In this document: piece by piece, positions 1 to 64,000 of the stretch | How the letters are laid out: each line of letters starts with the position of its first letter | Numbering within the stretch: position 1 is the first letter of the stretch | Position numbers and translations under genes: made by a program | The notes under the pieces: model-generated | What the model saw: the letters and a program-made list of their open reading frames with translations, nothing else | Told to the model about the DNA's origin: nothing | The model's database searches: none | Assembly (NCBI GenBank): GCA_017463985.1 | Contig: JAFUEH010000018.1 | Location: forward strand, 24,795 to 88,794 | Length of the DNA: 64,000 bases | DNA from: Eubacterium sp. | GTDB lineage: Bacteria; Bacillota; Clostridia; Oscillospirales; Acutalibacteraceae | Reading direction: 5' to 3'

Positions 1-1181
1 GAGGTACCGTAGAACTGCTGCGGCTTGTCAAGCGTTTCACCCTTCGACAGGAAGAAGCGGAACGAGCCGTCAGCCTTTTTGCCGACGCGAACGATCGTCA
101 CCTCCGGCGCCGCCTTACAGCCGAATTCGAGCGTCGGGCCGATCTTTCTGTTGCAGTGCAATCCGGCACAAGCGCCGGTATCCTCCCTTGCTAGTGAGCA
201 AGGCGCCATACCGCAGTGCCAGAATGTCAGCGTGCTCTCCGCCTCGTTCATGGAAACCGGATCGCCAAAGAAGGCAGGCTTGCCGGTAAGGAACATACTG
301 ATGAACATCGTCAACGCGCCGTAGGTATCTGCTTCGCAGGCGGCAGCCACGCCGAGATCATTCAAAATACCAAGCACGGAACACACCGGCGTACCGAAGG
401 CGGTGAAAAAGTCAGGCCAGCAACGGGAGGACAGCGCACCGATATGATGCTCCTTTACGAACTCATCGTAGGCCCTGTAAAGACGCGCAAAATCAGCCAC
501 GTTTTCCGGCTTGATACGATCCAAACCGTTGATGCGGTTTTGAGCGTCCGCAAGGTAAGCTGCCACATCTTCATCTGTAAAGCTCTTGGCCTTGTCAATC
601 AGCTCGCGCGCTTCCACAGAAACAAGATTAGCGCCGAATGTCGTCATCATTTCCATATCCAACGCTCTACCAAAGCCAAAGCCCTGCGGCGTATGACCGA
701 CCTGGGCGATATTCAGCGCTCTGAGCGCCTTCTTTACCTTAGCGGCAGCCACGGTAGCAGCCACCTTTTTCTGTACGGAGGCCTCTTCCGGAGAGCCGAA
801 AATATACTCAAACGCTCTGCCGAATTCATGCAGTACATTCGACGCAGAATAGGCGCCTGTCAGTGAATTCAGGCGCAGACGCGTACCGTCGATCACCGGC
901 TCACGCAATGTCCACAGCAGCACAGGACAGTCAAACTGACGCAGTACCTCGGCAATATAAGCCCCGTTGGCAAAGGTGATATTCTGCACGATTAGCAGAT
1001 CGGGGTGTTTGCCTTCTGTAAAGGTATTAAGCTTGTCAATACTGAGCAGCATTTCCTCGGGAACAATCACATCCGCGTCAATTTTTTGCAGCAGTGCAAC
1101 GGATTTTTCAAACTCCTTCTGCGCACTTTCCAGATGAAAAGTCGGTACGCCGATAGGCACATACATCATTTCAAAAGCCAT
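1..1181 (-). CDS. sftI: L-fucose isomerase-family ketol isomerase, probable sulfoquinovose isomerase (3' end outside window)
   Basis: The first 393 codons are visible; the C-terminus lies beyond the window edge. The start is ATG at 1181 behind GGAG. The protein has the FucI/AraA-type C-terminal isomerase fold, with likely metal ligands Glu283 (CEADTYGAL) and Asp307 (FFGDP). Family members interconvert aldoses and ketoses with a divalent metal. As the last visible gene of an operon with a sulfoquinovosidase, a transaldolase and a YihU-like reductase, it most likely converts sulfoquinovose to 6-deoxy-6-sulfofructose in the cytoplasm. The family is certain from the sequence; the substrate is inferred from neighbours. 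An arabinose or fucose isomerase is the alternative. Confidence 0.8.
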   Translation of the reverse strand, partial: MAFEMMYVPIGVPTFHLESAQKEFEKSVALLQKIDADVIVPEEMLLSIDKLNTFTEGKHPDLLIVQNITFANGAYIAEVLRQFDCPVLLWTLREPVIDGTRLRLNSLTGAYSASNVLHEFGRAFEYIFGSPEEASVQKKVAATVAAAKVKKALRALNIAQVGHTPQGFGFGRALDMEMMTTFGANLVSVEARELIDKAKSFTDEDVAAYLADAQNRINGLDRIKPENVADFARLYRAYDEFVKEHHIGALSSRCWPDFFTAFGTPVCSVLGILNDLGVAAACEADTYGALTMFISMFLTGKPAFFGDPVSMNEAESTLTFWHCGMAPCSLAREDTGACAGLHCNRKIGPTLEFGCKAAPEVTIVRVGKKADGSFRFFLSKGETLDKPQQFYGT

Positions 1182-1201
1182 TTTTCGTTTCTCCTATATC
1201 G

Positions 1202-1870
1202 TTAATAATACAATTCTTTATTTTCACCGATCAATCCTGTAAAGGCACCTTGCTTTACAAGAGGTTCTCTTTCCGGATGCGCGATCACCCACTTGTTTTT
1301 TTGCAGCAGCAGCGCACTCTCCGGATCGCCGTTTTTCTCTTTCACCGCGAGCGGCGTATTCGTGCCGCGCGGCAAAATAACAATATCCTTAAAGCCCCCG
1401 TCACAGGTACGGCACGGTGACAGATGCAGGGTCGTCTGAAACATTTCAATCGCTGTTCCCTTTGGTACAAAGAACACCGTTTCATCTCCGACATAAAAGC
1501 GGTTATCCTGCAGCTGCCAGGTATGTCCCAGCACCAGCATAAAGTCGGTCACAGCGATATTGATCTCGCTTCCCTTGTGATATTCAAAGCCGTTATAGGT
1601 GGTATTGCGGCCATTGCAGTAGCCAATCTGAATCGGTATACCGCCATACAACGTGTTTTGCACCTTTTCAAACACGGCTGTTTTTTCCATCGCCTCAATA
1701 CTGGGATAATAGATATTGCCGTTTTCAGGGATTTCCGTCTGCTGTTCCATATAAGCAAGCAAATCCGTAAAGTCATAACCCTTTACAATTCTTCCGTAAG
1801 GCAAAAAAACTTCATCAAAAACTGAATAGATTTTAACATCGTTACTCGCATTCAAACGGTCAAGCATCAT
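1202..1870 (-). CDS. DUF4867 family protein
   Basis: This 222-residue protein has no signal peptide or membrane segment. I recognise it as DUF4867, a family of unknown function with a predominantly beta, cupin-like appearance (many short hydrophobic strands, conserved His, Cys and Gly, for example LSPCRTCDGGFKDIVILPRG). From memory, proteins of this family occur in Firmicutes sulfoquinovose transaldolase clusters (called SftX there), which fits its place here between a reductase and an isomerase gene. It overlaps the upstream reductase gene by 11 bp, so the two are translationally coupled. A role such as sugar-phosphate or sulfosugar epimerase/mutarotase is possible but unproven. Confidence 0.75.
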   Translation of the reverse strand: MMLDRLNASNDVKIYSVFDEVFLPYGRIVKGYDFTDLLAYMEQQTEIPENGNIYYPSIEAMEKTAVFEKVQNTLYGGIPIQIGYCNGRNTTYNGFEYHKGSEINIAVTDFMLVLGHTWQLQDNRFYVGDETVFFVPKGTAIEMFQTTLHLSPCRTCDGGFKDIVILPRGTNTPLAVKEKNGDPESALLLQKNKWVIAHPEREPLVKQGAFTGLIGENKELYY

Positions 1871-2726
1871 AATCGCCTCTTACAATTTTATAGGTAGCAC
1901 GCCAGTCCTCTTTGCCGATCCCCTGCTGCATACCCTTGTCATAAACGCGTTTTGCGTTTTCCATGCCGGGCATCGGGAACTGCGCTTCGGCGGAAAGCCG
2001 CTGGCAGATACCAAGATCTTTATGCTCGTTTTCCAAAGAGAAGGCCGTCGTCCAGTTTTCTTCCTGCAGATTCTTCCACTGTCCGTCAAGGTAAAAATTC
2101 TGTCCGCCACCGTAAGAAATTGCCGTTGCATAATCTTCGATGGAAATACCCAATTTCTGCGCCAGCGCAATGGTTTCGTTCACGCCGTTCTGGATTTCGG
2201 CAACCAACGTATTATGACAAATTTTCATAACTAAGCCCTTGCCGTTTTCACCCATGCGGATAATATTGCTGCCCATATACGCCAGAATCGGCTGAATCAC
2301 GGGGAAAAGCTGCTCGTCACAGCCTACCAGCACACCAAGCGTTCCGGCAATCGCTGCCGGCTTTGATTTCACAACCGGAGCATCGGCAAACTGAGCGCCC
2401 TTTGCTTTGATCAGCTTTGCCACCTCTACCGAAACGGACGGATCAATGGTGCTCATATCAATACAAATTTTTGTGTTGTCAATATACGGTAACAGCTCGG
2501 TATACACCGCCCTCACGTGTTCAGACTTAGGCACCATAGTAATAATAATATCTGCCTGCTTTGCCACCTCAATATTGCTGTCAAGGCCGATAGCACCCAC
2601 GGTCTCCAGTTTGGCCACCTGCGCTTTATTCAAATCAGAACAATAGACCGTATCGTCATGTTTTTTTACAATATTCTCGCACATAGACTCGCCCATGATG
2701 CCGAGCCCGATAAAACCAATTTTCAT
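1860..2726 (-). CDS. YihU-like beta-hydroxyacid dehydrogenase, probable 3-sulfolactaldehyde reductase
   Basis: A 288-residue protein of the 3-hydroxyisobutyrate dehydrogenase family. The N-terminal Rossmann motif GFIGLGIMG (residues 4-12) binds NAD(P)H, and the catalytic lysine is Lys168 (GKGLVMKICHN). The C-terminal half is close to E. coli YihU: HKDLGI at 235-240 and a PMPG segment before the last helices. At the YihU sulfonate-binding pair Arg-Thr this protein has Lys120-Ser121, a conservative change. In this operon it probably reduces the 3-sulfolactaldehyde released by the transaldolase to dihydroxypropanesulfonate, regenerating NAD+ during fermentation. The family is clear; the substrate is inferred. 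Confidence 0.82.
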   Translation of the reverse strand: MKIGFIGLGIMGESMCENIVKKHDDTVYCSDLNKAQVAKLETVGAIGLDSNIEVAKQADIIITMVPKSEHVRAVYTELLPYIDNTKICIDMSTIDPSVSVEVAKLIKAKGAQFADAPVVKSKPAAIAGTLGVLVGCDEQLFPVIQPILAYMGSNIIRMGENGKGLVMKICHNTLVAEIQNGVNETIALAQKLGISIEDYATAISYGGGQNFYLDGQWKNLQEENWTTAFSLENEHKDLGICQRLSAEAQFPMPGMENAKRVYDKGMQQGIGKEDWRATYKIVRGDYDA

Positions 2727-2743
2727 TTGTTATACCCCGTCTG

Positions 2744-3430
2744 TCAGTCTGTAATCGTATTGTCCCAGGCTGCCTTAAATTTTGCCAGCCCAAAATCGGT
2801 GAACGCATGGTTGAAGCTGTCCTTAAACACCTGTAAACCGGCGGTGACAATGTCGGCACCGGCAACAGCACAGTCAACAATCTGTTTACCGTTTCTGACA
2901 GCGGCGCAGATAATTTCAGTTTTGCCAAGATAATTGTAGTTTTTATAAATATCAACAATATTTTGGATATACGGTACGCAATCCTCGCCATTGCTCTCCT
3001 TCCATCCGATGAACGGCGATACAAAGAGCGAATGGTTCTTCGCGGCAATCAGCGCCTGCGAGCCAGAGAACACAAGGGTCACATTTGTTCTGATGCCCTT
3101 CTGTTCCAGCTGGCGTGCCGCCGTAATACCCGACATAGTGCAGGGAATCTTGATAACGAAGTTCCGGCTCATAGAAGCAATTTCCGTTGCCATTTTCACA
3201 ATCTCATCCACCTCGTCAAGGTGCGGATTAATCTCTACTGAAATCGGGAATCTCTCCCAGCCTTCGATGCCCTTTTCTCTGACAAAATCAGCCAGCTCAT
3301 CCAGCACGGTGTAAAACGGCTTGCCGGAATTCATGATATGGTTTGGATTGGTGGTAACGCCATCGATCCCAAAGGTGTCATACGCTTCTCTGATTTCATC
3401 AATCTTTGCACTGTCTAAAAAATATTTCAT
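2744..3430 (-). CDS. sftT: Class I transaldolase, probable 6-deoxy-6-sulfofructose transaldolase
   Basis: A 228-residue short transaldolase (TalC/F6P-aldolase-like length). It opens with MKYFLDSAKIDEI and TTNPN (26-30), and the Schiff-base lysine is Lys94 in NFVIKIPCT. It has no membrane segments and is cytoplasmic. In the sulfo-TAL pathway such an enzyme cleaves sulfofructose to 3-sulfolactaldehyde and passes the dihydroxyacetone unit to glyceraldehyde 3-phosphate, giving fructose 6-phosphate. It is the second gene after the sulfoquinovosidase, 31 bp downstream, which supports that role. An ordinary transaldolase or fructose-6-phosphate aldolase cannot be excluded from sequence alone. Confidence 0.83.
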   Translation of the reverse strand: MKYFLDSAKIDEIREAYDTFGIDGVTTNPNHIMNSGKPFYTVLDELADFVREKGIEGWERFPISVEINPHLDEVDEIVKMATEIASMSRNFVIKIPCTMSGITAARQLEQKGIRTNVTLVFSGSQALIAAKNHSLFVSPFIGWKESNGEDCVPYIQNIVDIYKNYNYLGKTEIICAAVRNGKQIVDCAVAGADIVTAGLQVFKDSFNHAFTDFGLAKFKAAWDNTITD

Positions 3431-3461
3431 GTTTTTCCTCCATGGATTAAATAATGTTCAA

Positions 3462-5459
3462 TTATTTTAATGTATCACGTAAGGTATTCAGCATCGGGCA
3501 ACCTTTACGGATAAATACCGGCGGTTGACCAAGCGGCGCTTTAACGGTGACATGACCGCCTTTATATTCCTTGCCGCTAAAGAGATGAACCCATTCATCC
3601 TTCGGCAGATATACGGTACGTTCCTCGGCGCCTTGCTTCAATACCGGCGCAACCAAAATATCTCTGCCAAGCAAGAACTCATACGCTTCCTCAAACGCCT
3701 CCTGCTCGTCATAATGGAAGAACAGCGGACGAATCGCTGCCAAACCCTTCTCGGCATTTTCCTGCACCGCTTGCTGAATATACGGCTTGAGCGCCACGTG
3801 CAGCTTCGCCATTTTTGCATTATGCTTCAGCACAGCCTCGCTGGCATCATGCTGTGCATTCAGATCAGGATTCAGTCCCTCGTGTCCTCTCATCACCGGC
3901 GTAAAGGCATTCATTTCACACCAGCGCATATACAGCTCCTCGCTGCGCTTCAGGTTGAAGAAGGAGGTATAACCGCCCACATCGCTGTGGGATATACCGA
4001 AACCGCAGCAGGTCAGCGACAGCATAGCCGGAATGACCGAAGGCAGACCGAAATCGATGGAAAAATCGGTATGGTTATCACCGCACCACATCATAGTAGA
4101 ATATTTTGGCGTCGCCGTGTAACCTGCTCTGGTAAAGAACATGATCTCTCCCAGCTTACCGGCTTCCTCTACAGCCTCCCGGTTCAGCTGCGCCCAGCGT
4201 GCCGGCCAGGTATTATGTACCAGCTCGGCATCCTCGCCGCTGTACAGTACGGCGTCGGTCGGCAGGTATTCACCGAAATCCGCCATCCAGCCGGCCAGAC
4301 CAAAGTCGATCATATTCTTCTTGATAACGCCCTTTGTCCACTCCCACGCCTCGGGATTCGTCAGGTCGATCATGGCAGCCGGGAAGGTAGTGATCGTCAC
4401 GTAGTAGTCCTCGCCGTCCTTATTCTTGACGGTATAGCCCTTCTCGCTCGCCTCTTTATACAGCGGCTTTTCCACTGCCAAAAACGGATTGATATAGCCA
4501 AGCACCTTCACGCCCTGCTCACCAAGCTCCTTGATTTTTTCATCCAGTCCCGGATACAGCTCGCTGTCCCATTCCCAGTTCCAGTAAAGCTGCTTACCGA
4601 CAGCCGTCACACGGCGTCCTTCCCAGTCCTGAATCCAGGCACCGTTGACCGGAATACCGTGATCCTGCGCGATCTTGATCTTTTGCAGCAGGGTGTCCGT
4701 ACCGCCCTGGATACCGAGAATATGGCCGTCGTAGACCCAATCCGGCAGCGCCGGCTGTCTGCCGGTCAGCTCGGTCAGGTTGTTCATCAAATCAGGGAAA
4801 TCGTCACCGAAGCCGATGTAGAACGGTGCAATTTCATCTACCTTGATCACGTGCTTATTTTCAGCCGTGAAATCAAACTCGCTTCTGGCAGTCGCCAGCG
4901 AATGGTAAAAATACTTGCGGGAGCTGATAAAGGTTGGCTGCGCATAATAGGTCTCGTACTTATGGAAGGCCTGCTTGCGTGTGGTATTTTTAATACCGAT
5001 CACCTGCTTCACGAGCTTTTTGCCGATTTGCAGCGCGTTGATATGCTCAGCCACCCATACGTTGACGTGCTTGCCGCGCAGGTTGAATTCACTGAACACC
5101 TCGCCGCTGCCGTAAACACATTCCGCCTTCACAGCCGGCAGGGTCAGCCACATTCTGTTATAGCCGTCAAAGCCGCTAAAGGAAACACGAAAACGCCTGT
5201 TCTTTTCAATATCCAGCTGTACATCGCCGGCAGAGGTGGAGATGAGCGCGCTGCTGTCGCTGGCGGCAATATTGCTGATCTTAATAAATTTACGTTCCTC
5301 CAGCGCTTCCTTGATTTTAAAGCTGCCGTGGCTCATAGAATAGCTGTTTTCACCGTTGCCCACCTCAAGCGGCGCCGCCACATACTGGTCAATGGCAAAA
5401 ATTTCAGTACCGTCTTTTACGATCCTCAGTTTTCTGTCGTCCTTTTCAAATTTCAGCAA
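3462..5459 (-). CDS. yihQ: GH31 sulfoquinovosidase (YihQ family)
   Basis: Aligns along its length with E. coli YihQ, which hydrolyses sulfoquinovosyl glycerol to sulfoquinovose. I place the start at TTG 5459, because AAGGAG (5468-5473) lies 8 nt upstream; the in-frame GTG at 5468 overlaps that box. Numbering from TTG, the nucleophile is Asp394 (GWMADFGEY) and the acid/base is Asp461 (WCGD). YihQ sulfonate-pocket equivalents Gln251, Gln277, Trp293 and Tyr497 are present, but the position of YihQ Arg301 is Gln290 (VGKQLYW). There is no signal peptide, so the substrate must be imported. First gene of the operon. Confidence 0.9.
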   Translation of the reverse strand: MLKFEKDDRKLRIVKDGTEIFAIDQYVAAPLEVGNGENSYSMSHGSFKIKEALEERKFIKISNIAASDSSALISTSAGDVQLDIEKNRRFRVSFSGFDGYNRMWLTLPAVKAECVYGSGEVFSEFNLRGKHVNVWVAEHINALQIGKKLVKQVIGIKNTTRKQAFHKYETYYAQPTFISSRKYFYHSLATARSEFDFTAENKHVIKVDEIAPFYIGFGDDFPDLMNNLTELTGRQPALPDWVYDGHILGIQGGTDTLLQKIKIAQDHGIPVNGAWIQDWEGRRVTAVGKQLYWNWEWDSELYPGLDEKIKELGEQGVKVLGYINPFLAVEKPLYKEASEKGYTVKNKDGEDYYVTITTFPAAMIDLTNPEAWEWTKGVIKKNMIDFGLAGWMADFGEYLPTDAVLYSGEDAELVHNTWPARWAQLNREAVEEAGKLGEIMFFTRAGYTATPKYSTMMWCGDNHTDFSIDFGLPSVIPAMLSLTCCGFGISHSDVGGYTSFFNLKRSEELYMRWCEMNAFTPVMRGHEGLNPDLNAQHDASEAVLKHNAKMAKLHVALKPYIQQAVQENAEKGLAAIRPLFFHYDEQEAFEEAYEFLLGRDILVAPVLKQGAEERTVYLPKDEWVHLFSGKEYKGGHVTVKAPLGQPPVFIRKGCPMLNTLRDTLK

Positions 5460-5476
5460 AGCTCTCACTCCTTACA

Positions 5477-5501
5477 AATTGATTAACTCTGTTAATTAAT
5501 T
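5477..5501. promoter_or_regulatory. Palindromic operator overlapping the sulfoquinovose operon start site
   Basis: A 25-bp palindrome: two 11-bp arms around a 3-bp centre with a single mismatched pair (core GATTAAC-TCT-GTTAATTA). It begins inside the region just downstream of the -10 box, so a bound protein should block initiation. The same core lies downstream of the ptsH promoter at 48563-48587. The regulator is not encoded in the visible part of the operon. Confidence 0.7.
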
Positions 5502-5503
5502 GT

Positions 5504-5532
5504 ATTATAATAATTATTACTATTCTTGTCAA
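5504..5532 (-). promoter_or_regulatory. Sigma-A promoter of the sulfoquinovose operon
   Basis: On the minus strand TTGACA (5527-5532), a 17-bp spacer and TATAAT (5504-5509) are an exact consensus match. No clear terminator separates ispF from this promoter, so some read-through from the ispD-ispF operon is possible. Confidence 0.88.
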
Positions 5533-5560
5533 CAGGTTCCACTGTAACATCAGTATTTTT

Positions 5561-6028
5561 TTACAGCACCAAGCAGACCGCGTGCGCGGCAATGCCCTCT
5601 TCTCTGCCCGTAAAGCCGAGCCGTTCCTCTGTCGTGGCTTTCACGCTGACCTGCGACACCTCTATTTGGCAAGCCGCCGCAATATTTTCACGCATCTGCA
5701 GGATATACGGCTTCATTTTTGGCCGCTGCGCCAAGATCGTTGCATCGATATTGCCGACGGTATAGCCGGCAGCATGCAGCCGATCCGCCACGGCTGCTAA
5801 CAGTTGAAGGGAATCCGCACCTTCCCACTTAGGATCTGTATCCGGGAACATACCGCCGATGTCGCCCATTGCGCAAGCGCCGAGCAGCGCGTCAGCAATA
5901 GCGTGCAGCAGTACATCTGCGTCACTGTGACCGAGCAGACCGGTATTATGCGGAATTTCCACGCCGCCCAAAATCAGCTTTCTGCCCTCCGTCAGGCGGT
6001 GAACATCATATCCGTGACCAATTCTCAT
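5561..6028 (-). CDS. ispF: 2-C-methyl-D-erythritol 2,4-cyclodiphosphate synthase
   Basis: At 155 residues this has the normal IspF length. [10 protein letters not shown] carries the Asp8-x-His10 zinc ligands, [19 protein letters not shown] is the family signature, and [13 protein letters not shown] and the late [16 protein letters not shown] segment are typical. It makes the cyclodiphosphate in the non-mevalonate isoprenoid pathway. It overlaps ispD by 4 bp, so consecutive IspD and IspF steps are translationally coupled (IspE, which acts between them, is not in the window). It is the last gene of the trmK-nif3-rqcH-ispD-ispF operon. Confidence 0.97.
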
Positions 6029-6714
6029 ACTGTACTCCTTTTCAGGCGCTGCAATAAAATACTTTCCGCCAGCGCAATGTCCTCCGGTGTGGTGATTTTG
6101 ATATTACTGTAATCCCCTGTCACCATTTTCACCTTACCGCCGGCCGCTTCGATCAGCTGGCAGTCGTCTGTATAATCCGCGCCGCTTTTTTCTACACGGC
6201 GCATTGCCTCTTGATAGATCTCAAAGTTAAATACCTGCGGCGTCTGTACCGCAAACAAGCGGCTCCTGTCCGGCGTCATACGCACAAAGCCCTTGCTGTC
6301 TAGCACCTTGATCGTGTCCTTTACCGGTACGCCGACGGCAGCCGCCTTATACTTTTTTGCCGCCGCGATCGTCGCCTCAATTTCCTGCTGACGGATCAGC
6401 GGACGGGCGCCGTCATGGATGATAATCAGCTCCGCCTCGTCAACCGTTTCCACCGCATTACGAACGCTTTGCTGGCGCGTATCGCCGCCGATCACAAAGG
6501 ACACCTTATCCTCGTTTTCAAATAATGCGATATAGGCTTCCAGCTCCTGTTCGCGCGCTGTTACAATGATTTCGTCCACCTCTTTCACTGCCAGAAAAGC
6601 CTCAACACTGCGTTCCAGCACCGTTTTGCCCATAATCTCCAGCAGCATTTTATTCGTTTGGCTTTTCATGCGGGAGCCGGAACCGGCACCGAGAATGATC
6701 GCTGTATTACTCAA
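6025..6714 (-). CDS. ispD: 2-C-methyl-D-erythritol 4-phosphate cytidylyltransferase
   Basis: A 229-residue nucleotidyltransferase with the IspD N-terminal loop ([16 protein letters not shown], residues 7-22), [10 protein letters not shown] and the VKDTIK segment. It couples CTP to methylerythritol phosphate in the MEP pathway. The first glycine-rich loop reads AGSGSRM, where AGxGxRM is usual. It overlaps rqcH by 8 bp upstream and ispF by 4 bp downstream, so it is an internal gene of one operon. Confidence 0.96.
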
Positions 6715-8389
6715 TCTCCGTCACCTCACTCAATTCTTCCTCGTTGGGCGTCACGTATTCCGTACGGTAACTGTCATAGATCACCATACCGGGCTTCGCA
6801 CCGTTGGGTTTATGCACATTTTTGACAATGGTATAATCGACTGCCACGTTAGAGGACTGCGCCGCCTTAGAATTCGCTGCAGCCAACAGCGCCGCCTGCC
6901 GAATCAGCTTATCCGTAAAGGGCTTTGCCTTGTCAGCGATAGCGATCACGTGCGTACCGGCCGCATCCTTAACATGAAACCACAGATCATAATTCTTAGC
7001 CGTTTTCAGCGTCAGCTCATCGTTTTGGACATTGTTCCTGCCCACCAGCAGCGTAAAGCCCTCCGCTGTCCTATACTTACGCGGCGGCAGCTTCTTTTCC
7101 TTGCCTTTTTTGACGGCTCTTTTCGACAGAAAGCCTGCGTCGCGCAGCTCGTTTTTGATGGCTGTAATTTCGCTGTCCGTCTGGGCACGGGAGAGGTTGT
7201 CCAGTACCGATTCCAGGTAAATGGCCTCATCCTCCGCTTCTTGAATAAAGGCGGTGAGCTTTTGCTCCGCCACCTGTTTTTTGCGGTATTCTTTATAGTA
7301 TTTCTGGGCATTTTGCGCCGGCGTCAACGTTGGGTCTGCCGGTATTCTCACCGGTGAACCGGCGTCGTAAAAATTCTCCAAATCATAAAACAGCGCTCCC
7401 TTTTCGAGCGAATAAAGATTCGCGTTGATCAGGTCGCCGTACATTTTCAGTTTTTCTTTATCCTTACAGTCCTCCAGCTCACGCTGGCGGTTCAGCGCCT
7501 TCCTGACAGCACGCTCCTGCAGCGTCGTCAGCGTTTTAAACAGATCGTCCGAGCGTTGACGAATACGTTCCAGCTTGACCTGCTCAAAGAAAAAGTAATC
7601 GATCAGCTCCGAAAAGGTATCAAAGCTTTTGAGCACACACAGGTCGCCGTATTGCCTCGGCACAAAAAATGTAAAGTCCTTCGGCTTGTCAAGAAGAACG
7701 ACTGTAGGCGTCGGCGCCTTTACGGCATCACGCAACTCAAAAAGACCCATTCCGTTTTCCAGCTCCCTGGCAACGATGGGCGAGATTCCCTGTAACACCT
7801 CGGCGGCCGCCTTGCTTTTTTTCATCGGCAGCGCGGCGATCGCTTTATCGATCTCCTTCACAGGATCTTTCAGGATGTTCATTTTATGCTGCTGCGGCGG
7901 CAGCATGTATGGCAGCCCCGGCAGCACCTCGCGGAAGCTGGATTTCAGCGCATCGATTCTTTTCACACATTCCACGATGATCCCGTCACTGTTAACGAGA
8001 ATAATGTTACTGTGCCGCCCCATGATCTCTGTAATCAAGCGGAACTGAACCGGATCGCCCAGCTCATTGGTAGCGTCAAAATGCAGCGTTGCAATCCGCT
8101 CAAAGCCGTCCTGCGTAATATCCGTCAGCCGTGCGCCGCCAAGATGCTTTCTCAGCAGCATCGTCAGCATCGGCGGCTGCTTAGGATTTTCTACAAACTG
8201 CTTTGTCAGCTGAATCCGTGCCGCATCCGCCTTTGCAGAGAGGAGCAGCCGCTTGGCTCCTTCCGGCGTTCGGAAGGCAAACAGCAGCTCATCCCGTGAT
8301 GGCTGATAGATCTTATCGACCCGACAGCCTAATAAATTTTGCTTTATTTCCTGAAGCGTCAGGTGTAAAAAAATTCCGTCAAAAGACAT
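6707..8389 (-). CDS. rqcH: Ribosome quality control protein RqcH (NFACT family)
   Basis: A 560-residue protein with the NFACT-N domain at residues 1-200 (MSFDGIFLHLTLQEIK, LLSAKADAARIQLT, EIMGRHSNIILV), a long central charged coiled coil (about 260-430) and the C-terminal NFACT-R part (about 450-545, with DLWFHVKDAAGTHVIA). RqcH binds the 50S subunit obstructed by a stalled nascent chain and directs addition of C-terminal alanine tails. Older annotations call it fibronectin-binding protein FbpA. It lies 5 bp after nif3. MutS2, also linked to ribosome rescue in B. subtilis, is encoded at 56.3-58.6 kb. Confidence 0.93.
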   Translation of the reverse strand: MSFDGIFLHLTLQEIKQNLLGCRVDKIYQPSRDELLFAFRTPEGAKRLLLSAKADAARIQLTKQFVENPKQPPMLTMLLRKHLGGARLTDITQDGFERIATLHFDATNELGDPVQFRLITEIMGRHSNIILVNSDGIIVECVKRIDALKSSFREVLPGLPYMLPPQQHKMNILKDPVKEIDKAIAALPMKKSKAAAEVLQGISPIVARELENGMGLFELRDAVKAPTPTVVLLDKPKDFTFFVPRQYGDLCVLKSFDTFSELIDYFFFEQVKLERIRQRSDDLFKTLTTLQERAVRKALNRQRELEDCKDKEKLKMYGDLINANLYSLEKGALFYDLENFYDAGSPVRIPADPTLTPAQNAQKYYKEYRKKQVAEQKLTAFIQEAEDEAIYLESVLDNLSRAQTDSEITAIKNELRDAGFLSKRAVKKGKEKKLPPRKYRTAEGFTLLVGRNNVQNDELTLKTAKNYDLWFHVKDAAGTHVIAIADKAKPFTDKLIRQAALLAAANSKAAQSSNVAVDYTIVKNVHKPNGAKPGMVIYDSYRTEYVTPNEEELSEVTEIE

Positions 8390-8393
8390 AGCG

Positions 8394-9146
8394 TTATCCT
8401 ACTGATTGAATCGGGTTATCATAAGGCGCAGCAATAAATTCCACGTCAGGGAACATGACCTCCAGCTTATCCTGCAGCATTAAAAACGGCAGATTTTCCG
8501 TTTCATAGTGACCGGCAGCGATTACCGGCTTCCCCTCCTCCGCGGCCTCCAGCATCGGATGGTATTTCATATCACCGGTGATAAACACGTCAGCGTCCGC
8601 AAGCGCAGCGTCCAAAAATTCCTCACAAGCACCGCCGCCGACGGCAACCGTCTTGATCACCTTTTCCGTATCGGTATAGCGCAGCGCGCCGCTGTGCAGC
8701 ACATTCGCAACGTGCTCCGCCAAATCGTCAATACTCATTTCGCGTTCCAGCTCCCCAACGACCAGCAGCGGCTCACGGGTAGAGTGGCGCGTGTTTTGCA
8801 AGCCGAGAATCGTCGCTAAATTATCGTTAATGCCGCCCATCGCCAAATCAAAATTAGTATGCGCACTGATGGCCGCCACATCGCCGTGAACCAGTGTGTA
8901 AACCGCGCTGTCCTGCTTCACCGCCGTCAAGCCCTTAAAAATGACCGGATGGTGCGTCAGGAGCAGGTCTGCGCACATCTCCGCCGCAAACGCACATACG
9001 TCCTTCGTCGCGTCCAGCGCGAGCACACAGCGCCTGACCGGCTTTCTGAAATCACCGATCAGGTGACCGGAATTATCCCAGTCATCCTGTGTGCTAAACG
9101 GCGCAATGCTATTAATATAATCATAAATATTTTTAACAGTCGTCAT
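8394..9146 (-). CDS. Nif3-like dinuclear metal-centre protein (DUF34)
   Basis: A 250-residue member of the Nif3/DUF34 family, often named GTP cyclohydrolase 1 type 2 in databases. Metal-binding motifs are visible: LLTHHPVIF (about 60-68), SAHTNFDLAMGG (about 95-105) and the C-terminal GHYETE. Its physiological reaction is not settled; it probably handles a nucleotide or cofactor-like substrate in the cytoplasm. It follows trmK with a 14-bp overlap, a pairing that is very common in Firmicutes. Confidence 0.93.
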   Translation of the reverse strand: MTTVKNIYDYINSIAPFSTQDDWDNSGHLIGDFRKPVRRCVLALDATKDVCAFAAEMCADLLLTHHPVIFKGLTAVKQDSAVYTLVHGDVAAISAHTNFDLAMGGINDNLATILGLQNTRHSTREPLLVVGELEREMSIDDLAEHVANVLHSGALRYTDTEKVIKTVAVGGGACEEFLDAALADADVFITGDMKYHPMLEAAEEGKPVIAAGHYETENLPFLMLQDKLEVMFPDVEFIAAPYDNPIQSVG

Positions 9147-9774
9147 TGATTTTTTCCTCTATTGCGGCGATCACCTCGCGGTAATCAAAACCGCCTTTCT
9201 GTTTTTTTCGCAGGTAGCGGAGCAGGTGCTCAAAATAGGCGCGGTCGCTGAAATCGTTGATATTGCCCAAAAAGCAGCGCACATCGTCCGCCTCTGTGTA
9301 ATGGCCGGTATAAGCAGCGTCCAACACGCTGTAATGGTGGCCTGCGTCCTCCAAAATAAGATCATGCGCGATCTCAAACCCGTTTTCGTATAACCAGCGG
9401 CGTGCCAGCTCCGGATGCGTCATCGGATTGAGCACCAGGTGCTTTCCGCGCAGGTCACCAGCAGCCGACAGGATGCTCGCGATCAGCTCGCCGCCCATTC
9501 CGGCAAGCAGCAGATCGTCCACCGCGTCTAAATCCAGCTTTTCGGTTCCGTCCGACAGGACGCACGTAATCTGCGCCTCATAGCCGCATTGCGCCACCAG
9601 CGAGCGGCAAGCGGAGAGCGGTCTTTCGTTAATATCTGACGCGATCGCAGCGGTGATACGGCCGCTTTGCACCAAATATACCGGTATATAGCCATGATCG
9701 CAGCCAATGTCCGCTAACCGACAGCCGGGCGTGACAAGCGCGGCGCACGCCTGTAATCGTTTTGATAATTTCAT
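9133..9774 (-). CDS. trmK: tRNA (adenine(22)-N(1))-methyltransferase TrmK
   Basis: A class I SAM methyltransferase. Motif I is ADIGCDHGYIPV (about residues 20-31), followed by ASDINERPLSACR and LLAGMGGELI. It methylates A22 in the D-arm of tRNAs. I use ATG 9774 (MKLSKRLQAC) because this matches the family N-terminus; an upstream in-frame GTG at 9786 has a poorly spaced Shine-Dalgarno box. First gene of the trmK-nif3-rqcH-ispD-ispF operon, with a near-consensus promoter 30 bp upstream. Confidence 0.93.
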   Translation of the reverse strand: MKLSKRLQACAALVTPGCRLADIGCDHGYIPVYLVQSGRITAAIASDINERPLSACRSLVAQCGYEAQITCVLSDGTEKLDLDAVDDLLLAGMGGELIASILSAAGDLRGKHLVLNPMTHPELARRWLYENGFEIAHDLILEDAGHHYSVLDAAYTGHYTEADDVRCFLGNINDFSDRAYFEHLLRYLRKKQKGGFDYREVIAAIEEKINDDC

Positions 9775-9807
9775 TTTCCATACCACAGTCCTGATTATTG
9801 TATCCTT

Positions 9808-9859
9808 ATTATACTATATTCATAAAGGGTTTGCAAGTTATAGCTGAATGTGCTATAAT
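9808..9859. promoter_or_regulatory. Divergent promoters sharing one palindromic -35 box
   Basis: TTGCAA at 9831-9836 is its own reverse complement. On the minus strand it is followed after exactly 17 bp by TATAAT (9808-9813), driving trmK. On the plus strand it is followed after exactly 17 bp by TATAAT (9854-9859), driving the structured leader and DUF4364 gene. Two polymerases cannot occupy both at once. Confidence 0.8.
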
Positions 9860-9888
9860 TAGCCTCGTCGGGTTCAAGTCCCATACAG

Positions 9889-10218
9889 TTAGCCGAGGCA
9901 TTCCAAATCCGAACCGCCTAAAACGCAGTATTTAAGCGAACTTTGGCATTTTCGTTCTTGCTTTACGCCAGTAAAGCTGCGCCCTCAAATACCAAAATTC
10001 ATCTTAACTCCAAGCGTTTTAGGTGCTGCGCAGTTTAAAATGAGCAGATTTGGTTTAGGTCAAGGCAAAAAACGCAGGAATACTTTTTGTATTCCGTAAG
10101 TGACATTCCAAATTTATAATTTGGTTAATGGAACTTATACACAGTAAGTATTTTTAACACAGAGTTAAGCCGAATCTGCCATTTTAAACCGTGTTTGGAT
10201 TTGGAATGTCTCGGCTAA
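9889..10218 (+). repeat. 330-bp foldback element with 26-bp terminal inverted repeats (MITE-like or structured leader RNA)
   Basis: The ends 9889-9914 and 10193-10218 are inverted repeats matching at 24 of 26 positions. Inside are two large arms. One pairs 9917-9926 with 10014-10023 and contains the hairpin 9961-9976. The other pairs 10033-10050 with 10173-10189 (one bulged A) and contains hairpins at 10077-10095 and 10108-10124. There is no coding potential. It fills the stretch between the plus-strand promoter at 9831-9859 and the DUF4364 start codon, so it would be transcribed as a 5' leader. It could be a non-autonomous transposable element or a regulatory RNA. Confidence 0.65.
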
Positions 10219-10239
10219 GCAAGAAAAGGAAGTGACCTT

Positions 10240-10863
10240 ATGGATAACGATAAAATAGAAAAGCTGGAAAAAAAGCTGGAGGAAAACAGCGCGATCCAGT
10301 CTAATCCGCGTTTGCAGTTTGACGCCTTCATGGCCGGCGTAAAGGACGGCGGTCTGCGCACCGTCAGTACCGTTCACTTAATGGTTTGCTATATCGTTTC
10401 GACGCTGAGCGGCCAGGTCACGGCGGATGTCATTGTACAAGCCATGGCGGAGGGTCAGATCGCCAATCATTTTGAGGTGACGAACGCGCTGTCACGGTTG
10501 CAGGCCAGCGGCGTGATCACAGAGGCGCCGGACGGCGGACTCAGCATCAATGAAAACGTGAACGCCGATATTGAGCTGGTGGAGATCGACTTGCCGTATA
10601 CCCTGCGGAAAACAGCAATCCACCTCTGTCAAAAGATCATCGCCAAGGAAACCTACCGCCGTGAGAACAAGGTGGAGATCCTGAAAAACGAAACGAATTT
10701 TACTGTTGTGATGCACATCAACGGTCCGCAGTCAGATCTGATGACGCTGTCTGTTCTGGCGCCGACCATGCAGCAGGCGGAAATGATCAAGGAAAAGTTC
10801 ATTACCGATCCGGTCAAGATTTACGAAAGCGTGATCAACAGTATTTTCAGCAACGAAGAATAA
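10240..10863 (+). CDS. DUF4364 family protein
   Basis: A 207-residue soluble protein of the DUF4364 family, common in Clostridia. The middle part (about residues 45-110: LMVCYIVSTL...VTNALSRLQASGVITEAPDGGLSINEN) looks like a winged helix, and the rest is alpha/beta. A role as a DNA-binding regulator is an inference. ATG 10240 follows AAGGAAG at good spacing. The gene is preceded by the 330-bp foldback element and followed by a strong intrinsic terminator, so it is a single-gene transcript. Confidence 0.85.
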   Translation: MDNDKIEKLEKKLEENSAIQSNPRLQFDAFMAGVKDGGLRTVSTVHLMVCYIVSTLSGQVTADVIVQAMAEGQIANHFEVTNALSRLQASGVITEAPDGGLSINENVNADIELVEIDLPYTLRKTAIHLCQKIIAKETYRRENKVEILKNETNFTVVMHINGPQSDLMTLSVLAPTMQQAEMIKEKFITDPVKIYESVINSIFSNEE

Positions 10864-10871
10864 GAAAACGA

Positions 10872-10913
10872 CCCTCTCACCGGCGTTCGCGCCGACACGT
10901 GAGAGGGCTTTTT
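10872..10913 (+). terminator. Intrinsic terminator after DUF4364 gene
   Basis: CCCTCTCAC (10872-10880) pairs with GTGAGAGGG (10899-10907), with an inner CGGCG-TTCG-CGCCG hairpin, and is followed by C and five T. Confidence 0.9.
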
Positions 10914-10920
10914 GCATATA

Positions 10921-10954
10921 AAAAGCCCCGAGCGGCGTACCCGCCCGGGGTTTT
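10921..10954. terminator. Bidirectional terminator
   Basis: AAAAGCCCCG...CGGGGTTTT: a GC-rich stem (10925-10950) flanked by four A and four T. It closes the transcript of the minus-strand secreted-protein pair and backs up the terminator of the DUF4364 gene. Confidence 0.85.
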
Positions 10955-10958
10955 GCTT

Positions 10959-11189
10959 TTAATAGATGGATTCTACATCCTGTGCGTCAAGCACCTCGGC
11001 ATTCTGGTCAAGATAATACTTCACTTCACCGGAATAGCTATCGATCACGATAGCATCTGCCTCGCCCACAGCGTCGAGGTCAGGACCATCGTTACCGCCA
11101 TCACCGATACCGGCTGAGGCTGTGACAACATCCGTTATCGTAAATACTTCAAACTCTGCTTCAGGAGCATCATAATATTTCTTTATCAT
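10959..11189 (-). CDS. Small acidic protein of unknown function
   Basis: A 76-residue, strongly acidic protein without signal peptide or membrane segment. It opens MIKKYYDAPEAEFEVFTITD and has a glycine/aspartate-rich middle (GIGDGGNDGPDLDAVGEADA). It is 21 bp downstream of the 1673-residue secreted protein gene, has a good GGAGG box, and the shared transcript ends in the bidirectional terminator at 10921-10954. I do not recognise the family. Similar short acidic ORFs are frequent beside large surface-protein genes in gut Clostridia. Confidence 0.7.
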   Translation of the reverse strand: MIKKYYDAPEAEFEVFTITDVVTASAGIGDGGNDGPDLDAVGEADAIVIDSYSGEVKYYLDQNAEVLDAQDVESIY

Positions 11190-11210
11190 ATCAAAAATCC
11201 TCCTTTACAG

Positions 11211-14200
11211 TTAACCCTGGTATACGCCGTTATCGTTGTCTACTGAATTGACAACATCACCGTAGATGATTGCCTCAATCTCAGTTGTATCCGTTGAGCC
11301 GTCATCACGTGAATTAATAAACTGATACTTATACTTCACATAGGATCTTGCGTATACGGTCTTGGTTGAGCTTGCCGTGATATAGAAGTAAGAATCAAGC
11401 AGTCTCTTATCCGCCTTGTAGGTATAAACACCGGCAGTGCCTTCCTTAAACGCATCGCGGTCAGCGGCAATGGTAGCGTTGGTAGTAAACACCGTACCCG
11501 CCTCAACAAATTCCGCTGCCTGGCTGCTGTCGCCCTCGATCTGCTCAATATTGGTGAAGTAGGTATGAGCGGCGTACTTGCTCCTGCCGTCAGCTTCGCT
11601 CATCTTTTCCATAATGGTGTAAACGAACGGCATCTTTGTCTTACGACGTTCGATTGCAAAGCGGAAGTAGTCCATATCGTCGTAATCGGTTGTGCTCTTT
11701 GGTGTCATGTCGAGCTCTTCCTGACCGTTTTCCGTAGTAATATAGAACGTTTCAAGATTGAAGGTGTCCGCCGTCATCTCCGGACTGGTTAAATCGTACA
11801 GCTCCATATCGCATACAGCAAAGTAGTCAAAGCTCTTTGTGTAGCTAATCGGGAGATAATCAAATACTTGATCTTCGCCAGCGTTGTTCTTCATAACAAT
11901 CGCTACGAAATCGCTGCCTGCATCGGAGGTTACCTTAACCTTTTCGTCGTACTGAATACCCTCTTTAATCACTACGCCGTTATATTTGAGTGTAAAGGTC
12001 TTATCCTTATTTGTCAGCTCGTACTTAATCGGAATTTCAACAACGCCCTTATCGTTAACGAAATCACCCAGCGTTTTCTTTTCGTCAGTAACGGCAATAT
12101 CAAAGCCCTTAACTGTGTAGTTCGGAATCTTGAAGAGATCGTCGCTGATATCAAAGCTTCTGTCGCCAACGGTTAAGGTTCCGTTTGCCTCATCTACCGC
12201 AATTTCGGTAGTCTTATCGGCAACAAACGTATACGCCGATTTTCCGTACTGATTTTCAATCATGACAGCCACATCGTTTTCTGATGTTGCCTCAGGCGCT
12301 ACATACGCCTTAACCTTCACAGGACTTTGAACCGCAAGATCAAAGGCGCTTGTTGTCGCCTGACCTGTTACAGTGCCGTCCTTTACGAGCTTCGTGTTGC
12401 AGTCGCTGTAGACGCCGTCACGGTTATTATCGGTCCAGATCTCCCACTTGTAAATCTTACCCTTGTAGGCATCAGGAACGTTGAAGGTCAGCGTAGAACC
12501 GTAAAGCACTTCCTTAGCTTCGCCGGTGTTCTCGTCAAACTTAAAGACATCTGCCGGTAACAGACCTTGCTCATAAATGTCGTTAACGTCAAGGTCAATC
12601 AGCTCTGTTACGCCGTCGCCGTCGATAACAAACAGCTCGATAGGATAGGTAACCGAATACTTCACGTCATTAGCATTTGTAATCGCAGTAAGCAGCTCCG
12701 TAATACCTTGGTCAACCATCTCCTGCGGTGTTTCGCCGGGATCACCGATGCCGCCGTTAATAACCGTATCGAACTTCGCCTTACCGGTTTCAATCACTAA
12801 GTCGTTGGCGTAACGCTCAAAGTCGATCGTCGTGTAAGCAAACTGCAGCGCGTCATATACGCCCATGTCGGCGGTGTTATCCTCAAAGTCCTCGTCGTGT
12901 TCCTCTTCCCAATCCTCAGGATAGAGCCATTTATGAGAATTATCCGCGTTACAGATGAATACACCGGTATCCCAAGCCTGACGGTCAGACTTATCGCCTG
13001 CTCTGTGGTCAAACTTAACGGTGTGTCTGGTTCGTTTTTCAGCATTAGCTAAGCCCTTGAAGGCTGCATCAATTGCTTGTGCGGCATCTTCGATGGAGTT
13101 AACGGTAACCGTATGCTCCTCGCCGTCATCGTCAAGATAAGTGTAGGTAATGGTCTGATCAACATAACCCTCGTGACCGACAACCGTGTCGCCGTCCTTG
13201 ATCGGGTTAGCAATATTGCTCATTGCCGTCCGACCTGCCTCTACAGCAGCCTCATAAATGTTCCAGTAAACACCGGACTGGCAGGTACCAACTGCTTCCC
13301 ATTCCTCAGAAGATTTTTCTTCAAGCTGCTCTTTAAGATCTTTATAGTCGCCGTCTGTGCCGTTTCTGTCGTCAGCAAGCTCTTCCAGCGCGTTTTCGGG
13401 AGTCAAGGTAACAACATTACCGTCTTCATCCTCGTAGGTATAACCGCCGTCATCCGTCTTAAGGTGCTGCAACGCTTCGTCTGTATCGGAATCGAGCAGC
13501 GCCCAAATATCATAAGCGCATTGCTCAGTAGAGGCTACGTAACCATCGGCGATCGCTGTTGCACCGGAAACACCAAGATCATCAAGGCGGTACTTATCAG
13601 AGGCTTGGTACTTATCGTTATCGAACTCATATCTCGCGCTATTGTTCGGGGAGCAAGCGGTCAGCTTATCCATATCCTCAAAGTAACCCTCGAGACCGCC
13701 CTCGGTAAATTTGCTGATATCAAGAGGAGCGTCCGTCAATAAACTGTCCGCAGCATGTACTCTGTCAAGTACCGGTTTATAATTGATTACATACAACGCA
13801 AGATTAGATAATGTTCCGCTCGCATACGTCTGATAGCCGCCTACTCCAAAAATTCCACGGGAATAATCATCTTGACTGGTAGCGGCATAAACACTGCTTC
13901 CTGCACGAGTTCCTCTCATTGTTGTATTGATAGTAGTATATTTGTAATAATACTTTTGCCATCCAGTGTTAAAGGTCTTAGAAGAATCGGTATACGGATT
14001 CTTAATCCGCATTACGTTTGCATAGAACTGTTCGGGGTCATCGCTGTTACCCTGATGGTCATTTCTTACAGCAGATACTAAACCCGAGGTAAATGTTGCC
14101 TGATTACGGAAAGCATCTTTTGTTTCAGCAATACTGTCAGCATTGAGTAATTCGTTAAGAGAGGCAACCTCAATATAGGTTCTTGTAGGTGTAACTGTGC

Positions 14201-16232
14201 CATTCTTTACTGCATCTTTCAGACCTTCTGAAACCTTTGTATTAACATCAAATACATAGCGACTGGTTTCATCGGCATTTTCCTCAACATATTCATCTTC
14301 GTCGCCTGGCGTATATGTTCTTGTTTTCCAGTTATACAGGAACGGCAGATCTGCAGTGTTGGAAACATAACCGAAAAGGGAACGTATATCATCACCCAGT
14401 AGAGCCACGCCACCCTCGGAATCAAAGCCGACTAATACAGGAACCGTAAACGGATTGGTATCTGTACCATTTGTACCATCATACACTGCAACTGCTTTAG
14501 GTACATAAAAATATGTAGTTGCATAGTCACTGTTAATTCTTAAAACAGTACCGTTACCTGTATCGCCCTCAGTTTCACCGCCCCATGCACGCATACGGGT
14601 CGGCGTATGACCGGCATAAACGAGATTATTAAAGGTCTCTTTGTAAGCTTCTGTCTTGACCGAACCGGCGTTATCGCCATCGAACGCCTCCGGCGCAACG
14701 TAAGTATAAGAATTTTCTGTACCGACTTCGTTCATGTTTTTGATTGCCATATCAAATTCATAAACGACCTCAGATATCGACGGGTCAAAGTTATTGTCCA
14801 AACGTCTGCCGTACTTCAACGCATCTCTGTACTGCACCGCCGTCATATACAGCTGATAAGCATCCAGCATATTCGTATAGACAACTTGATTGCCCATCAT
14901 ATCCACATATCTGTCGATAACGTTATCCAGCGTCTGCACAACTGCGTCAACGTCATCGAGCGTTGCGGTGGAGAGTGCTATTACAATCGAGTCAATCTCG
15001 TCACCGCACTTAACGGCGGCTTCTTCCATACCGGCGGCATAATCGTAGCTGTTCGGGTCAAAATCCGTCGCCTTTTGAATCGCAAAGAAGATGGATTCCA
15101 GTGCACCGTCTTTGATATAATCGGTATTGGCAAAATTGCTAGCATTGTTATTTAACAGTGCTACCAAATTATCTTTAATCAGCTTATAGTTAATAACATG
15201 AACCTTGGTGGCTGTATAGTCGCAAGGCTCCATAGCACGATAACCCTTAACGCTCCAGCTGTTGGTTACTTTCCAAACATAAGAACCTTCACCCATGAAC
15301 CTAACAGCGTCCACAGAGGAATAACCTGTCAAAGGCTCGTTTGCGCCAGCCAATGAGTATACTAAGCTGTTTCTGAACGCCATCATGCTCGAGGTGCTTT
15401 CGCTTGCCCAACGATATCTGCCGGCGTTGTACTCATCCAGCGCAACATACGGTCTGACAGCCGGACGATAGCTGACAGGATAATCCAAATATGAGCCATC
15501 CTTGGTATCCAAGTCCGGCCATGCAGGCGAATTAAACCGAGTCGATGACGTAGCATAACCGCCTTCTGTTGTACCGTTCCAATCTTTCGTTAACTCAAAA
15601 TAGTTAGAGCTAAGATAGATATTCTGCGGCATCAGTGTAGCATTGCTGCCATTACCGTGCATACCGACGATAACCGGAATCTTTGGGTCTGTTTCACCGT
15701 CATAGAAGATAACCGTATTCGGATAATAGAAATAATAAAAGTTTTCGTATTCCCAGTTAATACCGAGCGCACCGGTGGTACCGTACTGGTAAGTAGCGCC
15801 ATTCGTTGAGTCATACTTTGCATTCGTCTCACCGTCAGAATACAAAATATTCGCATAATCGTCCGTCGTCGGCTGTGACGTACCGGTGCCGATCTTTACA
15901 GCAGCGTTAGCCGTCGGTTCCTCAAATTCCTCCATCGCAGCGATGGCACCCTCTAAGTACTCGCGCGCTTCGTTCATTTCCGCTGCAGTACCGTCCTTAC
16001 GGATTTCAGCCGCAACGAGGTACGCTTCGTACGCGTCGTACATATTGGTTTTCAGCGCGCTGTAGCCTTCGGTAGCAAGCGGAACGATATAGTCCGTTTC
16101 AAAGCTATCTAAGGCATTCTGCAAATCACTTTCAGCGTCTGCAAAGGCAGTGATCCCCACGATTGGCAGCGTGGTGAGCACGAGCAGCGCCGCCAAAAGG
16201 ACGGACAGCAATCTTTTACTCATCTTTTTCAT
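11211..16232 (-). CDS. Very large secreted protein of unknown function with internal duplication
   Basis: 1673 residues. A clear signal peptide (MKKMSKRLLSVLLAALLVLT..., cleavage after about residue 31, AFA-DA) is followed by a helical FIVAR-like stretch. There is no C-terminal anchor (LPXTG, SLH, wall repeats or membrane helix). Two modules recur: YYPNTVIFYDG near residue 171 and YVPKAVAVYDG near 577, then HVINYKLIKDN near 347 and YVINYKPVLDR near 816. The protein is thus partly a tandem duplication of about 400-470 residues. The C-terminal third is beta-rich and acidic. No catalytic motif is recognised; an adhesin or polymer-binding role is a guess. Confidence 0.85.
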   Translation of the reverse strand: MKKMSKRLLSVLLAALLVLTTLPIVGITAFADAESDLQNALDSFETDYIVPLATEGYSALKTNMYDAYEAYLVAAEIRKDGTAAEMNEAREYLEGAIAAMEEFEEPTANAAVKIGTGTSQPTTDDYANILYSDGETNAKYDSTNGATYQYGTTGALGINWEYENFYYFYYPNTVIFYDGETDPKIPVIVGMHGNGSNATLMPQNIYLSSNYFELTKDWNGTTEGGYATSSTRFNSPAWPDLDTKDGSYLDYPVSYRPAVRPYVALDEYNAGRYRWASESTSSMMAFRNSLVYSLAGANEPLTGYSSVDAVRFMGEGSYVWKVTNSWSVKGYRAMEPCDYTATKVHVINYKLIKDNLVALLNNNASNFANTDYIKDGALESIFFAIQKATDFDPNSYDYAAGMEEAAVKCGDEIDSIVIALSTATLDDVDAVVQTLDNVIDRYVDMMGNQVVYTNMLDAYQLYMTAVQYRDALKYGRRLDNNFDPSISEVVYEFDMAIKNMNEVGTENSYTYVAPEAFDGDNAGSVKTEAYKETFNNLVYAGHTPTRMRAWGGETEGDTGNGTVLRINSDYATTYFYVPKAVAVYDGTNGTDTNPFTVPVLVGFDSEGGVALLGDDIRSLFGYVSNTADLPFLYNWKTRTYTPGDEDEYVEENADETSRYVFDVNTKVSEGLKDAVKNGTVTPTRTYIEVASLNELLNADSIAETKDAFRNQATFTSGLVSAVRNDHQGNSDDPEQFYANVMRIKNPYTDSSKTFNTGWQKYYYKYTTINTTMRGTRAGSSVYAATSQDDYSRGIFGVGGYQTYASGTLSNLALYVINYKPVLDRVHAADSLLTDAPLDISKFTEGGLEGYFEDMDKLTACSPNNSARYEFDNDKYQASDKYRLDDLGVSGATAIADGYVASTEQCAYDIWALLDSDTDEALQHLKTDDGGYTYEDEDGNVVTLTPENALEELADDRNGTDGDYKDLKEQLEEKSSEEWEAVGTCQSGVYWNIYEAAVEAGRTAMSNIANPIKDGDTVVGHEGYVDQTITYTYLDDDGEEHTVTVNSIEDAAQAIDAAFKGLANAEKRTRHTVKFDHRAGDKSDRQAWDTGVFICNADNSHKWLYPEDWEEEHDEDFEDNTADMGVYDALQFAYTTIDFERYANDLVIETGKAKFDTVINGGIGDPGETPQEMVDQGITELLTAITNANDVKYSVTYPIELFVIDGDGVTELIDLDVNDIYEQGLLPADVFKFDENTGEAKEVLYGSTLTFNVPDAYKGKIYKWEIWTDNNRDGVYSDCNTKLVKDGTVTGQATTSAFDLAVQSPVKVKAYVAPEATSENDVAVMIENQYGKSAYTFVADKTTEIAVDEANGTLTVGDRSFDISDDLFKIPNYTVKGFDIAVTDEKKTLGDFVNDKGVVEIPIKYELTNKDKTFTLKYNGVVIKEGIQYDEKVKVTSDAGSDFVAIVMKNNAGEDQVFDYLPISYTKSFDYFAVCDMELYDLTSPEMTADTFNLETFYITTENGQEELDMTPKSTTDYDDMDYFRFAIERRKTKMPFVYTIMEKMSEADGRSKYAAHTYFTNIEQIEGDSSQAAEFVEAGTVFTTNATIAADRDAFKEGTAGVYTYKADKRLLDSYFYITASSTKTVYARSYVKYKYQFINSRDDGSTDTTEIEAIIYGDVVNSVDNDNGVYQG

Positions 16233-16253
16233 TCAAAAACCTCCTAATTCTTC

Positions 16254-16354
16254 AGGTACCGCCTGCTGCGCTGCGCTTACTGACTACGCGCCGGACAGCC
16301 GCTGGCTCCTGTTCGGGGGAACGCCAAGACAGGGTCAACAGGCATACTTTCCCC
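16254..16354 (-). ncRNA. Structured 5' leader of the 1673-residue secreted protein gene (unidentified, riboswitch-like)
   Basis: The leader between promoter and start codon is far more GC-rich than its flanks and folds well. GTA-GCCTG (16339-16347) can pair with CAGGC-GTAC (16255-16265) as a closing stem. Inside are the hairpin GTTC-CCCC-GAAC, AGCC-AGC-GGCT and a GCGC stem. The CCCC loop can pair with GGGG at the 5' end (16351-16354), suggesting a pseudoknot. It ends 7-8 nt before the AGGAGG box of the gene. I do not recognise a known riboswitch class. Confidence 0.5.
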
Positions 16355-16374
16355 AATTAAAATTTTACACTATA

Positions 16375-16402
16375 AATATAGCATATTATAAGTAAATGTC
16401 AA
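16375..16402 (-). promoter_or_regulatory. Promoter of the large secreted protein gene
   Basis: TTGACA (16397-16402), 16-bp spacer, TATATT (16375-16380) on the minus strand. Transcription would start near 16368, giving a leader of about 135 nt. The rest of 16403-16531 is AT-rich with no gene. Confidence 0.75.
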
Positions 16403-16531
16403 GCGAATTTTGAACAATTTGTGAAATTTTAAAAAAAATTTATGCCAGCTTTACAGATCTGCAAAACTGACATAAAATAGACATTCTATAGCTTTTGTTG
16501 TATTAATTGTTATTTTCGGCAAAAAAGGCGG

Positions 16532-17431
16532 TTATTTTCCGTCCAAACCGGTGGCAAATTCCGCCTCCCAATCAGGCACGACATTCCCCTTTAACAGGTT
16601 CAGCCGGAGGATCGCTGCGCACTTGGCATAATCGAGCGTCATGAAGTCGCCGGCGATGATATTCGCACGGGCAAGATAGCGCGGATTTTCGGCAATACCG
16701 TCGATTATTTTTTGGAAATACGGGCGGAGCGTTTCATCGAGCCGCCGCGGCGTCGTCAGCCCGACCGGCGTGCCGGGATTCGGCGTTTGCTGGGTCTGGA
16801 ACCAATAGAGTCCGTCGGTGGTATAATCGTCGAAAAAACGTAGTGTTTCTACGGAAAAGTCAGCTGCGAGCGCACCGTTCACCGCTTTCTCCCACGGCAA
16901 GATCTGATCGCAGTTTTTGCTATACGCATACGCCTCCTCATCGTTAATGAGCAGGAAGCGCTTACCGGCTTTTTTGATATCACCAAGGGTGACCTCGCTA
17001 ATGTGTCCAAAATCTGTATAGGCGTACTGTTCAGGGTCAATATAGGCGGCCAGCAGGGCGTTGACCGCGTCCGGCGCGGCACGGTACGTCACCGTCACGG
17101 GGCCGAACTGCTGCGGATAATATTCTCTCAGATCGAGCAGCAGCACCTCCTCCGGAAATTCGCGCAGGATGCGGCGGAATTCCCTGAGCACCTTCTCCAG
17201 GGGCTCGCCTTTGCTGAGGCCGTGGGCTAAGACAAGCTTGCCGCGCCGATCGGTGCTCAGCCGCAGACAGAACTGACGGACGCCGTAACAAAACTGGGTA
17301 TAGACGCTATCCGCCTGACATTCCGCCATTTTACCCATACCGCAGCTACCGGCGTTATGCGCCCCGGGAATCACGAGCGCCGTCATTTTGACATCATCCC
17401 TTATATAGTGCATCCAGCTGTCGTATATCAT
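16532..17431 (-). CDS. PI-PLC X-domain-like protein
   Basis: 299 residues with the phosphatidylinositol-specific phospholipase C X-domain signature near the N-terminus: VIPGAHNAGS with His25 and LAHG with His70, the two acid/base histidines of the family. The usual Asp of the FDIR motif is replaced by Cys55 (FCLRL), so activity may differ. No signal peptide or membrane segment is present, unlike secreted bacterial PI-PLCs. It is a single gene between two AT-rich gaps. The fold is reasonably secure; substrate and activity are not. Confidence 0.7.
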   Translation of the reverse strand: MIYDSWMHYIRDDVKMTALVIPGAHNAGSCGMGKMAECQADSVYTQFCYGVRQFCLRLSTDRRGKLVLAHGLSKGEPLEKVLREFRRILREFPEEVLLLDLREYYPQQFGPVTVTYRAAPDAVNALLAAYIDPEQYAYTDFGHISEVTLGDIKKAGKRFLLINDEEAYAYSKNCDQILPWEKAVNGALAADFSVETLRFFDDYTTDGLYWFQTQQTPNPGTPVGLTTPRRLDETLRPYFQKIIDGIAENPRYLARANIIAGDFMTLDYAKCAAILRLNLLKGNVVPDWEAEFATGLDGK

Positions 17432-17543
17432 TCTTTCACCACCATATCGTGATCTTGCATTACTAATAGAATGTATTTAATTATTATAATTATATAATAG
17501 ACTGATTTGTTTAAGTAGTATATCATTACAATATAGAGCTGTG

Positions 17544-17668
17544 TTGACAAGCCTGTCTCCTTCATTATAACGAACGTTGTGCCTTTTTGCAAGGGCGCAT
17601 CGTGACGCGCGACAATATACGACGAAATGCGGCGCGCTGTTGCATTTTTTGCCGCCGTATATTATAAT
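17544..17668 (+). promoter_or_regulatory. Two candidate promoters upstream of the NERD gene
   Basis: P1: TTGACA 17544-17549, 16 bp, TATAAC 17566-17571. P2: TTGCAT 17640-17645, 17 bp, TATAAT 17663-17668. P2 lies about 60 bp before the start codon. The remaining gap (17432-17726) is AT-rich and holds no gene that I can support. Confidence 0.6.
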
Positions 17669-17726
17669 TCGATTATGAAACGGTGTCACGCAGACGCCAA
17701 AACCCAAGGCAAAAAGGAGAACCAAA

Positions 17727-18467
17727 ATGGCAACACTGATTAAAAAAGATACAAAATTCAGAACACCCAACAGTCACAGTAATCTGCCGCAGCTCATTAT
17801 TGCGCTGGCAATGCTCGCAGGCGCTGTCGCGGCCGGCGTGGTCGGTCACCTTACCGGTCGGCCGGTGCTGTATGCCGTAACGGTCGGCTTTGTGCTGATG
17901 GCGATCATCCTGTTCGTGTCGCTGCTGTCAAAGGCTGCTACGAACGCCAACATAAAAATGGCCGGCAAAACCGGCGAAACGGTCACCGGCAATCTGCTGG
18001 CACAGCTGCCGGAAAGCTACACGGTGATCATGAACGCTGTCGTGACCTACAAGGGCGAGCAAAGTGAGATCGACAACATCATCGTCGGCCCGACAGGCGT
18101 CTTTGTGGTGGAGACGAAAAACCACAACGGCACGATTTATGCTGACTACGGTGCGCACGACTGGACGCAGCACAAGGTCGGCAGAGGCGGCACGCCCTAC
18201 AGCAAAACGTTTTACAGTCCGGTGAAGCAGGTCGGCACGCACGTGTACCGGCTAGCGCATTTTCTGCGTGAAAACCGCGTCAGGACGCACGTCAGCGCTG
18301 CGGTCTATTTTTCTAATCCCGAGGCGTCTGTCAACGTTACCGGTATGCCGAACGACATCCCGATCTTCACCGTCGCCACCTCACAGGAGCTATTTCAATA
18401 TATCCTTTCAGGCAACGCCAATTTGTCTTATCAGACGGTACAGCACATCGTCCAGCTACTAAGCTGA
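17727..18467 (+). CDS. NERD domain-containing membrane protein
   Basis: 246 residues. Two transmembrane helices (about 20-40 and 47-67) precede a NERD (nuclease-related) domain at about 78-190. Domain signatures are GETVTGNLL, SEIDNIIVGPTGVFVVETKNHNG (split here by the restriction-nuclease-like D...E-x-K arrangement) and a later Gln-rich helix (SPVKQVGTHVYRLAHFL). NERD domains belong to the PD-(D/E)XK-like group and are suspected nucleases; the cellular role is unknown. ATG 17727 follows AAAGGAG. It is a single gene with its own promoters. Confidence 0.85.
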   Translation: MATLIKKDTKFRTPNSHSNLPQLIIALAMLAGAVAAGVVGHLTGRPVLYAVTVGFVLMAIILFVSLLSKAATNANIKMAGKTGETVTGNLLAQLPESYTVIMNAVVTYKGEQSEIDNIIVGPTGVFVVETKNHNGTIYADYGAHDWTQHKVGRGGTPYSKTFYSPVKQVGTHVYRLAHFLRENRVRTHVSAAVYFSNPEASVNVTGMPNDIPIFTVATSQELFQYILSGNANLSYQTVQHIVQLLS

Positions 18468-18517
18468 CGAGCCGAAAATGAATATAATTCAGTAACACAT
18501 TAAGCCTGAATAATGTA

Positions 18518-18608
18518 TGTAACAGGTTGTAACAGGTTAAAACCATAATTCCCCTAAAAGAAAGTGATTTGAGAAATAACCTGAAATAACCTGTTACAAC
18601 CTGTTACA
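18518..18608. repeat. Perfect 22-bp inverted repeat with iteron-like units
   Basis: 18518-18539 and 18587-18608 are perfect inverted copies of TGTAACAGG-TTGTAACAGG-TTA. Each arm contains the TGTAACAGG unit twice, and further partial copies (AATAACCTG, CTGTTACAA) extend the right arm over about 18575-18617. The spacing is 47 bp. Such clustered short repeats resemble recombinase arm sites or iterons. They sit downstream of the NERD gene in a gene-poor stretch. Confidence 0.75.
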
Positions 18609-18621
18609 CTGTTACAAACAA

Positions 18622-18650
18622 ATCCCCACGCCGAACACGTGGGGATTTTT
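18622..18650. terminator. Intrinsic terminator
   Basis: ATCCCCACG (18622-18630) pairs with CGTGGGGAT (18638-18646), followed by TTTTT. It terminates plus-strand transcription from the NERD gene and could also act on the small minus-strand genes. Confidence 0.8.
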
Positions 18651-18726
18651 CATCTGTATATTGTTTGGTAGCCCTTTGCCATTGATCGTTCTGGCCCCGT
18701 TATCTATAAAAAGTACGGCGATTTCC

Positions 18727-18894
18727 TTACGGTTTCGCCTTGCCCTTACCGGTTTGTGACATAAGCTTTTTAGGCTTGCCCGTAATTAAATCAATCGGGT
18801 TTTCGCTTGAACCTTCAACAAATTCAAATTCCGTATCTTCAGGATACTTTTTTATATCTTCCGGTGATTTCAGTTCAGAAATATTAACCTTCAT
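18727..18894 (-). CDS. Small hypothetical protein (55 residues)
   Basis: A 55-residue reading frame, MKVNISELKSPEDIKKYPED at the start, ending in a lysine-rich tail (GKGKAKP). The amino-acid composition looks natural and it lies 24 bp behind the 59-residue gene on the same strand, suggesting a two-gene unit. There is no good Shine-Dalgarno box, which lowers confidence. Function is unknown. It is in the mobile-element debris next to the initiator tRNA. Confidence 0.45.
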   Translation of the reverse strand: MKVNISELKSPEDIKKYPEDTEFEFVEGSSENPIDLITGKPKKLMSQTGKGKAKP

Positions 18895-18918
18895 AGCATT
18901 GTTTTTTTCTATTAAAAA

Positions 18919-19098
18919 CTATAATTTAAACACTTCAAGTGTTTCGTGCGGTATATCCGAAAATTCAATATTGTTTTCTTTCATGTACCTTGCCAACATT
19001 GCAAGATTGTATTCTGAAGGATCAAGTGTCAGTTCAGGCGTTCCGCAATATATGCCATCAAATTCTTTATAATTGGGATCTTCAATAATCTCCTTCAT
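18919..19098 (-). CDS. Small hypothetical protein (59 residues)
   Basis: ATG 19098 is preceded by GAGGTGG at proper spacing (a GTG at 19107 would add three residues). The 59-residue acidic product reads MKEIIEDPNYKEFDGIYCGT and ends with a helix (EYNLAMLARYMKENNIEFSD). It precedes the 55-residue gene in the same orientation. Size and setting are compatible with an antitoxin or small phage protein, but I do not recognise a family. Confidence 0.6.
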   Translation of the reverse strand: MKEIIEDPNYKEFDGIYCGTPELTLDPSEYNLAMLARYMKENNIEFSDIPHETLEVFKL

Positions 19099-19243
19099 TT
19101 TCACCACCTCACTTTCTTGGAAAAGCCTTGTGTTTCCTACTTGTTACCAACGTGTTACCTACCGTCCGATTTTGACCAGTTTTAACTGGTACAAAAAATA
19201 AGAAAAAACCTGTGATTGCAAGGCTTACACAGTTTTTCAATTT

Positions 19244-19263
19244 TAGTTGCGGGAGTTGGACTC
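19244..19263. repeat. Imperfect duplicate of the tRNA-fMet 3' end (attachment-site remnant)
   Basis: This 20-bp stretch matches the last 20 bases of the initiator tRNA gene (19412-19431) at 18 positions, in the same orientation. Duplication of a tRNA 3' end is the usual footprint of tyrosine-recombinase integration. 19099-19411 otherwise holds no gene that I trust, only short TGTTACC repeats (about 19141-19160) and the tRNA terminator. Confidence 0.65.
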
Positions 19264-19382
19264 TCTTCTCAACTATCGAAGGATCCACCGGATCTTTTTC
19301 CCAAATTTTCCCAGCAATCAAGTTGCACGAAAAATTTGGAGTTCGTTTCTCGTCCTACAGATCTATCTCTATCAACAAAAAG

Positions 19383-19404
19383 AAAAACACCAAAAGGTGC
19401 TTTT
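19383..19404 (-). terminator. Terminator of tRNA-fMet
   Basis: In the minus-strand transcript AAAAGCACC-TTTT-GGTG is followed by TTTTTCTTTTT, directly after the CCA end of the tRNA. Confidence 0.6.
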
Positions 19405-19411
19405 CTTTTTG

Positions 19412-19487
<76 letters not shown>

Positions 19488-19528
19488 ATATTCACTTTAC
19501 CGAGAATGTTGTTCCTCAGTGCTACACT

Positions 19529-19556
19529 ATTATAGCAGATATTTTTGATATGTCAA
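19529..19556 (-). promoter_or_regulatory. Promoter of tRNA-fMet
   Basis: TTGACA (19551-19556), 16-bp spacer, TATAAT (19529-19534), about 35 bp before the mature tRNA 5' end. Confidence 0.88.
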
Positions 19557-19574
19557 GAGGAAATTAGCAATTCC

Positions 19575-19703
19575 TCAAAAAAAGCAAAATTAAAGGATAG
19601 CAAAACCTTGCTACCCAATAATCGAACTTAATTTCTTATGTGATCAGCATACAAAATTAAGCATTCGGATATGTGCTCATGGTCAAGGCTCAACACATAT
19701 CCT
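19575..19703 (-). ncRNA. Candidate small RNA (about 130 nt)
   Basis: A transcript from the promoter at 19710-19738 would fold into three consecutive hairpins. 5' hairpin: 19694-19702 with 19667-19675 (GGATATGTG/CACATATCC). Middle: 19654-19661 with 19627-19634 (CTTAATTT/AAATTAAG). 3' hairpin: 19609-19616 with 19595-19602, followed by TTTAATTTTGCTTTTTTT. The 3' stem contains a G-U pair in the minus-strand RNA but an A-C mismatch in the plus-strand RNA, which fixes the strand. No open reading frame fits. I know no matching RNA family. Confidence 0.55.
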
Positions 19704-19709
19704 AATTTA

Positions 19710-19738
19710 TTAATACATCAATATTTCCGATTTGTCAA
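19710..19738 (-). promoter_or_regulatory. Promoter of the candidate small RNA
   Basis: TTGACA (19733-19738), 17-bp spacer, TATTAA (19710-19715). The predicted start near 19703 coincides with the base of the first hairpin. Confidence 0.55.
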
Positions 19739-19823
19739 GCACTTTTTTGAAATTTCTTATCATTTCATCTTATATGATAGCATGTCAGATCGCATATTCA
19801 ACACAAGAGCGGCGAAACATGTA

Positions 19824-19852
19824 TTTACTATCGGCGGACGATGTGCTACAAT
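19824..19852 (+). promoter_or_regulatory. Promoter of glycerate kinase gene
   Basis: TTTACT (19824-19829), 17-bp spacer, TACAAT (19847-19852), ending 18 bp before the start codon. Confidence 0.65.
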
Positions 19853-19870
19853 AAGCAGAGAGGTGATACG

Positions 19871-20950
19871 ATGAGGATCTTAATTGTTCCCGATTCCTTT
19901 AAGGGCTCACTGACCGCGCAGGAGGTGTGCCGCTGTATCGACGCCGGTCTTCACCAAGCGGCGCCGGAATGCGTCACAGAGCTGCTGCCGCTCGCGGACG
20001 GCGGCGAAGGATTTACGGAATGTATGCTAAATATTTGTAAAGGCAATAAGCTTTACACTGAAACGACAGACATCTACGGCCGCCGATGCAAGGCAGCGAT
20101 CGGTGTGGTCGGAGGCAGTGCCGTGATCGACTGCGCGGCGGCCAGCGGTCTACAAAAGCGGAAGGACGTCATGCGCGCCTCCTCTTACGGCACTGGAGAC
20201 CTGATAAAATTCGCGGTATCACAGGGTTTTCGCGATATTATCCTCGGCCTTGGCGGAACAGGCTGCTGCGACGGCGGCGCCGGTGCGCTGGTCGCGCTGG
20301 GAGCCAAGCTTTACGATGAAAACTACCGTCCTATCAGCCGTCCCTGCGGCAATGATCTGAACAGTATTTTCGGCGCAGGCTTTCGCGATATTGTAAAGGA
20401 TATTCACTTTACATTCGCTTGTGACGTGGATAACGAATATTACGGAAGCAACGGCGCAGCCGCGGTATTTGCGCCGCAAAAAGGCGCTACGCCGGCACAG
20501 GTGCGAACACTGGACGAGGGACTGAAACGGCTGAACGCCTTCCTCCCACGGGATATCGCTCAGGTAAAGGGCGCCGGTGCGGCAGGCGGTATCTGCGGCG
20601 GATTATACGCTGTCTACCAAGGCGACATCCGCTCCGGCTTTGAGATATTGGCGGAATACGCCGCGCTGGAGCAACGGATCAGCGCGTGTGATCTGGTTGT
20701 CACCGGCGAAGGAAAGACTGACCGACAGACGCTGATGGGCAAGCTGCCGTACCGTGTTGCACAGCTGGCGGCAAAGCACGGTAAGCAATGCGTCGTTCTC
20801 AGCGGTACGGTGGAAGAGGTACGCTTTGGCGACCGGATGCTCAGTCTGACGGATGAAAAGACGGACGCGGCAACCGCTATGGCGCACGCAGCGGAAATCC
20901 TCACGGAAAAATCAAAATGCATCTTGCAAAATGCGGAGAATACTATATAA
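19871..20950 (+). CDS. glxK: Glycerate kinase
   Basis: 359 residues. The family N-terminus MRILIVPDSFKGSLTAQEV begins at ATG 19871 behind GAGGTG; an upstream in-frame ATG at 19841 lies within the promoter region. Other family motifs are LPLADGGEGF, GLGGTGCCDGGAGALVALGA and VVTGEGKTDRQTLMGKLP. It phosphorylates glycerate with ATP, feeding it into glycolysis. It is a single cytoplasmic enzyme; no glycerate or glyoxylate pathway genes are adjacent. A promoter for the next small gene is embedded in its 3' end. Confidence 0.95.
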   Translation: MRILIVPDSFKGSLTAQEVCRCIDAGLHQAAPECVTELLPLADGGEGFTECMLNICKGNKLYTETTDIYGRRCKAAIGVVGGSAVIDCAAASGLQKRKDVMRASSYGTGDLIKFAVSQGFRDIILGLGGTGCCDGGAGALVALGAKLYDENYRPISRPCGNDLNSIFGAGFRDIVKDIHFTFACDVDNEYYGSNGAAAVFAPQKGATPAQVRTLDEGLKRLNAFLPRDIAQVKGAGAAGGICGGLYAVYQGDIRSGFEILAEYAALEQRISACDLVVTGEGKTDRQTLMGKLPYRVAQLAAKHGKQCVVLSGTVEEVRFGDRMLSLTDEKTDAATAMAHAAEILTEKSKCILQNAENTI

Positions 20951-20951
20951 T
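20924..20951 (+). promoter_or_regulatory. Promoter inside the 3' end of the glycerate kinase gene
   Basis: TTGCAA (20924-20929), 16-bp spacer, TATAAT (20946-20951). It would drive the 72-residue gene and the GH38 gene. Confidence 0.65.
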
Positions 20952-20985
20952 ATTTTTTGAATTATAAATAAAGGAGCAACGCTTT

Positions 20986-21204
20986 ATGAAGGTAAGAATT
21001 CCGAAGCACAGAGAGTTTTTAATTAAATTTGAGGATGACTACGATAAGCAGGCAGAGGCTTGGCAGGCGCTGGAGCAGATTGTCAAGGAATACTCTGTTG
21101 ACGGAAAAAGCATCTACTCCCCTACCTTTATTGAGGACAACGAGGAGAAGGTAAAGGCACTGCAGGAGCAGTATGAATTCACCTACGAAATTATTGAGAA
21201 ATAA
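20986..21204 (+). CDS. Small hypothetical protein (72 residues)
   Basis: ATG 20986 is preceded by AAAGGAG and a near-consensus promoter. The product, MKVRIPKHREFLIKFEDDYD at its start, is charged, helical in the second half (KVKALQEQYEFTYEIIEK) and has no signal peptide or membrane segment. It ends 13 bp before the alpha-mannosidase start, so the two are probably cotranscribed. I do not recognise the family and assign no function. Confidence 0.75.
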   Translation: MKVRIPKHREFLIKFEDDYDKQAEAWQALEQIVKEYSVDGKSIYSPTFIEDNEEKVKALQEQYEFTYEIIEK

Positions 21205-21217
21205 CTGAGTGAACACA

Positions 21218-24200
21218 ATGGAAAACAGAATTTATACCGTAGCAACCTCCCACCTGGACACCGTCTGGCGCTGGGAGCTGCCGAAAACCATAGACGTGTT
21301 TCTTCCCGACACGCTCGAAAAGAATTTCGCCTTGCTGGAAAAATATCCGCATTACCGGTTCAATTTTGAAGGCGCGTTCCGTTATGAGCTGATCGAGGAA
21401 TACTATCCGGAAGCGTTTCGGATGATTCAGGAATATGCCGCACAGGGTCGCTGGCTGCCCTCCGGCTCTGCTTATGAAAACGGTGATGTGAATATTCCTT
21501 CACCGGAGGCTATACTGCGCAACTTCTTATACGGCAACCGCTATTTTCAAGAAAAGCTTGGCAAGACCTCGACAGATATTTTTCTGCCGGATTGCTTTGG
21601 CTTTGGCTATGCGCTGCCGTCGATCGCTCGGCAAGCCCATCTGAAAGGCTTTACGACCCAAAAGCTCAGCTGGGGCGGCGCTTACGAGCGGCCGTTTAAT
21701 ATCGGTTTATGGCGCGGTGTAGACGGCGCTAAGATCTATGCCAGTCTGAATCCCCTTTCCTACCGCAACCGGTTTGAAGGCGATGTCCGCGGCGATGTCA
21801 GGGTCATTGACAAGCTGGCTGAAAACGGCTTACAGTACGGATTACCGTGGACAAACTGCTTTTACGGAACCGGTGACTGGGGCGGCGCGCCGACGGAGGA
21901 AAGCGTTCAGGCAGTAGAACAAAGCATCGCCGCTAATGATACAGATAAAAATACAAAGGTGATTGCTGCCGGTTCTGACCAGATATTCAATGAGCTGGAC
22001 GCACTGGCAAAGCAGCAACGGCTGGTGCTGCCGGTTTGGAACAACGAGCTGGTCATGCGCTCGCACGGTGCCGGCGCTTACACCTCACGCGCGATGAGCA
22101 AGCGGTTGAATGCCAAAAACGAGGTGTTAGCAGATTATGCCGAAAAGGCCTGCGTTGCCGCTGACCTGCTCACCTCTTATCAATATCCGCAGCATGTCTT
22201 AACCGCAGCGTGGAAGCGCGTGATACAGCATCAGTTCCACGACGACATCACCGGTACCTCTACGATGCTGGTTTATAATAATGCCTGGAACGACTATTTC
22301 CTGTCGCTTTCACAATTCACGAACGAATATGAAGGCGCTGTTGGCGCGATCGCTAATGAGCTGGACACCGCCTTCTGTCAAGAAAGCGCTGTGGTTGTCA
22401 ACAATCCGTGTGCCTTTCGCCGGAAGGAGGCAGTGACGGCGCACGTCAAGCTGCTGCACAACACGACGTATATAAAGGTCCTTGACAGCAAAGGAAAAGA
22501 GGTACCGAGTCAGGTAACCAAAAAGCAGGGCAAGGAATTCGACATCGTGTTTCTTGCCGATGTACCGCCCGTCGGTTACCGTGTATACGATGTACAGGCG
22601 GCGGAGAAGCCTTACGCCAAAGCAACGGATCTCCGTATTACGGAGCACACGCTGGAAAATGAAAAATACCGACTCATACTGAATAAAAACGGTGATATTG
22701 CATCGATCACGGACAAAAAACTGCAGCGGCAGCTGTTATCGGCGCCGCTCAAGCTGGCGCTGCTCCACGACATTGGTGAGCTGAATTACCCGAGCTGGGA
22801 GCTGCGCAAGGAGGATCTCGACGCCGCGCCATACGGCTACGCGAATACGCCGATCTTTGAAATAATAGAGGACGGTCCGGCGCGCATTGCCTTAAAGGTT
22901 ACCAGAAAGCTGTTTTCCTCGAAGGTAGTACAGGTGATTTCCCTGTCGTCAAAAGGAGACGACATCCGCATCGAAAACGAGATCGATTGGCAAGAGCGGC
23001 GTGCCATGCTGAAAGCACAGTTCCCGCTCAGCTGCAGCAATCCGCAAGCCACGTACGATTTAGGACTCGGCGCCATCGTCAGGGGCAACAACCGCCACCA
23101 GCTGTATGAGGTGCCGGCACAGAAATGGGCGGATATTACCGACCACACCGGCGACTTTGGCGTCAGCATCTTATCTGACTGTAAATACGGCTGGGACAAG
23201 CCGGAGGATAACACACTGCGCCTCACCTGTCTGCACACACCGGCCGGCGCGTTCACCAAGAACGCACGACAGGATCTGCAGGACATCGGCAGAAACCGTT
23301 TTGCGTTCGCGCTCTGCTCTCACAAGGGCAATGTCGGTTCCACCACACAGACGGCAGCAGAAGCTTTTTGCAAGCCGTTAGCTGCATTCCAGACCTCCTC
23401 CCGTCGTGAAGGCAGTCTGAGCGACAGCTTCTCACTGCTGAAAATCAGCAGCAAGGGCGTTTTGCTGCGTGCCGTGAAGATGGCGGAGGATCAAAACGGC
23501 ATCATTATCCGCTTGAACGAAGGAACAGGCAAGGAAAAGAAAAACGTTTCCCTCAGCTTCTTTACGGATATGACAGAAGCGGAAGAGGTATTTTCCTCTG
23601 AAGAATTCAGAAGGCCTGCCAGGTTGAAGGATGGCCGTTTAATATTTGACCTCAAGCCTTATGAAATCAAAAGCTTCCGTATCAAGCTCAACGCAAAACG
23701 AAACAAAGCGAAGGAGAGCTATAAAAAGCTGGAGCTGCCCTACAACGCGATCGGGATCACTGCTGATGATTGCAAGGTCAACTGCATCCTGCAGGGCAGC
23801 GGCTGTTCCCTGCCGGACGAATTGATTCCGCCGTCGCTCACGGTGCACGGCATTACCTTTAAAATGCCGAACGCCGGCATGGATAAGCATATCTATATTC
23901 CGCGCGGCGAGGGTATCGAACTCCCGAAGGGTATGACGAAGCTTTACATTTTGGCGGCAGCCACACTCGGTGATCAGACGCTGACGCTAAAGGCGGATAA
24001 TAAAGAGCGGACGCTGCCGATCTACGATATGAAGGAACCGATCGGCCAGTGGGATATGGCAGGTTTGGCACAGACGGCCAAAATTAAGCCGGCAAAATTA
24101 GCGCTGGAGCTTACACACACGCACCATCCGGAGGGAAATTTAGCGAATCAGAAAGCTTGCTTTTTCCTCTACGAGGTAGATATCCGCAACTGCAAAACGC

Positions 24201-24478
24201 TACAGATGCCGGAGGAGAGTAAGATCGCTATTCTTGCCATGACAGCCGTAAAACGCTTCTCTAACACCGTCCTGGCAACGTCGCTGACGGACACTGTTGA
24301 GGAGGGCTATCGCTTCGGTGAGATTCCGCCCATCGATAAGCTGATTGACAAGGCAGACTTTGTCACCATCCGCGCCGGTAAAATTCAGGATCAGGTGAAA
24401 GGCGGCAAGGGCAAAGGCCTGAAGCGCAATAATCCGATCACCAATATCATTCGATCTTATACAAAGAGTGAATGGTAA
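21218..24478 (+). CDS. GH38 alpha-mannosidase
   Basis: 1086 residues. The N-terminal GH38 domain shows the zinc motif ATSHLDTVWRW, SGSAYENGDVNIPSPE, and FLPDCFGFGYALPS whose Asp125 is the expected nucleophile. The helical middle contains QHQFHDDITGTS (zinc His-Asp region). The C-terminal half has the beta-sandwich domains of the family. There is no signal peptide, so it should act on imported mannosides. I prefer ATG 21218 (MENRIYTVATSH) with GAGTGA upstream; GTG 21209 is the alternative. A terminator follows at 24507. Linkage specificity cannot be read from sequence. Confidence 0.92.
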   Translation: MENRIYTVATSHLDTVWRWELPKTIDVFLPDTLEKNFALLEKYPHYRFNFEGAFRYELIEEYYPEAFRMIQEYAAQGRWLPSGSAYENGDVNIPSPEAILRNFLYGNRYFQEKLGKTSTDIFLPDCFGFGYALPSIARQAHLKGFTTQKLSWGGAYERPFNIGLWRGVDGAKIYASLNPLSYRNRFEGDVRGDVRVIDKLAENGLQYGLPWTNCFYGTGDWGGAPTEESVQAVEQSIAANDTDKNTKVIAAGSDQIFNELDALAKQQRLVLPVWNNELVMRSHGAGAYTSRAMSKRLNAKNEVLADYAEKACVAADLLTSYQYPQHVLTAAWKRVIQHQFHDDITGTSTMLVYNNAWNDYFLSLSQFTNEYEGAVGAIANELDTAFCQESAVVVNNPCAFRRKEAVTAHVKLLHNTTYIKVLDSKGKEVPSQVTKKQGKEFDIVFLADVPPVGYRVYDVQAAEKPYAKATDLRITEHTLENEKYRLILNKNGDIASITDKKLQRQLLSAPLKLALLHDIGELNYPSWELRKEDLDAAPYGYANTPIFEIIEDGPARIALKVTRKLFSSKVVQVISLSSKGDDIRIENEIDWQERRAMLKAQFPLSCSNPQATYDLGLGAIVRGNNRHQLYEVPAQKWADITDHTGDFGVSILSDCKYGWDKPEDNTLRLTCLHTPAGAFTKNARQDLQDIGRNRFAFALCSHKGNVGSTTQTAAEAFCKPLAAFQTSSRREGSLSDSFSLLKISSKGVLLRAVKMAEDQNGIIIRLNEGTGKEKKNVSLSFFTDMTEAEEVFSSEEFRRPARLKDGRLIFDLKPYEIKSFRIKLNAKRNKAKESYKKLELPYNAIGITADDCKVNCILQGSGCSLPDELIPPSLTVHGITFKMPNAGMDKHIYIPRGEGIELPKGMTKLYILAAATLGDQTLTLKADNKERTLPIYDMKEPIGQWDMAGLAQTAKIKPAKLALELTHTHHPEGNLANQKACFFLYEVDIRNCKTLQMPEESKIAILAMTAVKRFSNTVLATSLTDTVEEGYRFGEIPPIDKLIDKADFVTIRAGKIQDQVKGGKGKGLKRNNPITNIIRSYTKSEW

Positions 24479-24506
24479 ACTGAAAAGCTGAATAGAAAAT
24501 GTATAA

Positions 24507-24540
24507 AATCCCTATGCAAAAAATGCATAGGGATTATTCT
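24507..24540 (+). terminator. Intrinsic terminator after alpha-mannosidase
   Basis: AATCCCTATGCA (24507-24518) pairs with TGCATAGGGATT (24524-24535), followed by ATTCTTT. Confidence 0.75.
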
Positions 24541-24588
24541 TTGCCAAAGTCTAATTGTAAAGCAGTATTACTTTACATCCGATGCCAG

Positions 24589-24696
24589 GTGGAAAAATGC
24601 GTTGAAAAAGTGAAAAACCTCGCCATCACGTGGAAAACTACGTGTAATATGTTGAAAACTTGTAAAGTTTCCATGCTTTATGAAGGGTTTTCCACC
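24589..24696. repeat. Cluster of GTGGAAAA/GTTGAAAA motifs (DnaA-box-like)
   Basis: Between the two terminators the noncoding gap carries GTGGAAAA at 24589 and 24630, GTTGAAAA at 24601 and 24651, GTGAAAAA at 24610, and the inverted TTTTCCAC at 24688. They resemble degenerate DnaA boxes (TTATCCACA type) but none is a perfect match. Nothing else is visible in 24541-24770. Confidence 0.4.
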
Positions 24697-24770
24697 TTTA
24701 CAGGCGGTGTTGTATATTCAATTTGTCAAATTTTTAACAAGATGAATATAAGATTACAGAGCGTAAAACA

Positions 24771-24801
24771 GTAAAAGGGAGGTTTCGTACCTCCCTTTTA
24801 C
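24771..24801. terminator. Terminator downstream of ftsZ
   Basis: GTAAAAGGGAGGT pairs perfectly with ACCTCCCTTTTAC around a 5-nt loop. It is 18 bp after the ftsZ stop codon on the minus strand and symmetric enough to work in both directions. Confidence 0.75.
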
Positions 24802-24818
24802 ACTTGTATGTAAATTGT

Positions 24819-25916
24819 TTATTTCTTGAAGAAGCTTACAATTTCATCAAAAGCAGAATCATCCTTGGACGTAAAGCTGGACGTTGCGCCGGAAACCTCT
24901 GTCGGCGGCTCTACAGGCTTCTTAGCAGTCGTAGACTTGATCTCTTTGCCGGGGCCATCCTCGCCAAAACGGGTAGCGATCACAGTGATGACCATCTCAT
25001 CCTCAAGCTCTTCGTTAATATTCGCACCGAAGATAATTTCGCAATCAGGATGTACAGCTTCTCTGACAACGGTAGAAGCAGCGTCGATCTCTTCCAGACC
25101 GATATCAGCAGACGCCGTAATATTAAGCAGAAGGCCGCGAGCGCCGTCGATAGAAGTCTGGAGCAGCGGAGAAGAAATAGCCTGCTGTGCAGCGGACTCT
25201 GCCTTGTCCTTGCCCTTTGCACGGCCAACGCCCATGTGAGCATAGCCGGCATCCTTCATGATCTCGGTTACGTCAGCAAAGTCAGAGTTAACAAGACCGG
25301 TCGCATTCACGAGGTCAGAAATAGACTGAACGCCCATTCTCAGTACATCGTTAGCAATGTCAAAAGCATTCAGGAACGTGATCTTTTCCTTAGAAACGAG
25401 CTTCAGGTTCTCGTTCGGAATAACCATGATGGAGTCAACATACTGCGCCAGCTCAGCAATACCCTGCTGTGCCTGATCCATTCTTCTCTTGCCTTCAAAA
25501 GCAAACGGAGTCGTCACAACGCCAACGGTCAGGATGCCCATATCCTTAGCGATTTTTGCAACAACAGGTGCCGCACCGGTACCGGTTCCGCCGCCCATAC
25601 CGGCAGTGATAAATACCATTTCGCAGCCGGTAAGAATGTCCGTGATCATTTCACGGGATTCCTCAGCAGCCTTCATACCAACCTCCGGTCTTGCGCCGGC
25701 GCCTCTGCCCTTCGTTACCTTTTCACCGATCAGAATCTTCTGCGTAGCAGTAGACTTGGAAAGAGCCGGCTTATCGGAGTTAATCGCCACAAATTCAACG
25801 TCCTTAATATTACACTTTACCATGCGGTTTACAGCGTTTCCGCCGCCGCCGCCAACGCCGATAACTTTAATGTTTACAACTTTGTTGTCGTCCAAATCGA
25901 TTTCAAATCTGCCCAT
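24819..25916 (-). CDS. ftsZ: Cell division protein FtsZ
   Basis: 365 residues, the tubulin-like GTPase that forms the Z-ring. The GTP-binding motifs are clear: KVIGVGGGGGNAVNRM near the N-terminus and the tubulin signature GMGGGTGTGAAPV near residue 107, then IPNENL. A short linker leads to the C-terminal peptide EIVSFFKK, corresponding to the usual IPxFLRK tail that binds FtsA/SepF. It is transcribed on its own, separated from ftsQ by a hairpin at 26075-26103; ftsA, its usual partner, is not present upstream. Confidence 0.98.
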   Translation of the reverse strand: MGRFEIDLDDNKVVNIKVIGVGGGGGNAVNRMVKCNIKDVEFVAINSDKPALSKSTATQKILIGEKVTKGRGAGARPEVGMKAAEESREMITDILTGCEMVFITAGMGGGTGTGAAPVVAKIAKDMGILTVGVVTTPFAFEGKRRMDQAQQGIAELAQYVDSIMVIPNENLKLVSKEKITFLNAFDIANDVLRMGVQSISDLVNATGLVNSDFADVTEIMKDAGYAHMGVGRAKGKDKAESAAQQAISSPLLQTSIDGARGLLLNITASADIGLEEIDAASTVVREAVHPDCEIIFGANINEELEDEMVITVIATRFGEDGPGKEIKSTTAKKPVEPPTEVSGATSSFTSKDDSAFDEIVSFFKK

Positions 25917-25930
25917 ATTTCTTCTCCTTA

Positions 25931-25988
25931 ATTATAGTATCGTTTGGTGATAGACACCGTTACAAATGCTATTGTAACAGTTTTGTAA
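25931..25988 (-). promoter_or_regulatory. ftsZ promoter region with TTGTAAC repeats
   Basis: The -10 TATAAT (25931-25936) is good but no -35 hexamer is recognisable at 16-18 bp. Instead there is a palindrome GTTACAA-N6-TTGTAAC (25959-25978) and a third TTGTAAC unit at 25983-25989. ATTGTAACAGTTTTGTAA (25971-25988) is repeated, with one change, upstream of mraZ. This suggests an activator-dependent promoter. Confidence 0.5.
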
Positions 25989-26074
25989 CTAATTTGCAAT
26001 ACTTTTTCAAAAATATTCTTCGCATTTTGAAAAATATTTTTTGTCAAGATCAGGGATTCCTTGTGCAAAATGAA

Positions 26075-26103
26075 CAAAGTCCCCTCTCTAAAAGGAGACT
26101 TTG
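26075..26103 (-). terminator. Hairpin between ftsQ and ftsZ
   Basis: CAAAGTCCCC (26075-26084) can pair with GGAGACTTTG (26094-26103), with one G-U pair in the minus-strand RNA. It lies directly after ftsQ. The following T-run is poor, so termination is likely partial. Confidence 0.45.
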
Positions 26104-26134
26104 TAAAGGGATATTACTTTACGCATTTTATTGA

Positions 26135-27094
26135 TCAATTCTCTGTAAAGTATATTTGCTTGTCATCAGTGATTGTCATCGTGCCGCTCACCTGCGGATT
26201 GGATTCATTCAGCTTTTCGGCCGCCGTCAGCGCCGTATAGATTTTGTTCTCTAAATTTTCTACGGTGCCGAGCTTAAAGGTGATACGATCCTCATATACC
26301 ATATAGTTATTATTAATATCTATGCTGGAGATGCCGGTGATTTCTGTTAACTGCAGGTCTGTCACGGCGTTTGCCAAAAGCTGCAGGTTTTCAGCGGTTT
26401 TATCATCACCGAACACGATCTGTTGACCGACAACTGCCGTCGTTACGGTGGCGTTGGTAACAGTGATGGCACCCTCCGGCAGCTCCGATACGCCAAGCTC
26501 CAGCACTTTAAAGCGGCCGTCCGTGAGAATATAGGTTTCATCCTCCGTCAAGATCGCATAGACTGTCGGTGTTTCTGTGATATTGACCAGTAGCGTTGAC
26601 GGCAATTTTCGGCTAATTGTCGCATCATAGATATAAGGCAAATTTTGCTCCAGCTTTGCCGCCGCCTTTTCAGTATCCGCTAAGAAGAGATTATCCTGAT
26701 AGGTGATCGGCAATACAGCCGTTATCTCTTCCTCTGCATAACGTTGATTGCCTTCGACCGTAACGGTTTCAATTTTAAATAAAACCGTCAGACTTAATAC
26801 GACTAACACCGCGAGGATGCCGAGCGTCAGACTAATGATGGCCACGATCCTACGCAAAAGCTTATTTTGCTTTCTCTTTTTATTTTGCTCAGCGTGGCGC
26901 TGTTGTCTTGTCTTTGGCAATTCTTTTTCTCGGTGCTGACGTGACCTCTGCGGTGCTTCCTCCACCACGTCCTCACGCCGGTAGCGCTTTGGCGGATCGA
27001 TACCAAAGGAGCTGAGCGCACGGTCCAGCTCGCTCGCCGCATCATCCTGTTCAGGCGGACGTTTTGTATTCGGTTTCTGTTTAGACTTCTTCAT
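26135..27094 (-). CDS. ftsQ: Cell division protein FtsQ/DivIB
   Basis: 319 residues. A long, basic cytoplasmic N-terminus (1-95, many Arg/Lys/Gln) leads into one transmembrane helix (about 96-118, IVAIISLTLGILAVLVVLSL), then a POTRA domain (ETVTVEGNQRYAEEEI) and the DivIB beta domain. It belongs to the divisome FtsQ-FtsL-FtsB core. It overlaps murA by 14 bp and is the last gene of the main dcw transcript. Confidence 0.9.
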   Translation of the reverse strand: MKKSKQKPNTKRPPEQDDAASELDRALSSFGIDPPKRYRREDVVEEAPQRSRQHREKELPKTRQQRHAEQNKKRKQNKLLRRIVAIISLTLGILAVLVVLSLTVLFKIETVTVEGNQRYAEEEITAVLPITYQDNLFLADTEKAAAKLEQNLPYIYDATISRKLPSTLLVNITETPTVYAILTEDETYILTDGRFKVLELGVSELPEGAITVTNATVTTAVVGQQIVFGDDKTAENLQLLANAVTDLQLTEITGISSIDINNNYMVYEDRITFKLGTVENLENKIYTALTAAEKLNESNPQVSGTMTITDDKQIYFTEN

Positions 27095-28346
27095 CCTTTA
27101 TCCTCTTGACCGTAACACCGGCAGCTGTCAGCTGCGCTTCTAATGCTTCATAGCCTCTGTCTATATGATGAATATTCTTAATAACGGATTCACCCTCTGC
27201 CGCGATCGCCGCCAGCAGTACGGCTGCACCGCCGCGCAAATCGGTACACACGGCGTCCGCTGCATGAAGCCGACGCACACCGCTGATGACAGCAACGCGG
27301 TCCTTTACCGTAATATCGGCACCGAACCGTCTTAGCTGCGGCACATAGATAAACCGATTTTCAAATACCGTTTCACTCAGCACCGAGGTGCCGTGAGCGG
27401 TAGCCAGCATGGCACATACCGGTGCCTGACAGTCTGTCGGAAATCCCGGATAGGCCATGGTTTCAATATGCTTTACGCGACGCAGCCGCTTCGGTGCTTT
27501 CAGATACACACCGGTTTTATCCAGCTGCAGCTGACAACCGCTTTGCTGAAATACAGATATGACCGGTGCCAGATGGCTAAGGCATACACGCCGGACTGTC
27601 ACCTCGCCGCCGGTGATTGCGGCAGCACAAAGAAAGGTGGCCGCAACAATGCGGTCCGGTATGACGGTATGCTCTGTGGCGTGCAAGGCCTGCACACCTT
27701 CAATTTCAATAACCGGCGTCAGCGCACCGCGGATCTTCGCGCCGGCACGGTTCAGATAGTTGCATAAATCCTCAATTTCAGGTTCTCTGGCAGCATTAAT
27801 AATCGTTGTTTTCCCCGGTAAAAACACCGAGGACAGAATCAAATTTTCCGTAGCGCCAACACTGGGAAACGGCAATACCACCTTATCAGCTGCGGCAGCT
27901 TCGCCAGAAAGACATATATTGCTGCCGTCAAACGATACAGCATAATGCAGCGCCTGCAGACCGCTGAGATGCATATCGATCGGGCGCAAGCCAATTTCAC
28001 ATCCGCCGGGCAAGTAGACGCAGGCTCGCCCCTGTCTTGCTGCCAGCGCACCGAGGAAAATAATGGAGCTGCGCATTTCCTTCATCAAAGACTCGGGAAT
28101 ATCTGCGCGCCCGATAGTCGCTGTATTCACGGTGAGTGTTGCGCCGTCCCGACTGACAGAAGCACCGAGGTACTGCAATATCTTAACCGTATATTCCACG
28201 TCGGAAAGACAGGGACAGTTATGTATCACACTTTCCCCTTGAACCAAAAGCGACGCCGCTAAAATCGGCAACACACTGTTTTTTGCGCCATGGATATTCA
28301 CGCTACCGCGCAAAGGACTGCCGCCAACGACCTGATAATATTCCAT
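27081..28346 (-). CDS. murA: UDP-N-acetylglucosamine 1-carboxyvinyltransferase
   Basis: 421 residues, the usual length. HGAKNSVLPILAASLL near the N-terminus carries the conserved Lys-Asn pair, and LPGGCEIGLRPIDMHL holds the catalytic Cys that fosfomycin modifies. FPTDCQAP is also typical. It makes the first committed peptidoglycan precursor from UDP-GlcNAc and PEP. Its place between murG and ftsQ inside the dcw cluster is where murB, murC or murD often sit in other lineages. Confidence 0.96.
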   Translation of the reverse strand: MEYYQVVGGSPLRGSVNIHGAKNSVLPILAASLLVQGESVIHNCPCLSDVEYTVKILQYLGASVSRDGATLTVNTATIGRADIPESLMKEMRSSIIFLGALAARQGRACVYLPGGCEIGLRPIDMHLSGLQALHYAVSFDGSNICLSGEAAAADKVVLPFPSVGATENLILSSVFLPGKTTIINAAREPEIEDLCNYLNRAGAKIRGALTPVIEIEGVQALHATEHTVIPDRIVAATFLCAAAITGGEVTVRRVCLSHLAPVISVFQQSGCQLQLDKTGVYLKAPKRLRRVKHIETMAYPGFPTDCQAPVCAMLATAHGTSVLSETVFENRFIYVPQLRRFGADITVKDRVAVISGVRRLHAADAVCTDLRGGAAVLLAAIAAEGESVIKNIHHIDRGYEALEAQLTAAGVTVKRIKDEEV

Positions 28347-28401
28347 TCTTCCACCCTCTTCATAAGCTATACTATGAAGAGAAAAGCGGAATTGTTAACC
28401 G

Positions 28402-29535
28402 TTATTTTGCCAGCGACAAAATGATTTGAGCAATACGCTCACGGGCATCTAATATCGCCATAGCTTTGGCGTTTCGTTCAATTTCAAAAAGAGTTTCCGG
28501 TGAGGAAAGCAGCTCCTCCAGCATCGCCTTGAGTGAATCAGAGGTCAAGTCCTTTTCCTCAATAATTCTTGCGGCATTGCGGTTGACAAGCGCCATGGCA
28601 TTATGGTACTGATGGTTTTCAGCCACATAAGGGGACGGAATCAGCACCGACGCCTTCCCCATCGCCTCAATTTCAGAAAGCGAGGATGCGCCTGCCCTGC
28701 CGATCACCACGTCCGCTGCCGCCATACAAACATCCATATTATCAATATACCGTCTGACCTCTGCATTGCCGCGGCGAAGCGTCGCTTCGTCAATACGCTC
28801 AAAGCCCTCCTCTACCAGCTGCGCTAAAAACGCATCGCCGTTCGTACCGGCAGAATGGATATGATAACGCTGTGGATTATCAGCGTCCGCCAACAAGATA
28901 TCATGCATGGCATTATTCAGCGGCGCAGCGCCGAGCGAACCGCCGAACGACAGCACCAGCTGCGCGTCCTCCGGTATTCCCAGCTCTGCACGGGCAGTGG
29001 CTTTATCCTTTTTCAGAAGCTCACCGCGTACCGGCAGACCGGTTACCACCGGCTCATGCTTTGGTTCCAGATGTTTTGTAGCGTCCTCGACCGTCAGCAT
29101 CACCTGATCGACGCTTTTGGCCAGCTGCTTATTCGTGATACCCGGAAAGGCATTTTGCTCATGAATACAGCACGGTATGCCCAGCTTTGCCGCTGTTTGC
29201 AGCACCGGACCGGAAACATAGCCGCCAAAGCCGACGACCACATCCGGCTGAAAACGCTGTATAATTTTCTTACTGTCTTTTTCTGACTTCAGCAGCTTAC
29301 CGACCGTCTTGACATTATCCATCAGCGCCTTCGGCTTCATGGAGCGCTTAAAGCCGCTGATTTCGATCGTTTCAAAATTGAAGCCGGCGTTCGGTACCAA
29401 CCGCGCTTCCATGTGATCGGCCGTACCGATAAACAAAAACTCACTGTCCGGTACGGTTTCCCTTATGTAGGAGGCGACGGCGATCGCCGGATTAATATGA
29501 CCGGCCGTGCCGCCTGTTGCAAATAACAATTTCAT
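28402..29535 (-). CDS. murG: UDP-N-acetylglucosamine transferase MurG
   Basis: The start is ATG 29535 (MKLLFATGGTAGHINPA), which places the family's GGTxGH motif at residues 8-13; longer in-frame versions run into ftsW. 377 residues with GFGGYVSGP, SFGGSLGA, and GRAGASSLSEIEAMGKASVLIPSPYVAENHQ. It transfers GlcNAc to lipid I to form lipid II on the inner face of the membrane. It starts 4 bp after the ftsW stop codon. Confidence 0.96.
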   Translation of the reverse strand: MKLLFATGGTAGHINPAIAVASYIRETVPDSEFLFIGTADHMEARLVPNAGFNFETIEISGFKRSMKPKALMDNVKTVGKLLKSEKDSKKIIQRFQPDVVVGFGGYVSGPVLQTAAKLGIPCCIHEQNAFPGITNKQLAKSVDQVMLTVEDATKHLEPKHEPVVTGLPVRGELLKKDKATARAELGIPEDAQLVLSFGGSLGAAPLNNAMHDILLADADNPQRYHIHSAGTNGDAFLAQLVEEGFERIDEATLRRGNAEVRRYIDNMDVCMAAADVVIGRAGASSLSEIEAMGKASVLIPSPYVAENHQYHNAMALVNRNAARIIEEKDLTSDSLKAMLEELLSSPETLFEIERNAKAMAILDARERIAQIILSLAK

Positions 29536-29539
29536 ACGC

Positions 29540-30769
29540 TTATACCTTTTTTTGATTTGATTTTCTGGAAACCGACAGCACAATGCCCATTTCACCCAGC
29601 AGCATGAGTATCGCTGTGCCGCCGTAAGAGAAAAACGGTAAGGAAATACCCGTGTTCGGGAACCAGTCGGTTACGACTAAAATATTTAATATCGTCTGAA
29701 TCGCCACCTGCGAGACGATACCGATCACCAAAAAGCTGCCGAAGCGGTCGCCGGTATGCGTTGCAATTTTAATACCGCGTACAAACAGCGCGCCGAACAG
29801 CGCAATGATCAGCGACGAACGAATAAAGCCAAGCTCCTCACAGACAATAGAGAAAATAAAGTCATTCTGCGGTTCTGAGACATAAAGGAACTTTTGGCGT
29901 GAGTTGCCGAGACCGGCACCCCACAGGCCTCCTGATCCGATGGCATATAGCGAGTTATTCGTCTGCCATCTGGCGCCGAGCGGATCGTAATCCTTATCCA
30001 GCCAGGCAACAATACGCTCACCGGCATATTCCATCATCACATTGGGATTGAAAATAATAAATATGATGGCAGCGATCGCGATCGCAAAGCCGATCGCAAA
30101 CAGCTTGCCGTTAGAGCCGCCGCTGAACATCATCACCGCGCCGATCGTAAACAGCAGCAGCGTACCGGAATTGTGGTGTTCTAAAAATACCAGTCCGGCA
30201 AACAGCGCCGTGATCAATACCGGATAAACGATACCCTGGATCGGCTTATGCATCTGCTTATAGTTTTTAGAAATATAGTCCGCCAGGATCAGCACCAGGC
30301 AAAACTTAGCAATATCCGACGGCTGTATCGTGATCGGTCCCAACTGCATCCAGCGCCGGAAGCCGCCCGGGACATTCGTATGGTAAACCAGTACCAAACC
30401 AAGCAAGCCGACCGTCACCGCAAAAATCACCCATTTAAATTTTAACAGCAGACGGTAATTCAGCTTAGAGATCAGCAGCATAACCACCACGCCGCCAACA
30501 GAAAAGGCTACCTGTCTTTTGATGAAATAATAGGAATCGCCGTACTTATACAACGCGTAAGGATAGGTTGCGGAAAACAGCATGATCAGCCCGATCGTCA
30601 ATAGTGCAATGACGATACCAAAGAATATCAGGTCGATGCCGCCGATGGTAAATACATCCAATCCGAACAGCTGCCACTTTCCTTTTGGCTTTTTGATAAT
30701 TTCCGCCGTCGGTGCTGCTTCCGCCTCGCGGCTTCTTTTCGGTTTTGGAGGCTCCAGCCTGTCTGACAT
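29540..30769 (-). CDS. ftsW: SEDS peptidoglycan glycosyltransferase FtsW
   Basis: 409 residues. A basic cytoplasmic N-terminus of about 40 residues precedes about ten transmembrane helices. SEDS-family signatures include YPYALYKYGDSYYFIKRQ, RRWMQLGPITIQPSDIAKF, HHNSGTLLL and GISLPFFSYGGTAILML near the C-terminus. It polymerises lipid II at the septum together with the class B PBP encoded two kilobases upstream. SpoVE, the sporulation paralogue, is nearly indistinguishable, so the exact subfamily is open. Confidence 0.93.
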   Translation of the reverse strand: MSDRLEPPKPKRSREAEAAPTAEIIKKPKGKWQLFGLDVFTIGGIDLIFFGIVIALLTIGLIMLFSATYPYALYKYGDSYYFIKRQVAFSVGGVVVMLLISKLNYRLLLKFKWVIFAVTVGLLGLVLVYHTNVPGGFRRWMQLGPITIQPSDIAKFCLVLILADYISKNYKQMHKPIQGIVYPVLITALFAGLVFLEHHNSGTLLLFTIGAVMMFSGGSNGKLFAIGFAIAIAAIIFIIFNPNVMMEYAGERIVAWLDKDYDPLGARWQTNNSLYAIGSGGLWGAGLGNSRQKFLYVSEPQNDFIFSIVCEELGFIRSSLIIALFGALFVRGIKIATHTGDRFGSFLVIGIVSQVAIQTILNILVVTDWFPNTGISLPFFSYGGTAILMLLGEMGIVLSVSRKSNQKKV

Positions 30770-30806
30770 ATTTACTCACCTCTTTTTATTATATCGTTAA
30801 ATAGAT

Positions 30807-31859
30807 TTATTTATTCTGACCGAAATACAAAAGCGCCAGCGCCACGGCGCAGCCGAGTGCGTTCACCAAAGAAAAGACAACGCAGATTTTCTTTTCCTTC
30901 CAGCCGCACATCTCAAAATGATGATGGATCGGCGCCATTTTAAATACGCGCTTGCCGCCCGTCAGCTTAAAATATCCGATCTGGATAATATCGCTCATTG
31001 TTTCACACACATAAACAATGCCGATCGGCAGCAGCAGCAGCGGGCATTTGATTGCATAGCCAAGCGCAGCCACCATACCGCCGAGGAACAGCGAGCCGGT
31101 ATCGCCCATGAAGGTCTTTGCCGGATTCCAGTTCCAGCACAAAAAGCCGCACACACCGCCCAGCAGAGCACCGGCTAAGATCGAAAGACCGGTAAACTGC
31201 AGCCAATAAGAGGCAATGATAAAGGTGATGGCAACCGTGGCTGTCACAGAGGAGCAAAGGCCGTCGATGCCGTCCGTCAGGTTAACAGAATTGACGCAGC
31301 CGTAAATGATAAATATAGAAAGAAGCCAAAAGATGATACCAGTAAAGATATTCTTTGAAAAATCTACCGTGCCGATAAACGGCAGATACCAAACGGTGTT
31401 ATGAGAAAGCCACAGCGTCAGCACATAACCCACCGTGACGGCCATCTGACCGGCAGTTTTTTGTTTTGCGGAGAGGCCCTCATTACGCTTCATTTTAATT
31501 TTAATAAAATCATCTGTAAAGCCAACAATACCGCAACCGAGCGCCAAGCCTGCGCCGGCGATCAGGAGGACGAGATCCCTGCCCTCAAACGGCTCTGCTG
31601 CATAAGCGGATTCCAGCGTGCCGCCGGTAAAGTGCACCACCAGTAAACCGACAACAAAGGCCACCACAATACCGATGATGAACATGATACCGCCCATATT
31701 CGGGGTACCCTGCTTTGATTTATGCCAGGAAGGGCCGATATCTAAAATCGTCTGTCCGAACTTCAGCTTTCTGAGCCATGGGATAATCACAAAGCCCAGC
31801 GCCGCCGTAACGCCGAAGGCAATCACAATACTGATAATCATTGCTGCTGTTGTATTCAT
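30807..31859 (-). CDS. mraY: Phospho-N-acetylmuramoyl-pentapeptide transferase
   Basis: 350 residues with about ten transmembrane helices. Catalytic-loop motifs are FTDDFIKIKMKRNEGL (Asp-Asp pair), NLTDGIDGL, GDTGSLFLGGM and APIHHHFEMCGWKE near the C-terminus. It attaches phospho-MurNAc-pentapeptide to undecaprenyl phosphate, giving lipid I. It lies 29 bp after murE and 37 bp before ftsW. murF and murD, which flank mraY in many genomes, are missing here. Confidence 0.97.
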   Translation of the reverse strand: MNTTAAMIISIVIAFGVTAALGFVIIPWLRKLKFGQTILDIGPSWHKSKQGTPNMGGIMFIIGIVVAFVVGLLVVHFTGGTLESAYAAEPFEGRDLVLLIAGAGLALGCGIVGFTDDFIKIKMKRNEGLSAKQKTAGQMAVTVGYVLTLWLSHNTVWYLPFIGTVDFSKNIFTGIIFWLLSIFIIYGCVNSVNLTDGIDGLCSSVTATVAITFIIASYWLQFTGLSILAGALLGGVCGFLCWNWNPAKTFMGDTGSLFLGGMVAALGYAIKCPLLLLPIGIVYVCETMSDIIQIGYFKLTGGKRVFKMAPIHHHFEMCGWKEKKICVVFSLVNALGCAVALALLYFGQNK

Positions 31860-31888
31860 TTCAATCTCCTGTATGCTATTGTCTCAGT

Positions 31889-33325
31889 TTATTTTTTCAA
31901 TTCTTCCAGCACTTCCGCCACGACTTCACGCTCATCAAAGTGAATAGTCTCCGTCGGTAAGATCTGATAGGTTTCATGTCCCTTGCCTGCTAACAGCAGG
32001 ATGTCGTTCTTTTGTGCGTTTTCCATCGCCCAGCGAATCGCCTCACGGCGGTTCACCACTACCTTATAAGGCGTTTTTGTACCGTGCATACCGGCGAGGA
32101 TATCCTCGATGATGGCGTCCGGTGCTTCACTGCGCGGATTGTCTGACGTGACGACGCAAAAATCAGAAAGTCTTGCCGCGATCTCACCCATCAGCGGACG
32201 CTTTGTTTTATCACGGTCACCGCCGCAGCCGAACAGCGTTACGATCCTGCCGTTCGCGATTTCGCGCAGTGAGGAGATAATATTTTCTAATCCGTCCGGT
32301 GAGTGAGCATAGTCGATGATCACGGTATAATCTGTGTCCGTCGGAACGACTTCGATCCGACCCTTTACGCCGCTGCACTGCGCGATCGACAGCACCACCT
32401 CCGCAAAATCCAGACCGAGCGCCAGCGCCACCGTCGCGGCACAGAGTGAGTTATAAACGGAGAAGCGGCCGGGGATCGGACAATACACTCTGCCAATGCG
32501 ATCACACACCAGCTCATATTTCACACCGTCCGTGGCAAAATTAACGTTGCGCGCTGTATAATCGGACTGCAGGTTATTGACAGCATAAGTCACTACCCGA
32601 CAGGGCAAATCCTTCACGATTTCCAGTCCGTACGGATCGTCCACATTCGTCACCGCCGTCTCACACTGCGTAAACAGCAGCCGCTTAGCGGCAAAATAGT
32701 TCTCCCAGGTTTTATGATAATCCAAATGATCCTGCGTCAGGTTCGTAAACGCGGCTACCGTAAAATGAACGCCGTTCACTCTCCCCTGCGCCAACGCTTG
32801 TGAAGAGACCTCCATCACGCAGTACTCACAGCCGGCATCCGCCATTTTCCGAAACAGCTGCTGCAGCTCGTGTGGGTCAGGCGTAGTATAGTGCGCCGGA
32901 TAGATTTCATCCCCCACCATATTCTGCACCGTACCGATGAGGCCGACCTTCTTACCGCAATTTTCCAAAATTTGTTTGATCAGAAAGCTGGTAGTCGTCT
33001 TACCGTTGGTACCGGTGAGACCGATCAGCTTCAGCTGCTTTGCCGGGTTGCCGAAGAAATTGGCGCAGATCGGTGACAGCGCCGCACGGGAATCCTCCAC
33101 CAAAATTTGCTGCGGTAAGCCAAGATCACGCTCGCAAACAACGGCGACGGCGCCTTTTTCCAGCATTTCCGCTGCGACGGTATGGCCGTCAAACACAGCG
33201 CCCTTGACGCAGATAAAGAGGGTTCCCTCCTTTACCAGGCGCGAATCCGCTGTGACCTCGCGCACCTCGGCATCAGTATATTGATTTTTAACGGGAATTC
33301 CGTTCAGAATTTGTGAAAGCTTCAT
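31889..33325 (-). CDS. murE: UDP-MurNAc-tripeptide synthetase MurE (meso-DAP type)
   Basis: 478 residues. ATP-binding loop TGTNGKTTTSFL (about 108-119), FTNLTQDHLDYH, and the substrate-specificity motif DNPRSE near residue 400 that marks meso-diaminopimelate ligases (lysine-adding enzymes have DDPN-type motifs). It adds the third stem-peptide residue, so this organism's wall is probably DAP-type. It is 25 bp downstream of the penicillin-binding protein gene. Confidence 0.96.
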   Translation of the reverse strand: MKLSQILNGIPVKNQYTDAEVREVTADSRLVKEGTLFICVKGAVFDGHTVAAEMLEKGAVAVVCERDLGLPQQILVEDSRAALSPICANFFGNPAKQLKLIGLTGTNGKTTTSFLIKQILENCGKKVGLIGTVQNMVGDEIYPAHYTTPDPHELQQLFRKMADAGCEYCVMEVSSQALAQGRVNGVHFTVAAFTNLTQDHLDYHKTWENYFAAKRLLFTQCETAVTNVDDPYGLEIVKDLPCRVVTYAVNNLQSDYTARNVNFATDGVKYELVCDRIGRVYCPIPGRFSVYNSLCAATVALALGLDFAEVVLSIAQCSGVKGRIEVVPTDTDYTVIIDYAHSPDGLENIISSLREIANGRIVTLFGCGGDRDKTKRPLMGEIAARLSDFCVVTSDNPRSEAPDAIIEDILAGMHGTKTPYKVVVNRREAIRWAMENAQKNDILLLAGKGHETYQILPTETIHFDEREVVAEVLEELKK

Positions 33326-33350
33326 CTGTTCCTCCGATGTAGCGCGTACA

Positions 33351-35585
33351 TTAATCCAGTACTGCGTTGGTATTCTTAAAGGCTACTGTGATCACAGAGC
33401 CGATTTCCACTTCTGTTCCCTCCTCAACGGACTGGCGGAAGGCCACCACGCTGGAGGAGGAAAGGTTATTGCCGCTGATTTCCATATTCAAACCGTTTTC
33501 TGCAGCAACACTGTTAGCCTCGCTGACCGTCAATCCGATGAAGCTCGGCACTGTTACCGTCGTCTTAGCATCCTTTTCGGTATAGATCACGACGGTACCG
33601 CCGGCCGGCACGGTGGCGCCTGCCATCGGAGACTGGCTGACAACCGTGTCGCCGTCACCGATTGTGCGGCACTTGAGCTTCTTTCCTTCCAGCATACTCT
33701 TAGCGTCGCTGACGCTTTCACCGATCACCTTCGGTGCAGGAATAGAAAGCTGCTCCAGCTCCTCTTCATCATACTTCGGTTCAATATTTCTCACGCGCAT
33801 CGCCTGCTCAACGACTTCCGGCGCCAGCGGCGCACACAGCGCACCGCCGCCGAGGTCCTGATTAGGCTCATCTAAGATGATCAGCAAGGTAATTTGCGGA
33901 TCATCCGTCGGCGCTATACCAGCAAATGAAATAATATACTTAGTCTTTTCGCCCTCTTTAAATTCACCGAGCTTCGTAGAGGTACCGGTTTTACCGCCAA
34001 CGCTGTAACCGGCAACATAAGCGTTTTTACCGGTACCGCGGTCAACAACGGCTTTCATCATTTCGCGGACCTTTTCCGAGGTATCCTCGCTGATCACGCG
34101 TCTGACCTCAGTGCGTTCGTTCTTTTGAATGGTATTACCGTTGGCATCTTTGATTTCAGATACAATATAAGGCTTGAGCAGCGTGCCGCCGTTTGCGATC
34201 GCAGAAATGCCGTTGCAAACCTCGATCGGGGTCAGCGAGTTCGTCTGACCAAAGGAGGCGGAGGACAGTACAACGGTGGTATATTCATCCTCCTTGTAGT
34301 ACTGCGGCGCCGCTTCACCGGGCAGGTCGATGCCCGTTTTTTGCGTAAAGCCGAAGGCATCAAAATATTTATAATAGTTATGGGCGCCAAGCTTTTGACC
34401 GATCGTGATGAAAAATGGGTTACAGGAATTCATCAGTCCTTCTGTCAGATCCTGTGTACCGTGGCCTGCATGATAATGACAGTTCATGACGCGGTCCATT
34501 ACCTGAATGGAGCCGGTGCAAGTATAGGTAGTATCCAGTGTGACGACGTTTTCTTCCAGACCGGCGGAGGCCATAAAGGTTTTGAATACCGAGCCAGGTA
34601 CGTACGTATCAGACACGTTGAAGTTACGCCACTGGTTTTGCACCGCCAAGCTCTGCGCCTCTGTTTTTTCAGTGCTGTCCGTGATGGCCTCCAGCTCTGT
34701 CATCGTTTTATCATAAGTAATCGTGTACGGGTCGTTACAGTCGTAATCCGGCAGTGAGCTCATCGCTAATATAGCGCCGGTGTTACAATCCTGTACAATG
34801 CCGTAAGCGCCTTTACACTGATACTCTTCAAGCGCTGAGCGCAAGCCCTTTTCAAGATAATACTGAATCGTCGGATTCAGCGTACTGACCAGCGAGCAGC
34901 CGTCAACAGCGTCAATGGCGGTTTCGTAATCCGTCGGTAGCTTGTTGCCCTTAGAGTCCTTAACCGTGACGATACGGCCATTCGTACCGGTAAGCTGTTC
35001 GTCGTAATAAGCCTCCAGTCCGCTCAGTCCCTGATCGTCGCCGCCAACGAAGCCGATCACGGACGAAGCGAAGTTGCCGTAAGGATAATAACGGCGCGTC
35101 GATTGCTCTGTGCCGATGATCGTACCGAGCGCATATTTTTTATATTCCTTGTCCGCCATGAAAGCGCTGATTTCTTCTTTAATGTCGTTTTCAACCTTTT
35201 CGGCAATGACAACATAACGTGTTTCCTTCGCGGACTTTTCATAAAGCTCCGCCTTGCCCTCTTCGTCAAGCGAAAGGATCTCCGCCAGCTTATCCACCAC
35301 AAGGTTGCGCGTTTCTTCATTCGTAATGTTACCGGGATCGAGGAAAATATTCCAAACCGTTGCGGACTGCGCCAGCACATTGCCCTCCGCGTCATAGATC
35401 GTTCCGCGCATAGCCGACACCTCGGTATCGTAAAGCTGCTGCGACTCCGCCTTGGCTTTCAGTTCCTCGCCGCGCGCAAATTGCAGATAGCCGATGCGAA
35501 AGGCATCAAGGCTGAAACAAAACAGGACAAAAACCAGCAGTGCCAGCAGTCTTTTTCTTGTTTGCTTTTTGAAATTGATTTTCAT
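33351..35585 (-). CDS. ftsI: Class B penicillin-binding protein with PASTA domains (FtsI/SpoVD type)
   Basis: 744 residues. One N-terminal membrane helix (about 12-30), a dimerisation domain, and a transpeptidase domain with PGSVFKTF (active Ser near 331), SCN and GGKTGTSTK. Two PASTA domains end the protein (APKVIGESVSDAKSML and VPSFIGLTVSEANSV). It crosslinks septal peptidoglycan with FtsW. I chose ATG 35585, spaced 5 nt from GAGGTG; GTG 35591 overlaps that box. A single gene stands where sporulating clostridia often have both pbpB and spoVD. Confidence 0.94.
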   Translation of the reverse strand: MKINFKKQTRKRLLALLVFVLFCFSLDAFRIGYLQFARGEELKAKAESQQLYDTEVSAMRGTIYDAEGNVLAQSATVWNIFLDPGNITNEETRNLVVDKLAEILSLDEEGKAELYEKSAKETRYVVIAEKVENDIKEEISAFMADKEYKKYALGTIIGTEQSTRRYYPYGNFASSVIGFVGGDDQGLSGLEAYYDEQLTGTNGRIVTVKDSKGNKLPTDYETAIDAVDGCSLVSTLNPTIQYYLEKGLRSALEEYQCKGAYGIVQDCNTGAILAMSSLPDYDCNDPYTITYDKTMTELEAITDSTEKTEAQSLAVQNQWRNFNVSDTYVPGSVFKTFMASAGLEENVVTLDTTYTCTGSIQVMDRVMNCHYHAGHGTQDLTEGLMNSCNPFFITIGQKLGAHNYYKYFDAFGFTQKTGIDLPGEAAPQYYKEDEYTTVVLSSASFGQTNSLTPIEVCNGISAIANGGTLLKPYIVSEIKDANGNTIQKNERTEVRRVISEDTSEKVREMMKAVVDRGTGKNAYVAGYSVGGKTGTSTKLGEFKEGEKTKYIISFAGIAPTDDPQITLLIILDEPNQDLGGGALCAPLAPEVVEQAMRVRNIEPKYDEEELEQLSIPAPKVIGESVSDAKSMLEGKKLKCRTIGDGDTVVSQSPMAGATVPAGGTVVIYTEKDAKTTVTVPSFIGLTVSEANSVAAENGLNMEISGNNLSSSSVVAFRQSVEEGTEVEIGSVITVAFKNTNAVLD

Positions 35586-35690
35586 CCTCACACCTCATTC
35601 GCCCGATTCGACCGTCGTCTTATGTCCCTATATATAGCACATTAGAGAGTTTAGTATTCACCAAACTCTCATAATATAATTACGCATTGC

Positions 35691-36317
35691 TTATTCATTT
35701 ATAACCTCGCCCTCGGCGGGTGACTCTGTGTTGTCCTCTGCTGCCGCAGCCGCTGCGTCAGCATTCTCTGCCGTCGCTTCCGCCTCTGCTGCTTCTGCCT
35801 CGGCTTGGGCTTCTGCCTCCGCCAGCGCCGCAGCGCGTGCGTCCTTGTACTCTGCCACATCCATATACTGGATTTGGTTAGAGTGCACCTTCGTCATGCC
35901 AAGCTGCTCTACGGCGTACTTATCGATCATGCTGATCGACACCAGCGAATTCAGCTTGCTTTCCAGCGAGATATATTCGCTTTCGGCATTGGCAATTTCT
36001 GTTTCCATCTTTGAATTTTCACGCGTCAGCTGGTTTTTCAGGGCAAAGGAATTTAGCACGGCGCCGATCAGCGCCAGGCAAAGCACCGCTGCCACCGCGA
36101 TACGGATAATACCGGCTCTGGACAGGCGTTCTTCCTTTTGCAGCTGCTGACGGCTTTTAATGCCCTCTCCCTCACGCAGCCGCGGTCCCTGCTCCGGTTC
36201 CGGCCTGCGTAACGGCCGTGCTTTTGCCGCTGCACTGCGGTCAAAATCAAAGGAACTGATTAAATTGGAGGCTTGACTATATGATGTGTACTGTCGGTAC
36301 TCTCTTGTATCTGTCAC
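35691..36317 (-). CDS. ftsL: FtsL-like divisome protein with long Ala/Glu-rich tail
   Basis: 208 residues from GTG 36317 (8 nt after GAGGAG). A basic N-terminus precedes one transmembrane helix (IIRIAVAAVLCLALIGAVLNS, split by charged flanks) and a short periplasm-side coiled coil (LTRENSKMETEIANAESEYISLE). The end matches FtsL closely in style (DKYAVEQLGMTKVHSNQIQYMDV). Position between rsmH and the PBP is the normal ftsL slot. Unlike most FtsL proteins it continues for about 55 residues of Ala/Glu-rich low-complexity sequence. A hairpin (35648-35673) lies between it and the PBP gene. Confidence 0.82.
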   Translation of the reverse strand: MTDTREYRQYTSYSQASNLISSFDFDRSAAAKARPLRRPEPEQGPRLREGEGIKSRQQLQKEERLSRAGIIRIAVAAVLCLALIGAVLNSFALKNQLTRENSKMETEIANAESEYISLESKLNSLVSISMIDKYAVEQLGMTKVHSNQIQYMDVAEYKDARAAALAEAEAQAEAEAAEAEATAENADAAAAAAEDNTESPAEGEVINE

Positions 36318-36346
36318 GATGTCCACTCCTCAAAATCACATCTGTC

Positions 36347-37261
36347 TTAATACTTTTCAAAGCATCTCAGTCGAGAGGATCTGGCGCGCGGATTTTCCTT
36401 TAGCTCCTGCGCTGTCGGTGCTTTAAATTTAAAAGGCACCGTACCGAGCGGCTTTTTGCCGCAAACGCAGACCGGAAACTCTTTGGGGCAAGTGCAGGGA
36501 TTAACCCAGCGAGCAAACGTTTCCTTCACCATTCTGTCCTCCAGCGAATGGAAGGTGATCACGGAAAGCCTGCCGCCGCTGTTCAGACATTCCAGCGCCG
36601 CCTCCAGCGTACGCGACAGCCTGTCCAGCTCTGCATTGACCTCTATTCTGATTGCCTGAAAGGTTTTGCGCGCCGGATGAGCGTCGCGCATAGCCTTCGC
36701 CGGATAAGCCGCCTTGATGATGTCCACCAGCTCCAGCGTGGTGGCGATAGGCTTGTCCTCTCGTGCTTTTATGATATTCGCAGCGATACGCCGCGCAAAT
36801 TTTTCTTCACCGTAGCGGAACAGGATATCAGCCAGCGCTGACTCACTGTACGTATTGACCACATCCGCTGCGCTCAGACCGCTCTTGCTCATCCGCATAT
36901 CGAGCGGTGCGTCTGCGTGGTACGAAAAGCCACGCTCTGCGGTATCCAGCTGGAAAGAGCTGACGCCCAGATCCAGCAGTAAGCCGTCAATTCCTTCAAT
37001 CCCCAGCTCGTCCAGGACGCTGCGGAGATTTTCAAAATTATTCTCAACGATCGTGACGTTGCCGAGTTCGTCCAGCCGTTCGTGCAGCACCGCGATCGCG
37101 TCCGGGTCTTGATCGATCGCAATCAGCCGCTTCGCACGCGCTGCAATCGCCTTGGAATGTCCGCCGCCGCCGGCAGTGCCGTCAACGATCACCTTTGTTT
37201 CATCGAGGTTCAGCGAAGCGATCGCCTCGTCAAACAGCACGCTCTTATGATTAAATTCCAT
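36347..37261 (-). CDS. rsmH: 16S rRNA (cytosine(1402)-N(4))-methyltransferase RsmH
   Basis: 304 residues from ATG 37261 (MEFNHKSVLFDEAIASL), which matches the family N-terminus and overlaps the end of mraZ. SAM motif VDGTAGGGGHSKAI, DLGVSSFQLDTAERGFSY, DMRMS, and the C-terminal ITFHSLEDRMVKETFA are diagnostic. It methylates C1402 of 16S rRNA in the decoding centre. Second gene of the dcw cluster, as in most bacteria. Confidence 0.97.
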   Translation of the reverse strand: MEFNHKSVLFDEAIASLNLDETKVIVDGTAGGGGHSKAIAARAKRLIAIDQDPDAIAVLHERLDELGNVTIVENNFENLRSVLDELGIEGIDGLLLDLGVSSFQLDTAERGFSYHADAPLDMRMSKSGLSAADVVNTYSESALADILFRYGEEKFARRIAANIIKAREDKPIATTLELVDIIKAAYPAKAMRDAHPARKTFQAIRIEVNAELDRLSRTLEAALECLNSGGRLSVITFHSLEDRMVKETFARWVNPCTCPKEFPVCVCGKKPLGTVPFKFKAPTAQELKENPRARSSRLRCFEKY

Positions 37262-37688
37262 AGCTGTCAAGAATGCCTTCCACATCCTGCTCATTGATGC
37301 TGTTCAGCTGTTCGTTGAACAGGTCGCAGTTCCAGATCTCGATATGATCGTTATTGCCAAATATCTCCGCCTGCGTTTCACCAAAAAGGTTGACCTGCTT
37401 GCGCAGTGTTTCGTTCAGCAGCACTCTGCCCTGTCCGTCAAGACTGAGCTTTTCCGCATTCGCGCTGAAGTAAAACTGCAGCTTCTTTCTGTCGGACTGC
37501 GTTACCTTTTCCTGTATGCTGGCCATAAAGGCGTTCCACTTTTCCATCGGATAAAGAGCCAGGCATTTGCCGACGCCGCGCGATGCAATAAACTCGTTGC
37601 CGAGCGCTGTACGCATATTCGCCGGTATGGAAATTCTGCCCTTGGCGTCAATTTTATACGCCTTATGGCTTACAAAGTATTCTTCCAT
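37251..37688 (-). CDS. mraZ: Transcriptional regulator MraZ
   Basis: 145 residues from ATG 37688, which follows AAAGGAGGAGG; upstream in-frame codons lie in the leader. Two SpoVT/AbrB-like repeats are visible (YKIDAKGRISIPANMR and LSLDGQGRVLLNETLR). MraZ represses its own dcw promoter by binding short G-rich repeats; TAGGGA and GTGGGA elements lie just upstream at about 37720-37746. First gene of the cluster with a consensus promoter at 37765-37793. Confidence 0.96.
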   Translation of the reverse strand: MEEYFVSHKAYKIDAKGRISIPANMRTALGNEFIASRGVGKCLALYPMEKWNAFMASIQEKVTQSDRKKLQFYFSANAEKLSLDGQGRVLLNETLRKQVNLFGETQAEIFGNNDHIEIWNCDLFNEQLNSINEQDVEGILDSYGI

Positions 37689-37764
37689 GCTGCCTCCTCC
37701 TTTCCTTTGGTGATTTTTTAGGGATTTATATTGATTTTTGTGGGATTCCTCACCACTTGACTCT

Positions 37765-37793
37765 ATTATATAAGGACAAAAACCCATTGTCAA
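37765..37793 (-). promoter_or_regulatory. dcw cluster promoter
   Basis: TTGACA (37788-37793), 17-bp spacer, TATAAT (37765-37770), a perfect sigma-A match, about 75 bp upstream of mraZ. Confidence 0.9.
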
Positions 37794-37816
37794 GCAATTC
37801 TTTTGGCCAAAAAAGA

Positions 37817-37833
37817 TTGTAACTGTTTTGTAA
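37817..37833. promoter_or_regulatory. TTGTAAC element upstream of the dcw promoter
   Basis: TTGTAACTGTTTTGTAA matches the ftsZ upstream element (25972-25988) at 16 of 17 positions and in the same orientation relative to the gene. It lies 24 bp upstream of the mraZ -35 box and also just upstream of the divergent transporter promoter. Confidence 0.5.
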
Positions 37834-37844
37834 TTTTTAAAGCT

Positions 37845-37873
37845 TTGTCAACTGTGCCGATATATGGTATACT
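37845..37873 (+). promoter_or_regulatory. Promoter of the GPH transporter gene
   Basis: TTGTCA (37845-37850), 17-bp spacer, TATACT (37868-37873), 35 bp before the start codon and divergent from mraZ. Confidence 0.7.
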
Positions 37874-37908
37874 GGCGTTATACAATTACTATATAAGGAG
37901 CTGAGCGC

Positions 37909-39321
37909 ATGGAACAAAAAACAACATGGCGTGAAAAAATTTTTTACGGAGTGGGCGCCGTCGGGCTGGATCTGAGCTACGGTATGTTCTATTCCTTCCT
38001 GAGCTATTACCTTTCCTCCGTGCTGGGATTAAAAGAGGCGTTTCTGCTGTTGCTGACGCCGCTGGCGCGTATTTGGGACGGCATCAACGACCCGATGATG
38101 GGCACGATCGTGGATAATACCAAAACAAAGTACGGCAAATACCGCCCGTGGATCCTGATCGGCGCACTGTGCAACGGCGTGGTACTGTTTTTACTGTTCA
38201 CCAGCTTCGGTATGTCCGGCTTGCCGCTGTATATTTACATCGGCGTGATGTACATTCTTTGGGGCATGACCAACACGATGGCGGACATCCCCTACTGGAG
38301 CATGATCCCCTCCTTCACCAGCGAGCCGAAGGACAGGAACATGGTCTCCACCGTTGCCAGAACCTTTTCCGGTCTCGGCCAGGGCATTATCACGATCGCC
38401 ACACCGATTGTACTGCCGCTGCTTTCCTCCGGCATGACGACCGACAAGGGCTACAGCGCTACCGGCTTCTCCCGTTGGGCAGGCATCTGCGGAATCCTAC
38501 TGGTAGTATTTGCACTGATTTGCGTGCTGTCTACGAAAGAAAAGAACGTCGTCTACGGCGAAAAGAAAAAGTTTTCATTAAAGCAGATCTTCAAGGTCAT
38601 TGCACACAACGACCAGCTGGTCGTCTTTATGATTTTCGCCATGCTCTCCAATGCCGGCTGGTATCTGACCAGCGGCACCGCAGTTTATTACTTTACGGAT
38701 GTGCTGGGCGATCCGACCAAACAATCCACCTTCCAGACGATCGGCGCCGCCGGTTCTATCCTCGGCTTAGGCGTGATTCCGATCTTATCAAAATGGTTTA
38801 ATAAAAAGAAGATCTATCAGATCTCCCTTTGCATTACCATCCTTGGCTATGTGCTGATGTACATTCTCGGTCCGGTGATGGGCAACGCGTTGCTGCTGAG
38901 CATTGCCTATATTTTCTCCTCCACCGGTATCGCCTCTATGTTCGTGGCACAAACGATTTTCCTCGCGGATATCGTAGATTACGGCGAATTTAAAAACGGT
39001 GAACGCAACGAAAGCATCACCTTCTCCATGAAGGGCTTTTTGCAGAAAATGGCTTATACCATCCAGACGATTATCCTGTTCGGCGGACTTGGCTTAGTGC
39101 ACTATAACGAACAGATCACTTCTGCCTCCAAAAAGATCAACGACACCACCAAGGGCGTCATCGGCTTCATCGCGTTCGGCGCTCCGGCAATTTTGGTACT
39201 GCTGTCCCTGATCGTGTTCTCTACCAAGTTCAAGCTCCACGGCGAGCTGGCGGACAAGGTACACGATTACATCGTTGCCAGACAAAACAAAACCGAAGCA
39301 AACACCGAAACAGAGGAATAA
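37909..39321 (+). CDS. GPH-family (MelB-like) sugar:cation symporter
   Basis: 470 residues with about twelve transmembrane helices. Glycoside-pentoside-hexuronide family marks include RIWDGINDPMMGTIVDNTKT (the loop 2-3 motif, split here as family signature), KYGKYRPWIL and the DIPYWSMIPSFT segment in helix 4-5. It would import a glycoside or monosaccharide with Na+ or H+. E. coli YihO/YihP, the proposed sulfoquinovose importers, belong to the same family, but this gene is 32 kb from the sulfoquinovose operon and the substrate is unknown. It is a single-gene unit. Confidence 0.9.
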   Translation: MEQKTTWREKIFYGVGAVGLDLSYGMFYSFLSYYLSSVLGLKEAFLLLLTPLARIWDGINDPMMGTIVDNTKTKYGKYRPWILIGALCNGVVLFLLFTSFGMSGLPLYIYIGVMYILWGMTNTMADIPYWSMIPSFTSEPKDRNMVSTVARTFSGLGQGIITIATPIVLPLLSSGMTTDKGYSATGFSRWAGICGILLVVFALICVLSTKEKNVVYGEKKKFSLKQIFKVIAHNDQLVVFMIFAMLSNAGWYLTSGTAVYYFTDVLGDPTKQSTFQTIGAAGSILGLGVIPILSKWFNKKKIYQISLCITILGYVLMYILGPVMGNALLLSIAYIFSSTGIASMFVAQTIFLADIVDYGEFKNGERNESITFSMKGFLQKMAYTIQTIILFGGLGLVHYNEQITSASKKINDTTKGVIGFIAFGAPAILVLLSLIVFSTKFKLHGELADKVHDYIVARQNKTEANTETEE

Positions 39322-39340
39322 AAATTAAACAAGCATACAA

Positions 39341-39374
39341 AAAAATCGCTTCAGCTCACGCTGAAGCGATTTTT
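39341..39374. terminator. Bidirectional terminator
   Basis: AAAAATCGCTTCAGC pairs perfectly with GCTGAAGCGATTTTT around TCAC. It serves both the transporter gene (plus) and the 1411-residue secreted protein gene (minus). Confidence 0.92.
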
Positions 39375-39388
39375 TATTTGTTTTCACA

Positions 39389-42300
39389 TTACGGATTAAG
39401 GCAGGCGCCGGAGCTGTTGAAGCGATAGGTCTTGCCGCCCTGCGTCAGGTTCGCTGTACGCATCGCGCCGCTCGATTCAAAGTAGTACCAGCTGCTGCCG
39501 ATCTTCTTCCAACCGGTAACCATGTCGCCGCCGGTGTTGAAATAATACCACTTGCTGCCGGATTTCTGCCAGCCGGTCAGCATCGCGCCGGAGCTGTTGA
39601 ACAGATACCACTTACCGCCGGATTTCTGCCAGCCCGTCAGCATCGCGCCGGAGGAATTGAACAGATACCACTTGCCGCCGAGCTTCTGCCAACCGGTCAG
39701 CATTGCACCGGAACCGTTGAAGTAATACCACTTGCCGCCCAGCTTCTGCCAGCCGGTCAGTTTGGCGTTATTCTTGTAATAATACCACTTGCCGCTTTCC
39801 TTGACCCAACCGTTTTTGGTGATCGTAAACGATTTCTTGACAGTGCCGGAATAAAGGCCTTCAAAGGTAACGGTAACATAATAGGTACCGGCTTCTTTTC
39901 TTCCGGAGGAATACGATACCGTATAATCTACGCCCTCCTCCAGCGTTTCTTCATAAGCATTGTACGCACTAACGCTTGGCGTTTTCACCTTTCCGTCATA
40001 GCTATATTTGGTGGTGCTTAAAGATACCTCTTTAATAGCCGGAATTTTATAAACAGCTAACAGCTCTCCGCAGTTGTCACAGTATTCTGCAATACGTCCA
40101 TCGGCAGAGGTGGTTGCCGGTTGATCCAATTCAAAGTACGAGTCATCGTGCTCACAATCTATGATGTCAAAGTAAACATTGTCTTCACAGCCGCGGAAGC
40201 TTACGGTGAAGGAGCAGGAGTCTCTCTCAATCCACGGGTTAGCCCAATAATAAATCTCATCGGTTTCCTCGCCGGAATCGGATACAAACCAGTTATGACC
40301 GTTCTTGTCAGTATGGCTGAATTCAAACGATTCCTTGCCGCCGTTGCTGTAGACTACTGTAAAATAATCGCCTGCGCGGAACGGATTGATATAAATATCC
40401 GTAATGTTTCCGTCCTTGTCATATTCGATATCGCTTTGATTGACGGAATAACGCTTGTTTTGTCTATAGCTGAGTTTTTCAACTGTCAAATAGTCTTCAA
40501 TATTGAAGGTAACCGCTATTTCGCCGTTCTTATAGCCAACATAGATGATGGCCGTACCGTCTGACGTATCAATATCATACGAATAATCCAGTTCATCCAG
40601 CGTAATGGTATCGCCGGGGCCGACTATAAATTCTTCGCTATCTTCAGAATACTTATATGTCTTTGCGCTTCCGTCTACATACTCAAAGGCAATAATATCG
40701 CCGTCATCAAACACCGTACAATCAATGCCGATAAGATAGCCGTTGTCATTGAATTCCAGCTGATCTGAGCTGACTGTTTTGTCATAAACAGGCTCAAATG
40801 ACATTGAAGTAACTTCATCTTGATACTTGATAACAGATAAGTTATACATCGTGTTGGCGTCTTCACCGTTTACATAAACAGTGTAGGTTTCCCCCGCCTC
40901 CAAGTAGCCAACAAAGGCAAAACCGTTTTCACCGTTCTCGACCTCATAGATCGTCAAATCCTTGCCGCAGTAGCTCAAAGTAGGCGTAAGCGGCATACTG
41001 CTGGTAGAATAGAAATAGTACTGACCGTCTTCATCAGGCGTAAACGTATAGCCCTTCCATTGGTTAGCGTATTCCAAGGAATCATACACGATGTCGTATT
41101 CTTCAATAGCACTTGGGCTTTCCCATACTGCTACCAGTATGGTGTTCTCCTTAATATTTAAAACTTCACCTGGTAATACAATCTTGTCAGTATTGCATTG
41201 TACAGCCCAGCCTTTAAAGGAGTAACCATATTGATACGGGACTTCCGCCGGTACGGTGATATTGCTACCGTAGGCAATATTATATTGGTCGTTTGAGAAA
41301 TGGGAGCCGCCGTTGAGTTCATACGTAACGGAAAAGGTATTCTGTCTCCAGTGTGCATAAACGGTTTTATCGCCAAGGGTACTGTTGACAGTAGAAGCGG
41401 TGACTTTTGTGCCTCCGGTTGCTTCCGTATACCAGCCAAGGAAGGTGTAGTCATCACGAACCGGCGTCGGCAGCGTGCCGTAAGCCTGATTGTACTGAAT
41501 CGCCTTAGAAGATTCACTGACATAACCGCCGTTCGCGTCATAAATCAGCGTATAAGCCGGTGCATTAACGGTAACCTCCAGCGGCACTGACCACTGGTAA
41601 AAATGCACTGTTAGCGTTTGTTTGCCTATTTTGTACGGATCGTAATCGCTGACGATGATTTCGTCAGATACATAGTTGTGAATATTGGAATTACTGTAAT
41701 TCGCCTGCAACACCAACCCCCTCATGTCGAATTCTTCACCGTATTCATAAGTTGTTTTCGGATAAGAGCTAATGGTGAAGTTGTTAAAATATTTTACAAC
41801 AGGAAAATCACTATAATTGATAATTTTTACAGTGTAACAACCGACAATATTAGAATCTCCGTCGAACAGATTAGGTGAACCGGTGATATTGTTTGCATAT
41901 TGTGAATTCACAATACATTCTGTAATTTTACCATCACCATTTACATCTGCAAAGAAATGATGTGCCGTGTTTCCAGTATAGGCACCAGATACAATTCTCG
42001 AAATTGCTAATCCATCAGCAGTGTTAACTCTACCATCATTATTTACATCGCCAAATAGTCTTGTCTTGCTTTCACTCCACATCGCATAGAGCGTGACATT
42101 TTTCTTGATTTCTGTTGAGCCGGAGGAGTATAACACACCCGTGGGACCGGCATCACCGGTTTGATCAGAATCATACCAGCCAAGGAAGTACATTCCATTC
42201 TTAGTCGCGTTATATGCCGATAATCTAGTATAAGTATAATGCGCATACAGCGTTGTATTTGCTTTAAAGCTATAAGAGTGGCCGGGATAGTATTTGTCCC

Positions 42301-43624
42301 CCGCATTATCATACCAATAATCAAACTCCATTGGATATTCGGTTTTTGAACCGCTTGCGAGAGTACCGCCGTTAGCATTAAAGGTGACGGTATACTTTGT
42401 ATTAGAGGTGGGCTTTGTGGATGGAAGGGTCAGCGTTCCGCTATGCGGCACATCCTGTACTGCCGGCGCACCGGTTCCGCCGTTGGCATTAAAGGTGACC
42501 TTATAGCTGTCGGTAGTGAATTCCTTAGTGGCCACCTTCTGGCGCGTATTTTTATCATTGTACGGTACAGCATATACCGTAATCAAATAATCGCCTTTTT
42601 CCGGTACCGTGAACGTATAGGTATTGGCATTCACATTGCCGGCAGCACCGGGCGAGCCGGCATAATGCTGCTTATTGGTGGTCTTGTTTTTGATAATCAG
42701 CCAATACTGATAAAAGTCAGTGTTCGCGCTGGTTTTTGCCCAGCTGATGCTCACCTTTTCGCCAACAGTATAGGACGTTTTGTTCAAGGTGATTGTCGGT
42801 GTTGTCATATTCCCAAGGCTCACGCTGACAGGAATGCTTTTTGTTACCGTTTTGCCGTCCTTTGTGGCGGTGAATTTGATATTGCCGCTGCCGGAAGCCA
42901 CGGCAGTGACCTTTAGCGTAAACACATTAACGTTCCATCCGCCGTCAGCACATTTAACTACACCGGAAGGATACTCCCATTTAAAAGCATCCAGTGCACC
43001 GCCGGAGCAAGTAACTTTGATGGTCGTTGAGGTTGTGCTGCCGTTAAGGCTGACCGAGCTTTTATCCAACGTCATGCCGATCGAAGAAGACGAGCCAGAT
43101 CCACCGCTGGGTGTGCCGGCATATCGCAACACATAAGTATATTTTTGTGTTTTACAAAACGTACACGCACTTTTATGTCGCACTTCTATTTCATGGCCAT
43201 TGCCATCTCCGGCTACTCCATCATAATTGTCATGTGCTGCAACACACTGATCATTACCAATATATAATTCAACATGGCTTCCCGGATTCAACAGAACATC
43301 ACCACGCTGAAGAGACACACTTCCCTTTGTGTACGCAGTAAAACCAGCAGCTTGAAAACTTTTCAAAATCGTCGAAGTGCCGTTTCTTCCAACATTAATA
43401 CCGGCTTGGTTAAATGCAGTACAAACCAAACTGGAACAATCATAACCGGTAGTGCCCCAGCTACCCCAAGAATAGCCGTATGCATTGTTGTTGGCTATGG
43501 ATACCGCCCAGTTTACCGCCTTTTCCACATAACTGTTCGTAGCAAACGCAGAAAAGTCAATGCCTGCTGTGATGCTCAGCAGCATGGTAAGTGCTAAAAT
43601 AATACTCAATACTTTTTTCATCAA
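39389..43624 (-). CDS. Secreted NlpC/P60 protein with InlB-type repeats, degenerate dockerin and choline-binding-type wall repeats
   Basis: 1411 residues. Signal peptide about 1-29. NlpC/P60 cysteine peptidase domain about 30-170, with Cys63 (YDCSSLVC) and His117 (GSHVELYIG), expected to cut peptidoglycan stem peptides. Ig-like and Listeria/Bacteroides (InlB-B) repeats follow at about 375-515 and 685-850 (FNANGGT, FLGWY, YAHW). Between them, about 519-581, is a type I dockerin whose second EF-hand loop (ADVNGDGKIT) lacks its usual helix. Seven 20-residue GW-type cell-wall-binding repeats end the protein (about 1275-1411). This mix links a wall hydrolase, an adhesin-like stalk and surface attachment. 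Confidence 0.9.
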   Translation of the reverse strand: MMKKVLSIILALTMLLSITAGIDFSAFATNSYVEKAVNWAVSIANNNAYGYSWGSWGTTGYDCSSLVCTAFNQAGINVGRNGTSTILKSFQAAGFTAYTKGSVSLQRGDVLLNPGSHVELYIGNDQCVAAHDNYDGVAGDGNGHEIEVRHKSACTFCKTQKYTYVLRYAGTPSGGSGSSSSIGMTLDKSSVSLNGSTTSTTIKVTCSGGALDAFKWEYPSGVVKCADGGWNVNVFTLKVTAVASGSGNIKFTATKDGKTVTKSIPVSVSLGNMTTPTITLNKTSYTVGEKVSISWAKTSANTDFYQYWLIIKNKTTNKQHYAGSPGAAGNVNANTYTFTVPEKGDYLITVYAVPYNDKNTRQKVATKEFTTDSYKVTFNANGGTGAPAVQDVPHSGTLTLPSTKPTSNTKYTVTFNANGGTLASGSKTEYPMEFDYWYDNAGDKYYPGHSYSFKANTTLYAHYTYTRLSAYNATKNGMYFLGWYDSDQTGDAGPTGVLYSSGSTEIKKNVTLYAMWSESKTRLFGDVNNDGRVNTADGLAISRIVSGAYTGNTAHHFFADVNGDGKITECIVNSQYANNITGSPNLFDGDSNIVGCYTVKIINYSDFPVVKYFNNFTISSYPKTTYEYGEEFDMRGLVLQANYSNSNIHNYVSDEIIVSDYDPYKIGKQTLTVHFYQWSVPLEVTVNAPAYTLIYDANGGYVSESSKAIQYNQAYGTLPTPVRDDYTFLGWYTEATGGTKVTASTVNSTLGDKTVYAHWRQNTFSVTYELNGGSHFSNDQYNIAYGSNITVPAEVPYQYGYSFKGWAVQCNTDKIVLPGEVLNIKENTILVAVWESPSAIEEYDIVYDSLEYANQWKGYTFTPDEDGQYYFYSTSSMPLTPTLSYCGKDLTIYEVENGENGFAFVGYLEAGETYTVYVNGEDANTMYNLSVIKYQDEVTSMSFEPVYDKTVSSDQLEFNDNGYLIGIDCTVFDDGDIIAFEYVDGSAKTYKYSEDSEEFIVGPGDTITLDELDYSYDIDTSDGTAIIYVGYKNGEIAVTFNIEDYLTVEKLSYRQNKRYSVNQSDIEYDKDGNITDIYINPFRAGDYFTVVYSNGGKESFEFSHTDKNGHNWFVSDSGEETDEIYYWANPWIERDSCSFTVSFRGCEDNVYFDIIDCEHDDSYFELDQPATTSADGRIAEYCDNCGELLAVYKIPAIKEVSLSTTKYSYDGKVKTPSVSAYNAYEETLEEGVDYTVSYSSGRKEAGTYYVTVTFEGLYSGTVKKSFTITKNGWVKESGKWYYYKNNAKLTGWQKLGGKWYYFNGSGAMLTGWQKLGGKWYLFNSSGAMLTGWQKSGGKWYLFNSSGAMLTGWQKSGSKWYYFNTGGDMVTGWKKIGSSWYYFESSGAMRTANLTQGGKTYRFNSSGACLNP
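39392..39802 (-). repeat. 60-bp tandem repeats encoding cell-wall-binding units
   Basis: Seven units of about 60 bp encode GWQKxGGKWYxFNxSGAMLT-like segments; units two to four are nearly identical at the DNA level. Such repeats can expand or contract by recombination. Confidence 0.85.
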
Positions 43625-43647
43625 TATCCCTCCTTGAATATAAGTTA

Positions 43648-43676
43648 ATTATAAGAGGTATTGGGACAAAAAACAA
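43648..43676 (-). promoter_or_regulatory. Promoter of the 1411-residue secreted protein gene
   Basis: TTGTTT (43671-43676), 17-bp spacer, TATAAT (43648-43653). Confidence 0.6.
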
Positions 43677-43704
43677 TCTGCCGGTGGCTGACTTTTGCAA
43701 AAAA

Positions 43705-43728
43705 AAACGACCCGTGTACGGGTCGTTT
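43705..43728 (-). terminator. Terminator after the 279-residue membrane protein gene
   Basis: AAACGACCCG-TGTA-CGGGTCGTTT followed by a run of T on the minus strand. Confidence 0.88.
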
Positions 43729-43749
43729 GGTGGGTAGCGTATTTTCCGC

Positions 43750-44589
43750 TTATTTTCTGATCAGGTCAAAGTATTCATCCGGGTCAAACACGCCGTGATC
43801 ATAGTACTCCTTCATGTCGATCTCGTTGTCGGAGACCACTTCATAGACATAGTACATCTCTTCGTCCACAGCGTAATCCAAGCCGGCGGAAAGCATCACC
43901 TTGTCGCCGTCGACCTTGAAGTTGCCCTCACAGTTGACGGAGTCAACGAGCTGTTGATAATCTTCATCGGTTAAATAGTCATCAAAATAGGTATCAAAGT
44001 CCTCGCCGAGATAATCATCTAAAAACGCAATCAGCTCCTCGTCGGTATAACCGGCCAGCTCCGGCTCCTCCTTCAAGCTGGCAAGCACTGCTTGTTTCAA
44101 CTGCTCTGATACATTTTGCGACAGCTGATCAAAGGATGCTTTGTTAACCGACATGATGTACGTGTTATCATCGTAAAAGCTGACATCGATGTCGACCGTG
44201 TAAGTGAAATCGTCGTCGATATACTGGCTCATTTCGCCCGCTTGCTCCAGGAAGCTGTCCGTGGCGTCAAAGGTCGTCTGCCAGTCTCCGTAAAACTGCT
44301 TCTCCTGTGAGCCGGCCAGCCCAATCACTACCAGTAGCGCGATCACTGCGACGATCACGCCGGCAATAATGCCGATAATCAGGCCTGTTTTCTTTTTCTT
44401 CGGCTGCTGCATCACTGCGGCGCCTCCCGGTACCGGCTGATATAGCGGTGCCTGCGGTGCGTACTGACCCTGCGGTGCGTACTGGCCCTGCGGCATTGGC
44501 TGACCCTGCGGCATCGGTTGACCCTGCGGCATTGGTTGACCCTGCGGCGGATTCTGTGGGAAGTTGTTGCCTTGATAATTGTTATCCAT
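43750..44589 (-). CDS. Membrane-anchored protein with Pro/Gln-rich N-terminal repeats
   Basis: 279 residues. The cytoplasmic N-terminus (1-65) is low complexity with PQGQPM/PQGQYA repeats, followed by a KKKK stop-transfer and one transmembrane helix (about 70-93). The extracellular part (about 95-279) is acidic and opens with QFYGDWQTTFDATDSF, as in lipocalin-like or DUF5105-type stress proteins, though I cannot assign it. A function in sensing or wall stress is conjecture. Its own terminator follows. Confidence 0.8.
   Translation of the reverse strand: MDNNYQGNNFPQNPPQGQPMPQGQPMPQGQPMPQGQYAPQGQYAPQAPLYQPVPGGAAVMQQPKKKKTGLIIGIIAGVIVAVIALLVVIGLAGSQEKQFYGDWQTTFDATDSFLEQAGEMSQYIDDDFTYTVDIDVSFYDDNTYIMSVNKASFDQLSQNVSEQLKQAVLASLKEEPELAGYTDEELIAFLDDYLGEDFDTYFDDYLTDEDYQQLVDSVNCEGNFKVDGDKVMLSAGLDYAVDEEMYYVYEVVSDNEIDMKEYYDHGVFDPDEYFDLIRK
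44452..44547 (-). repeat. 18-bp tandem repeats (PQGQPM/PQGQYA)
   Basis: Five 18-bp units plus a partial one encode PQGQPM three times and PQGQYA twice. The proline/glutamine repeat is just before the membrane helix. Confidence 0.8.
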
Positions 44590-44617
44590 GCGTATTCTCC
44601 TTTAGCATAAAAAATAC

Positions 44618-44647
44618 AAAAAGCAGTTTCAGAAGAAGCTGCTTTTT
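44618..44647. terminator. Bidirectional terminator after the coaD operon
   Basis: AAAAAGCAG pairs with CTGCTTTTT around a 12-nt loop, between the coiled-coil gene and the membrane protein gene. Confidence 0.75.
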
Positions 44648-44679
44648 ATGACTGTTGTAATGAAGCGCGGTTATTTCGT

Positions 44680-45237
44680 TTAGCCCTTGCGCTGTGCGTT
44701 AGAAATACCGTCACGGATACGGCGAACATCGGTCAGCGCCTTATACAGTGCGTCGTCGATAGAAAGCAGCGTATCGTCCGCATAGTTATTCACGGCGGTC
44801 AGCATTTCTCTTGACTTATTCTGTGCGGAGGTAACCATCTCGTTCGCCTGCGTCGTAGCATTGCCAAGGATCTCAGAAGCCTGATCCTGCGCCTCCTGAA
44901 TCATCTGCTTGCACTGCTCGTTAGCGTTAGCAATAATATCCGCTGCCTCCGCCTGCGCCGTCTTGGTGATTTCATCGCGCGCAACAAGGTCTCTGGCCTC
45001 TGCCTGCGCCTTCTTGATGATTTCGTCAGCCTCGCGCTTAGCCTCCTCCAAAATGGTGTTTCTGGAGTCAACGATCGCCTTGGCCTGCTTCGTTTCCTGC
45101 GGTGTGTTGAGGCGGATATCCTCAATAATCGTCTTAATTTTTTCAACGTCTACAGCTGACTTTTTAGAAAGGGGTATCGAGGTTGCGTCGTCCAGTACGT
45201 CTTCAAGATCTTCCAATAAAATATCGGTGTTTGTCAT
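44680..45237 (-). CDS. Coiled-coil protein (V-ATPase subunit H/DivIVA-like)
   Basis: 185 residues, almost entirely helical with long Ala/Glu/Lys/Gln heptads (about 60-160), no signal peptide or membrane segment. It resembles the coiled-coil proteins annotated as ATPase or V-type ATPase subunit H that follow coaD in many Clostridia. Function is unknown; a structural or DivIVA-like scaffold role is possible. It starts right after coaD, so the two are translationally coupled, and it ends the operon rsmD-coaD. Confidence 0.75.
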   Translation of the reverse strand: MTNTDILLEDLEDVLDDATSIPLSKKSAVDVEKIKTIIEDIRLNTPQETKQAKAIVDSRNTILEEAKREADEIIKKAQAEARDLVARDEITKTAQAEAADIIANANEQCKQMIQEAQDQASEILGNATTQANEMVTSAQNKSREMLTAVNNYADDTLLSIDDALYKALTDVRRIRDGISNAQRKG

Positions 45238-45238
45238 G

Positions 45239-45721
45239 TTAGCTATCTCCTTTACATCTTTTATAAATATCCTGTGCTATTTCGGGTGGAACAAACGAGC
45301 TGATGTCGCCTCCGAGCTTACAGACCTCCTTTACCATGCTGGAGGAGAGGAACATATTTTTTCCTCTTGCGCAGAGGAATACCGTTTCCGCCTCCGGATA
45401 AAGCGATTGGTTCGTAAGCGCCTGCTGAAATTCATATTCAAAATCAGACATCGCCCTCAGTCCTTTAACGATGGCAGCGGCTCCTTTTTCCTTGGCATAA
45501 TCCACCAGCAGACCGTCGTGCGTATCCACCGTTACATTAGCGGCTTTCACGCAGCGCCGGATCAGCCGCACACGCTCGTCATCACTGAACAGCGTTTTCT
45601 TGGTGCTGTTGCTGGCAACTACTACGATCACCTCGTCAAAGATATCCGCAGCACGCTCGATGATATCCAAATGCCCCAAGGTTATGGGATCAAAGCTGCC
45701 GGGGCAAATTGCGATCTTCAT
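45239..45721 (-). CDS. coaD: Phosphopantetheine adenylyltransferase
   Basis: 160 residues, the normal CoaD size. The nucleotidyltransferase motif is PGSFDPITLGHLDII (residues 7-21) and SSSMVKEV near the end is the second family signature. It adenylates 4'-phosphopantetheine in coenzyme A synthesis. It overlaps rsmD by 4 bp, a pairing conserved across Firmicutes. Confidence 0.97.
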   Translation of the reverse strand: MKIAICPGSFDPITLGHLDIIERAADIFDEVIVVVASNSTKKTLFSDDERVRLIRRCVKAANVTVDTHDGLLVDYAKEKGAAAIVKGLRAMSDFEYEFQQALTNQSLYPEAETVFLCARGKNMFLSSSMVKEVCKLGGDISSFVPPEIAQDIYKRCKGDS

Positions 45722-46263
45722 TCGTCATGATCCTTTCGATAATAGGTCAATTTTGTTTTACCGTAGTTCTTCTCCTTCGTGACAGACCAACCGTTCACAG
45801 ACGGTGGCAGGACTTCATCCCGTGCGGTTTCACAGATGATCACGCCGTCGGCGTTCATCTTATCCGTCAGCCGCTCCAGACACGGAGCGATCAGCTCTTT
45901 ATGATACGGCGGATCAAGGAAGGCAATATCGTACGACCCGTGGCGCAGCAAAAACGCCGCCGCGTCGCACAGCACCAGCGAGGAGACGTCCTCCATCTTG
46001 CAGGTCCTGATATTTTCCGCGACCACCTTATACGCCTCGCGGCTGTTCTCAACAAAGGTGCAAAAGCGCGCGCCTCTTGACAGCGCTTCGATCCCCAGCT
46101 GGCCGGAGCCGGCAAACAGATCCAGCACCTGCGCTCCCTCCAGCTCAAATTGAATGGAGCTGAACAGCGCCTCTTTCGTGCTCTGTGAGGTAGGACGAGT
46201 GACCTCCTCACCGGCAAGCGTTATTAAGTTTCTGCCTCTGGCGGAGCCGGTAATCACTCTCAT
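45718..46263 (-). CDS. rsmD: 16S rRNA (guanine(966)-N(2))-methyltransferase RsmD
   Basis: 181 residues. MRVITGSARGRNL is the classic N-terminus, VLDLFAGSGQLGIEALSRGA the SAM motif and FLDPPY the catalytic NPPY-type motif. It methylates G966 of 16S rRNA. First gene of the rsmD-coaD operon with a near-consensus promoter about 35 bp upstream. Confidence 0.96.
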   Translation of the reverse strand: MRVITGSARGRNLITLAGEEVTRPTSQSTKEALFSSIQFELEGAQVLDLFAGSGQLGIEALSRGARFCTFVENSREAYKVVAENIRTCKMEDVSSLVLCDAAAFLLRHGSYDIAFLDPPYHKELIAPCLERLTDKMNADGVIICETARDEVLPPSVNGWSVTKEKNYGKTKLTYYRKDHDE

Positions 46264-46298
46264 AAAATAATCCTTAGTAAAACTGTTATACCCTTAAT

Positions 46299-46327
46299 AT
46301 TATACAGAGCATTCAAATGTTAGTCAA
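46299..46327 (-). promoter_or_regulatory. Promoter of rsmD-coaD
   Basis: TTGACT (46322-46327), 17-bp spacer, TATAAT (46299-46304). Confidence 0.85.
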
Positions 46328-46343
46328 GGCAAATTTCAGAAAT

Positions 46344-48161
46344 TTATGAATTGTAATAATTAAATATCGCCTCTGCATTCTTCCTGCTGACGCCGGGAAC
46401 AGACGCCAGCTCTTCGGCACTCGCTGCCTTGATGGCGGTGACCGTCTTAAACTGCTTCAACAGTGCCTTTGCCTTTTTCTCGCCAATACCCTCTATGCGC
46501 ATCAAACCGGAGGAAAAGCTCGATTTTTGGTGCTTCTTATGGTGATAGGTGATTGCAAAGCGATGCACCTCCTCCTGAATCACAGAAACCAGCGTGAACG
46601 CGCTGCGGTGAGAATTGATCGCAATTTCACCGCCGTCATAAGCGATCGCACGCGTGCGGTGCTTGCTGTCCTTCACCATGCCGAACACCGGCACCTCCAG
46701 CTTCATTTGACGGATCACCGGCAGCACAGCCTTTACCTGCGGCTCACCGCCGTCAAGCAGGATCAGGTCCGGCAACTGCTTAAAAGTGCTGTCCTCTTCG
46801 TCCTCGTAATAATGCTTAAAGCGGCGCGTCAGCACTTCGTTCATCGAGCCGACGTCGTTCTGACCGTCAAAGCCCTTGATTGAAAATCGCTTGTAGGCCT
46901 TTTTCATCGGCCGGCCGTTATGGAACACCACCATACCGGCCACGTTATCGGCACCGAAGGTATGGGATATATCATAGCTTTCGATATATTCCGGCGGCTT
47001 CGGCAAACCGAGCAGCGACGCCAGCTCTTCCAGCGCAGCCAACTCCTTACCGAGCCTCCCCTGCTGCTGTGCCAGATGCTCATTAGCATTTTTAATGCAC
47101 ATATTGACAATCGCCAGGTGTTCGCCCTTTTGCGGATGTAGCAGCTCCACCCGTTTACCGCGCAGGGTCTCCAGATGGCGGTGCAGTAGCTCCTCCTCGG
47201 CAATATCGCCGTCGACAGCGATCCGTGACGGAATCCGGCTGCGCATGGAATAATAGCGCTCGATCAGCTCAAAGCGCGCCTCCGGCAGACTATCCACGCT
47301 GTCGATCAGCCAATGCTCGCTGTCTGTCAGCCGTCCGTTTTGGAAGCGCAGCACGTCAAAGCACGCCTTTTTATTGCCGTTGACCAGGGCGAAAACGTCC
47401 TCCTCCGGCACATTGATAGAGACCACCTTTTGGCGTTCCTCCAAATTTTTAATGGCCTTGATACGGTCGCGCATTTTAGCCGCCTTTTCAAACTCCAGCG
47501 CTTCGCTATACTGCGTCATTTTTTCCTGCAGCTCTGCCACCGCTTTTTTGCTGCCGCCCTTCAAAAAAGAAACGGCGTCCTTGACAGTCGCGGCATATTC
47601 CGCCTGCGTAATGTCGCCGTGACAGGGGGCGGAGCACAAGCCCATGAAGCCGTTCAGGCAAGGACGGCTTTTACCGTAATCGCGCGGAAACTGTTTATTA
47701 CAGCGCGGCAGCTTAAAGATCTTCAGCGTTTCCTCCACGGCGTTTTTCACAGAAAAATTGGAAATAAACGGGCCGATATACTCCGCCGTTTCATCATCCA
47801 TGCGGTAGCATTCCTGAATCCGCGGAAAATCGCCCTTGGTCACTTTGATATAGTTATAGCCCTTATCGTCCTTGAGGAGAATATTATATTTTGGTCGGTG
47901 CTGCTTGATTAAAGAACACTCCAGCACCAGCGCTTCAAATTCGGAGTCACAAAGAATGTAGTCAAAATCGTCTACATTCTCTACCATTCTGATCACCTTC
48001 ATCGAATGGTTTGCATGAGAGCCAAAGTAGGAGGAAACCCTGTTTTTCAGCGCCTTTGCCTTGCCGATATAGATAATTTTTTTATCCTTGTTTTTCATGA
48101 TATACACGCCGGGCGTCAGCGGCAGTGCCATTGCCTTTTTGCGCAGCTCCTTTTCCGTCAA
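46344..48161 (-). CDS. uvrC: Excinuclease ABC subunit C
   Basis: 605 residues. GIY-YIG nuclease domain at the N-terminus (GVYIMKNKDKKIIYIGKA), a UvrB-binding UVR segment (about 195-230), the C-terminal RNase H-like nuclease (SYDISHTFGADNVAGMVVF, LILLDGGEPQ) and helix-hairpin-helix motifs at the end (IEGIGEKKAKALL, VPGVSRKNAEAI). It makes both incisions in nucleotide excision repair. An extended -10 promoter (TGG-TATAAT, -10 at 48194-48199) lies 33 bp upstream. Confidence 0.97.
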   Translation of the reverse strand: MTEKELRKKAMALPLTPGVYIMKNKDKKIIYIGKAKALKNRVSSYFGSHANHSMKVIRMVENVDDFDYILCDSEFEALVLECSLIKQHRPKYNILLKDDKGYNYIKVTKGDFPRIQECYRMDDETAEYIGPFISNFSVKNAVEETLKIFKLPRCNKQFPRDYGKSRPCLNGFMGLCSAPCHGDITQAEYAATVKDAVSFLKGGSKKAVAELQEKMTQYSEALEFEKAAKMRDRIKAIKNLEERQKVVSINVPEEDVFALVNGNKKACFDVLRFQNGRLTDSEHWLIDSVDSLPEARFELIERYYSMRSRIPSRIAVDGDIAEEELLHRHLETLRGKRVELLHPQKGEHLAIVNMCIKNANEHLAQQQGRLGKELAALEELASLLGLPKPPEYIESYDISHTFGADNVAGMVVFHNGRPMKKAYKRFSIKGFDGQNDVGSMNEVLTRRFKHYYEDEEDSTFKQLPDLILLDGGEPQVKAVLPVIRQMKLEVPVFGMVKDSKHRTRAIAYDGGEIAINSHRSAFTLVSVIQEEVHRFAITYHHKKHQKSSFSSGLMRIEGIGEKKAKALLKQFKTVTAIKAASAEELASVPGVSRKNAEAIFNYYNS

Positions 48162-48193
48162 GGCGATCCCCTCCTTCTCCTGTTGATAGTGCT

Positions 48194-48199
48194 ATTATA
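48194..48199 (-). promoter_or_regulatory. Extended -10 promoter of uvrC
   Basis: TATAAT preceded by TGG; the -35 region (TTTATT, 17 bp upstream) is weak, as usual for extended -10 promoters. It overlaps the area just past the ptsH terminator. Confidence 0.55.
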
Positions 48200-48212
48200 C
48201 CACATTTTTCAA

Positions 48213-48242
48213 AAAAAATAAAGCGCAGCTTGTCACTGCGCT
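48213..48242 (-). terminator. ptsH terminator
   Basis: AGCGCAG pairs with CTGCGCT, followed on the minus strand by TTATTTTTTTT. Confidence 0.88.
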
Positions 48243-48255
48243 CTTATTGCGATCC

Positions 48256-48519
48256 TTATTCGTTGAATCCGCTCTTAACCAGTGCTACAAGACCGTTAAC
48301 AGCCTCTTCCTCGTCTGCGCCGTCAGCGATGATTCTGATATCTGTGCCGCCCATAATACCGAGGGAAAGAACACCGAGCAGTGACTTTGCATTCACTCTT
48401 CTCTCTTCCTTTTCCACCCAGATGGAGGACTTGAACTCGTTAGCCTTCTGAATAAAAAAGGTGGCCGGACGAGCATGTAAACCAACCTGATTTTCAACAG
48501 TTACATCTTTAACGAACAT
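48256..48519 (-). CDS. ptsH: Phosphocarrier protein HPr
   Basis: 87 residues. His15 in GLHARPAT accepts phosphate from enzyme I, and Ser46 in NAKSLLGVLSLGI is the HPr-kinase site, so it can serve both sugar transport and CcpA-type catabolite control. (Crh lacks the His.) It stands alone, not with ptsI. Its promoter carries a palindrome just downstream of the -10, the same core as the sulfoquinovose operon operator. Confidence 0.95.
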   Translation of the reverse strand: MFVKDVTVENQVGLHARPATFFIQKANEFKSSIWVEKEERRVNAKSLLGVLSLGIMGGTDIRIIADGADEEEAVNGLVALVKSGFNE

Positions 48520-48562
48520 ACCCTATACCTCTCAAAAATACCTCTAATATGTGATTCAAACA

Positions 48563-48587
48563 GTTAGATTAACAGCGTTAATTTAAC
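48563..48587. promoter_or_regulatory. Palindromic operator in the ptsH leader
   Basis: Two 11-bp arms around a 3-bp centre with one mismatched pair; core GATTAAC-AGC-GTTAAT. It spans roughly +5 to +29 of the ptsH transcript. The 15-bp core ATTAAC-N3-GTTAAT is identical to that at 5477-5501. Confidence 0.65.
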
Positions 48588-48598
48588 CTTTCTGCTAT

Positions 48599-48626
48599 AT
48601 TATAGCATTAAATTTTTAATCGTCAA
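48599..48626 (-). promoter_or_regulatory. ptsH promoter
   Basis: TTGACG (48621-48626), 16-bp spacer, TATAAT (48599-48604). Confidence 0.82.
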
Positions 48627-48734
48627 CGGCATTTTTTAAACTTCGTATGACTCATTAATTATTAACAAAATTGTCGGCTGCAATTTGTGCAATTTTAACA
48701 TAATTTTAAAGCCAAAAAAATGACGGCGATCGCC

Positions 48735-49472
48735 CTATTTTGTGTCTGTTGAAAGGGTCGATAGGTATATTTTGTCTTTTTCGGTCAACGCAGCCTTTTC
48801 CAGCAGCTCCGGTCGGCGTTCATAAGTTCGCTGCAACGACGCGCGTCGACGCCATTCGTCCACCTTCGCATGATGTCCGCTCAGCAGCACCTCCGGCACA
48901 GCGCGTCCCTGCCACTCTGCCGGATGCGTATACTGCGGATATTCCAGCAACGAGGCATAGTGACTCTCTTCGGTGAAGCACGTCTCATCCGACAGCACGC
49001 CGGGCAGCAGTCGTGCAATACTGTCCGCGACGATCAGCGCCGGCAGCTCACCGCCCGTCAGCACATAATCGCCAACTGAGATTTCCTCCGGCTGCAGCGC
49101 TTCGATCACGCGCTCATCAACACCCTCGTAATGGCCGCAAAGGATGGCAATATGCTCCATCTCAGCAAGCGCTTTGACGCGCTCCTGCGTCAACAGCTTC
49201 CCCTGCGGCGTCATATATAGCAGGTGCGGCGTTTGGCCAACCGTCTCGCACAGCGACTGAAAGCAACGGTAGATCGGCTCCGCCTGCATGACCATACCCA
49301 TGCCGCCGCCGTAAGGCTTATCGTCTACGCGGCGATGCTTATCCGGCGTGTAATCGCGGATATCGACGCAGTTGATCGTCACCTTACCGGCTGCCCTTGC
49401 CCTGCCGATAATGCTTTCGTTCAGCACTGCGGTACACATGGCCGGGAACAGGGTCATAATATCAATTCTCAT
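48735..49472 (-). CDS. trmD: tRNA (guanine(37)-N(1))-methyltransferase
   Basis: 245 residues of the SPOUT class. MRIDIMTLFPAM is the family N-terminus, and the knotted SAM site includes LCGHYEGVDERV and SVGDYVLTGGELPALIV. It methylates G37 next to the anticodon and prevents frameshifting. It overlaps rimM by 11 bp and ends the rpsP-khpA-rimM-trmD operon. A short GGCGATCGCC palindrome with a T-run follows and may be a weak terminator. Confidence 0.97.
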   Translation of the reverse strand: MRIDIMTLFPAMCTAVLNESIIGRARAAGKVTINCVDIRDYTPDKHRRVDDKPYGGGMGMVMQAEPIYRCFQSLCETVGQTPHLLYMTPQGKLLTQERVKALAEMEHIAILCGHYEGVDERVIEALQPEEISVGDYVLTGGELPALIVADSIARLLPGVLSDETCFTEESHYASLLEYPQYTHPAEWQGRAVPEVLLSGHHAKVDEWRRRASLQRTYERRPELLEKAALTEKDKIYLSTLSTDTK

Positions 49473-49971
49473 GGAATAATCCTTTCATCGGCTTGATGCG
49501 GATCTCCTGCTTTTCCACGTCCACCTTTTTGATAATATCCGGCGTTGCCGGCAGCAGGAAGCGCATCCCCTGCAGGGACATCTCATAAATATCGCAGGAG
49601 CCGTAATTCATCACATCTGTGATCCTACCATAGACATTGCCGTTTTCGTCATCAACCACAAAACAGCCGATCACGTCCGCCAGGTAAAAGGCGCCGTCCT
49701 CGATTTCGGCTTCATCGCGGTCACAGTAAAGCACCTTGCCCTTGAGCGCCTCTGCCTTCTCAATATCGGTGATCTCCGCCAATTTCAGAATAGCAATATT
49801 TTTTTGCGGCCTGGCATTGACGAGCGTCAGCGCTTCCTTCCCCTCGTCGTCAAGATATACCTTCTTCAACTGCTTCAGATATTTGATATCGTCGCACCAA
49901 TATTCAAACTTTACCTCGCCGCGCAAGCCGTGCGTATTATTCACCTTGCCAAGCTCTAAGTACTGATCCAT
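49462..49971 (-). CDS. rimM: Ribosome maturation factor RimM
   Basis: 169 residues from ATG 49971 (MDQYLELGKVNNTHGLRGEV), which fits the family; longer in-frame versions run into khpA. The RimM N-terminal beta-barrel (1-85) and the PRC-barrel domain (FYLADVIGCFVVDDENGNVYG, about 95-169) are visible. It helps mature the 30S head domain. It lies between khpA and trmD. Confidence 0.95.
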   Translation of the reverse strand: MDQYLELGKVNNTHGLRGEVKFEYWCDDIKYLKQLKKVYLDDEGKEALTLVNARPQKNIAILKLAEITDIEKAEALKGKVLYCDRDEAEIEDGAFYLADVIGCFVVDDENGNVYGRITDVMNYGSCDIYEMSLQGMRFLLPATPDIIKKVDVEKQEIRIKPMKGLFHEN

Positions 49972-50015
49972 ATTTTTCCTCACACAGAAAAAGCCCCGCT
50001 TTCGGGGGCTTTTCA

Positions 50016-50249
50016 TTAATCAATTTCAACTGATATTTTTGCATCTCTACGGTTGGCAGCAGCGCGCATGACCACGCGGATCGCCTTTGCGATCCTTCCC
50101 TGCTTGCCAATCACTCTGCCCATGTCGCCGTCAGCAACATGAAGATGATACACGGTTACGCCTTCTTCATTCGGCTCGTCAACATCAATCGAAACCTCGT
50201 CAGGGTTATCTACTAAGCCCTTCGTAATTGATTTTAACAATTCCTCCAA
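50016..50249 (-). CDS. khpA: KH-domain RNA-binding protein KhpA
   Basis: 77 residues from TTG 50249 (MEELLKSITKGLVDNPDEV), spaced 8 nt from AGGAGG; the in-frame GTG at 50258 overlaps that box. The single KH domain shows GRVIGKQGRIAKAIR with the GxxG loop GKQG. KhpA, with KhpB, binds RNA and affects cell division and elongation in Firmicutes. Its slot between rpsP and rimM is conserved. Confidence 0.94.
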   Translation of the reverse strand: MEELLKSITKGLVDNPDEVSIDVDEPNEEGVTVYHLHVADGDMGRVIGKQGRIAKAIRVVMRAAANRRDAKISVEID

Positions 50250-50288
50250 AGAAAACACCTCCTAGCTCTTATTGTTGCGGAATAAGAA

Positions 50289-50531
50289 TTACAGGATGCC
50301 TTCCTTCTTGAAAATGCTCTTCACAGTGTCGGTCGGCTGCGCGCCGTTAGCGATCCACTTTTTCGCCTTATCTGCGTCGATCTTGATCTCTGCAGGGTCT
50401 CGCATCGGATTGTAGGTACCGATTTCCTCGATGAAACGACCGTCACGGGGATATCTGGAATCTGCCACTACTACACGGTAGAAGGGAGCCTTCTTTGCGC
50501 CCATTCTGCGAAGTCTGATTTTAACTGCCAT
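50289..50531 (-). CDS. rpsP: 30S ribosomal protein S16
   Basis: 80 residues, opening [20 protein letters not shown], then [19 protein letters not shown], diagnostic for S16. ATG 50531 follows a GGAGGT box. It is 100 bp downstream of ffh; the gap contains a GGGGCTAGCCCC palindrome of unknown relevance, so rpsP may be cotranscribed with ylxM-ffh. Confidence 0.98.
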
Positions 50532-50630
50532 TTTTGTTTACCTCCAAAAGAATATATTAATGATTTATTTTACGTATTTCCATTCCTGACGGGGCTAGCC
50601 CCGCGCAAGCAGTAACACGTGATTGACTGT

Positions 50631-52025
<1,395 letters not shown>

Positions 52026-52036
52026 GTTATCACCTC

Positions 52037-52414
52037 TTAATCAGCGCTTTCATCCTCTGCCAGATAATCGGCAATGGATTTGATTTTGGCACAGTTTTCG
52101 TTGATTTCCATCGAAAGGCTGTGCTCCAGATTATAGCGATAAATCACCTCGGCGCACTCACTGATCTCAGCCAGTCCCTTTTTCAGCGTTTCAAAGCGCT
52201 TCGCCAGGTTCAGCTTGCTCTCCATATCAAACAGCTGCGCCTCGGCACGCTTGATCGCGTCTCTTACGCCCTGACGGGTGATCCCCTCGTTCTCAGCAAT
52301 TTCAGAAAGGGAAAGGTCTTCGTTATAATACAGATCCAAAAAGTCGCGCTGCTTCTTCGTCAGCATCTCGCCGTAAAAATCGAGCAGCAGGGATATTTCC
52401 AGACTCTTTGCCAC
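52037..52414 (-). CDS. ylxM: YlxM/p13-family helix-turn-helix protein
   Basis: 125 residues from GTG 52414 (MAKSLEISLLLDFYGEMLT), spaced from GGAGAGG; longer in-frame versions reach back over the promoter. The sigma-70-region-4-like helix-turn-helix is KQRDFLDLYYNEDLSLSEIA followed by ENEGITRQGVRDAI. YlxM stimulates or regulates the SRP pathway in Firmicutes. First gene of ylxM-ffh. Confidence 0.93.
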   Translation of the reverse strand: MAKSLEISLLLDFYGEMLTKKQRDFLDLYYNEDLSLSEIAENEGITRQGVRDAIKRAEAQLFDMESKLNLAKRFETLKKGLAEISECAEVIYRYNLEHSLSMEINENCAKIKSIADYLAEDESAD

Positions 52415-52469
52415 CGTCACCTCTCCTTTCTTTTTAGTGTAAAGTGATTTATCTTTACAACGCTGAATT

Positions 52470-52498
52470 ATTATACTAGAAGAAACCGGTAATGTCAA
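52470..52498 (-). promoter_or_regulatory. Promoter of ylxM-ffh
   Basis: TTGACA (52493-52498), 17-bp spacer, TATAAT (52470-52475), an exact consensus match. Confidence 0.92.
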
Positions 52499-52581
52499 GG
52501 CGAAATTCAATAATTTTTATCACAAAATTTTTGCAAAATTACTTGACACAAATTGTAGTATCAACACGCCAAAGCAACCAC

Positions 52582-52615
52582 AAAAAAACACCTTGCAAAC
52601 GTCAAGCTTGCAAGG
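52582..52615 (-). terminator. Terminator after the first LTA synthase-type gene
   Basis: CCTTGCAA (52591-52598) pairs with TTGCAAGG (52608-52615), followed by a run of seven T on the minus strand (52582-52588). Confidence 0.9.
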
Positions 52616-52644
52616 CATTTTATTTTGTAAATGATTCTGTTTGA

Positions 52645-54534
52645 TTAGTACGGACCGTCTCCGACGACAGAGGAAAGATCGTCCGTTTCCAATATCTTTT
52701 CGTTATAGAGAGTGCTCTTCTTTTCCAGCTCTGTGTTCGCCTTATCCTCGCCGTATTCCTCAAAGATCGTCGGCTCGCCGGAGAACAGATTGGTGCCGAT
52801 ACCGAGGCGTTCACCCTCGATTTTGCCGCCGATAGAAGCAATGATCGTCGGGAAATAGTCCCAGTTTGCCCATTTTCTGTTCTTCGTGTTGGCAGCATCA
52901 AAGGTCGCCAGCATCGTCGGATCAGCGTTCAGAATACAGTTGTACTGCGTTCTGAGGTAATCGTCAGTAAAGCCGTAATCCTCAAAGAACTTGGTTTCCA
53001 TCGAGCAGTGGTCACCGATCAGTACGATCGTCGTATTCTCATAGAACGGCTGCTGCTTGATCCAGTTGACAAAGGCAACCACATCCTGATCGGAATTCCA
53101 GATCGCATTCGCATAAGGACTTTCAAACGGTGTTTCCTTCCCGGGCGTTACATAGCCGTTCGGGCGGTGCGTATCCGCGGTTTCCATTGTAAAGTTAAAC
53201 GGCTTGCCGGTCTCGTAAAGACGCGTGATTTCTTCCTTGGCATATTCGTAAAGCTTATCGTCCTCATAGCCCCAGAACACCTTGTAATCTGACGGAATAT
53301 AGCCGTTTTCCTTGGCGTAATTGTAGTCAAAGATATTCCAGTTACCGTGCGTGAGGTAATACTGATCCAAGGCACCGAAGCCGGCGCTGGCACCGATCAT
53401 CATGGTTTGCTCATAGCCCTCGCGCTCAAGGATCTGACCGAGCGTAAAGGCGCCCGGCAGGAAGTTACCGTCAGAGCCGTAGGTGTTCTTATAGCCCGGT
53501 GCTTTCATCGGCAGACCGGTAGTCTGGTTCACCATCGAGGCGATCGACCACTGGGTGCCGGTGCCGTAATGCGGACCGCCGAAATAATTATCGGTATCGG
53601 AAAAGATGATTCCCTCATAAGACAGCTCCGTCAGGTTCGGCATCAGGTCGTCGGTGCCAAGCCCCTCAAAGCCGCCAAGCTCCGGCTTCAGATAGCTGTT
53701 TTCCCAGCTTTCCAGATAGATATGGATCAGGTTACGCTTCTGCGCAGGGAATTCGATCGGCGTGGTTTCCGGATCGGCATAATTATCCTCAATGAAGGAG
53801 GAATTGATAAAGTAGGAATTGATGACCATATAAAGGTCCAGCTTCTGGTCGGCAATGCTCATACCGGAATAGAAGAACACCGCCGCAAAGACTAAGCAAA
53901 GGATACGCTTCGGCAGATCGCAGAAAGTTTTGATCGGCTTGCGCTTGCCCCACTTAAACAGAATATCAAAGCGTGAAAACAGCACAACACCGAACAGCAC
54001 CGTCACCGCCAATATTTGGAAAAACGGGCCTTCAAAGCCTTCGATGTACACGCTCAGCTCCGTACCCTCCGTACCGGAGGTCATGTTGATAATCAGCTGA
54101 TCCGCTGTCACCGAGCCAAACGCCTCACGCGCCCAGATGGAACCGTATTTTGCGATCGCACCGATTGCAAACAGCAGGATGGCCAGCACCTTGATCACGA
54201 TGTCAACCACCTTGACCCACTTTTTCTTATACGGCGCCGGTCGCTGGAACATCAGCTTGCCGCTCAATACGGCAAAGACCGCCTGCACGCCGATACCGAC
54301 GACGAGCGACACAAAGAAGAACTTGACGAAATGACCGGTGTTATACTTTGAGGTATCCAAAAAATGCTGGTACTTCATCAGGTACTTCTGTACAGCGATC
54401 GACGCTACATCGATCACCACGATATTCTTTAATACAATACCGATGCAAGGCAAAACCTTTTTCTTGTCTGCAACAAATATAATTTCGAGAACTGCCATAA
54501 TCAGCGCAGCCGCTGTGGCACCTAACAAAAACAT
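52645..54534 (-). CDS. LTA synthase/MdoB-type phosphoglycerol transferase, paralogue 1
   Basis: 629 residues. Five transmembrane helices fill 1-240, then an extracellular sulfatase-fold domain (about 265-600). Visible metal and nucleophile motifs are RNLIHIYLESWENS (Glu ligand), GTGTQWSIASMVNQTTGLP (nucleophile Thr) and VLIGDHCSME (Asp-His). Such enzymes transfer glycerol phosphate from phosphatidylglycerol to a glycolipid or glycan. It has its own promoter and terminator. Paralogue 2 is just upstream; the catalytic domains are very similar, while the membrane part is longer here. Confidence 0.88.
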   Translation of the reverse strand: MFLLGATAAALIMAVLEIIFVADKKKVLPCIGIVLKNIVVIDVASIAVQKYLMKYQHFLDTSKYNTGHFVKFFFVSLVVGIGVQAVFAVLSGKLMFQRPAPYKKKWVKVVDIVIKVLAILLFAIGAIAKYGSIWAREAFGSVTADQLIINMTSGTEGTELSVYIEGFEGPFFQILAVTVLFGVVLFSRFDILFKWGKRKPIKTFCDLPKRILCLVFAAVFFYSGMSIADQKLDLYMVINSYFINSSFIEDNYADPETTPIEFPAQKRNLIHIYLESWENSYLKPELGGFEGLGTDDLMPNLTELSYEGIIFSDTDNYFGGPHYGTGTQWSIASMVNQTTGLPMKAPGYKNTYGSDGNFLPGAFTLGQILEREGYEQTMMIGASAGFGALDQYYLTHGNWNIFDYNYAKENGYIPSDYKVFWGYEDDKLYEYAKEEITRLYETGKPFNFTMETADTHRPNGYVTPGKETPFESPYANAIWNSDQDVVAFVNWIKQQPFYENTTIVLIGDHCSMETKFFEDYGFTDDYLRTQYNCILNADPTMLATFDAANTKNRKWANWDYFPTIIASIGGKIEGERLGIGTNLFSGEPTIFEEYGEDKANTELEKKSTLYNEKILETDDLSSVVGDGPY

Positions 54535-54567
54535 ACTCTTGCCTCCAAAATCACAAATATTGGGTAT

Positions 54568-54596
54568 ATTATATCACGTCTGCACAAAATATTCAA
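54568..54596 (-). promoter_or_regulatory. Promoter of LTA synthase-type paralogue 1
   Basis: TTGAAT (54591-54596), 17-bp spacer, TATAAT (54568-54573). Confidence 0.8.
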
Positions 54597-54628
54597 CCAT
54601 TATCTAGTAAAGCACCCTGCAAAGCCGG

Positions 54629-56242
54629 TTAATAGTTGTTAAGATAAACCGCGTCAAACGGATTTTTAACCTCCAGAATGTCGCGCACGTACAGCGGACT
54701 GAGCTTTGTCAGCTCCTCATTGACCGCGTCCACGCCGTACTGCTCAAAGACCGTGGGGCTGCCGGAGAACAGGTTCGTACCGATGCCGAGCCGATCGCCC
54801 TCTACCGTTGCGCCGAGCGACGCGACAATGGTCGGGAAATAATCCCAGTTCGCCCACGATCGGTTCCTGGTTTTGCTTTCGTCCAACCCCTGCAGCACAG
54901 ACGGATCAGGGTTCAGGATACAGTTGTACTGCGTCCTCAGATAACTGTCGTCAAATTCATAATACTCAAAGAAATTGCCGGCCATAGACAGATGGTCACC
55001 GATCAGCACCACCGTCGTGTTCTCGTAAAACGGTTGCGCCTGCAGCCACTCAACGAACGCCGCAACACGCCGATCGCTGTTATACACCGCATTCGCATAA
55101 GCGTTGCCGAACGGTTCCTCATCACCGCTGCTGAGATAGCCGTTAGGATAATGGGAATCCGCCGTTTCCATCGTAAAATTAAACGGCTTGCCGGTTTCAT
55201 AGAGGCGTGTGATTTCCTCCTTGGCAAAATCAAACAGCTTTTCATCCTCAAAGCCCCAAAACACCTTGTAATCGGCAGGAATATAGCCGTTGTCGCGCGC
55301 ATAGTCGTAATCAAAAATCTTCCAGTTACCGTGCGTCTGATAATAATACTGCAGCTTTGCAAAGCGGGCTGTCGCGCCGAACATAACGGTTTGCTCATAG
55401 CCCTCTTTTTCCAGCATTTCTCCGAGGGTGTAGGCGCCGGGCAGGTACTTCCCCTCTTCGCCGTAGTAATTCTTATAGCCCGGTGCGATATGCGGCAGGC
55501 CGCTCGTTTGGTTCACCATCGAGGCAACGGACCAGTCGGCGCCGGTAGCGCGCACTGCGCCTCCGAAATAGCCGTCATTATCAGAAAACACCGTACCGCT
55601 GTACGACAGCTCCGTCAGGTGCGGCAGCAGGTTCTCCTGCATATAGCCGCCGTACTCCTCCGACAGAAAGCTGTTTTCCATCGATTCCAGGTAAATATGT
55701 ATCAGGTTGCGCTTCTTTTCCGGAAAGACAACCGTCGCCGTCTCCGGATCAACATAGTTTTCGGCAATAAAGCCGGAGGGTTCAAAATAAGCCTTCACAA
55801 ATTCCGTGAACATCGGGTCTTGCGCCGCCGTGCTGAAGCCGTACCAGGCAGAGAACGCCGCCAGTACGATCGCCGTCACACGTTTCAGCGGCTTCGTATG
55901 CAGCACAAAGCGCTTGCCGTTTTTACGCGGAAATACAAAATTGATGCAGAATAGCAGCAGCAATGCAAAGCACCCTGCGCCGACAGCCAGCACCTTGAGC
56001 TTATGCTGAATCAGCGCCAGCACCTCCGGCGACAGCGTTGTATAGTCATAATCCCGCAGGCTGACAAGCACCTGATCCAGCTTCATCGACGGAAACAGCT
56101 CTATTAAATACTTCGGTATCAGCGGATAGAAGAGATACAGCGCCAGTCCCCCGAGGAACACCGCAGCAGCCAGCAGATAGATCAGAATCCACAGGATCTG
56201 CGTCAATGCATTTTTACTTTTATAAAACTCAACAACCTTCAA
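54629..56242 (-). CDS. LTA synthase/MdoB-type phosphoglycerol transferase, paralogue 2
   Basis: 537 residues: three transmembrane helices (about 15-37, 68-105, 122-140) and a sulfatase-fold domain with RNLIHIYLESMENS, RATGADWSVASMVNQTSGLP and VLIGDHLSMAGNFFEYYE. The catalytic half is strongly similar to the 629-residue neighbour, so the pair arose by tandem duplication; the membrane half is shorter. It starts 20 bp after mutS2 and is probably the last gene of the corC-to-mutS2 operon. Whether it synthesises or modifies the polymer cannot be read from sequence. Confidence 0.88.
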   Translation of the reverse strand: MKVVEFYKSKNALTQILWILIYLLAAAVFLGGLALYLFYPLIPKYLIELFPSMKLDQVLVSLRDYDYTTLSPEVLALIQHKLKVLAVGAGCFALLLLFCINFVFPRKNGKRFVLHTKPLKRVTAIVLAAFSAWYGFSTAAQDPMFTEFVKAYFEPSGFIAENYVDPETATVVFPEKKRNLIHIYLESMENSFLSEEYGGYMQENLLPHLTELSYSGTVFSDNDGYFGGAVRATGADWSVASMVNQTSGLPHIAPGYKNYYGEEGKYLPGAYTLGEMLEKEGYEQTVMFGATARFAKLQYYYQTHGNWKIFDYDYARDNGYIPADYKVFWGFEDEKLFDFAKEEITRLYETGKPFNFTMETADSHYPNGYLSSGDEEPFGNAYANAVYNSDRRVAAFVEWLQAQPFYENTTVVLIGDHLSMAGNFFEYYEFDDSYLRTQYNCILNPDPSVLQGLDESKTRNRSWANWDYFPTIVASLGATVEGDRLGIGTNLFSGSPTVFEQYGVDAVNEELTKLSPLYVRDILEVKNPFDAVYLNNY

Positions 56243-56261
56243 AGGAATCGTCCTTTCACTG

Positions 56262-58634
56262 CTATTTCAGCACGGCGACGGTCACGCCGTTGTCGCCCTC
56301 GCCCCATTTTCCAAGCCGATACTCCGCGATATTCGGATGACGGCGCAGCTCCTCGCTGACAGCGGTACGCAACGCGCCGGTGCCCTTACCGTGAATAATG
56401 CGGACCTCCGCAATACCGTTGAGCAGGCATTTGTCAATAAAGATACCGAGGTTCGCCAGCGCTTCCTCCACCGTTTGTCCGCGCAGATCCAGCTCGGTCG
56501 TCACGTCTGCGTCCGCCCGTGAGCTGGTACGGTAAACATGGCGCTGCGGCGGCGTCGGTTTTTTGCTTTTCTTTTCCGTTAGCATAATATCGGACAGCTT
56601 CACCCGGGTTTTCAGCATGCCGGATTTGACCAGAATCCGATCATTTTTGATCTCCAGAATCTCACCCTCACCGATATTGCGAATGATAACCGCGTCGCCC
56701 ACCTTCGGTTCACGCGGCAGCTTATAATCATAATCCCAGTTTTCGGCAATTTCCTGCGGATTGATCAGATCGTCCATTTCACCAAGCTGATTTTTGATCA
56801 CACGTCTGGTTTTGCGCGCCAGCTCTGTGGCATTGGAGGCGGTCTGCTCCCGCTTGATCTTTTCTAGCTCCAGGAGGAATTCCGCAGACTGCCGCTTCGC
56901 CTGAGCAATCAGCTTTTCTGCGTCGCGCTTTGCCTTCTCCAACTCATTTTTACGCAGCTGCTCGGCTCTGTCGCGCTCGCTCTGCGCCTTTGCCTGCAGC
57001 TTTTTGGCCTTTTCGGTAGCCAGCTCTGCTGTTTTGCGCTCTGCCTCCAGCGCCTGACGGGTGGCCTCCAGCTTTTCGAGCACCGCTTCAAAATCGCGGT
57101 TATCGCTGCCGACGATACGGCGGGCATTTTCGATCACGTCCTCGCTCATGCCCAGTCTTTGAGAAATAGCAAAGGCGTTAGAGCGTCCGGGGACACCGAT
57201 CAGCAGACGGTACGTCGGTGAAAGGGTTTCTACATCGAACTCACAGCAGCCGTTCGTCACGCCCGGCGTATCGAGCGCATAAGCCTTCAGCTCGGCATAG
57301 TGCGTCGTTGCCGCCATGATCACGCCTTGGCTGCGCAGCTTTTCGATCACAGAGACCGCCAGCGCTGCGCCCTCCACCGGGTCGGTACCGGCGCCAAGCT
57401 CATCAATCAGCACCAGCGAGCTGTTGTCCGCTGTTTCGATAATACGAATGATATTCGTAATATGAGAGGAAAAGGTTGACAGGCTTTGGTCAATGCTCTG
57501 TTCATCACCGATATCCACCAGTATTTTCTCAAACAGTGAGATCTTGGAACGGTCAGAGGCCGGTATCAGCAGACCGCACATTGTCATCAGCGTCAGCAGA
57601 CCGATCGTTTTGATCGATACCGTTTTGCCACCGGTGTTCGGTCCGGTGATCACCAGCGTATCAAAGTCCTCTCCAAGCGATATATCGACCGGCACGGCCT
57701 TTTCCCGATCAAGCAGCGGATGGCGCGCGCGCTTCAGATTGATCTCGCCGTCATAATTGACGATCGGCTTATTCGCCTTCATTTTATAGGCCAGATGCGC
57801 CTTGGCAAAAACAAAATTCAGCTGCACGCCGGCGTCATAGCCGGCACGGATCGCCGTAGCGAATGACCCCGCCTCACTTGACAGCTCAAATAAAATACGC
57901 TGAATCTCCTCGCGTTCCCTGCCCTCCAGCAGCTTAATATCGTTATTTGCCTCCACGACGCTGATCGGTTCAATAAACACCGTCGCACCGCTGGAGGAGG
58001 TGTCATGCACCAAGCCGGGCACATCGGCACGGTGCTCTGCTTTTACCGGTACCACAAAGCGGCCGTTGCGCTGCGTGACGATCGGCTCCTGCAAAAACTT
58101 CGTATAATGCGCCGAGTGGATCATCGCGTCCATTTTTTCACGCACCGACGCCGTTTTGGCTCTGATCTTTCTGCGTATATCCGACAGCAGCTCGCTGGCC
58201 TTGTCAGCAATCTCGTCCTCACTGAGGATACAGGAAAAGATCTTATCCTCTAAATATTTATTCACCGTAATGGCGTCAAATAAGTAATCCAGCGAAGTGC
58301 TCACGCCGCTGCAGTGTGAGCGCCACTCATACAGCGTACGAATCGACCGCAGTGTGTAACCGATCCGCAGCAGCTCACGCTGGTTCAGTGCACCGCCGGC
58401 GTTCGCCCGAGCTAACGGGTTATTGATATTACGCAGTCCCGAAAAGGACGGTGCGCCAAAGCGCGCGATCAGCGAAAAGGCGTCCTCCGTTTGGTTGAGA
58501 CGTGTACACACCTCGACAAAATCGCTGCTTGGCTCCAACGCGTCCGCCAGCTCCTTGGCGTCATCGCACGTACATTCATCCTTCAGCAGCGCCAGAATTT
58601 TATCCAGCTCCAGCGTTTCATAATTTTTATTCAT
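56262..58634 (-). CDS. mutS2: Endonuclease MutS2
   Basis: 790 residues from ATG 58634 (AAGGA 7 nt upstream; ATG 58640 abuts that box). MutS-type core and ATPase: TGPNTGGKTVSIKT (Walker A, about 335), DELGAGTDPVEGAAL (Walker B), TTHYAELKAYA. Then a long coiled coil (about 515-620), a KOW-like segment and the C-terminal Smr domain (LDLRGQTVEEAL, RIIHGKGTGALR). It lacks the mismatch-recognition domain. MutS2 limits recombination and, in B. subtilis, splits collided ribosomes, feeding RqcH. Confidence 0.96.
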   Translation of the reverse strand: MNKNYETLELDKILALLKDECTCDDAKELADALEPSSDFVEVCTRLNQTEDAFSLIARFGAPSFSGLRNINNPLARANAGGALNQRELLRIGYTLRSIRTLYEWRSHCSGVSTSLDYLFDAITVNKYLEDKIFSCILSEDEIADKASELLSDIRRKIRAKTASVREKMDAMIHSAHYTKFLQEPIVTQRNGRFVVPVKAEHRADVPGLVHDTSSSGATVFIEPISVVEANNDIKLLEGREREEIQRILFELSSEAGSFATAIRAGYDAGVQLNFVFAKAHLAYKMKANKPIVNYDGEINLKRARHPLLDREKAVPVDISLGEDFDTLVITGPNTGGKTVSIKTIGLLTLMTMCGLLIPASDRSKISLFEKILVDIGDEQSIDQSLSTFSSHITNIIRIIETADNSSLVLIDELGAGTDPVEGAALAVSVIEKLRSQGVIMAATTHYAELKAYALDTPGVTNGCCEFDVETLSPTYRLLIGVPGRSNAFAISQRLGMSEDVIENARRIVGSDNRDFEAVLEKLEATRQALEAERKTAELATEKAKKLQAKAQSERDRAEQLRKNELEKAKRDAEKLIAQAKRQSAEFLLELEKIKREQTASNATELARKTRRVIKNQLGEMDDLINPQEIAENWDYDYKLPREPKVGDAVIIRNIGEGEILEIKNDRILVKSGMLKTRVKLSDIMLTEKKSKKPTPPQRHVYRTSSRADADVTTELDLRGQTVEEALANLGIFIDKCLLNGIAEVRIIHGKGTGALRTAVSEELRRHPNIAEYRLGKWGEGDNGVTVAVLK

Positions 58635-58645
58635 AAGCATTTCCT

Positions 58646-59386
58646 TTATCGGAATAGTGATTTGTAAAACTCCAGCGTCGTCAGCTTGCCGTCTACGCGC
58701 GTCAGCAGGTATTTTTCGCAGATTTCGGCCAAAATGGCAGTGTTTTCCTCACTGAGCCGGAACGAAAACACCTTCGCAACATCCTCTGTCAGACAGATAT
58801 AGCGTATGGCGGTCACGACGCTGAGCGGCGCCGTCAGCGCGTTATTGCGGAAGCAGTCTTTACAGTAAAGGCAGCCCTCCTGCACGTCAAAAAACATCGG
58901 GTCGCTCTCAAAGGTGCCGCAACGGTAACAGGCCAAAACGTCCGGCATATAGCCGCCGAGGCACAGCATTCGCAGCTCAAGTGCGGCCTTCAGCAGCTGC
59001 CCGTTTTTCGTACCCTTACACAGCAGGTGCAGCGCATTTAAAAGCAGGCGCAGCATTTCATGCGAGGGCTGTTCCTCGCTGCCTAAATAATATGTAAGCT
59101 GGGCAAAATACTGTGCCAGCGAAAGCCGTTCAATATCCTGCCGCAGCTCAAAAAACATCTCGATCGGACGCGCGCTGTCCACTACAAAAGCATCCTTGCC
59201 GCGGTACAGTCGGAATTCGCCGTAGGCAAACAGCGAGGTGGCGGACAGGTTGTTGCTTTTGAAATTCTTCGCACGCCGTACAAAGGCCTTGATCAGTCCG
59301 AATTCATCGCTTAAAAGAGTGACAAGTCTGTCACTCTCCCCGACGGTCTGTTCCCTGATGATCAAGCCCTTGACTGTTGTCTGCAT
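58646..59386 (-). CDS. recO: DNA repair protein RecO
   Basis: 246 residues. N-terminal OB fold (TVKGLIIREQTVGESDRLVTLL), helical middle and a zinc site CYRCG...CLYCKDC (about 150-175). RecO loads RecA with RecF and RecR. The start overlaps the small yqzL gene; the era-yqzL-recO order is a Firmicutes hallmark. Confidence 0.95.
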   Translation of the reverse strand: MQTTVKGLIIREQTVGESDRLVTLLSDEFGLIKAFVRRAKNFKSNNLSATSLFAYGEFRLYRGKDAFVVDSARPIEMFFELRQDIERLSLAQYFAQLTYYLGSEEQPSHEMLRLLLNALHLLCKGTKNGQLLKAALELRMLCLGGYMPDVLACYRCGTFESDPMFFDVQEGCLYCKDCFRNNALTAPLSVVTAIRYICLTEDVAKVFSFRLSEENTAILAEICEKYLLTRVDGKLTTLEFYKSLFR

Positions 59387-59474
59387 GGTTTAGCTCCTGC
59401 GTCTGATTTTCCTTATATTTCAGATAATCGTCAACGCTCCCTGTTTGTATAAACTGATGCCATAACCGATCCAC
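59331..59474 (-). CDS. yqzL: YqzL family small protein
   Basis: A 47-residue gene in the era-recO gap, starting at GTG 59474 with GGAGG 7 nt upstream. The product begins MDRLWHQFIQTGSVDDYLKY, matching the YqzL pattern (W..F..TG..D.YL.YK). The stop codon lies inside the recO start region, overlapping it by 56 bp. YqzL sits in the same place in B. subtilis; its function is unknown. Confidence 0.8.
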   Translation of the reverse strand: MDRLWHQFIQTGSVDDYLKYKENQTQELNHADNSQGLDHQGTDRRGE

Positions 59475-59528
59475 ATTACCGCCTCCACCGTTATTGTACC
59501 CTGCGGCGGTCGCGACTTATGTGGGAAT

Positions 59529-60416
59529 TTAATCCAAGCCGAAATTATGGATCAAGCCCTCACGGTTGCGCCAGTCCTCCTTCACCTTTACCCAGGTCTG
59601 AAGGTTCACCTTAATATCAAAAAAGCGTTCTAAGTCCTGACGGGCATAAGTCGATATTTTTTTCAGCATCGCGCCTTTTTTGCCGATCACCATGCCCTTA
59701 TGGCTCTCGCGCTCGCAATAGATAGTCGCCTCGATATCCAAAATATCCGCATCCTCGCGCTCACGCATTTTTTCAATGGAAACAGCAATGCCGTGCGGCA
59801 CCTCCTTATCCATCAGGCGCAGGATCTTTTCACGGATCATTTCAGCCGCCAGCACGCGCTCCGGCTGATCTGTCAGCGTATCGTCAGGGAAAAAGTGCGG
59901 CGACGGTTCCGCCAGCTTTTCCATCTCTTCCACCAGCTCGTCGATATGCTCGCCGCTCGTGGCGCACACCGGCACCACCGCGGTGAAATCATACAAGGCG
60001 CTGAGCTGCACGATCCGCTGCAGCAGTTCCTTTTTATCCGCCAGCATATCAATTTTATTGATTGCCAGGATCACCGGCAGCTGCAGGCTTTTAAAACGCT
60101 GCAGCAGCTCTGCCTCTCCCTTTTTTAGCTCGCCCTTGGCCTCCGTCACGAACAGACAGGCATCCACACCGCCGATAGAATCACCGACGGCCTTATTCAT
60201 TTTTTCGCCCAGCTTATTGTGCGGCTTATGATATCCGGGCGTATCCGTAAACACCAACTGCGTTTCGCCCTGCGTCAGCACACCCATGATCTTTGTACGG
60301 GTGGTCTGCGGCTTGGAGGACACGATCGCAATTTTTTGTCCGAGCAATCGGTTCAGGATCGACGATTTCCCGACATTCGGGCAGCCGACGATCGCAATAA
60401 ATGCTGTTTTTGTCAT
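59529..60416 (-). CDS. era: GTPase Era
   Basis: 295 residues. G1 GCPNVGKSSILNRL (about 11-24), switch motif TTRTKIMG, DTPGYHKP, NKID, and a C-terminal KH domain with GKKGAMLKKI (about 245). Era binds the 3' end of 16S rRNA in 30S assembly. 4 bp after ybeY, upstream of yqzL-recO. Confidence 0.98.
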   Translation of the reverse strand: MTKTAFIAIVGCPNVGKSSILNRLLGQKIAIVSSKPQTTRTKIMGVLTQGETQLVFTDTPGYHKPHNKLGEKMNKAVGDSIGGVDACLFVTEAKGELKKGEAELLQRFKSLQLPVILAINKIDMLADKKELLQRIVQLSALYDFTAVVPVCATSGEHIDELVEEMEKLAEPSPHFFPDDTLTDQPERVLAAEMIREKILRLMDKEVPHGIAVSIEKMREREDADILDIEATIYCERESHKGMVIGKKGAMLKKISTYARQDLERFFDIKVNLQTWVKVKEDWRNREGLIHNFGLD

Positions 60417-60420
60417 CTGC

Positions 60421-60924
60421 TTATTCCTCTTCCATATAGTAGGAATTATCTCTTTTCAGGCCGATCTTTGTCAGCACCGTTTCTTCCTTTTCGCGCATAC
60501 GCACCTCTTCCATACCGCCCTGCTCATGGTCATAGCCCAGCAGGTGCAGCATCGAATGGACGGTCAGAAAGCCGATCTCACGCTGCAGCGAATGATTGTA
60601 CAGCTCTGCCTGCTCCATCGCCTTCGGAACACTGATCACAATATCGCCCAGCAGCAGCGCGCCGGTGTCTAAATTTTTATCGTACACGCCGTTTTCACCG
60701 AGCGGAAAGGACAGCACGTCCGTGGGTCTGTCCACTTGGCGGTATTCCCGATTCAGCGTGTGAATACGCTCGTTATCCACGAAGGTAACGCTGACCTCGG
60801 CAGGCTCCGTAAAGCCCTCCTCCTCGAGCACGGCATGGCAGCAGCGGCGGATCAGCAAACGGATGCCCGAAGGGATCTTGGCCGCCTTCTGTTCATTGGA
60901 GATAATAACTTTTACCTGGTTCAT
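60421..60924 (-). CDS. ybeY: rRNA maturation endonuclease YbeY
   Basis: 167 residues. The zinc motif HSMLHLLGYDHEQGG (about 125-140) carries the three histidines, and NREYRQVDRPTDVLSFPL is the second signature. It processes 16S rRNA 3' ends and aids ribosome quality control. It overlaps phoH by 4 bp. Confidence 0.97.
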   Translation of the reverse strand: MNQVKVIISNEQKAAKIPSGIRLLIRRCCHAVLEEEGFTEPAEVSVTFVDNERIHTLNREYRQVDRPTDVLSFPLGENGVYDKNLDTGALLLGDIVISVPKAMEQAELYNHSLQREIGFLTVHSMLHLLGYDHEQGGMEEVRMREKEETVLTKIGLKRDNSYYMEEE

Positions 60925-61886
60925 TTCTTATTTTTCTCCTCGTCATATTTTTCATAAGCCTTGATGATGTCCTGCACCAAGCGGTGTCTGACCACATCCT
61001 TTTGGCTGAATTTTACAATATCAATATCCTCAACGTGCTTCAGGATCTTCATCACGGTGACTAAGCCGGAGCGCTTGCCGTCCGGCAGGTCGATCTGCGT
61101 GATATCGCCGGTAATGACCATCTTGGAGTTGAAGCCGAGACGGGTCAGGAACATTTTCATCTGCTCCGGTGTAGTGTTCTGTGCCTCGTCAAGAATAATA
61201 AAGCTGTCGTCCAGTGTTCTGCCGCGCATATAGGCAAGCGGGGCGACCTCGATCGCGCCGCGTTCCTGGTACCGCTGAAAATTCTCAGCGCCGAGCATAT
61301 CAAACAGCGCGTCATACAGCGGCCGCAGATATGGATCCACCTTACTCTGCAGGTCGCCGGGAAGAAAGCCGAGCTTTTCGCCTGCCTCTACGGCAGGACG
61401 CGTTAAAATAATGCGGTTGACCTCCTTGGCGCGGAAGGCCGTTACGGCCATCGCTACCGCCAGGTACGTCTTACCGGTGCCGGCAGGACCGACGCCAAAG
61501 GTAATCGTGTGCTCGGCAATCGCCTGCGTGTACCTTTTTTGGCCAAGCGTTTTCGGCTTCACCGGTCTGCCCTTGGCGGTAATGCAGATCGAATCGGTCG
61601 TCATAGCGCTGAGCTTGTCCTCATTTCCCTCGTTGACCAGTGACAGCACATAGCGAATATTCTGCTCCGTCAGCGCCTCGCCGCGGTTGATATACACCAG
61701 CAGTGAACGGATCGCGCGCAGGGCCTTATCCACGTTTTCGGTATCGCCCATGATTTTCAGGTCAGCGCCGCGCGACACGATCGAAACGGAAAATTCGCGT
61801 TCCACCATTCTGATATTTTCGTCAAAGGAGCCGAACAGAGACACTGCCTGCTCTATCGCCTCCAGCGTGATGATTTGTTCCGTCAT
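60921..61886 (-). CDS. phoH: PhoH family ATPase
   Basis: 321 residues of the PhoH/YbeZ family. The Walker A loop is GPAGTGKTYLAVAMAV (about 130-145), then RPAVEAGEKLGFLPGDLQSKVDPYLRPL and Walker B FIILDEAQNTTPEQMKMFLTRLG. PhoH proteins are RNA-associated ATPases that work beside YbeY. Overlaps corC by 4 bp upstream and ybeY by 4 bp downstream. dgkA and cdd, which follow in B. subtilis, are missing here. Confidence 0.96.
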   Translation of the reverse strand: MTEQIITLEAIEQAVSLFGSFDENIRMVEREFSVSIVSRGADLKIMGDTENVDKALRAIRSLLVYINRGEALTEQNIRYVLSLVNEGNEDKLSAMTTDSICITAKGRPVKPKTLGQKRYTQAIAEHTITFGVGPAGTGKTYLAVAMAVTAFRAKEVNRIILTRPAVEAGEKLGFLPGDLQSKVDPYLRPLYDALFDMLGAENFQRYQERGAIEVAPLAYMRGRTLDDSFIILDEAQNTTPEQMKMFLTRLGFNSKMVITGDITQIDLPDGKRSGLVTVMKILKHVEDIDIVKFSQKDVVRHRLVQDIIKAYEKYDEEKNKK

Positions 61887-62683
61887 ATAATCCTCTCCGC
61901 CTTGATTTCTTCTATCCGGCGTTCATCCACCTTTAATACTGTAAAGCGGAAGCCGCCGTATTCTACCACAGCGTTATCCTCCTTGCCGCTCGGCACAAAG
62001 CCAAGGCGACTGATCACAAAGCCGGCCAGCGTATCATAATCGCCTTCCGGAAAATCCAGCTGCAGCGCCTCCTCAGCGTCCTCAATATCGGTAATACCCT
62101 CAATGATCACCGTGCGGTCATCGATCCGGCGGATGCTTTCCTCCTCCTCGTCATATTCATCCTCTATATCGCCAACCAGCTCCTCCAGTACGTCCTCGAG
62201 CGTGACCAGTCCGGCAGTTCCGCCGTACTCGTCCACAACGATCGCCAGTTGAATCCTCGTTTCGGTCATCTGGGCAAAAAGCTTGCCGCAGGGAATGGTT
62301 TCCGGTACAAAGAGCGGCGTGCGGATATAATCCCTCAGGCTTTCCTCCTTAGGGATCTCCGTTCCGACAAATTTCAACAGATCCTTGGCATAGATAATGC
62401 CCAGCACATCGTCCAGATCCTCGTGAAATACCGGAATCCGCGAGCAGCCCTCGTCCATTGCCGCCTTCGCCACATCCAGCAGTGTGTCCTCGTCCGACAC
62501 CGCCACAATATCTGTGCGGTGGGTCATAATATCCCCTGCCGTCGTTTCACTGAATTCAAAAATATTATTGATAAGCTCTTTGGTAGAAACCGCCAGCTCG
62601 TTTTCATTTTCATCGATCAGCTGCTTGATTTCCTCTTCTGTGGAATTTTCCTTTCGGAACAGTCTTCTTAGACCGCCAGCCAT
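61883..62683 (-). CDS. CBS-domain protein, CorC/HlyC family
   Basis: 266 residues with two CBS domains (about 55-175, MTHRTDIVAVSDEDTLLDV; VVDEYGGTAGLVTLEDVLEELVGDI) and the C-terminal CorC/HlyC domain (about 185-260). There is no membrane segment, unlike the full-length CNNM type. CorC is linked to magnesium/cobalt efflux; the regulatory ligand of the CBS pair is probably an adenine nucleotide. First gene of the phoH-ybeY-era-recO operon. Confidence 0.9.
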   Translation of the reverse strand: MAGGLRRLFRKENSTEEEIKQLIDENENELAVSTKELINNIFEFSETTAGDIMTHRTDIVAVSDEDTLLDVAKAAMDEGCSRIPVFHEDLDDVLGIIYAKDLLKFVGTEIPKEESLRDYIRTPLFVPETIPCGKLFAQMTETRIQLAIVVDEYGGTAGLVTLEDVLEELVGDIEDEYDEEEESIRRIDDRTVIIEGITDIEDAEEALQLDFPEGDYDTLAGFVISRLGFVPSGKEDNAVVEYGGFRFTVLKVDERRIEEIKAERII

Positions 62684-62721
62684 AAAGCCGATACCTCCAA
62701 ATTATAATATTTCAATTTGAC

Positions 62722-62772
62722 ATTATAGCCTATTTTTATTTATTTGTAAAGTGTCAGCAAATATGTTATGAT
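62722..62772. promoter_or_regulatory. Divergent promoters with overlapping -35 boxes
   Basis: Minus strand: TTTACA (62745-62750), 17 bp, TATAAT (62722-62727), for corC. Plus strand: TTGTAA (62744-62749), 17 bp, TATGAT (62767-62772), for the FkbM gene. The two -35 hexamers share five base pairs. Confidence 0.75.
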
Positions 62773-62787
62773 ACAGAAGGTGATATT

Positions 62788-63840
62788 ATGTTAGAAAGAA
62801 TACAGGAGCAAAACGTGTGGGACACGTTAAAGAGCAGCAACAAACCCGTGGTGCTGTACGGCATGGGACTCGGTGCTGAAAAAATCATGGACACGCTGGC
62901 GCAGTACGGTATCGCGGTCGAAGCGATATTTGCTTCCGATGAATTTGTCAGAGGCCATTCCTTCCGCGGCTATCAGGTGCTGAAATACCAAGAGGTCTGT
63001 GAAAAATATGATGATTTTAATGTGGTGCTGTGCTTTGCCAGCCGGCTGGACAGTGTGATCAGCCGTATCGCTGCCATCAACCGCGAGCATACAGTATTTG
63101 CGCCGGATGTACCCGTAGCCGGCGGCGGCCTGTTTAACCGTGCCTTTATCGCTGAAAACGAGGCGTCGTTTGACCGCGTATACGACCGTCTTGCCGATGA
63201 GGAGAGCCGCCGTGTTTATCTGGATATCCTGCATTACAAGGTCAGCGGAAAGATCGAATATCTGCTGCGCTCCTTTACAGATAAGGACGTGGTCTACCGT
63301 GATATCCTACAGCTCACCGGTGAGGAGAATATCCTCGATCTCGGCGCTTATGACGGCGATACTATTCGCGAATTCTGCGCTGCGACAGGCGGCAATTACC
63401 GCTATATTACAGCGCTCGAGCCGGACGAAAAGAACTTTGCCAAGCTGCTGAAAAACACCGCTGAGCTGGACAATATTGCCTGTCTGAATATGGGCGCCTG
63501 GAACCAACGGGACACGCTGATCTTTGCCAAAAAAGCGGGGCGTAATTCTAAGCTGTCCGCCGAAGGCGTCAGCGTGGCGGTCACCGACATCGACTCTCTG
63601 GCACTGACGCCGACCTTTATTAAGATGGACATTGAGGGCAGCGAGCTAAAGGCGCTGGAGGGCGGTGAAAAAACGATCCGCACCTGTCGCCCGAAGCTGT
63701 ACGTGTGCGCCTACCACCGTAACGAGGATCTGTTCACCCTGCCGCTGAAGATTTGGGAATACAACCGCGATTACCGAATCTACTTCCGCCATTCCCAATA
63801 CATCCCCGCGTGGGAAAGTAATTTTTATTGTGTTCCATAA
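62788..63840 (+). CDS. FkbM family methyltransferase
   Basis: 350 residues. An N-terminal Rossmann-like part (about 17-120, VVLYGMGLGAEKIMDTLAQY) precedes the FkbM methyltransferase domain with SAM motif ENILDLGAYDGDTI (about 184) and the family signature FIKMDIEGSELKALEGGEKTI (about 270-290). It probably O-methylates a sugar or a secondary metabolite; the substrate is unknown and there is no polysaccharide cluster nearby. ATG 62788 follows GAAGGTG. Single gene, immediately followed by an insertion sequence. Confidence 0.88.
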   Translation: MLERIQEQNVWDTLKSSNKPVVLYGMGLGAEKIMDTLAQYGIAVEAIFASDEFVRGHSFRGYQVLKYQEVCEKYDDFNVVLCFASRLDSVISRIAAINREHTVFAPDVPVAGGGLFNRAFIAENEASFDRVYDRLADEESRRVYLDILHYKVSGKIEYLLRSFTDKDVVYRDILQLTGEENILDLGAYDGDTIREFCAATGGNYRYITALEPDEKNFAKLLKNTAELDNIACLNMGAWNQRDTLIFAKKAGRNSKLSAEGVSVAVTDIDSLALTPTFIKMDIEGSELKALEGGEKTIRTCRPKLYVCAYHRNEDLFTLPLKIWEYNRDYRIYFRHSQYIPAWESNFYCVP

Positions 63841-63889
63841 ATGAACAAGGGTGACTGAAGCAAATGAACAAGTCCGTAAAAAATAGACA

Positions 63890-63940
63890 ATGACAAAAAA
63901 GGGCCTCCTATGGTAGAATTAAAGGAACTACCATAGGAGG
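63890..63940 (+). promoter_or_regulatory. IS promoter and ribosome-binding-site hairpin
   Basis: ATGACA (63890-63895), 18-bp spacer, TAGAAT (63914-63919) form the promoter. CCTCCTATGGTAG (63904-63916) and CTACCATAGGAGG (63928-63940) are a perfect 13-bp inverted repeat, and the right arm holds the AGGAGG box of the transposase gene. The -10 overlaps the left arm, so the native transcript starts after it. Confidence 0.7.
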
Positions 63941-63948
63941 CTTAAATA

Positions 63949-64000
63949 ATGGCACGACAATACCGAAACATACAGCAGTATTCAAAAGAAATCTATGAAT
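63949..64000 (+). CDS. Transposase N-terminus (IS3-like, partial)
   Basis: Only 17 codons are visible before the window edge: MARQYRNIQQYSKEIYE. This opening is typical of helix-turn-helix first ORFs (OrfA) of IS3-type elements of Clostridia. AGGAGG is 8 nt upstream. The rest of the element lies outside, so family and integrity are uncertain. Confidence 0.6.
   Translation, partial: MARQYRNIQQYSKEIYE

Follow-up and report, generated by a model that had tools for sequence, protein, structure and literature searches.

The left end of the window, the 64 kb stretch of DNA analysed here from an uncultured, gut-type Clostridia bacterium (Eubacterium sp.), lies within an operon that is very probably a sulfofructose-transaldolase (sulfo-TAL, or Sft) operon, probably regulated by a ROK protein, for the fermentation of sulfoquinovose and its glycerol glycoside. 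The operon is of an already known kind, and we infer its substrates, the direction of transport, its repression and its inducer. Five adjacent minus-strand genes occupy positions 5468 to 1 and encode the families named in the sequence-only reading, each of which was confirmed by a score above the Pfam cut-off (Table 1). The window stops within the operon, with the fifth gene, for the isomerase, being cut by its left edge (393 of 444 residues lie inside and the final 153 bases to the left) and three further genes following. In the parent genome the full unit has eight genes in the order GH31, transaldolase, reductase, DUF4867, isomerase, TauE-type exporter, ROK regulator and GPH importer, bounded by a sigma-70 promoter and a terminator. 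Intergenic spacing ranges from −37 to +31 bases, and SftG, SftI, SftT and SftR, as assigned by family and position, are contiguous in one cluster. The exporter, regulator and importer belong to the same gene run as the Sft enzymes, in agreement with the earlier expectation that transport genes would be found leftward. The GH31 gene has two possible starts, GTG at 5468 and TTG at 5459, of which the latter was preferred because AAGGAG stands 8 bases upstream, as judged by eye.

Table 1. Features of the operon. Positions are those of the window unless given with L002 or L003.
Feature	Position	Strand	Remarks
Sigma-70 promoter of the operon, TTGACA-17-TATAAT	5504..5532	-	12/12 consensus match
Palindrome TTAACnnnGTTAA (TTAAC-AGA-GTTAA), proposed ROK operator	5483..5495	.	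Just past the -10 box
GH31 sulfoquinovosidase-like glycosidase, SftG/YihQ type	3462..5459	-	Glyco_hydro_31 above Pfam cut-off; Gln290 at YihQ Arg301 site
Sulfofructose transaldolase SftT (predicted)	2744..3430	-	TAL_FSA above Pfam cut-off; BmSF-TAL 8bc3 E 9e-92
3-Sulfolactaldehyde reductase SftR (predicted), NAD-dependent, beta-hydroxyacid dehydrogenase family	1860..2726	-	NAD_binding_2 and NAD_binding_11 above Pfam cut-off
DUF4867 cupin SftX	1202..1870	-	Pfam PF16161 246 bits (cut-off 28.7); solved relative 9gyy E 3e-68
Sulfoquinovose isomerase SftI (predicted), fucose-isomerase family	1..1181 in window; in full L003 4642-5976	-	Fucose_iso_C 38.6 bits, above Pfam cut-off
TauE exporter	L003 3887-4678		Left of window
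ROK regulator	L003 2765-3874		Left of window
GPH symporter	L002 16063-17742		Left of window
Terminator, 15 pairs	L003 1047-1014		Left of window

The transaldolase shares 147 of 221 aligned residues with BmSF-TAL (8bc3, 8bc4). Residues D6, E61, K89, N111, S133, W138, A169, A170 and R172 of BmSF-TAL are identical in the window protein and in 80/80 relatives, giving 82 rows in total, so that the residues on which the sequence-only reading had staked its case are all kept. The Schiff-base Lys and the sulfonate-orienting W-A-R residues are present, with the catalytic and sulfonate-orienting roles taken from the portion of PMC11659671 consulted and the particular A and R assigned from a reading of the sequence. 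The window protein differs from BmSF-TAL in being seven residues longer, in two places, and in having Cys for Val168. Judged from its sequence, it is firmly predicted to be a sulfofructose transaldolase. Its kinship to BmSF-TAL and the kept residues led us to consider the genes a sulfo-TAL operon with fructose-6-phosphate and dihydroxypropanesulfonate (DHPS) as predicted products; this was the conversion first proposed for the locus, and the SftT residues and the gene set support it. A plasmid-borne SftT was considered and rejected, as 196/196 plasmid records had less than 60% identity (15 were listed at 39–40%).

The gene set is not a chance arrangement because its members recur beside the transaldolase in 80 loci from other genomes. 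The reductase was present in 75, the GH31 and the isomerase in 71 each, the exporter in 61, the MFS importer in 58, DUF4867 in 48 and ROK in 36, counts that depend on bit-score thresholds set by us and include many loci on short contigs. SftT was found in 16 of 37 same-genus genomes (its own included), which adds a lineage to those with sulfo-TAL. The operon matches all four Sft genes described as essential in the part of PMC8397734 consulted (SftG, SftI, SftT and SftR) and SftX, which belongs to the published set according to a portion of PMC11968277; the role of DUF4867 (SftX) is unproven in the literature.

In the proposed pathway, the GPH symporter would bring in sulfoquinovose or its glycoside, from which the GH31 would free sulfoquinovose. 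SftX may assist ring opening or epimerisation, and SftI would convert sulfoquinovose to 6-deoxy-6-sulfofructose. SftT would then transfer a three-carbon unit onto glyceraldehyde-3-phosphate, yielding fructose-6-phosphate and 3-sulfolactaldehyde, the latter being reduced with NADH to DHPS by the reductase and probably sent out of the cell by TauE.

An operon that handles not sulfoquinovose but a phosphorylated sugar or a kindred sulfosugar would be in keeping with two of the enzymes scoring below curated cut-offs. The isomerase matched the NCBIfam SftI model (NF048012) over its full length at 413 bits (cut-off 700), and a search by sequence for a solved relative at E 0.001 found none; it probably works like SftI while not being the NF048012 equivalog as filed. 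The reductase scored 151 bits on the YihU model NF012005 (cut-off 348) and is identical to YihU at 85/287 positions, including the catalytic Lys171. It does not have the GRTS stretch, which with Arg123 we take to be important in YihU-type sulfolactaldehyde reductases, and has Lys at the Arg123 site (both read from E. coli yihU). This Lys is found in the window and in 73/74 loci covering the position, mostly inside VVKSKPAA, and since the Lachnospiraceae locus L071 also has VVKSKPAA, this motif may be the SftR type. However, the sulfonate-orienting Trp138 of the transaldolase is kept, and a second Faecalicatena transaldolase with Arg at this site was judged to be more like fructose-6-phosphate aldolase in the part of PMC11659671 consulted. 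In addition, the sulfofucose pathway is described, in a portion of PMC12421959, as coupled to a sulfolactate sulfolyase. We consider another sugar very improbable and retain sulfoquinovose as the predicted substrate.

The GH31 has a changed pocket. The site of YihQ Arg301, presumably a sulfonate-binding residue, is Gln in the window protein and in 69/69 neighbours covering it, whereas all the solved sulfoquinovosidases aligned (8R56, YihQ, 6PNR and 5OHY) have Arg and none has Gln. The nearest solved relatives by sequence and fold are BmSQase (8R56), YihQ and E. rectale SftG, and both BmSQase and SftG differ from the window GH31 in having this Arg. The likeness to YihQ and YihU put forward in the sequence-only reading held for families and catalytic residues, and failed at the Arg301 site of the GH31 and at the model score and Arg123 of the reductase.

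Alpha-glucosidases often carry Gln or Glu at this position, and the GH31s of the clade, having lost Arg301, might cleave another alpha-glycoside (e.g., of another anionic or a neutral sugar), with the rest of the operon handling free sulfoquinovose. The substitution in 70/70 proteins covering the site and further clade-fixed changes, including N462 (beside the acid/base Asp, and Gln in Arg-types), T358, N530 and R282, favor this possibility. Against it, the GH31 retains both catalytic Asp residues, Gln262, Gln288, His537, and Trp304 and Tyr508, to which we ascribe the roles they have in YihQ-type sulfoquinovosidases. In a fold search with its AF2 model (mean pLDDT 89), the first 23 PDB matches were sulfoquinovosidases with TM scores of 0.89–0.94, and other GH31s were listed at 0.70–0.73, so the modelled fold is closest to sulfoquinovosidases by a wide margin. 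Further, the GH31 of L124 groups with the Arg-types yet has Gln, with an isomerase homologue nearby. From the alignment, the clade-fixed Arg282 could act as a compensating basic residue; position 282 is Lys in three of the four Arg-types and Ile in YihQ. In the Gln-type L071, however, it is Cys, and on this ground we set the candidate aside. Cleavage of a different glycoside seems unlikely to us, and we infer that the Gln-type GH31, as a sulfoquinovosidase, still binds sulfonate.

Upstream of the GH31, TTGACn-(16-18)-TAnnnT was found in 35 of 64 relatives' regions. The palindrome TTAACnnnGTTAA has two matches in the window against 0.13 expected, a number reached in 1/100 shuffles; the second is at 48569, between ORFs 46344-48161 and 48735-49472. 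Among relatives whose contig extends at least 7 kb beyond the transaldolase, a limit of our choosing, the palindrome tracks the ROK gene, being present in 17/24 loci with ROK and 0/19 without it (Fisher 9e-7, a value that ignores the kinship of the genomes). The exact form is missing from 7 of the 24, and a variant with one mismatch occurs in one of the long loci without ROK. We propose TTAACnnnGTTAA as a candidate operator, at which a ROK repressor beside the promoter would probably be released by sulfoquinovose or an intermediate. The palindrome was sought near the glycyl radical enzyme (GRE) in L087 and was not present, and a riboswitch scan of five stretches (L087, window, L132, L116 and L002) at Rfam gathering scores gave no matches.

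The set of GH31, SftT, SftR, SftX and SftI is common to the clusters of Agathobacter/Eubacterium rectale (EUBREC_2585-2596), Bacillus megaterium (Sqv) and Enterocloster clostridioformis, and DHPS is the predicted end product here as in the clusters of anaerobic Firmicutes. The present operon also has a ROK regulator with a palindrome associated with it. The E. coli sulfo-EMP yih operon likewise has a YihQ-like GH31, a YihU-family reductase and DHPS as its product; here, in contrast, a transaldolase would carry out the cleavage, the isomerase belongs to the fucose-isomerase family, and a yih-type kinase and aldolase are not among the eight genes.

The suggestion that the product would be a sulfite source stood in part: the operon itself releases no sulfite, its predicted end product being DHPS, and sulfite would arise only after cleavage by another enzyme, for which the same genome has one candidate. 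This is a GRE of the HpsG/IslA family on another contig, C32, which scored 1363 bits on the NCBIfam HpsG model (NF048011, cut-off 1000). Dehydration of DHPS by an HpfG-type enzyme was rejected, since of two PFL-like matches the one that is not an ordinary PFL, this GRE, scored 465 bits on the HpfG model (cut-off 1000); the present genome differs in this from other sulfo-TAL systems. The GRE has the sulfonate-binding R187, Q191 and R676, as well as C466 and E468, of HpsG (DHPS sulfite-lyase) and IslA/IseG (isethionate sulfite-lyase), with the Arg/Gln roles taken from part of PMC6453916. It differs from them in an assimilatory, not respiratory, neighbourhood and in its pocket, where Thr310 matches IslA and Gln680 replaces Phe or Ile; of the 14 further GREs in the alignment, two (G417 and G461) also have Gln680.

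It is possible, although we lean slightly against it, that part of the DHPS is cleaved in the cell by this GRE and the sulfite reduced for methionine and cysteine synthesis, a route compatible with the Sft assignment. Besides its scores and kept residues, the GRE adjoins, divergently, an operon of MetY, sulfite reductase, TusA, ThiS, ThiF and JAB. In the same-genus genome G007 this MetY/sulfite-reductase operon lies behind AprA-like/CysD/CysN genes, whose counterparts were not found in our genome: searches were negative for PF01507 (14/14 control genomes positive), PF01747 (5/14 positive) and AprA-like proteins (a search run without a positive control). These absences are not certain because the genome is 97% complete. 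The gene for the nearest relative of the GRE (70%) is clustered with those for an activase, SsuC-, SsuB- and SsuA-type proteins and sulfite reductase. In addition, Bilophila IslAB enabled a Rhodobacter mutant to grow again with isethionate as its source of sulfur (PMC11423573, from the part consulted), which shows that a lyase of this type is able to supply assimilation.

On the other side, the GRE and the Sft operon are on separate contigs, SftT occurs in 15 further same-genus genomes that lack the GRE, and the GRE was in 0/80 SftT loci within the DNA compared. Eight other GRE regions, of 10 other genomes, had no match at 1e-8 to the MetY, SiR, ThiF or siroheme genes of the operon beside our GRE. 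The exporter suggests that DHPS exits the cell, and because the pocket is unlike both known types, the enzyme may act on isethionate or a different sulfonate instead. A physical link between Sft and sulfite-assimilation genes was treated as weak, as ~6 kb of DNA carrying other genes separates the two in G007. For a sulfonate importer in our genome, an SsuC-type query gave two permease matches, at 23 and 25%, and this candidate was dropped.

Sulfonate-sulfur assimilation by fermenting clostridia was reportedly described in the 1990s; among the open-licence papers listed in our searches, we recognised none on a fermenter with an HpsG/IslA of assimilatory function, nor any on a Gln-type GH31 sulfoquinovosidase. 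If 1201F and 1526R denote gene positions, the pocket change in the SftT-linked GH31s of these MAGs would escape the rumen yihQ amplicon (PMC13219744), since codon 301 corresponds to bases 901–903. Taken as a whole, the picture is tentative and somewhat doubtful: a gut-type fermenter that would take both carbon and sulfur from the sulfolipid sugar, with Sft leading to DHPS, a Gln680-type HpsG-like lyase to sulfite, and sulfite reductase and a thiocarboxylate-type methionine route operating without the sulfate-activating arm. The lyase would then form an assimilatory branch within a family described in respiratory sulfidogens, and the sulfoquinovosidases would make up a clade able to bind the sulfonate even though the customary Arg is missing. 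If the sulfur of DHPS does reach biosynthesis in this way, fermenters could retain sulfur from sulfolipids, which in the usual picture goes to sulfide producers.

The transaldolase gene is the one diagnostic of a sulfo-TAL operon. Its product had BmSF-TAL as its top relative of solved structure (E 9e-92; 147 of 221 aligned residues identical), followed by ordinary transaldolases at E 1e-41 or weaker. BmSF-TAL residues Asp6, Glu61, Lys89, Asn111, Ser133, Trp138, Ala169, Ala170 and Arg172 were unchanged in the window protein and in 80/80 relatives (the best 80 of 121). PMC11659671 names for SF-TAL a catalytic triad, residues that orient the sugar and a W-A-R motif that orients the sulfonate; in our own reading of the alignment, the A would be A169 or A170 and the R would be R172. 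Lack of the sulfonate-binding residues would have counted against the sulfo-TAL operon and pathway proposed by the sequence-only reading; all nine residues listed above were present, and operon and pathway were borne out by the match and the key residues kept. The operon is a further example of the already known Sft type, for which excerpts of PMC8397734 give SftG, SftI, SftT and SftR as the four essential genes and excerpts of PMC11968277 describe DUF4867/SftX as conserved in Sft clusters, with no activity found for it.

The positions of the five genes originally described were confirmed. The window is carried on C19, an 88,794-base contig of a 2.58 Mb genome (41 contigs, 97% complete), and its left edge interrupts the isomerase gene. 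Further left were a TauE-family membrane protein (PF01925, 72 bits), a ROK-family regulator (PF00480, 105 bits; helix-turn-helix HTH_24, 28 bits) and an MFS_2/GPH sugar symporter (TIGR00792, 308 bits vs cut-off 231), the first and last answering the suggestion that a transporter or exporter be sought there. Based on intergenic spacing of -37 to +31 bases across the whole operon, together with the promoter and terminator, the eight genes look like one transcription unit. Shuffled sequences yielded many sites (21 promoter-like sites vs 11 in shuffles; 19 terminator-like sites vs 13), so any single call is weak; those of the operon were the strongest of their kind in the scan. For the GH31, TTG at 5459 is the preferred putative start because AAGGAG sits 8 bases upstream.

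Coordinates of features in the window and in related loci
Feature	Location	Strand	Remark
Sigma-70-like promoter, TTGACA-17-TATAAT	5532-5504	-	Perfect consensus match (promoter scan)
Terminator, 15-pair hairpin then T run	Directly after symporter	-	Terminator scan
Palindrome TTAAC-AGA-GTTAA (5-3-5)	5483-5495		8 bases past -10 box
1673-aa protein, signal-like start	11211-16232		Large, repetitive by eye
Metal-type ABC transporter genes (by eye)	L002 (left of window) 12951-15574		Just past Sft terminator
HpsG/IslA-family glycyl radical enzyme and activase	L087 5121-8519 (G000:C32, own genome)		Divergent from sulfite-assimilation operon
Gln-type GH31	L124 (G144) 7653-9695		
SftI homologue (48%)	L124 (G144) 14923-16260		~5 kb beyond GH31
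CysDN-type genes (sulfate activation) joined to MetY-SiR-TusA-ThiS-ThiF-JAB operon	L132 (G007) 195-10671		~6 kb before an Sft operon
Gln680-type lyase run	L116 (G417) 7098-15073		

In a single genome-collection scan with the transaldolase, 121 relatives were confirmed and the best 80 retained; many carry titles that point to the gut of a goat, sheep, deer, buffalo, horse or rabbit. Sharing the transaldolase locus in these 80 were the reductase (75/80), GH31 (71/80), isomerase (71/80), exporter (61/80), MFS (58/80), DUF4867 (48/80) and ROK (36/80), counts that are minima because many contigs are short, at bit-score thresholds that we set and that differ by family. In the sample of relatives, SftT was present in 16 of the 37 genomes belonging to the same genus (this one counted) and in 0/23 genomes from other families of the order.

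The GH31 was closest to sulfoquinovosidases by sequence, and the first 23 PDB matches in a fold search (AF2 model, mean pLDDT 89) were all sulfoquinovosidases (TM 0.89-0.94), with other GH31s listed at 0.70-0.73. The sulfonate is bound by Arg301 in YihQ. At this site the window enzyme has Gln290, and Gln recurs in 69/69 neighbour GH31s spanning it (of 71 detected, two stop short of it). Arg is present in YihQ, BmSQase (8R56) and the enzymes of E. rectale (6PNR) and Agrobacterium (5OHY). As Arg was looked for here and Gln was found, we do not file the enzyme as a canonical sulfoquinovosidase. Both catalytic Asp residues, Trp304, Tyr508, Gln262, Gln288 and His537 were retained in the GH31s (1/69 ends before Tyr508), and we still think that the window GH31 functions as a sulfoquinovosidase despite Gln290.

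Among 398 genomes of a phylum sample, six more GH31s were found at 1e-120: three with Arg and Trp304, one with Arg and Tyr at 304, one with Gln (L124) and one short of the site. In a midpoint-rooted tree of 25 rows, with L071 and L128 as long branches, the window clade grouped with the Gln-type GH31 of the Lachnospiraceae locus L071 (support 100/99) and L124 grouped with the Arg-types (support 100/99), placements from which Gln at this site may have arisen twice. No SftT match was present in the 18 kb of L124 retrieved. In the rumen survey PMC13219744, a long branch holds 64% of the yihQ variants of one library and 47.5% of those of the other.

The palindrome tends to co-occur with ROK. The exact form was found 5' of the GH31 in 17/24 relatives with ROK and 0/19 without (Fisher 9e-7) among the 43 whose contig continues for 7 kb or more past the transaldolase, and in 18/30 and 2/33, respectively, of all 63 usable loci (Fisher 5e-6), both p values being inflated by kinship of the genomes. 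A one-mismatch form occurred in 9 of the 12 ROK-bearing loci without the exact one, and in one ROK-less long locus.

The product of the pathway had also been suggested as a sulfite source for gut sulfidogens; the operon itself yields no sulfite. A PFL-like search of the own genome gave two hits, a 759-aa frame lacking the sulfonate residues and an 828-aa enzyme on contig C32 that scored 1036-1061 bits against 7kq3 (labelled isethionate sulfite-lyase in the match list), 5ymr and 6lon, the latter two of which we take to be IseG and HpsG. The enzyme passed the NCBIfam HpsG model (1363 bits, cut-off 1000; product name 3-sulfopropanediol dehydratase), and its adjoining activase scored 369 bits on the corresponding activase model (cut-off 430). 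The enzyme fell short of the NCBIfam HpfG model (465 bits, cut-off 1000). Retained were the Cys/Glu pair and Arg187, Gln191 and Arg676, whose sulfonate-binding roles in IseG are from PMC6453916. Thr310 is the IslA state (Ala in 6lon), and IseG Phe680 aligned with Gln (Ile in 6lon), a residue common to 2 of 14 other glycyl radical enzymes aligned, from G417 and its neighbour G461.

The genes divergent from this putative lyase encode DUF2292, an enzyme resembling O-acetylhomoserine sulfhydrylase, a siroheme-type sulfite reductase carrying ferredoxin domains, TusA, ThiS (C-terminal GGGC) and a JAB protease between two ThiF proteins; genes for siroheme synthesis are on the other side. This gene set presumably corresponds to the protein-thiocarboxylate route to homocysteine. 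The sulfite reductase was found at 1e-60 in 2 of 37 genomes searched, the own genome and G007 of the same genus, where the matching operon is preceded by genes of the CysD-like and CysN-like kinds and by one for a flavoprotein, AprA-like in our own reading. Searches of the own genome for sulfate-activation genes gave no match to PF01507 (14/14 controls detected), PF01747 (5/14 controls detected) or the AprA-like protein (run without a positive control). The related lyase of G417 is the first gene in a series that continues with an activase, sulfonate importer genes of the SsuC, SsuB and SsuA types and a sulfite reductase resembling NirA (SsuA model 181 bits vs cut-off 163.5; SsuC-type model under cut-off). 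According to part of PMC11423573, Bilophila islAB supports growth of a Rhodobacter mutant on isethionate as sulfur source.

The lyase model match, retained sulfonate-binding residues, sulfite reductase operon neighbours, lack of sulfate-activation matches, G417 run and islAB precedent fit a supply of sulfite for biosynthesis by the putative C32 lyase. Against this reading, the lyase was found in the own genome only among 60 relatives (E 1e-200), in 11/398 phylum genomes (1e-250), in 4/189 genomes of G417's family (1e-290) and in 0/80 SftT loci (best 80 of 121) within the DNA retrieved; in eight other lyase regions (of 10 other genomes), no homologue of MetY, SiR, ThiF or the siroheme genes matched at 1e-8. 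The Gln-type GH31 clade and the ROK palindrome are also of note, but what we consider most notable is that the fermenter may itself make use of the sulfur in the sulfolipid.
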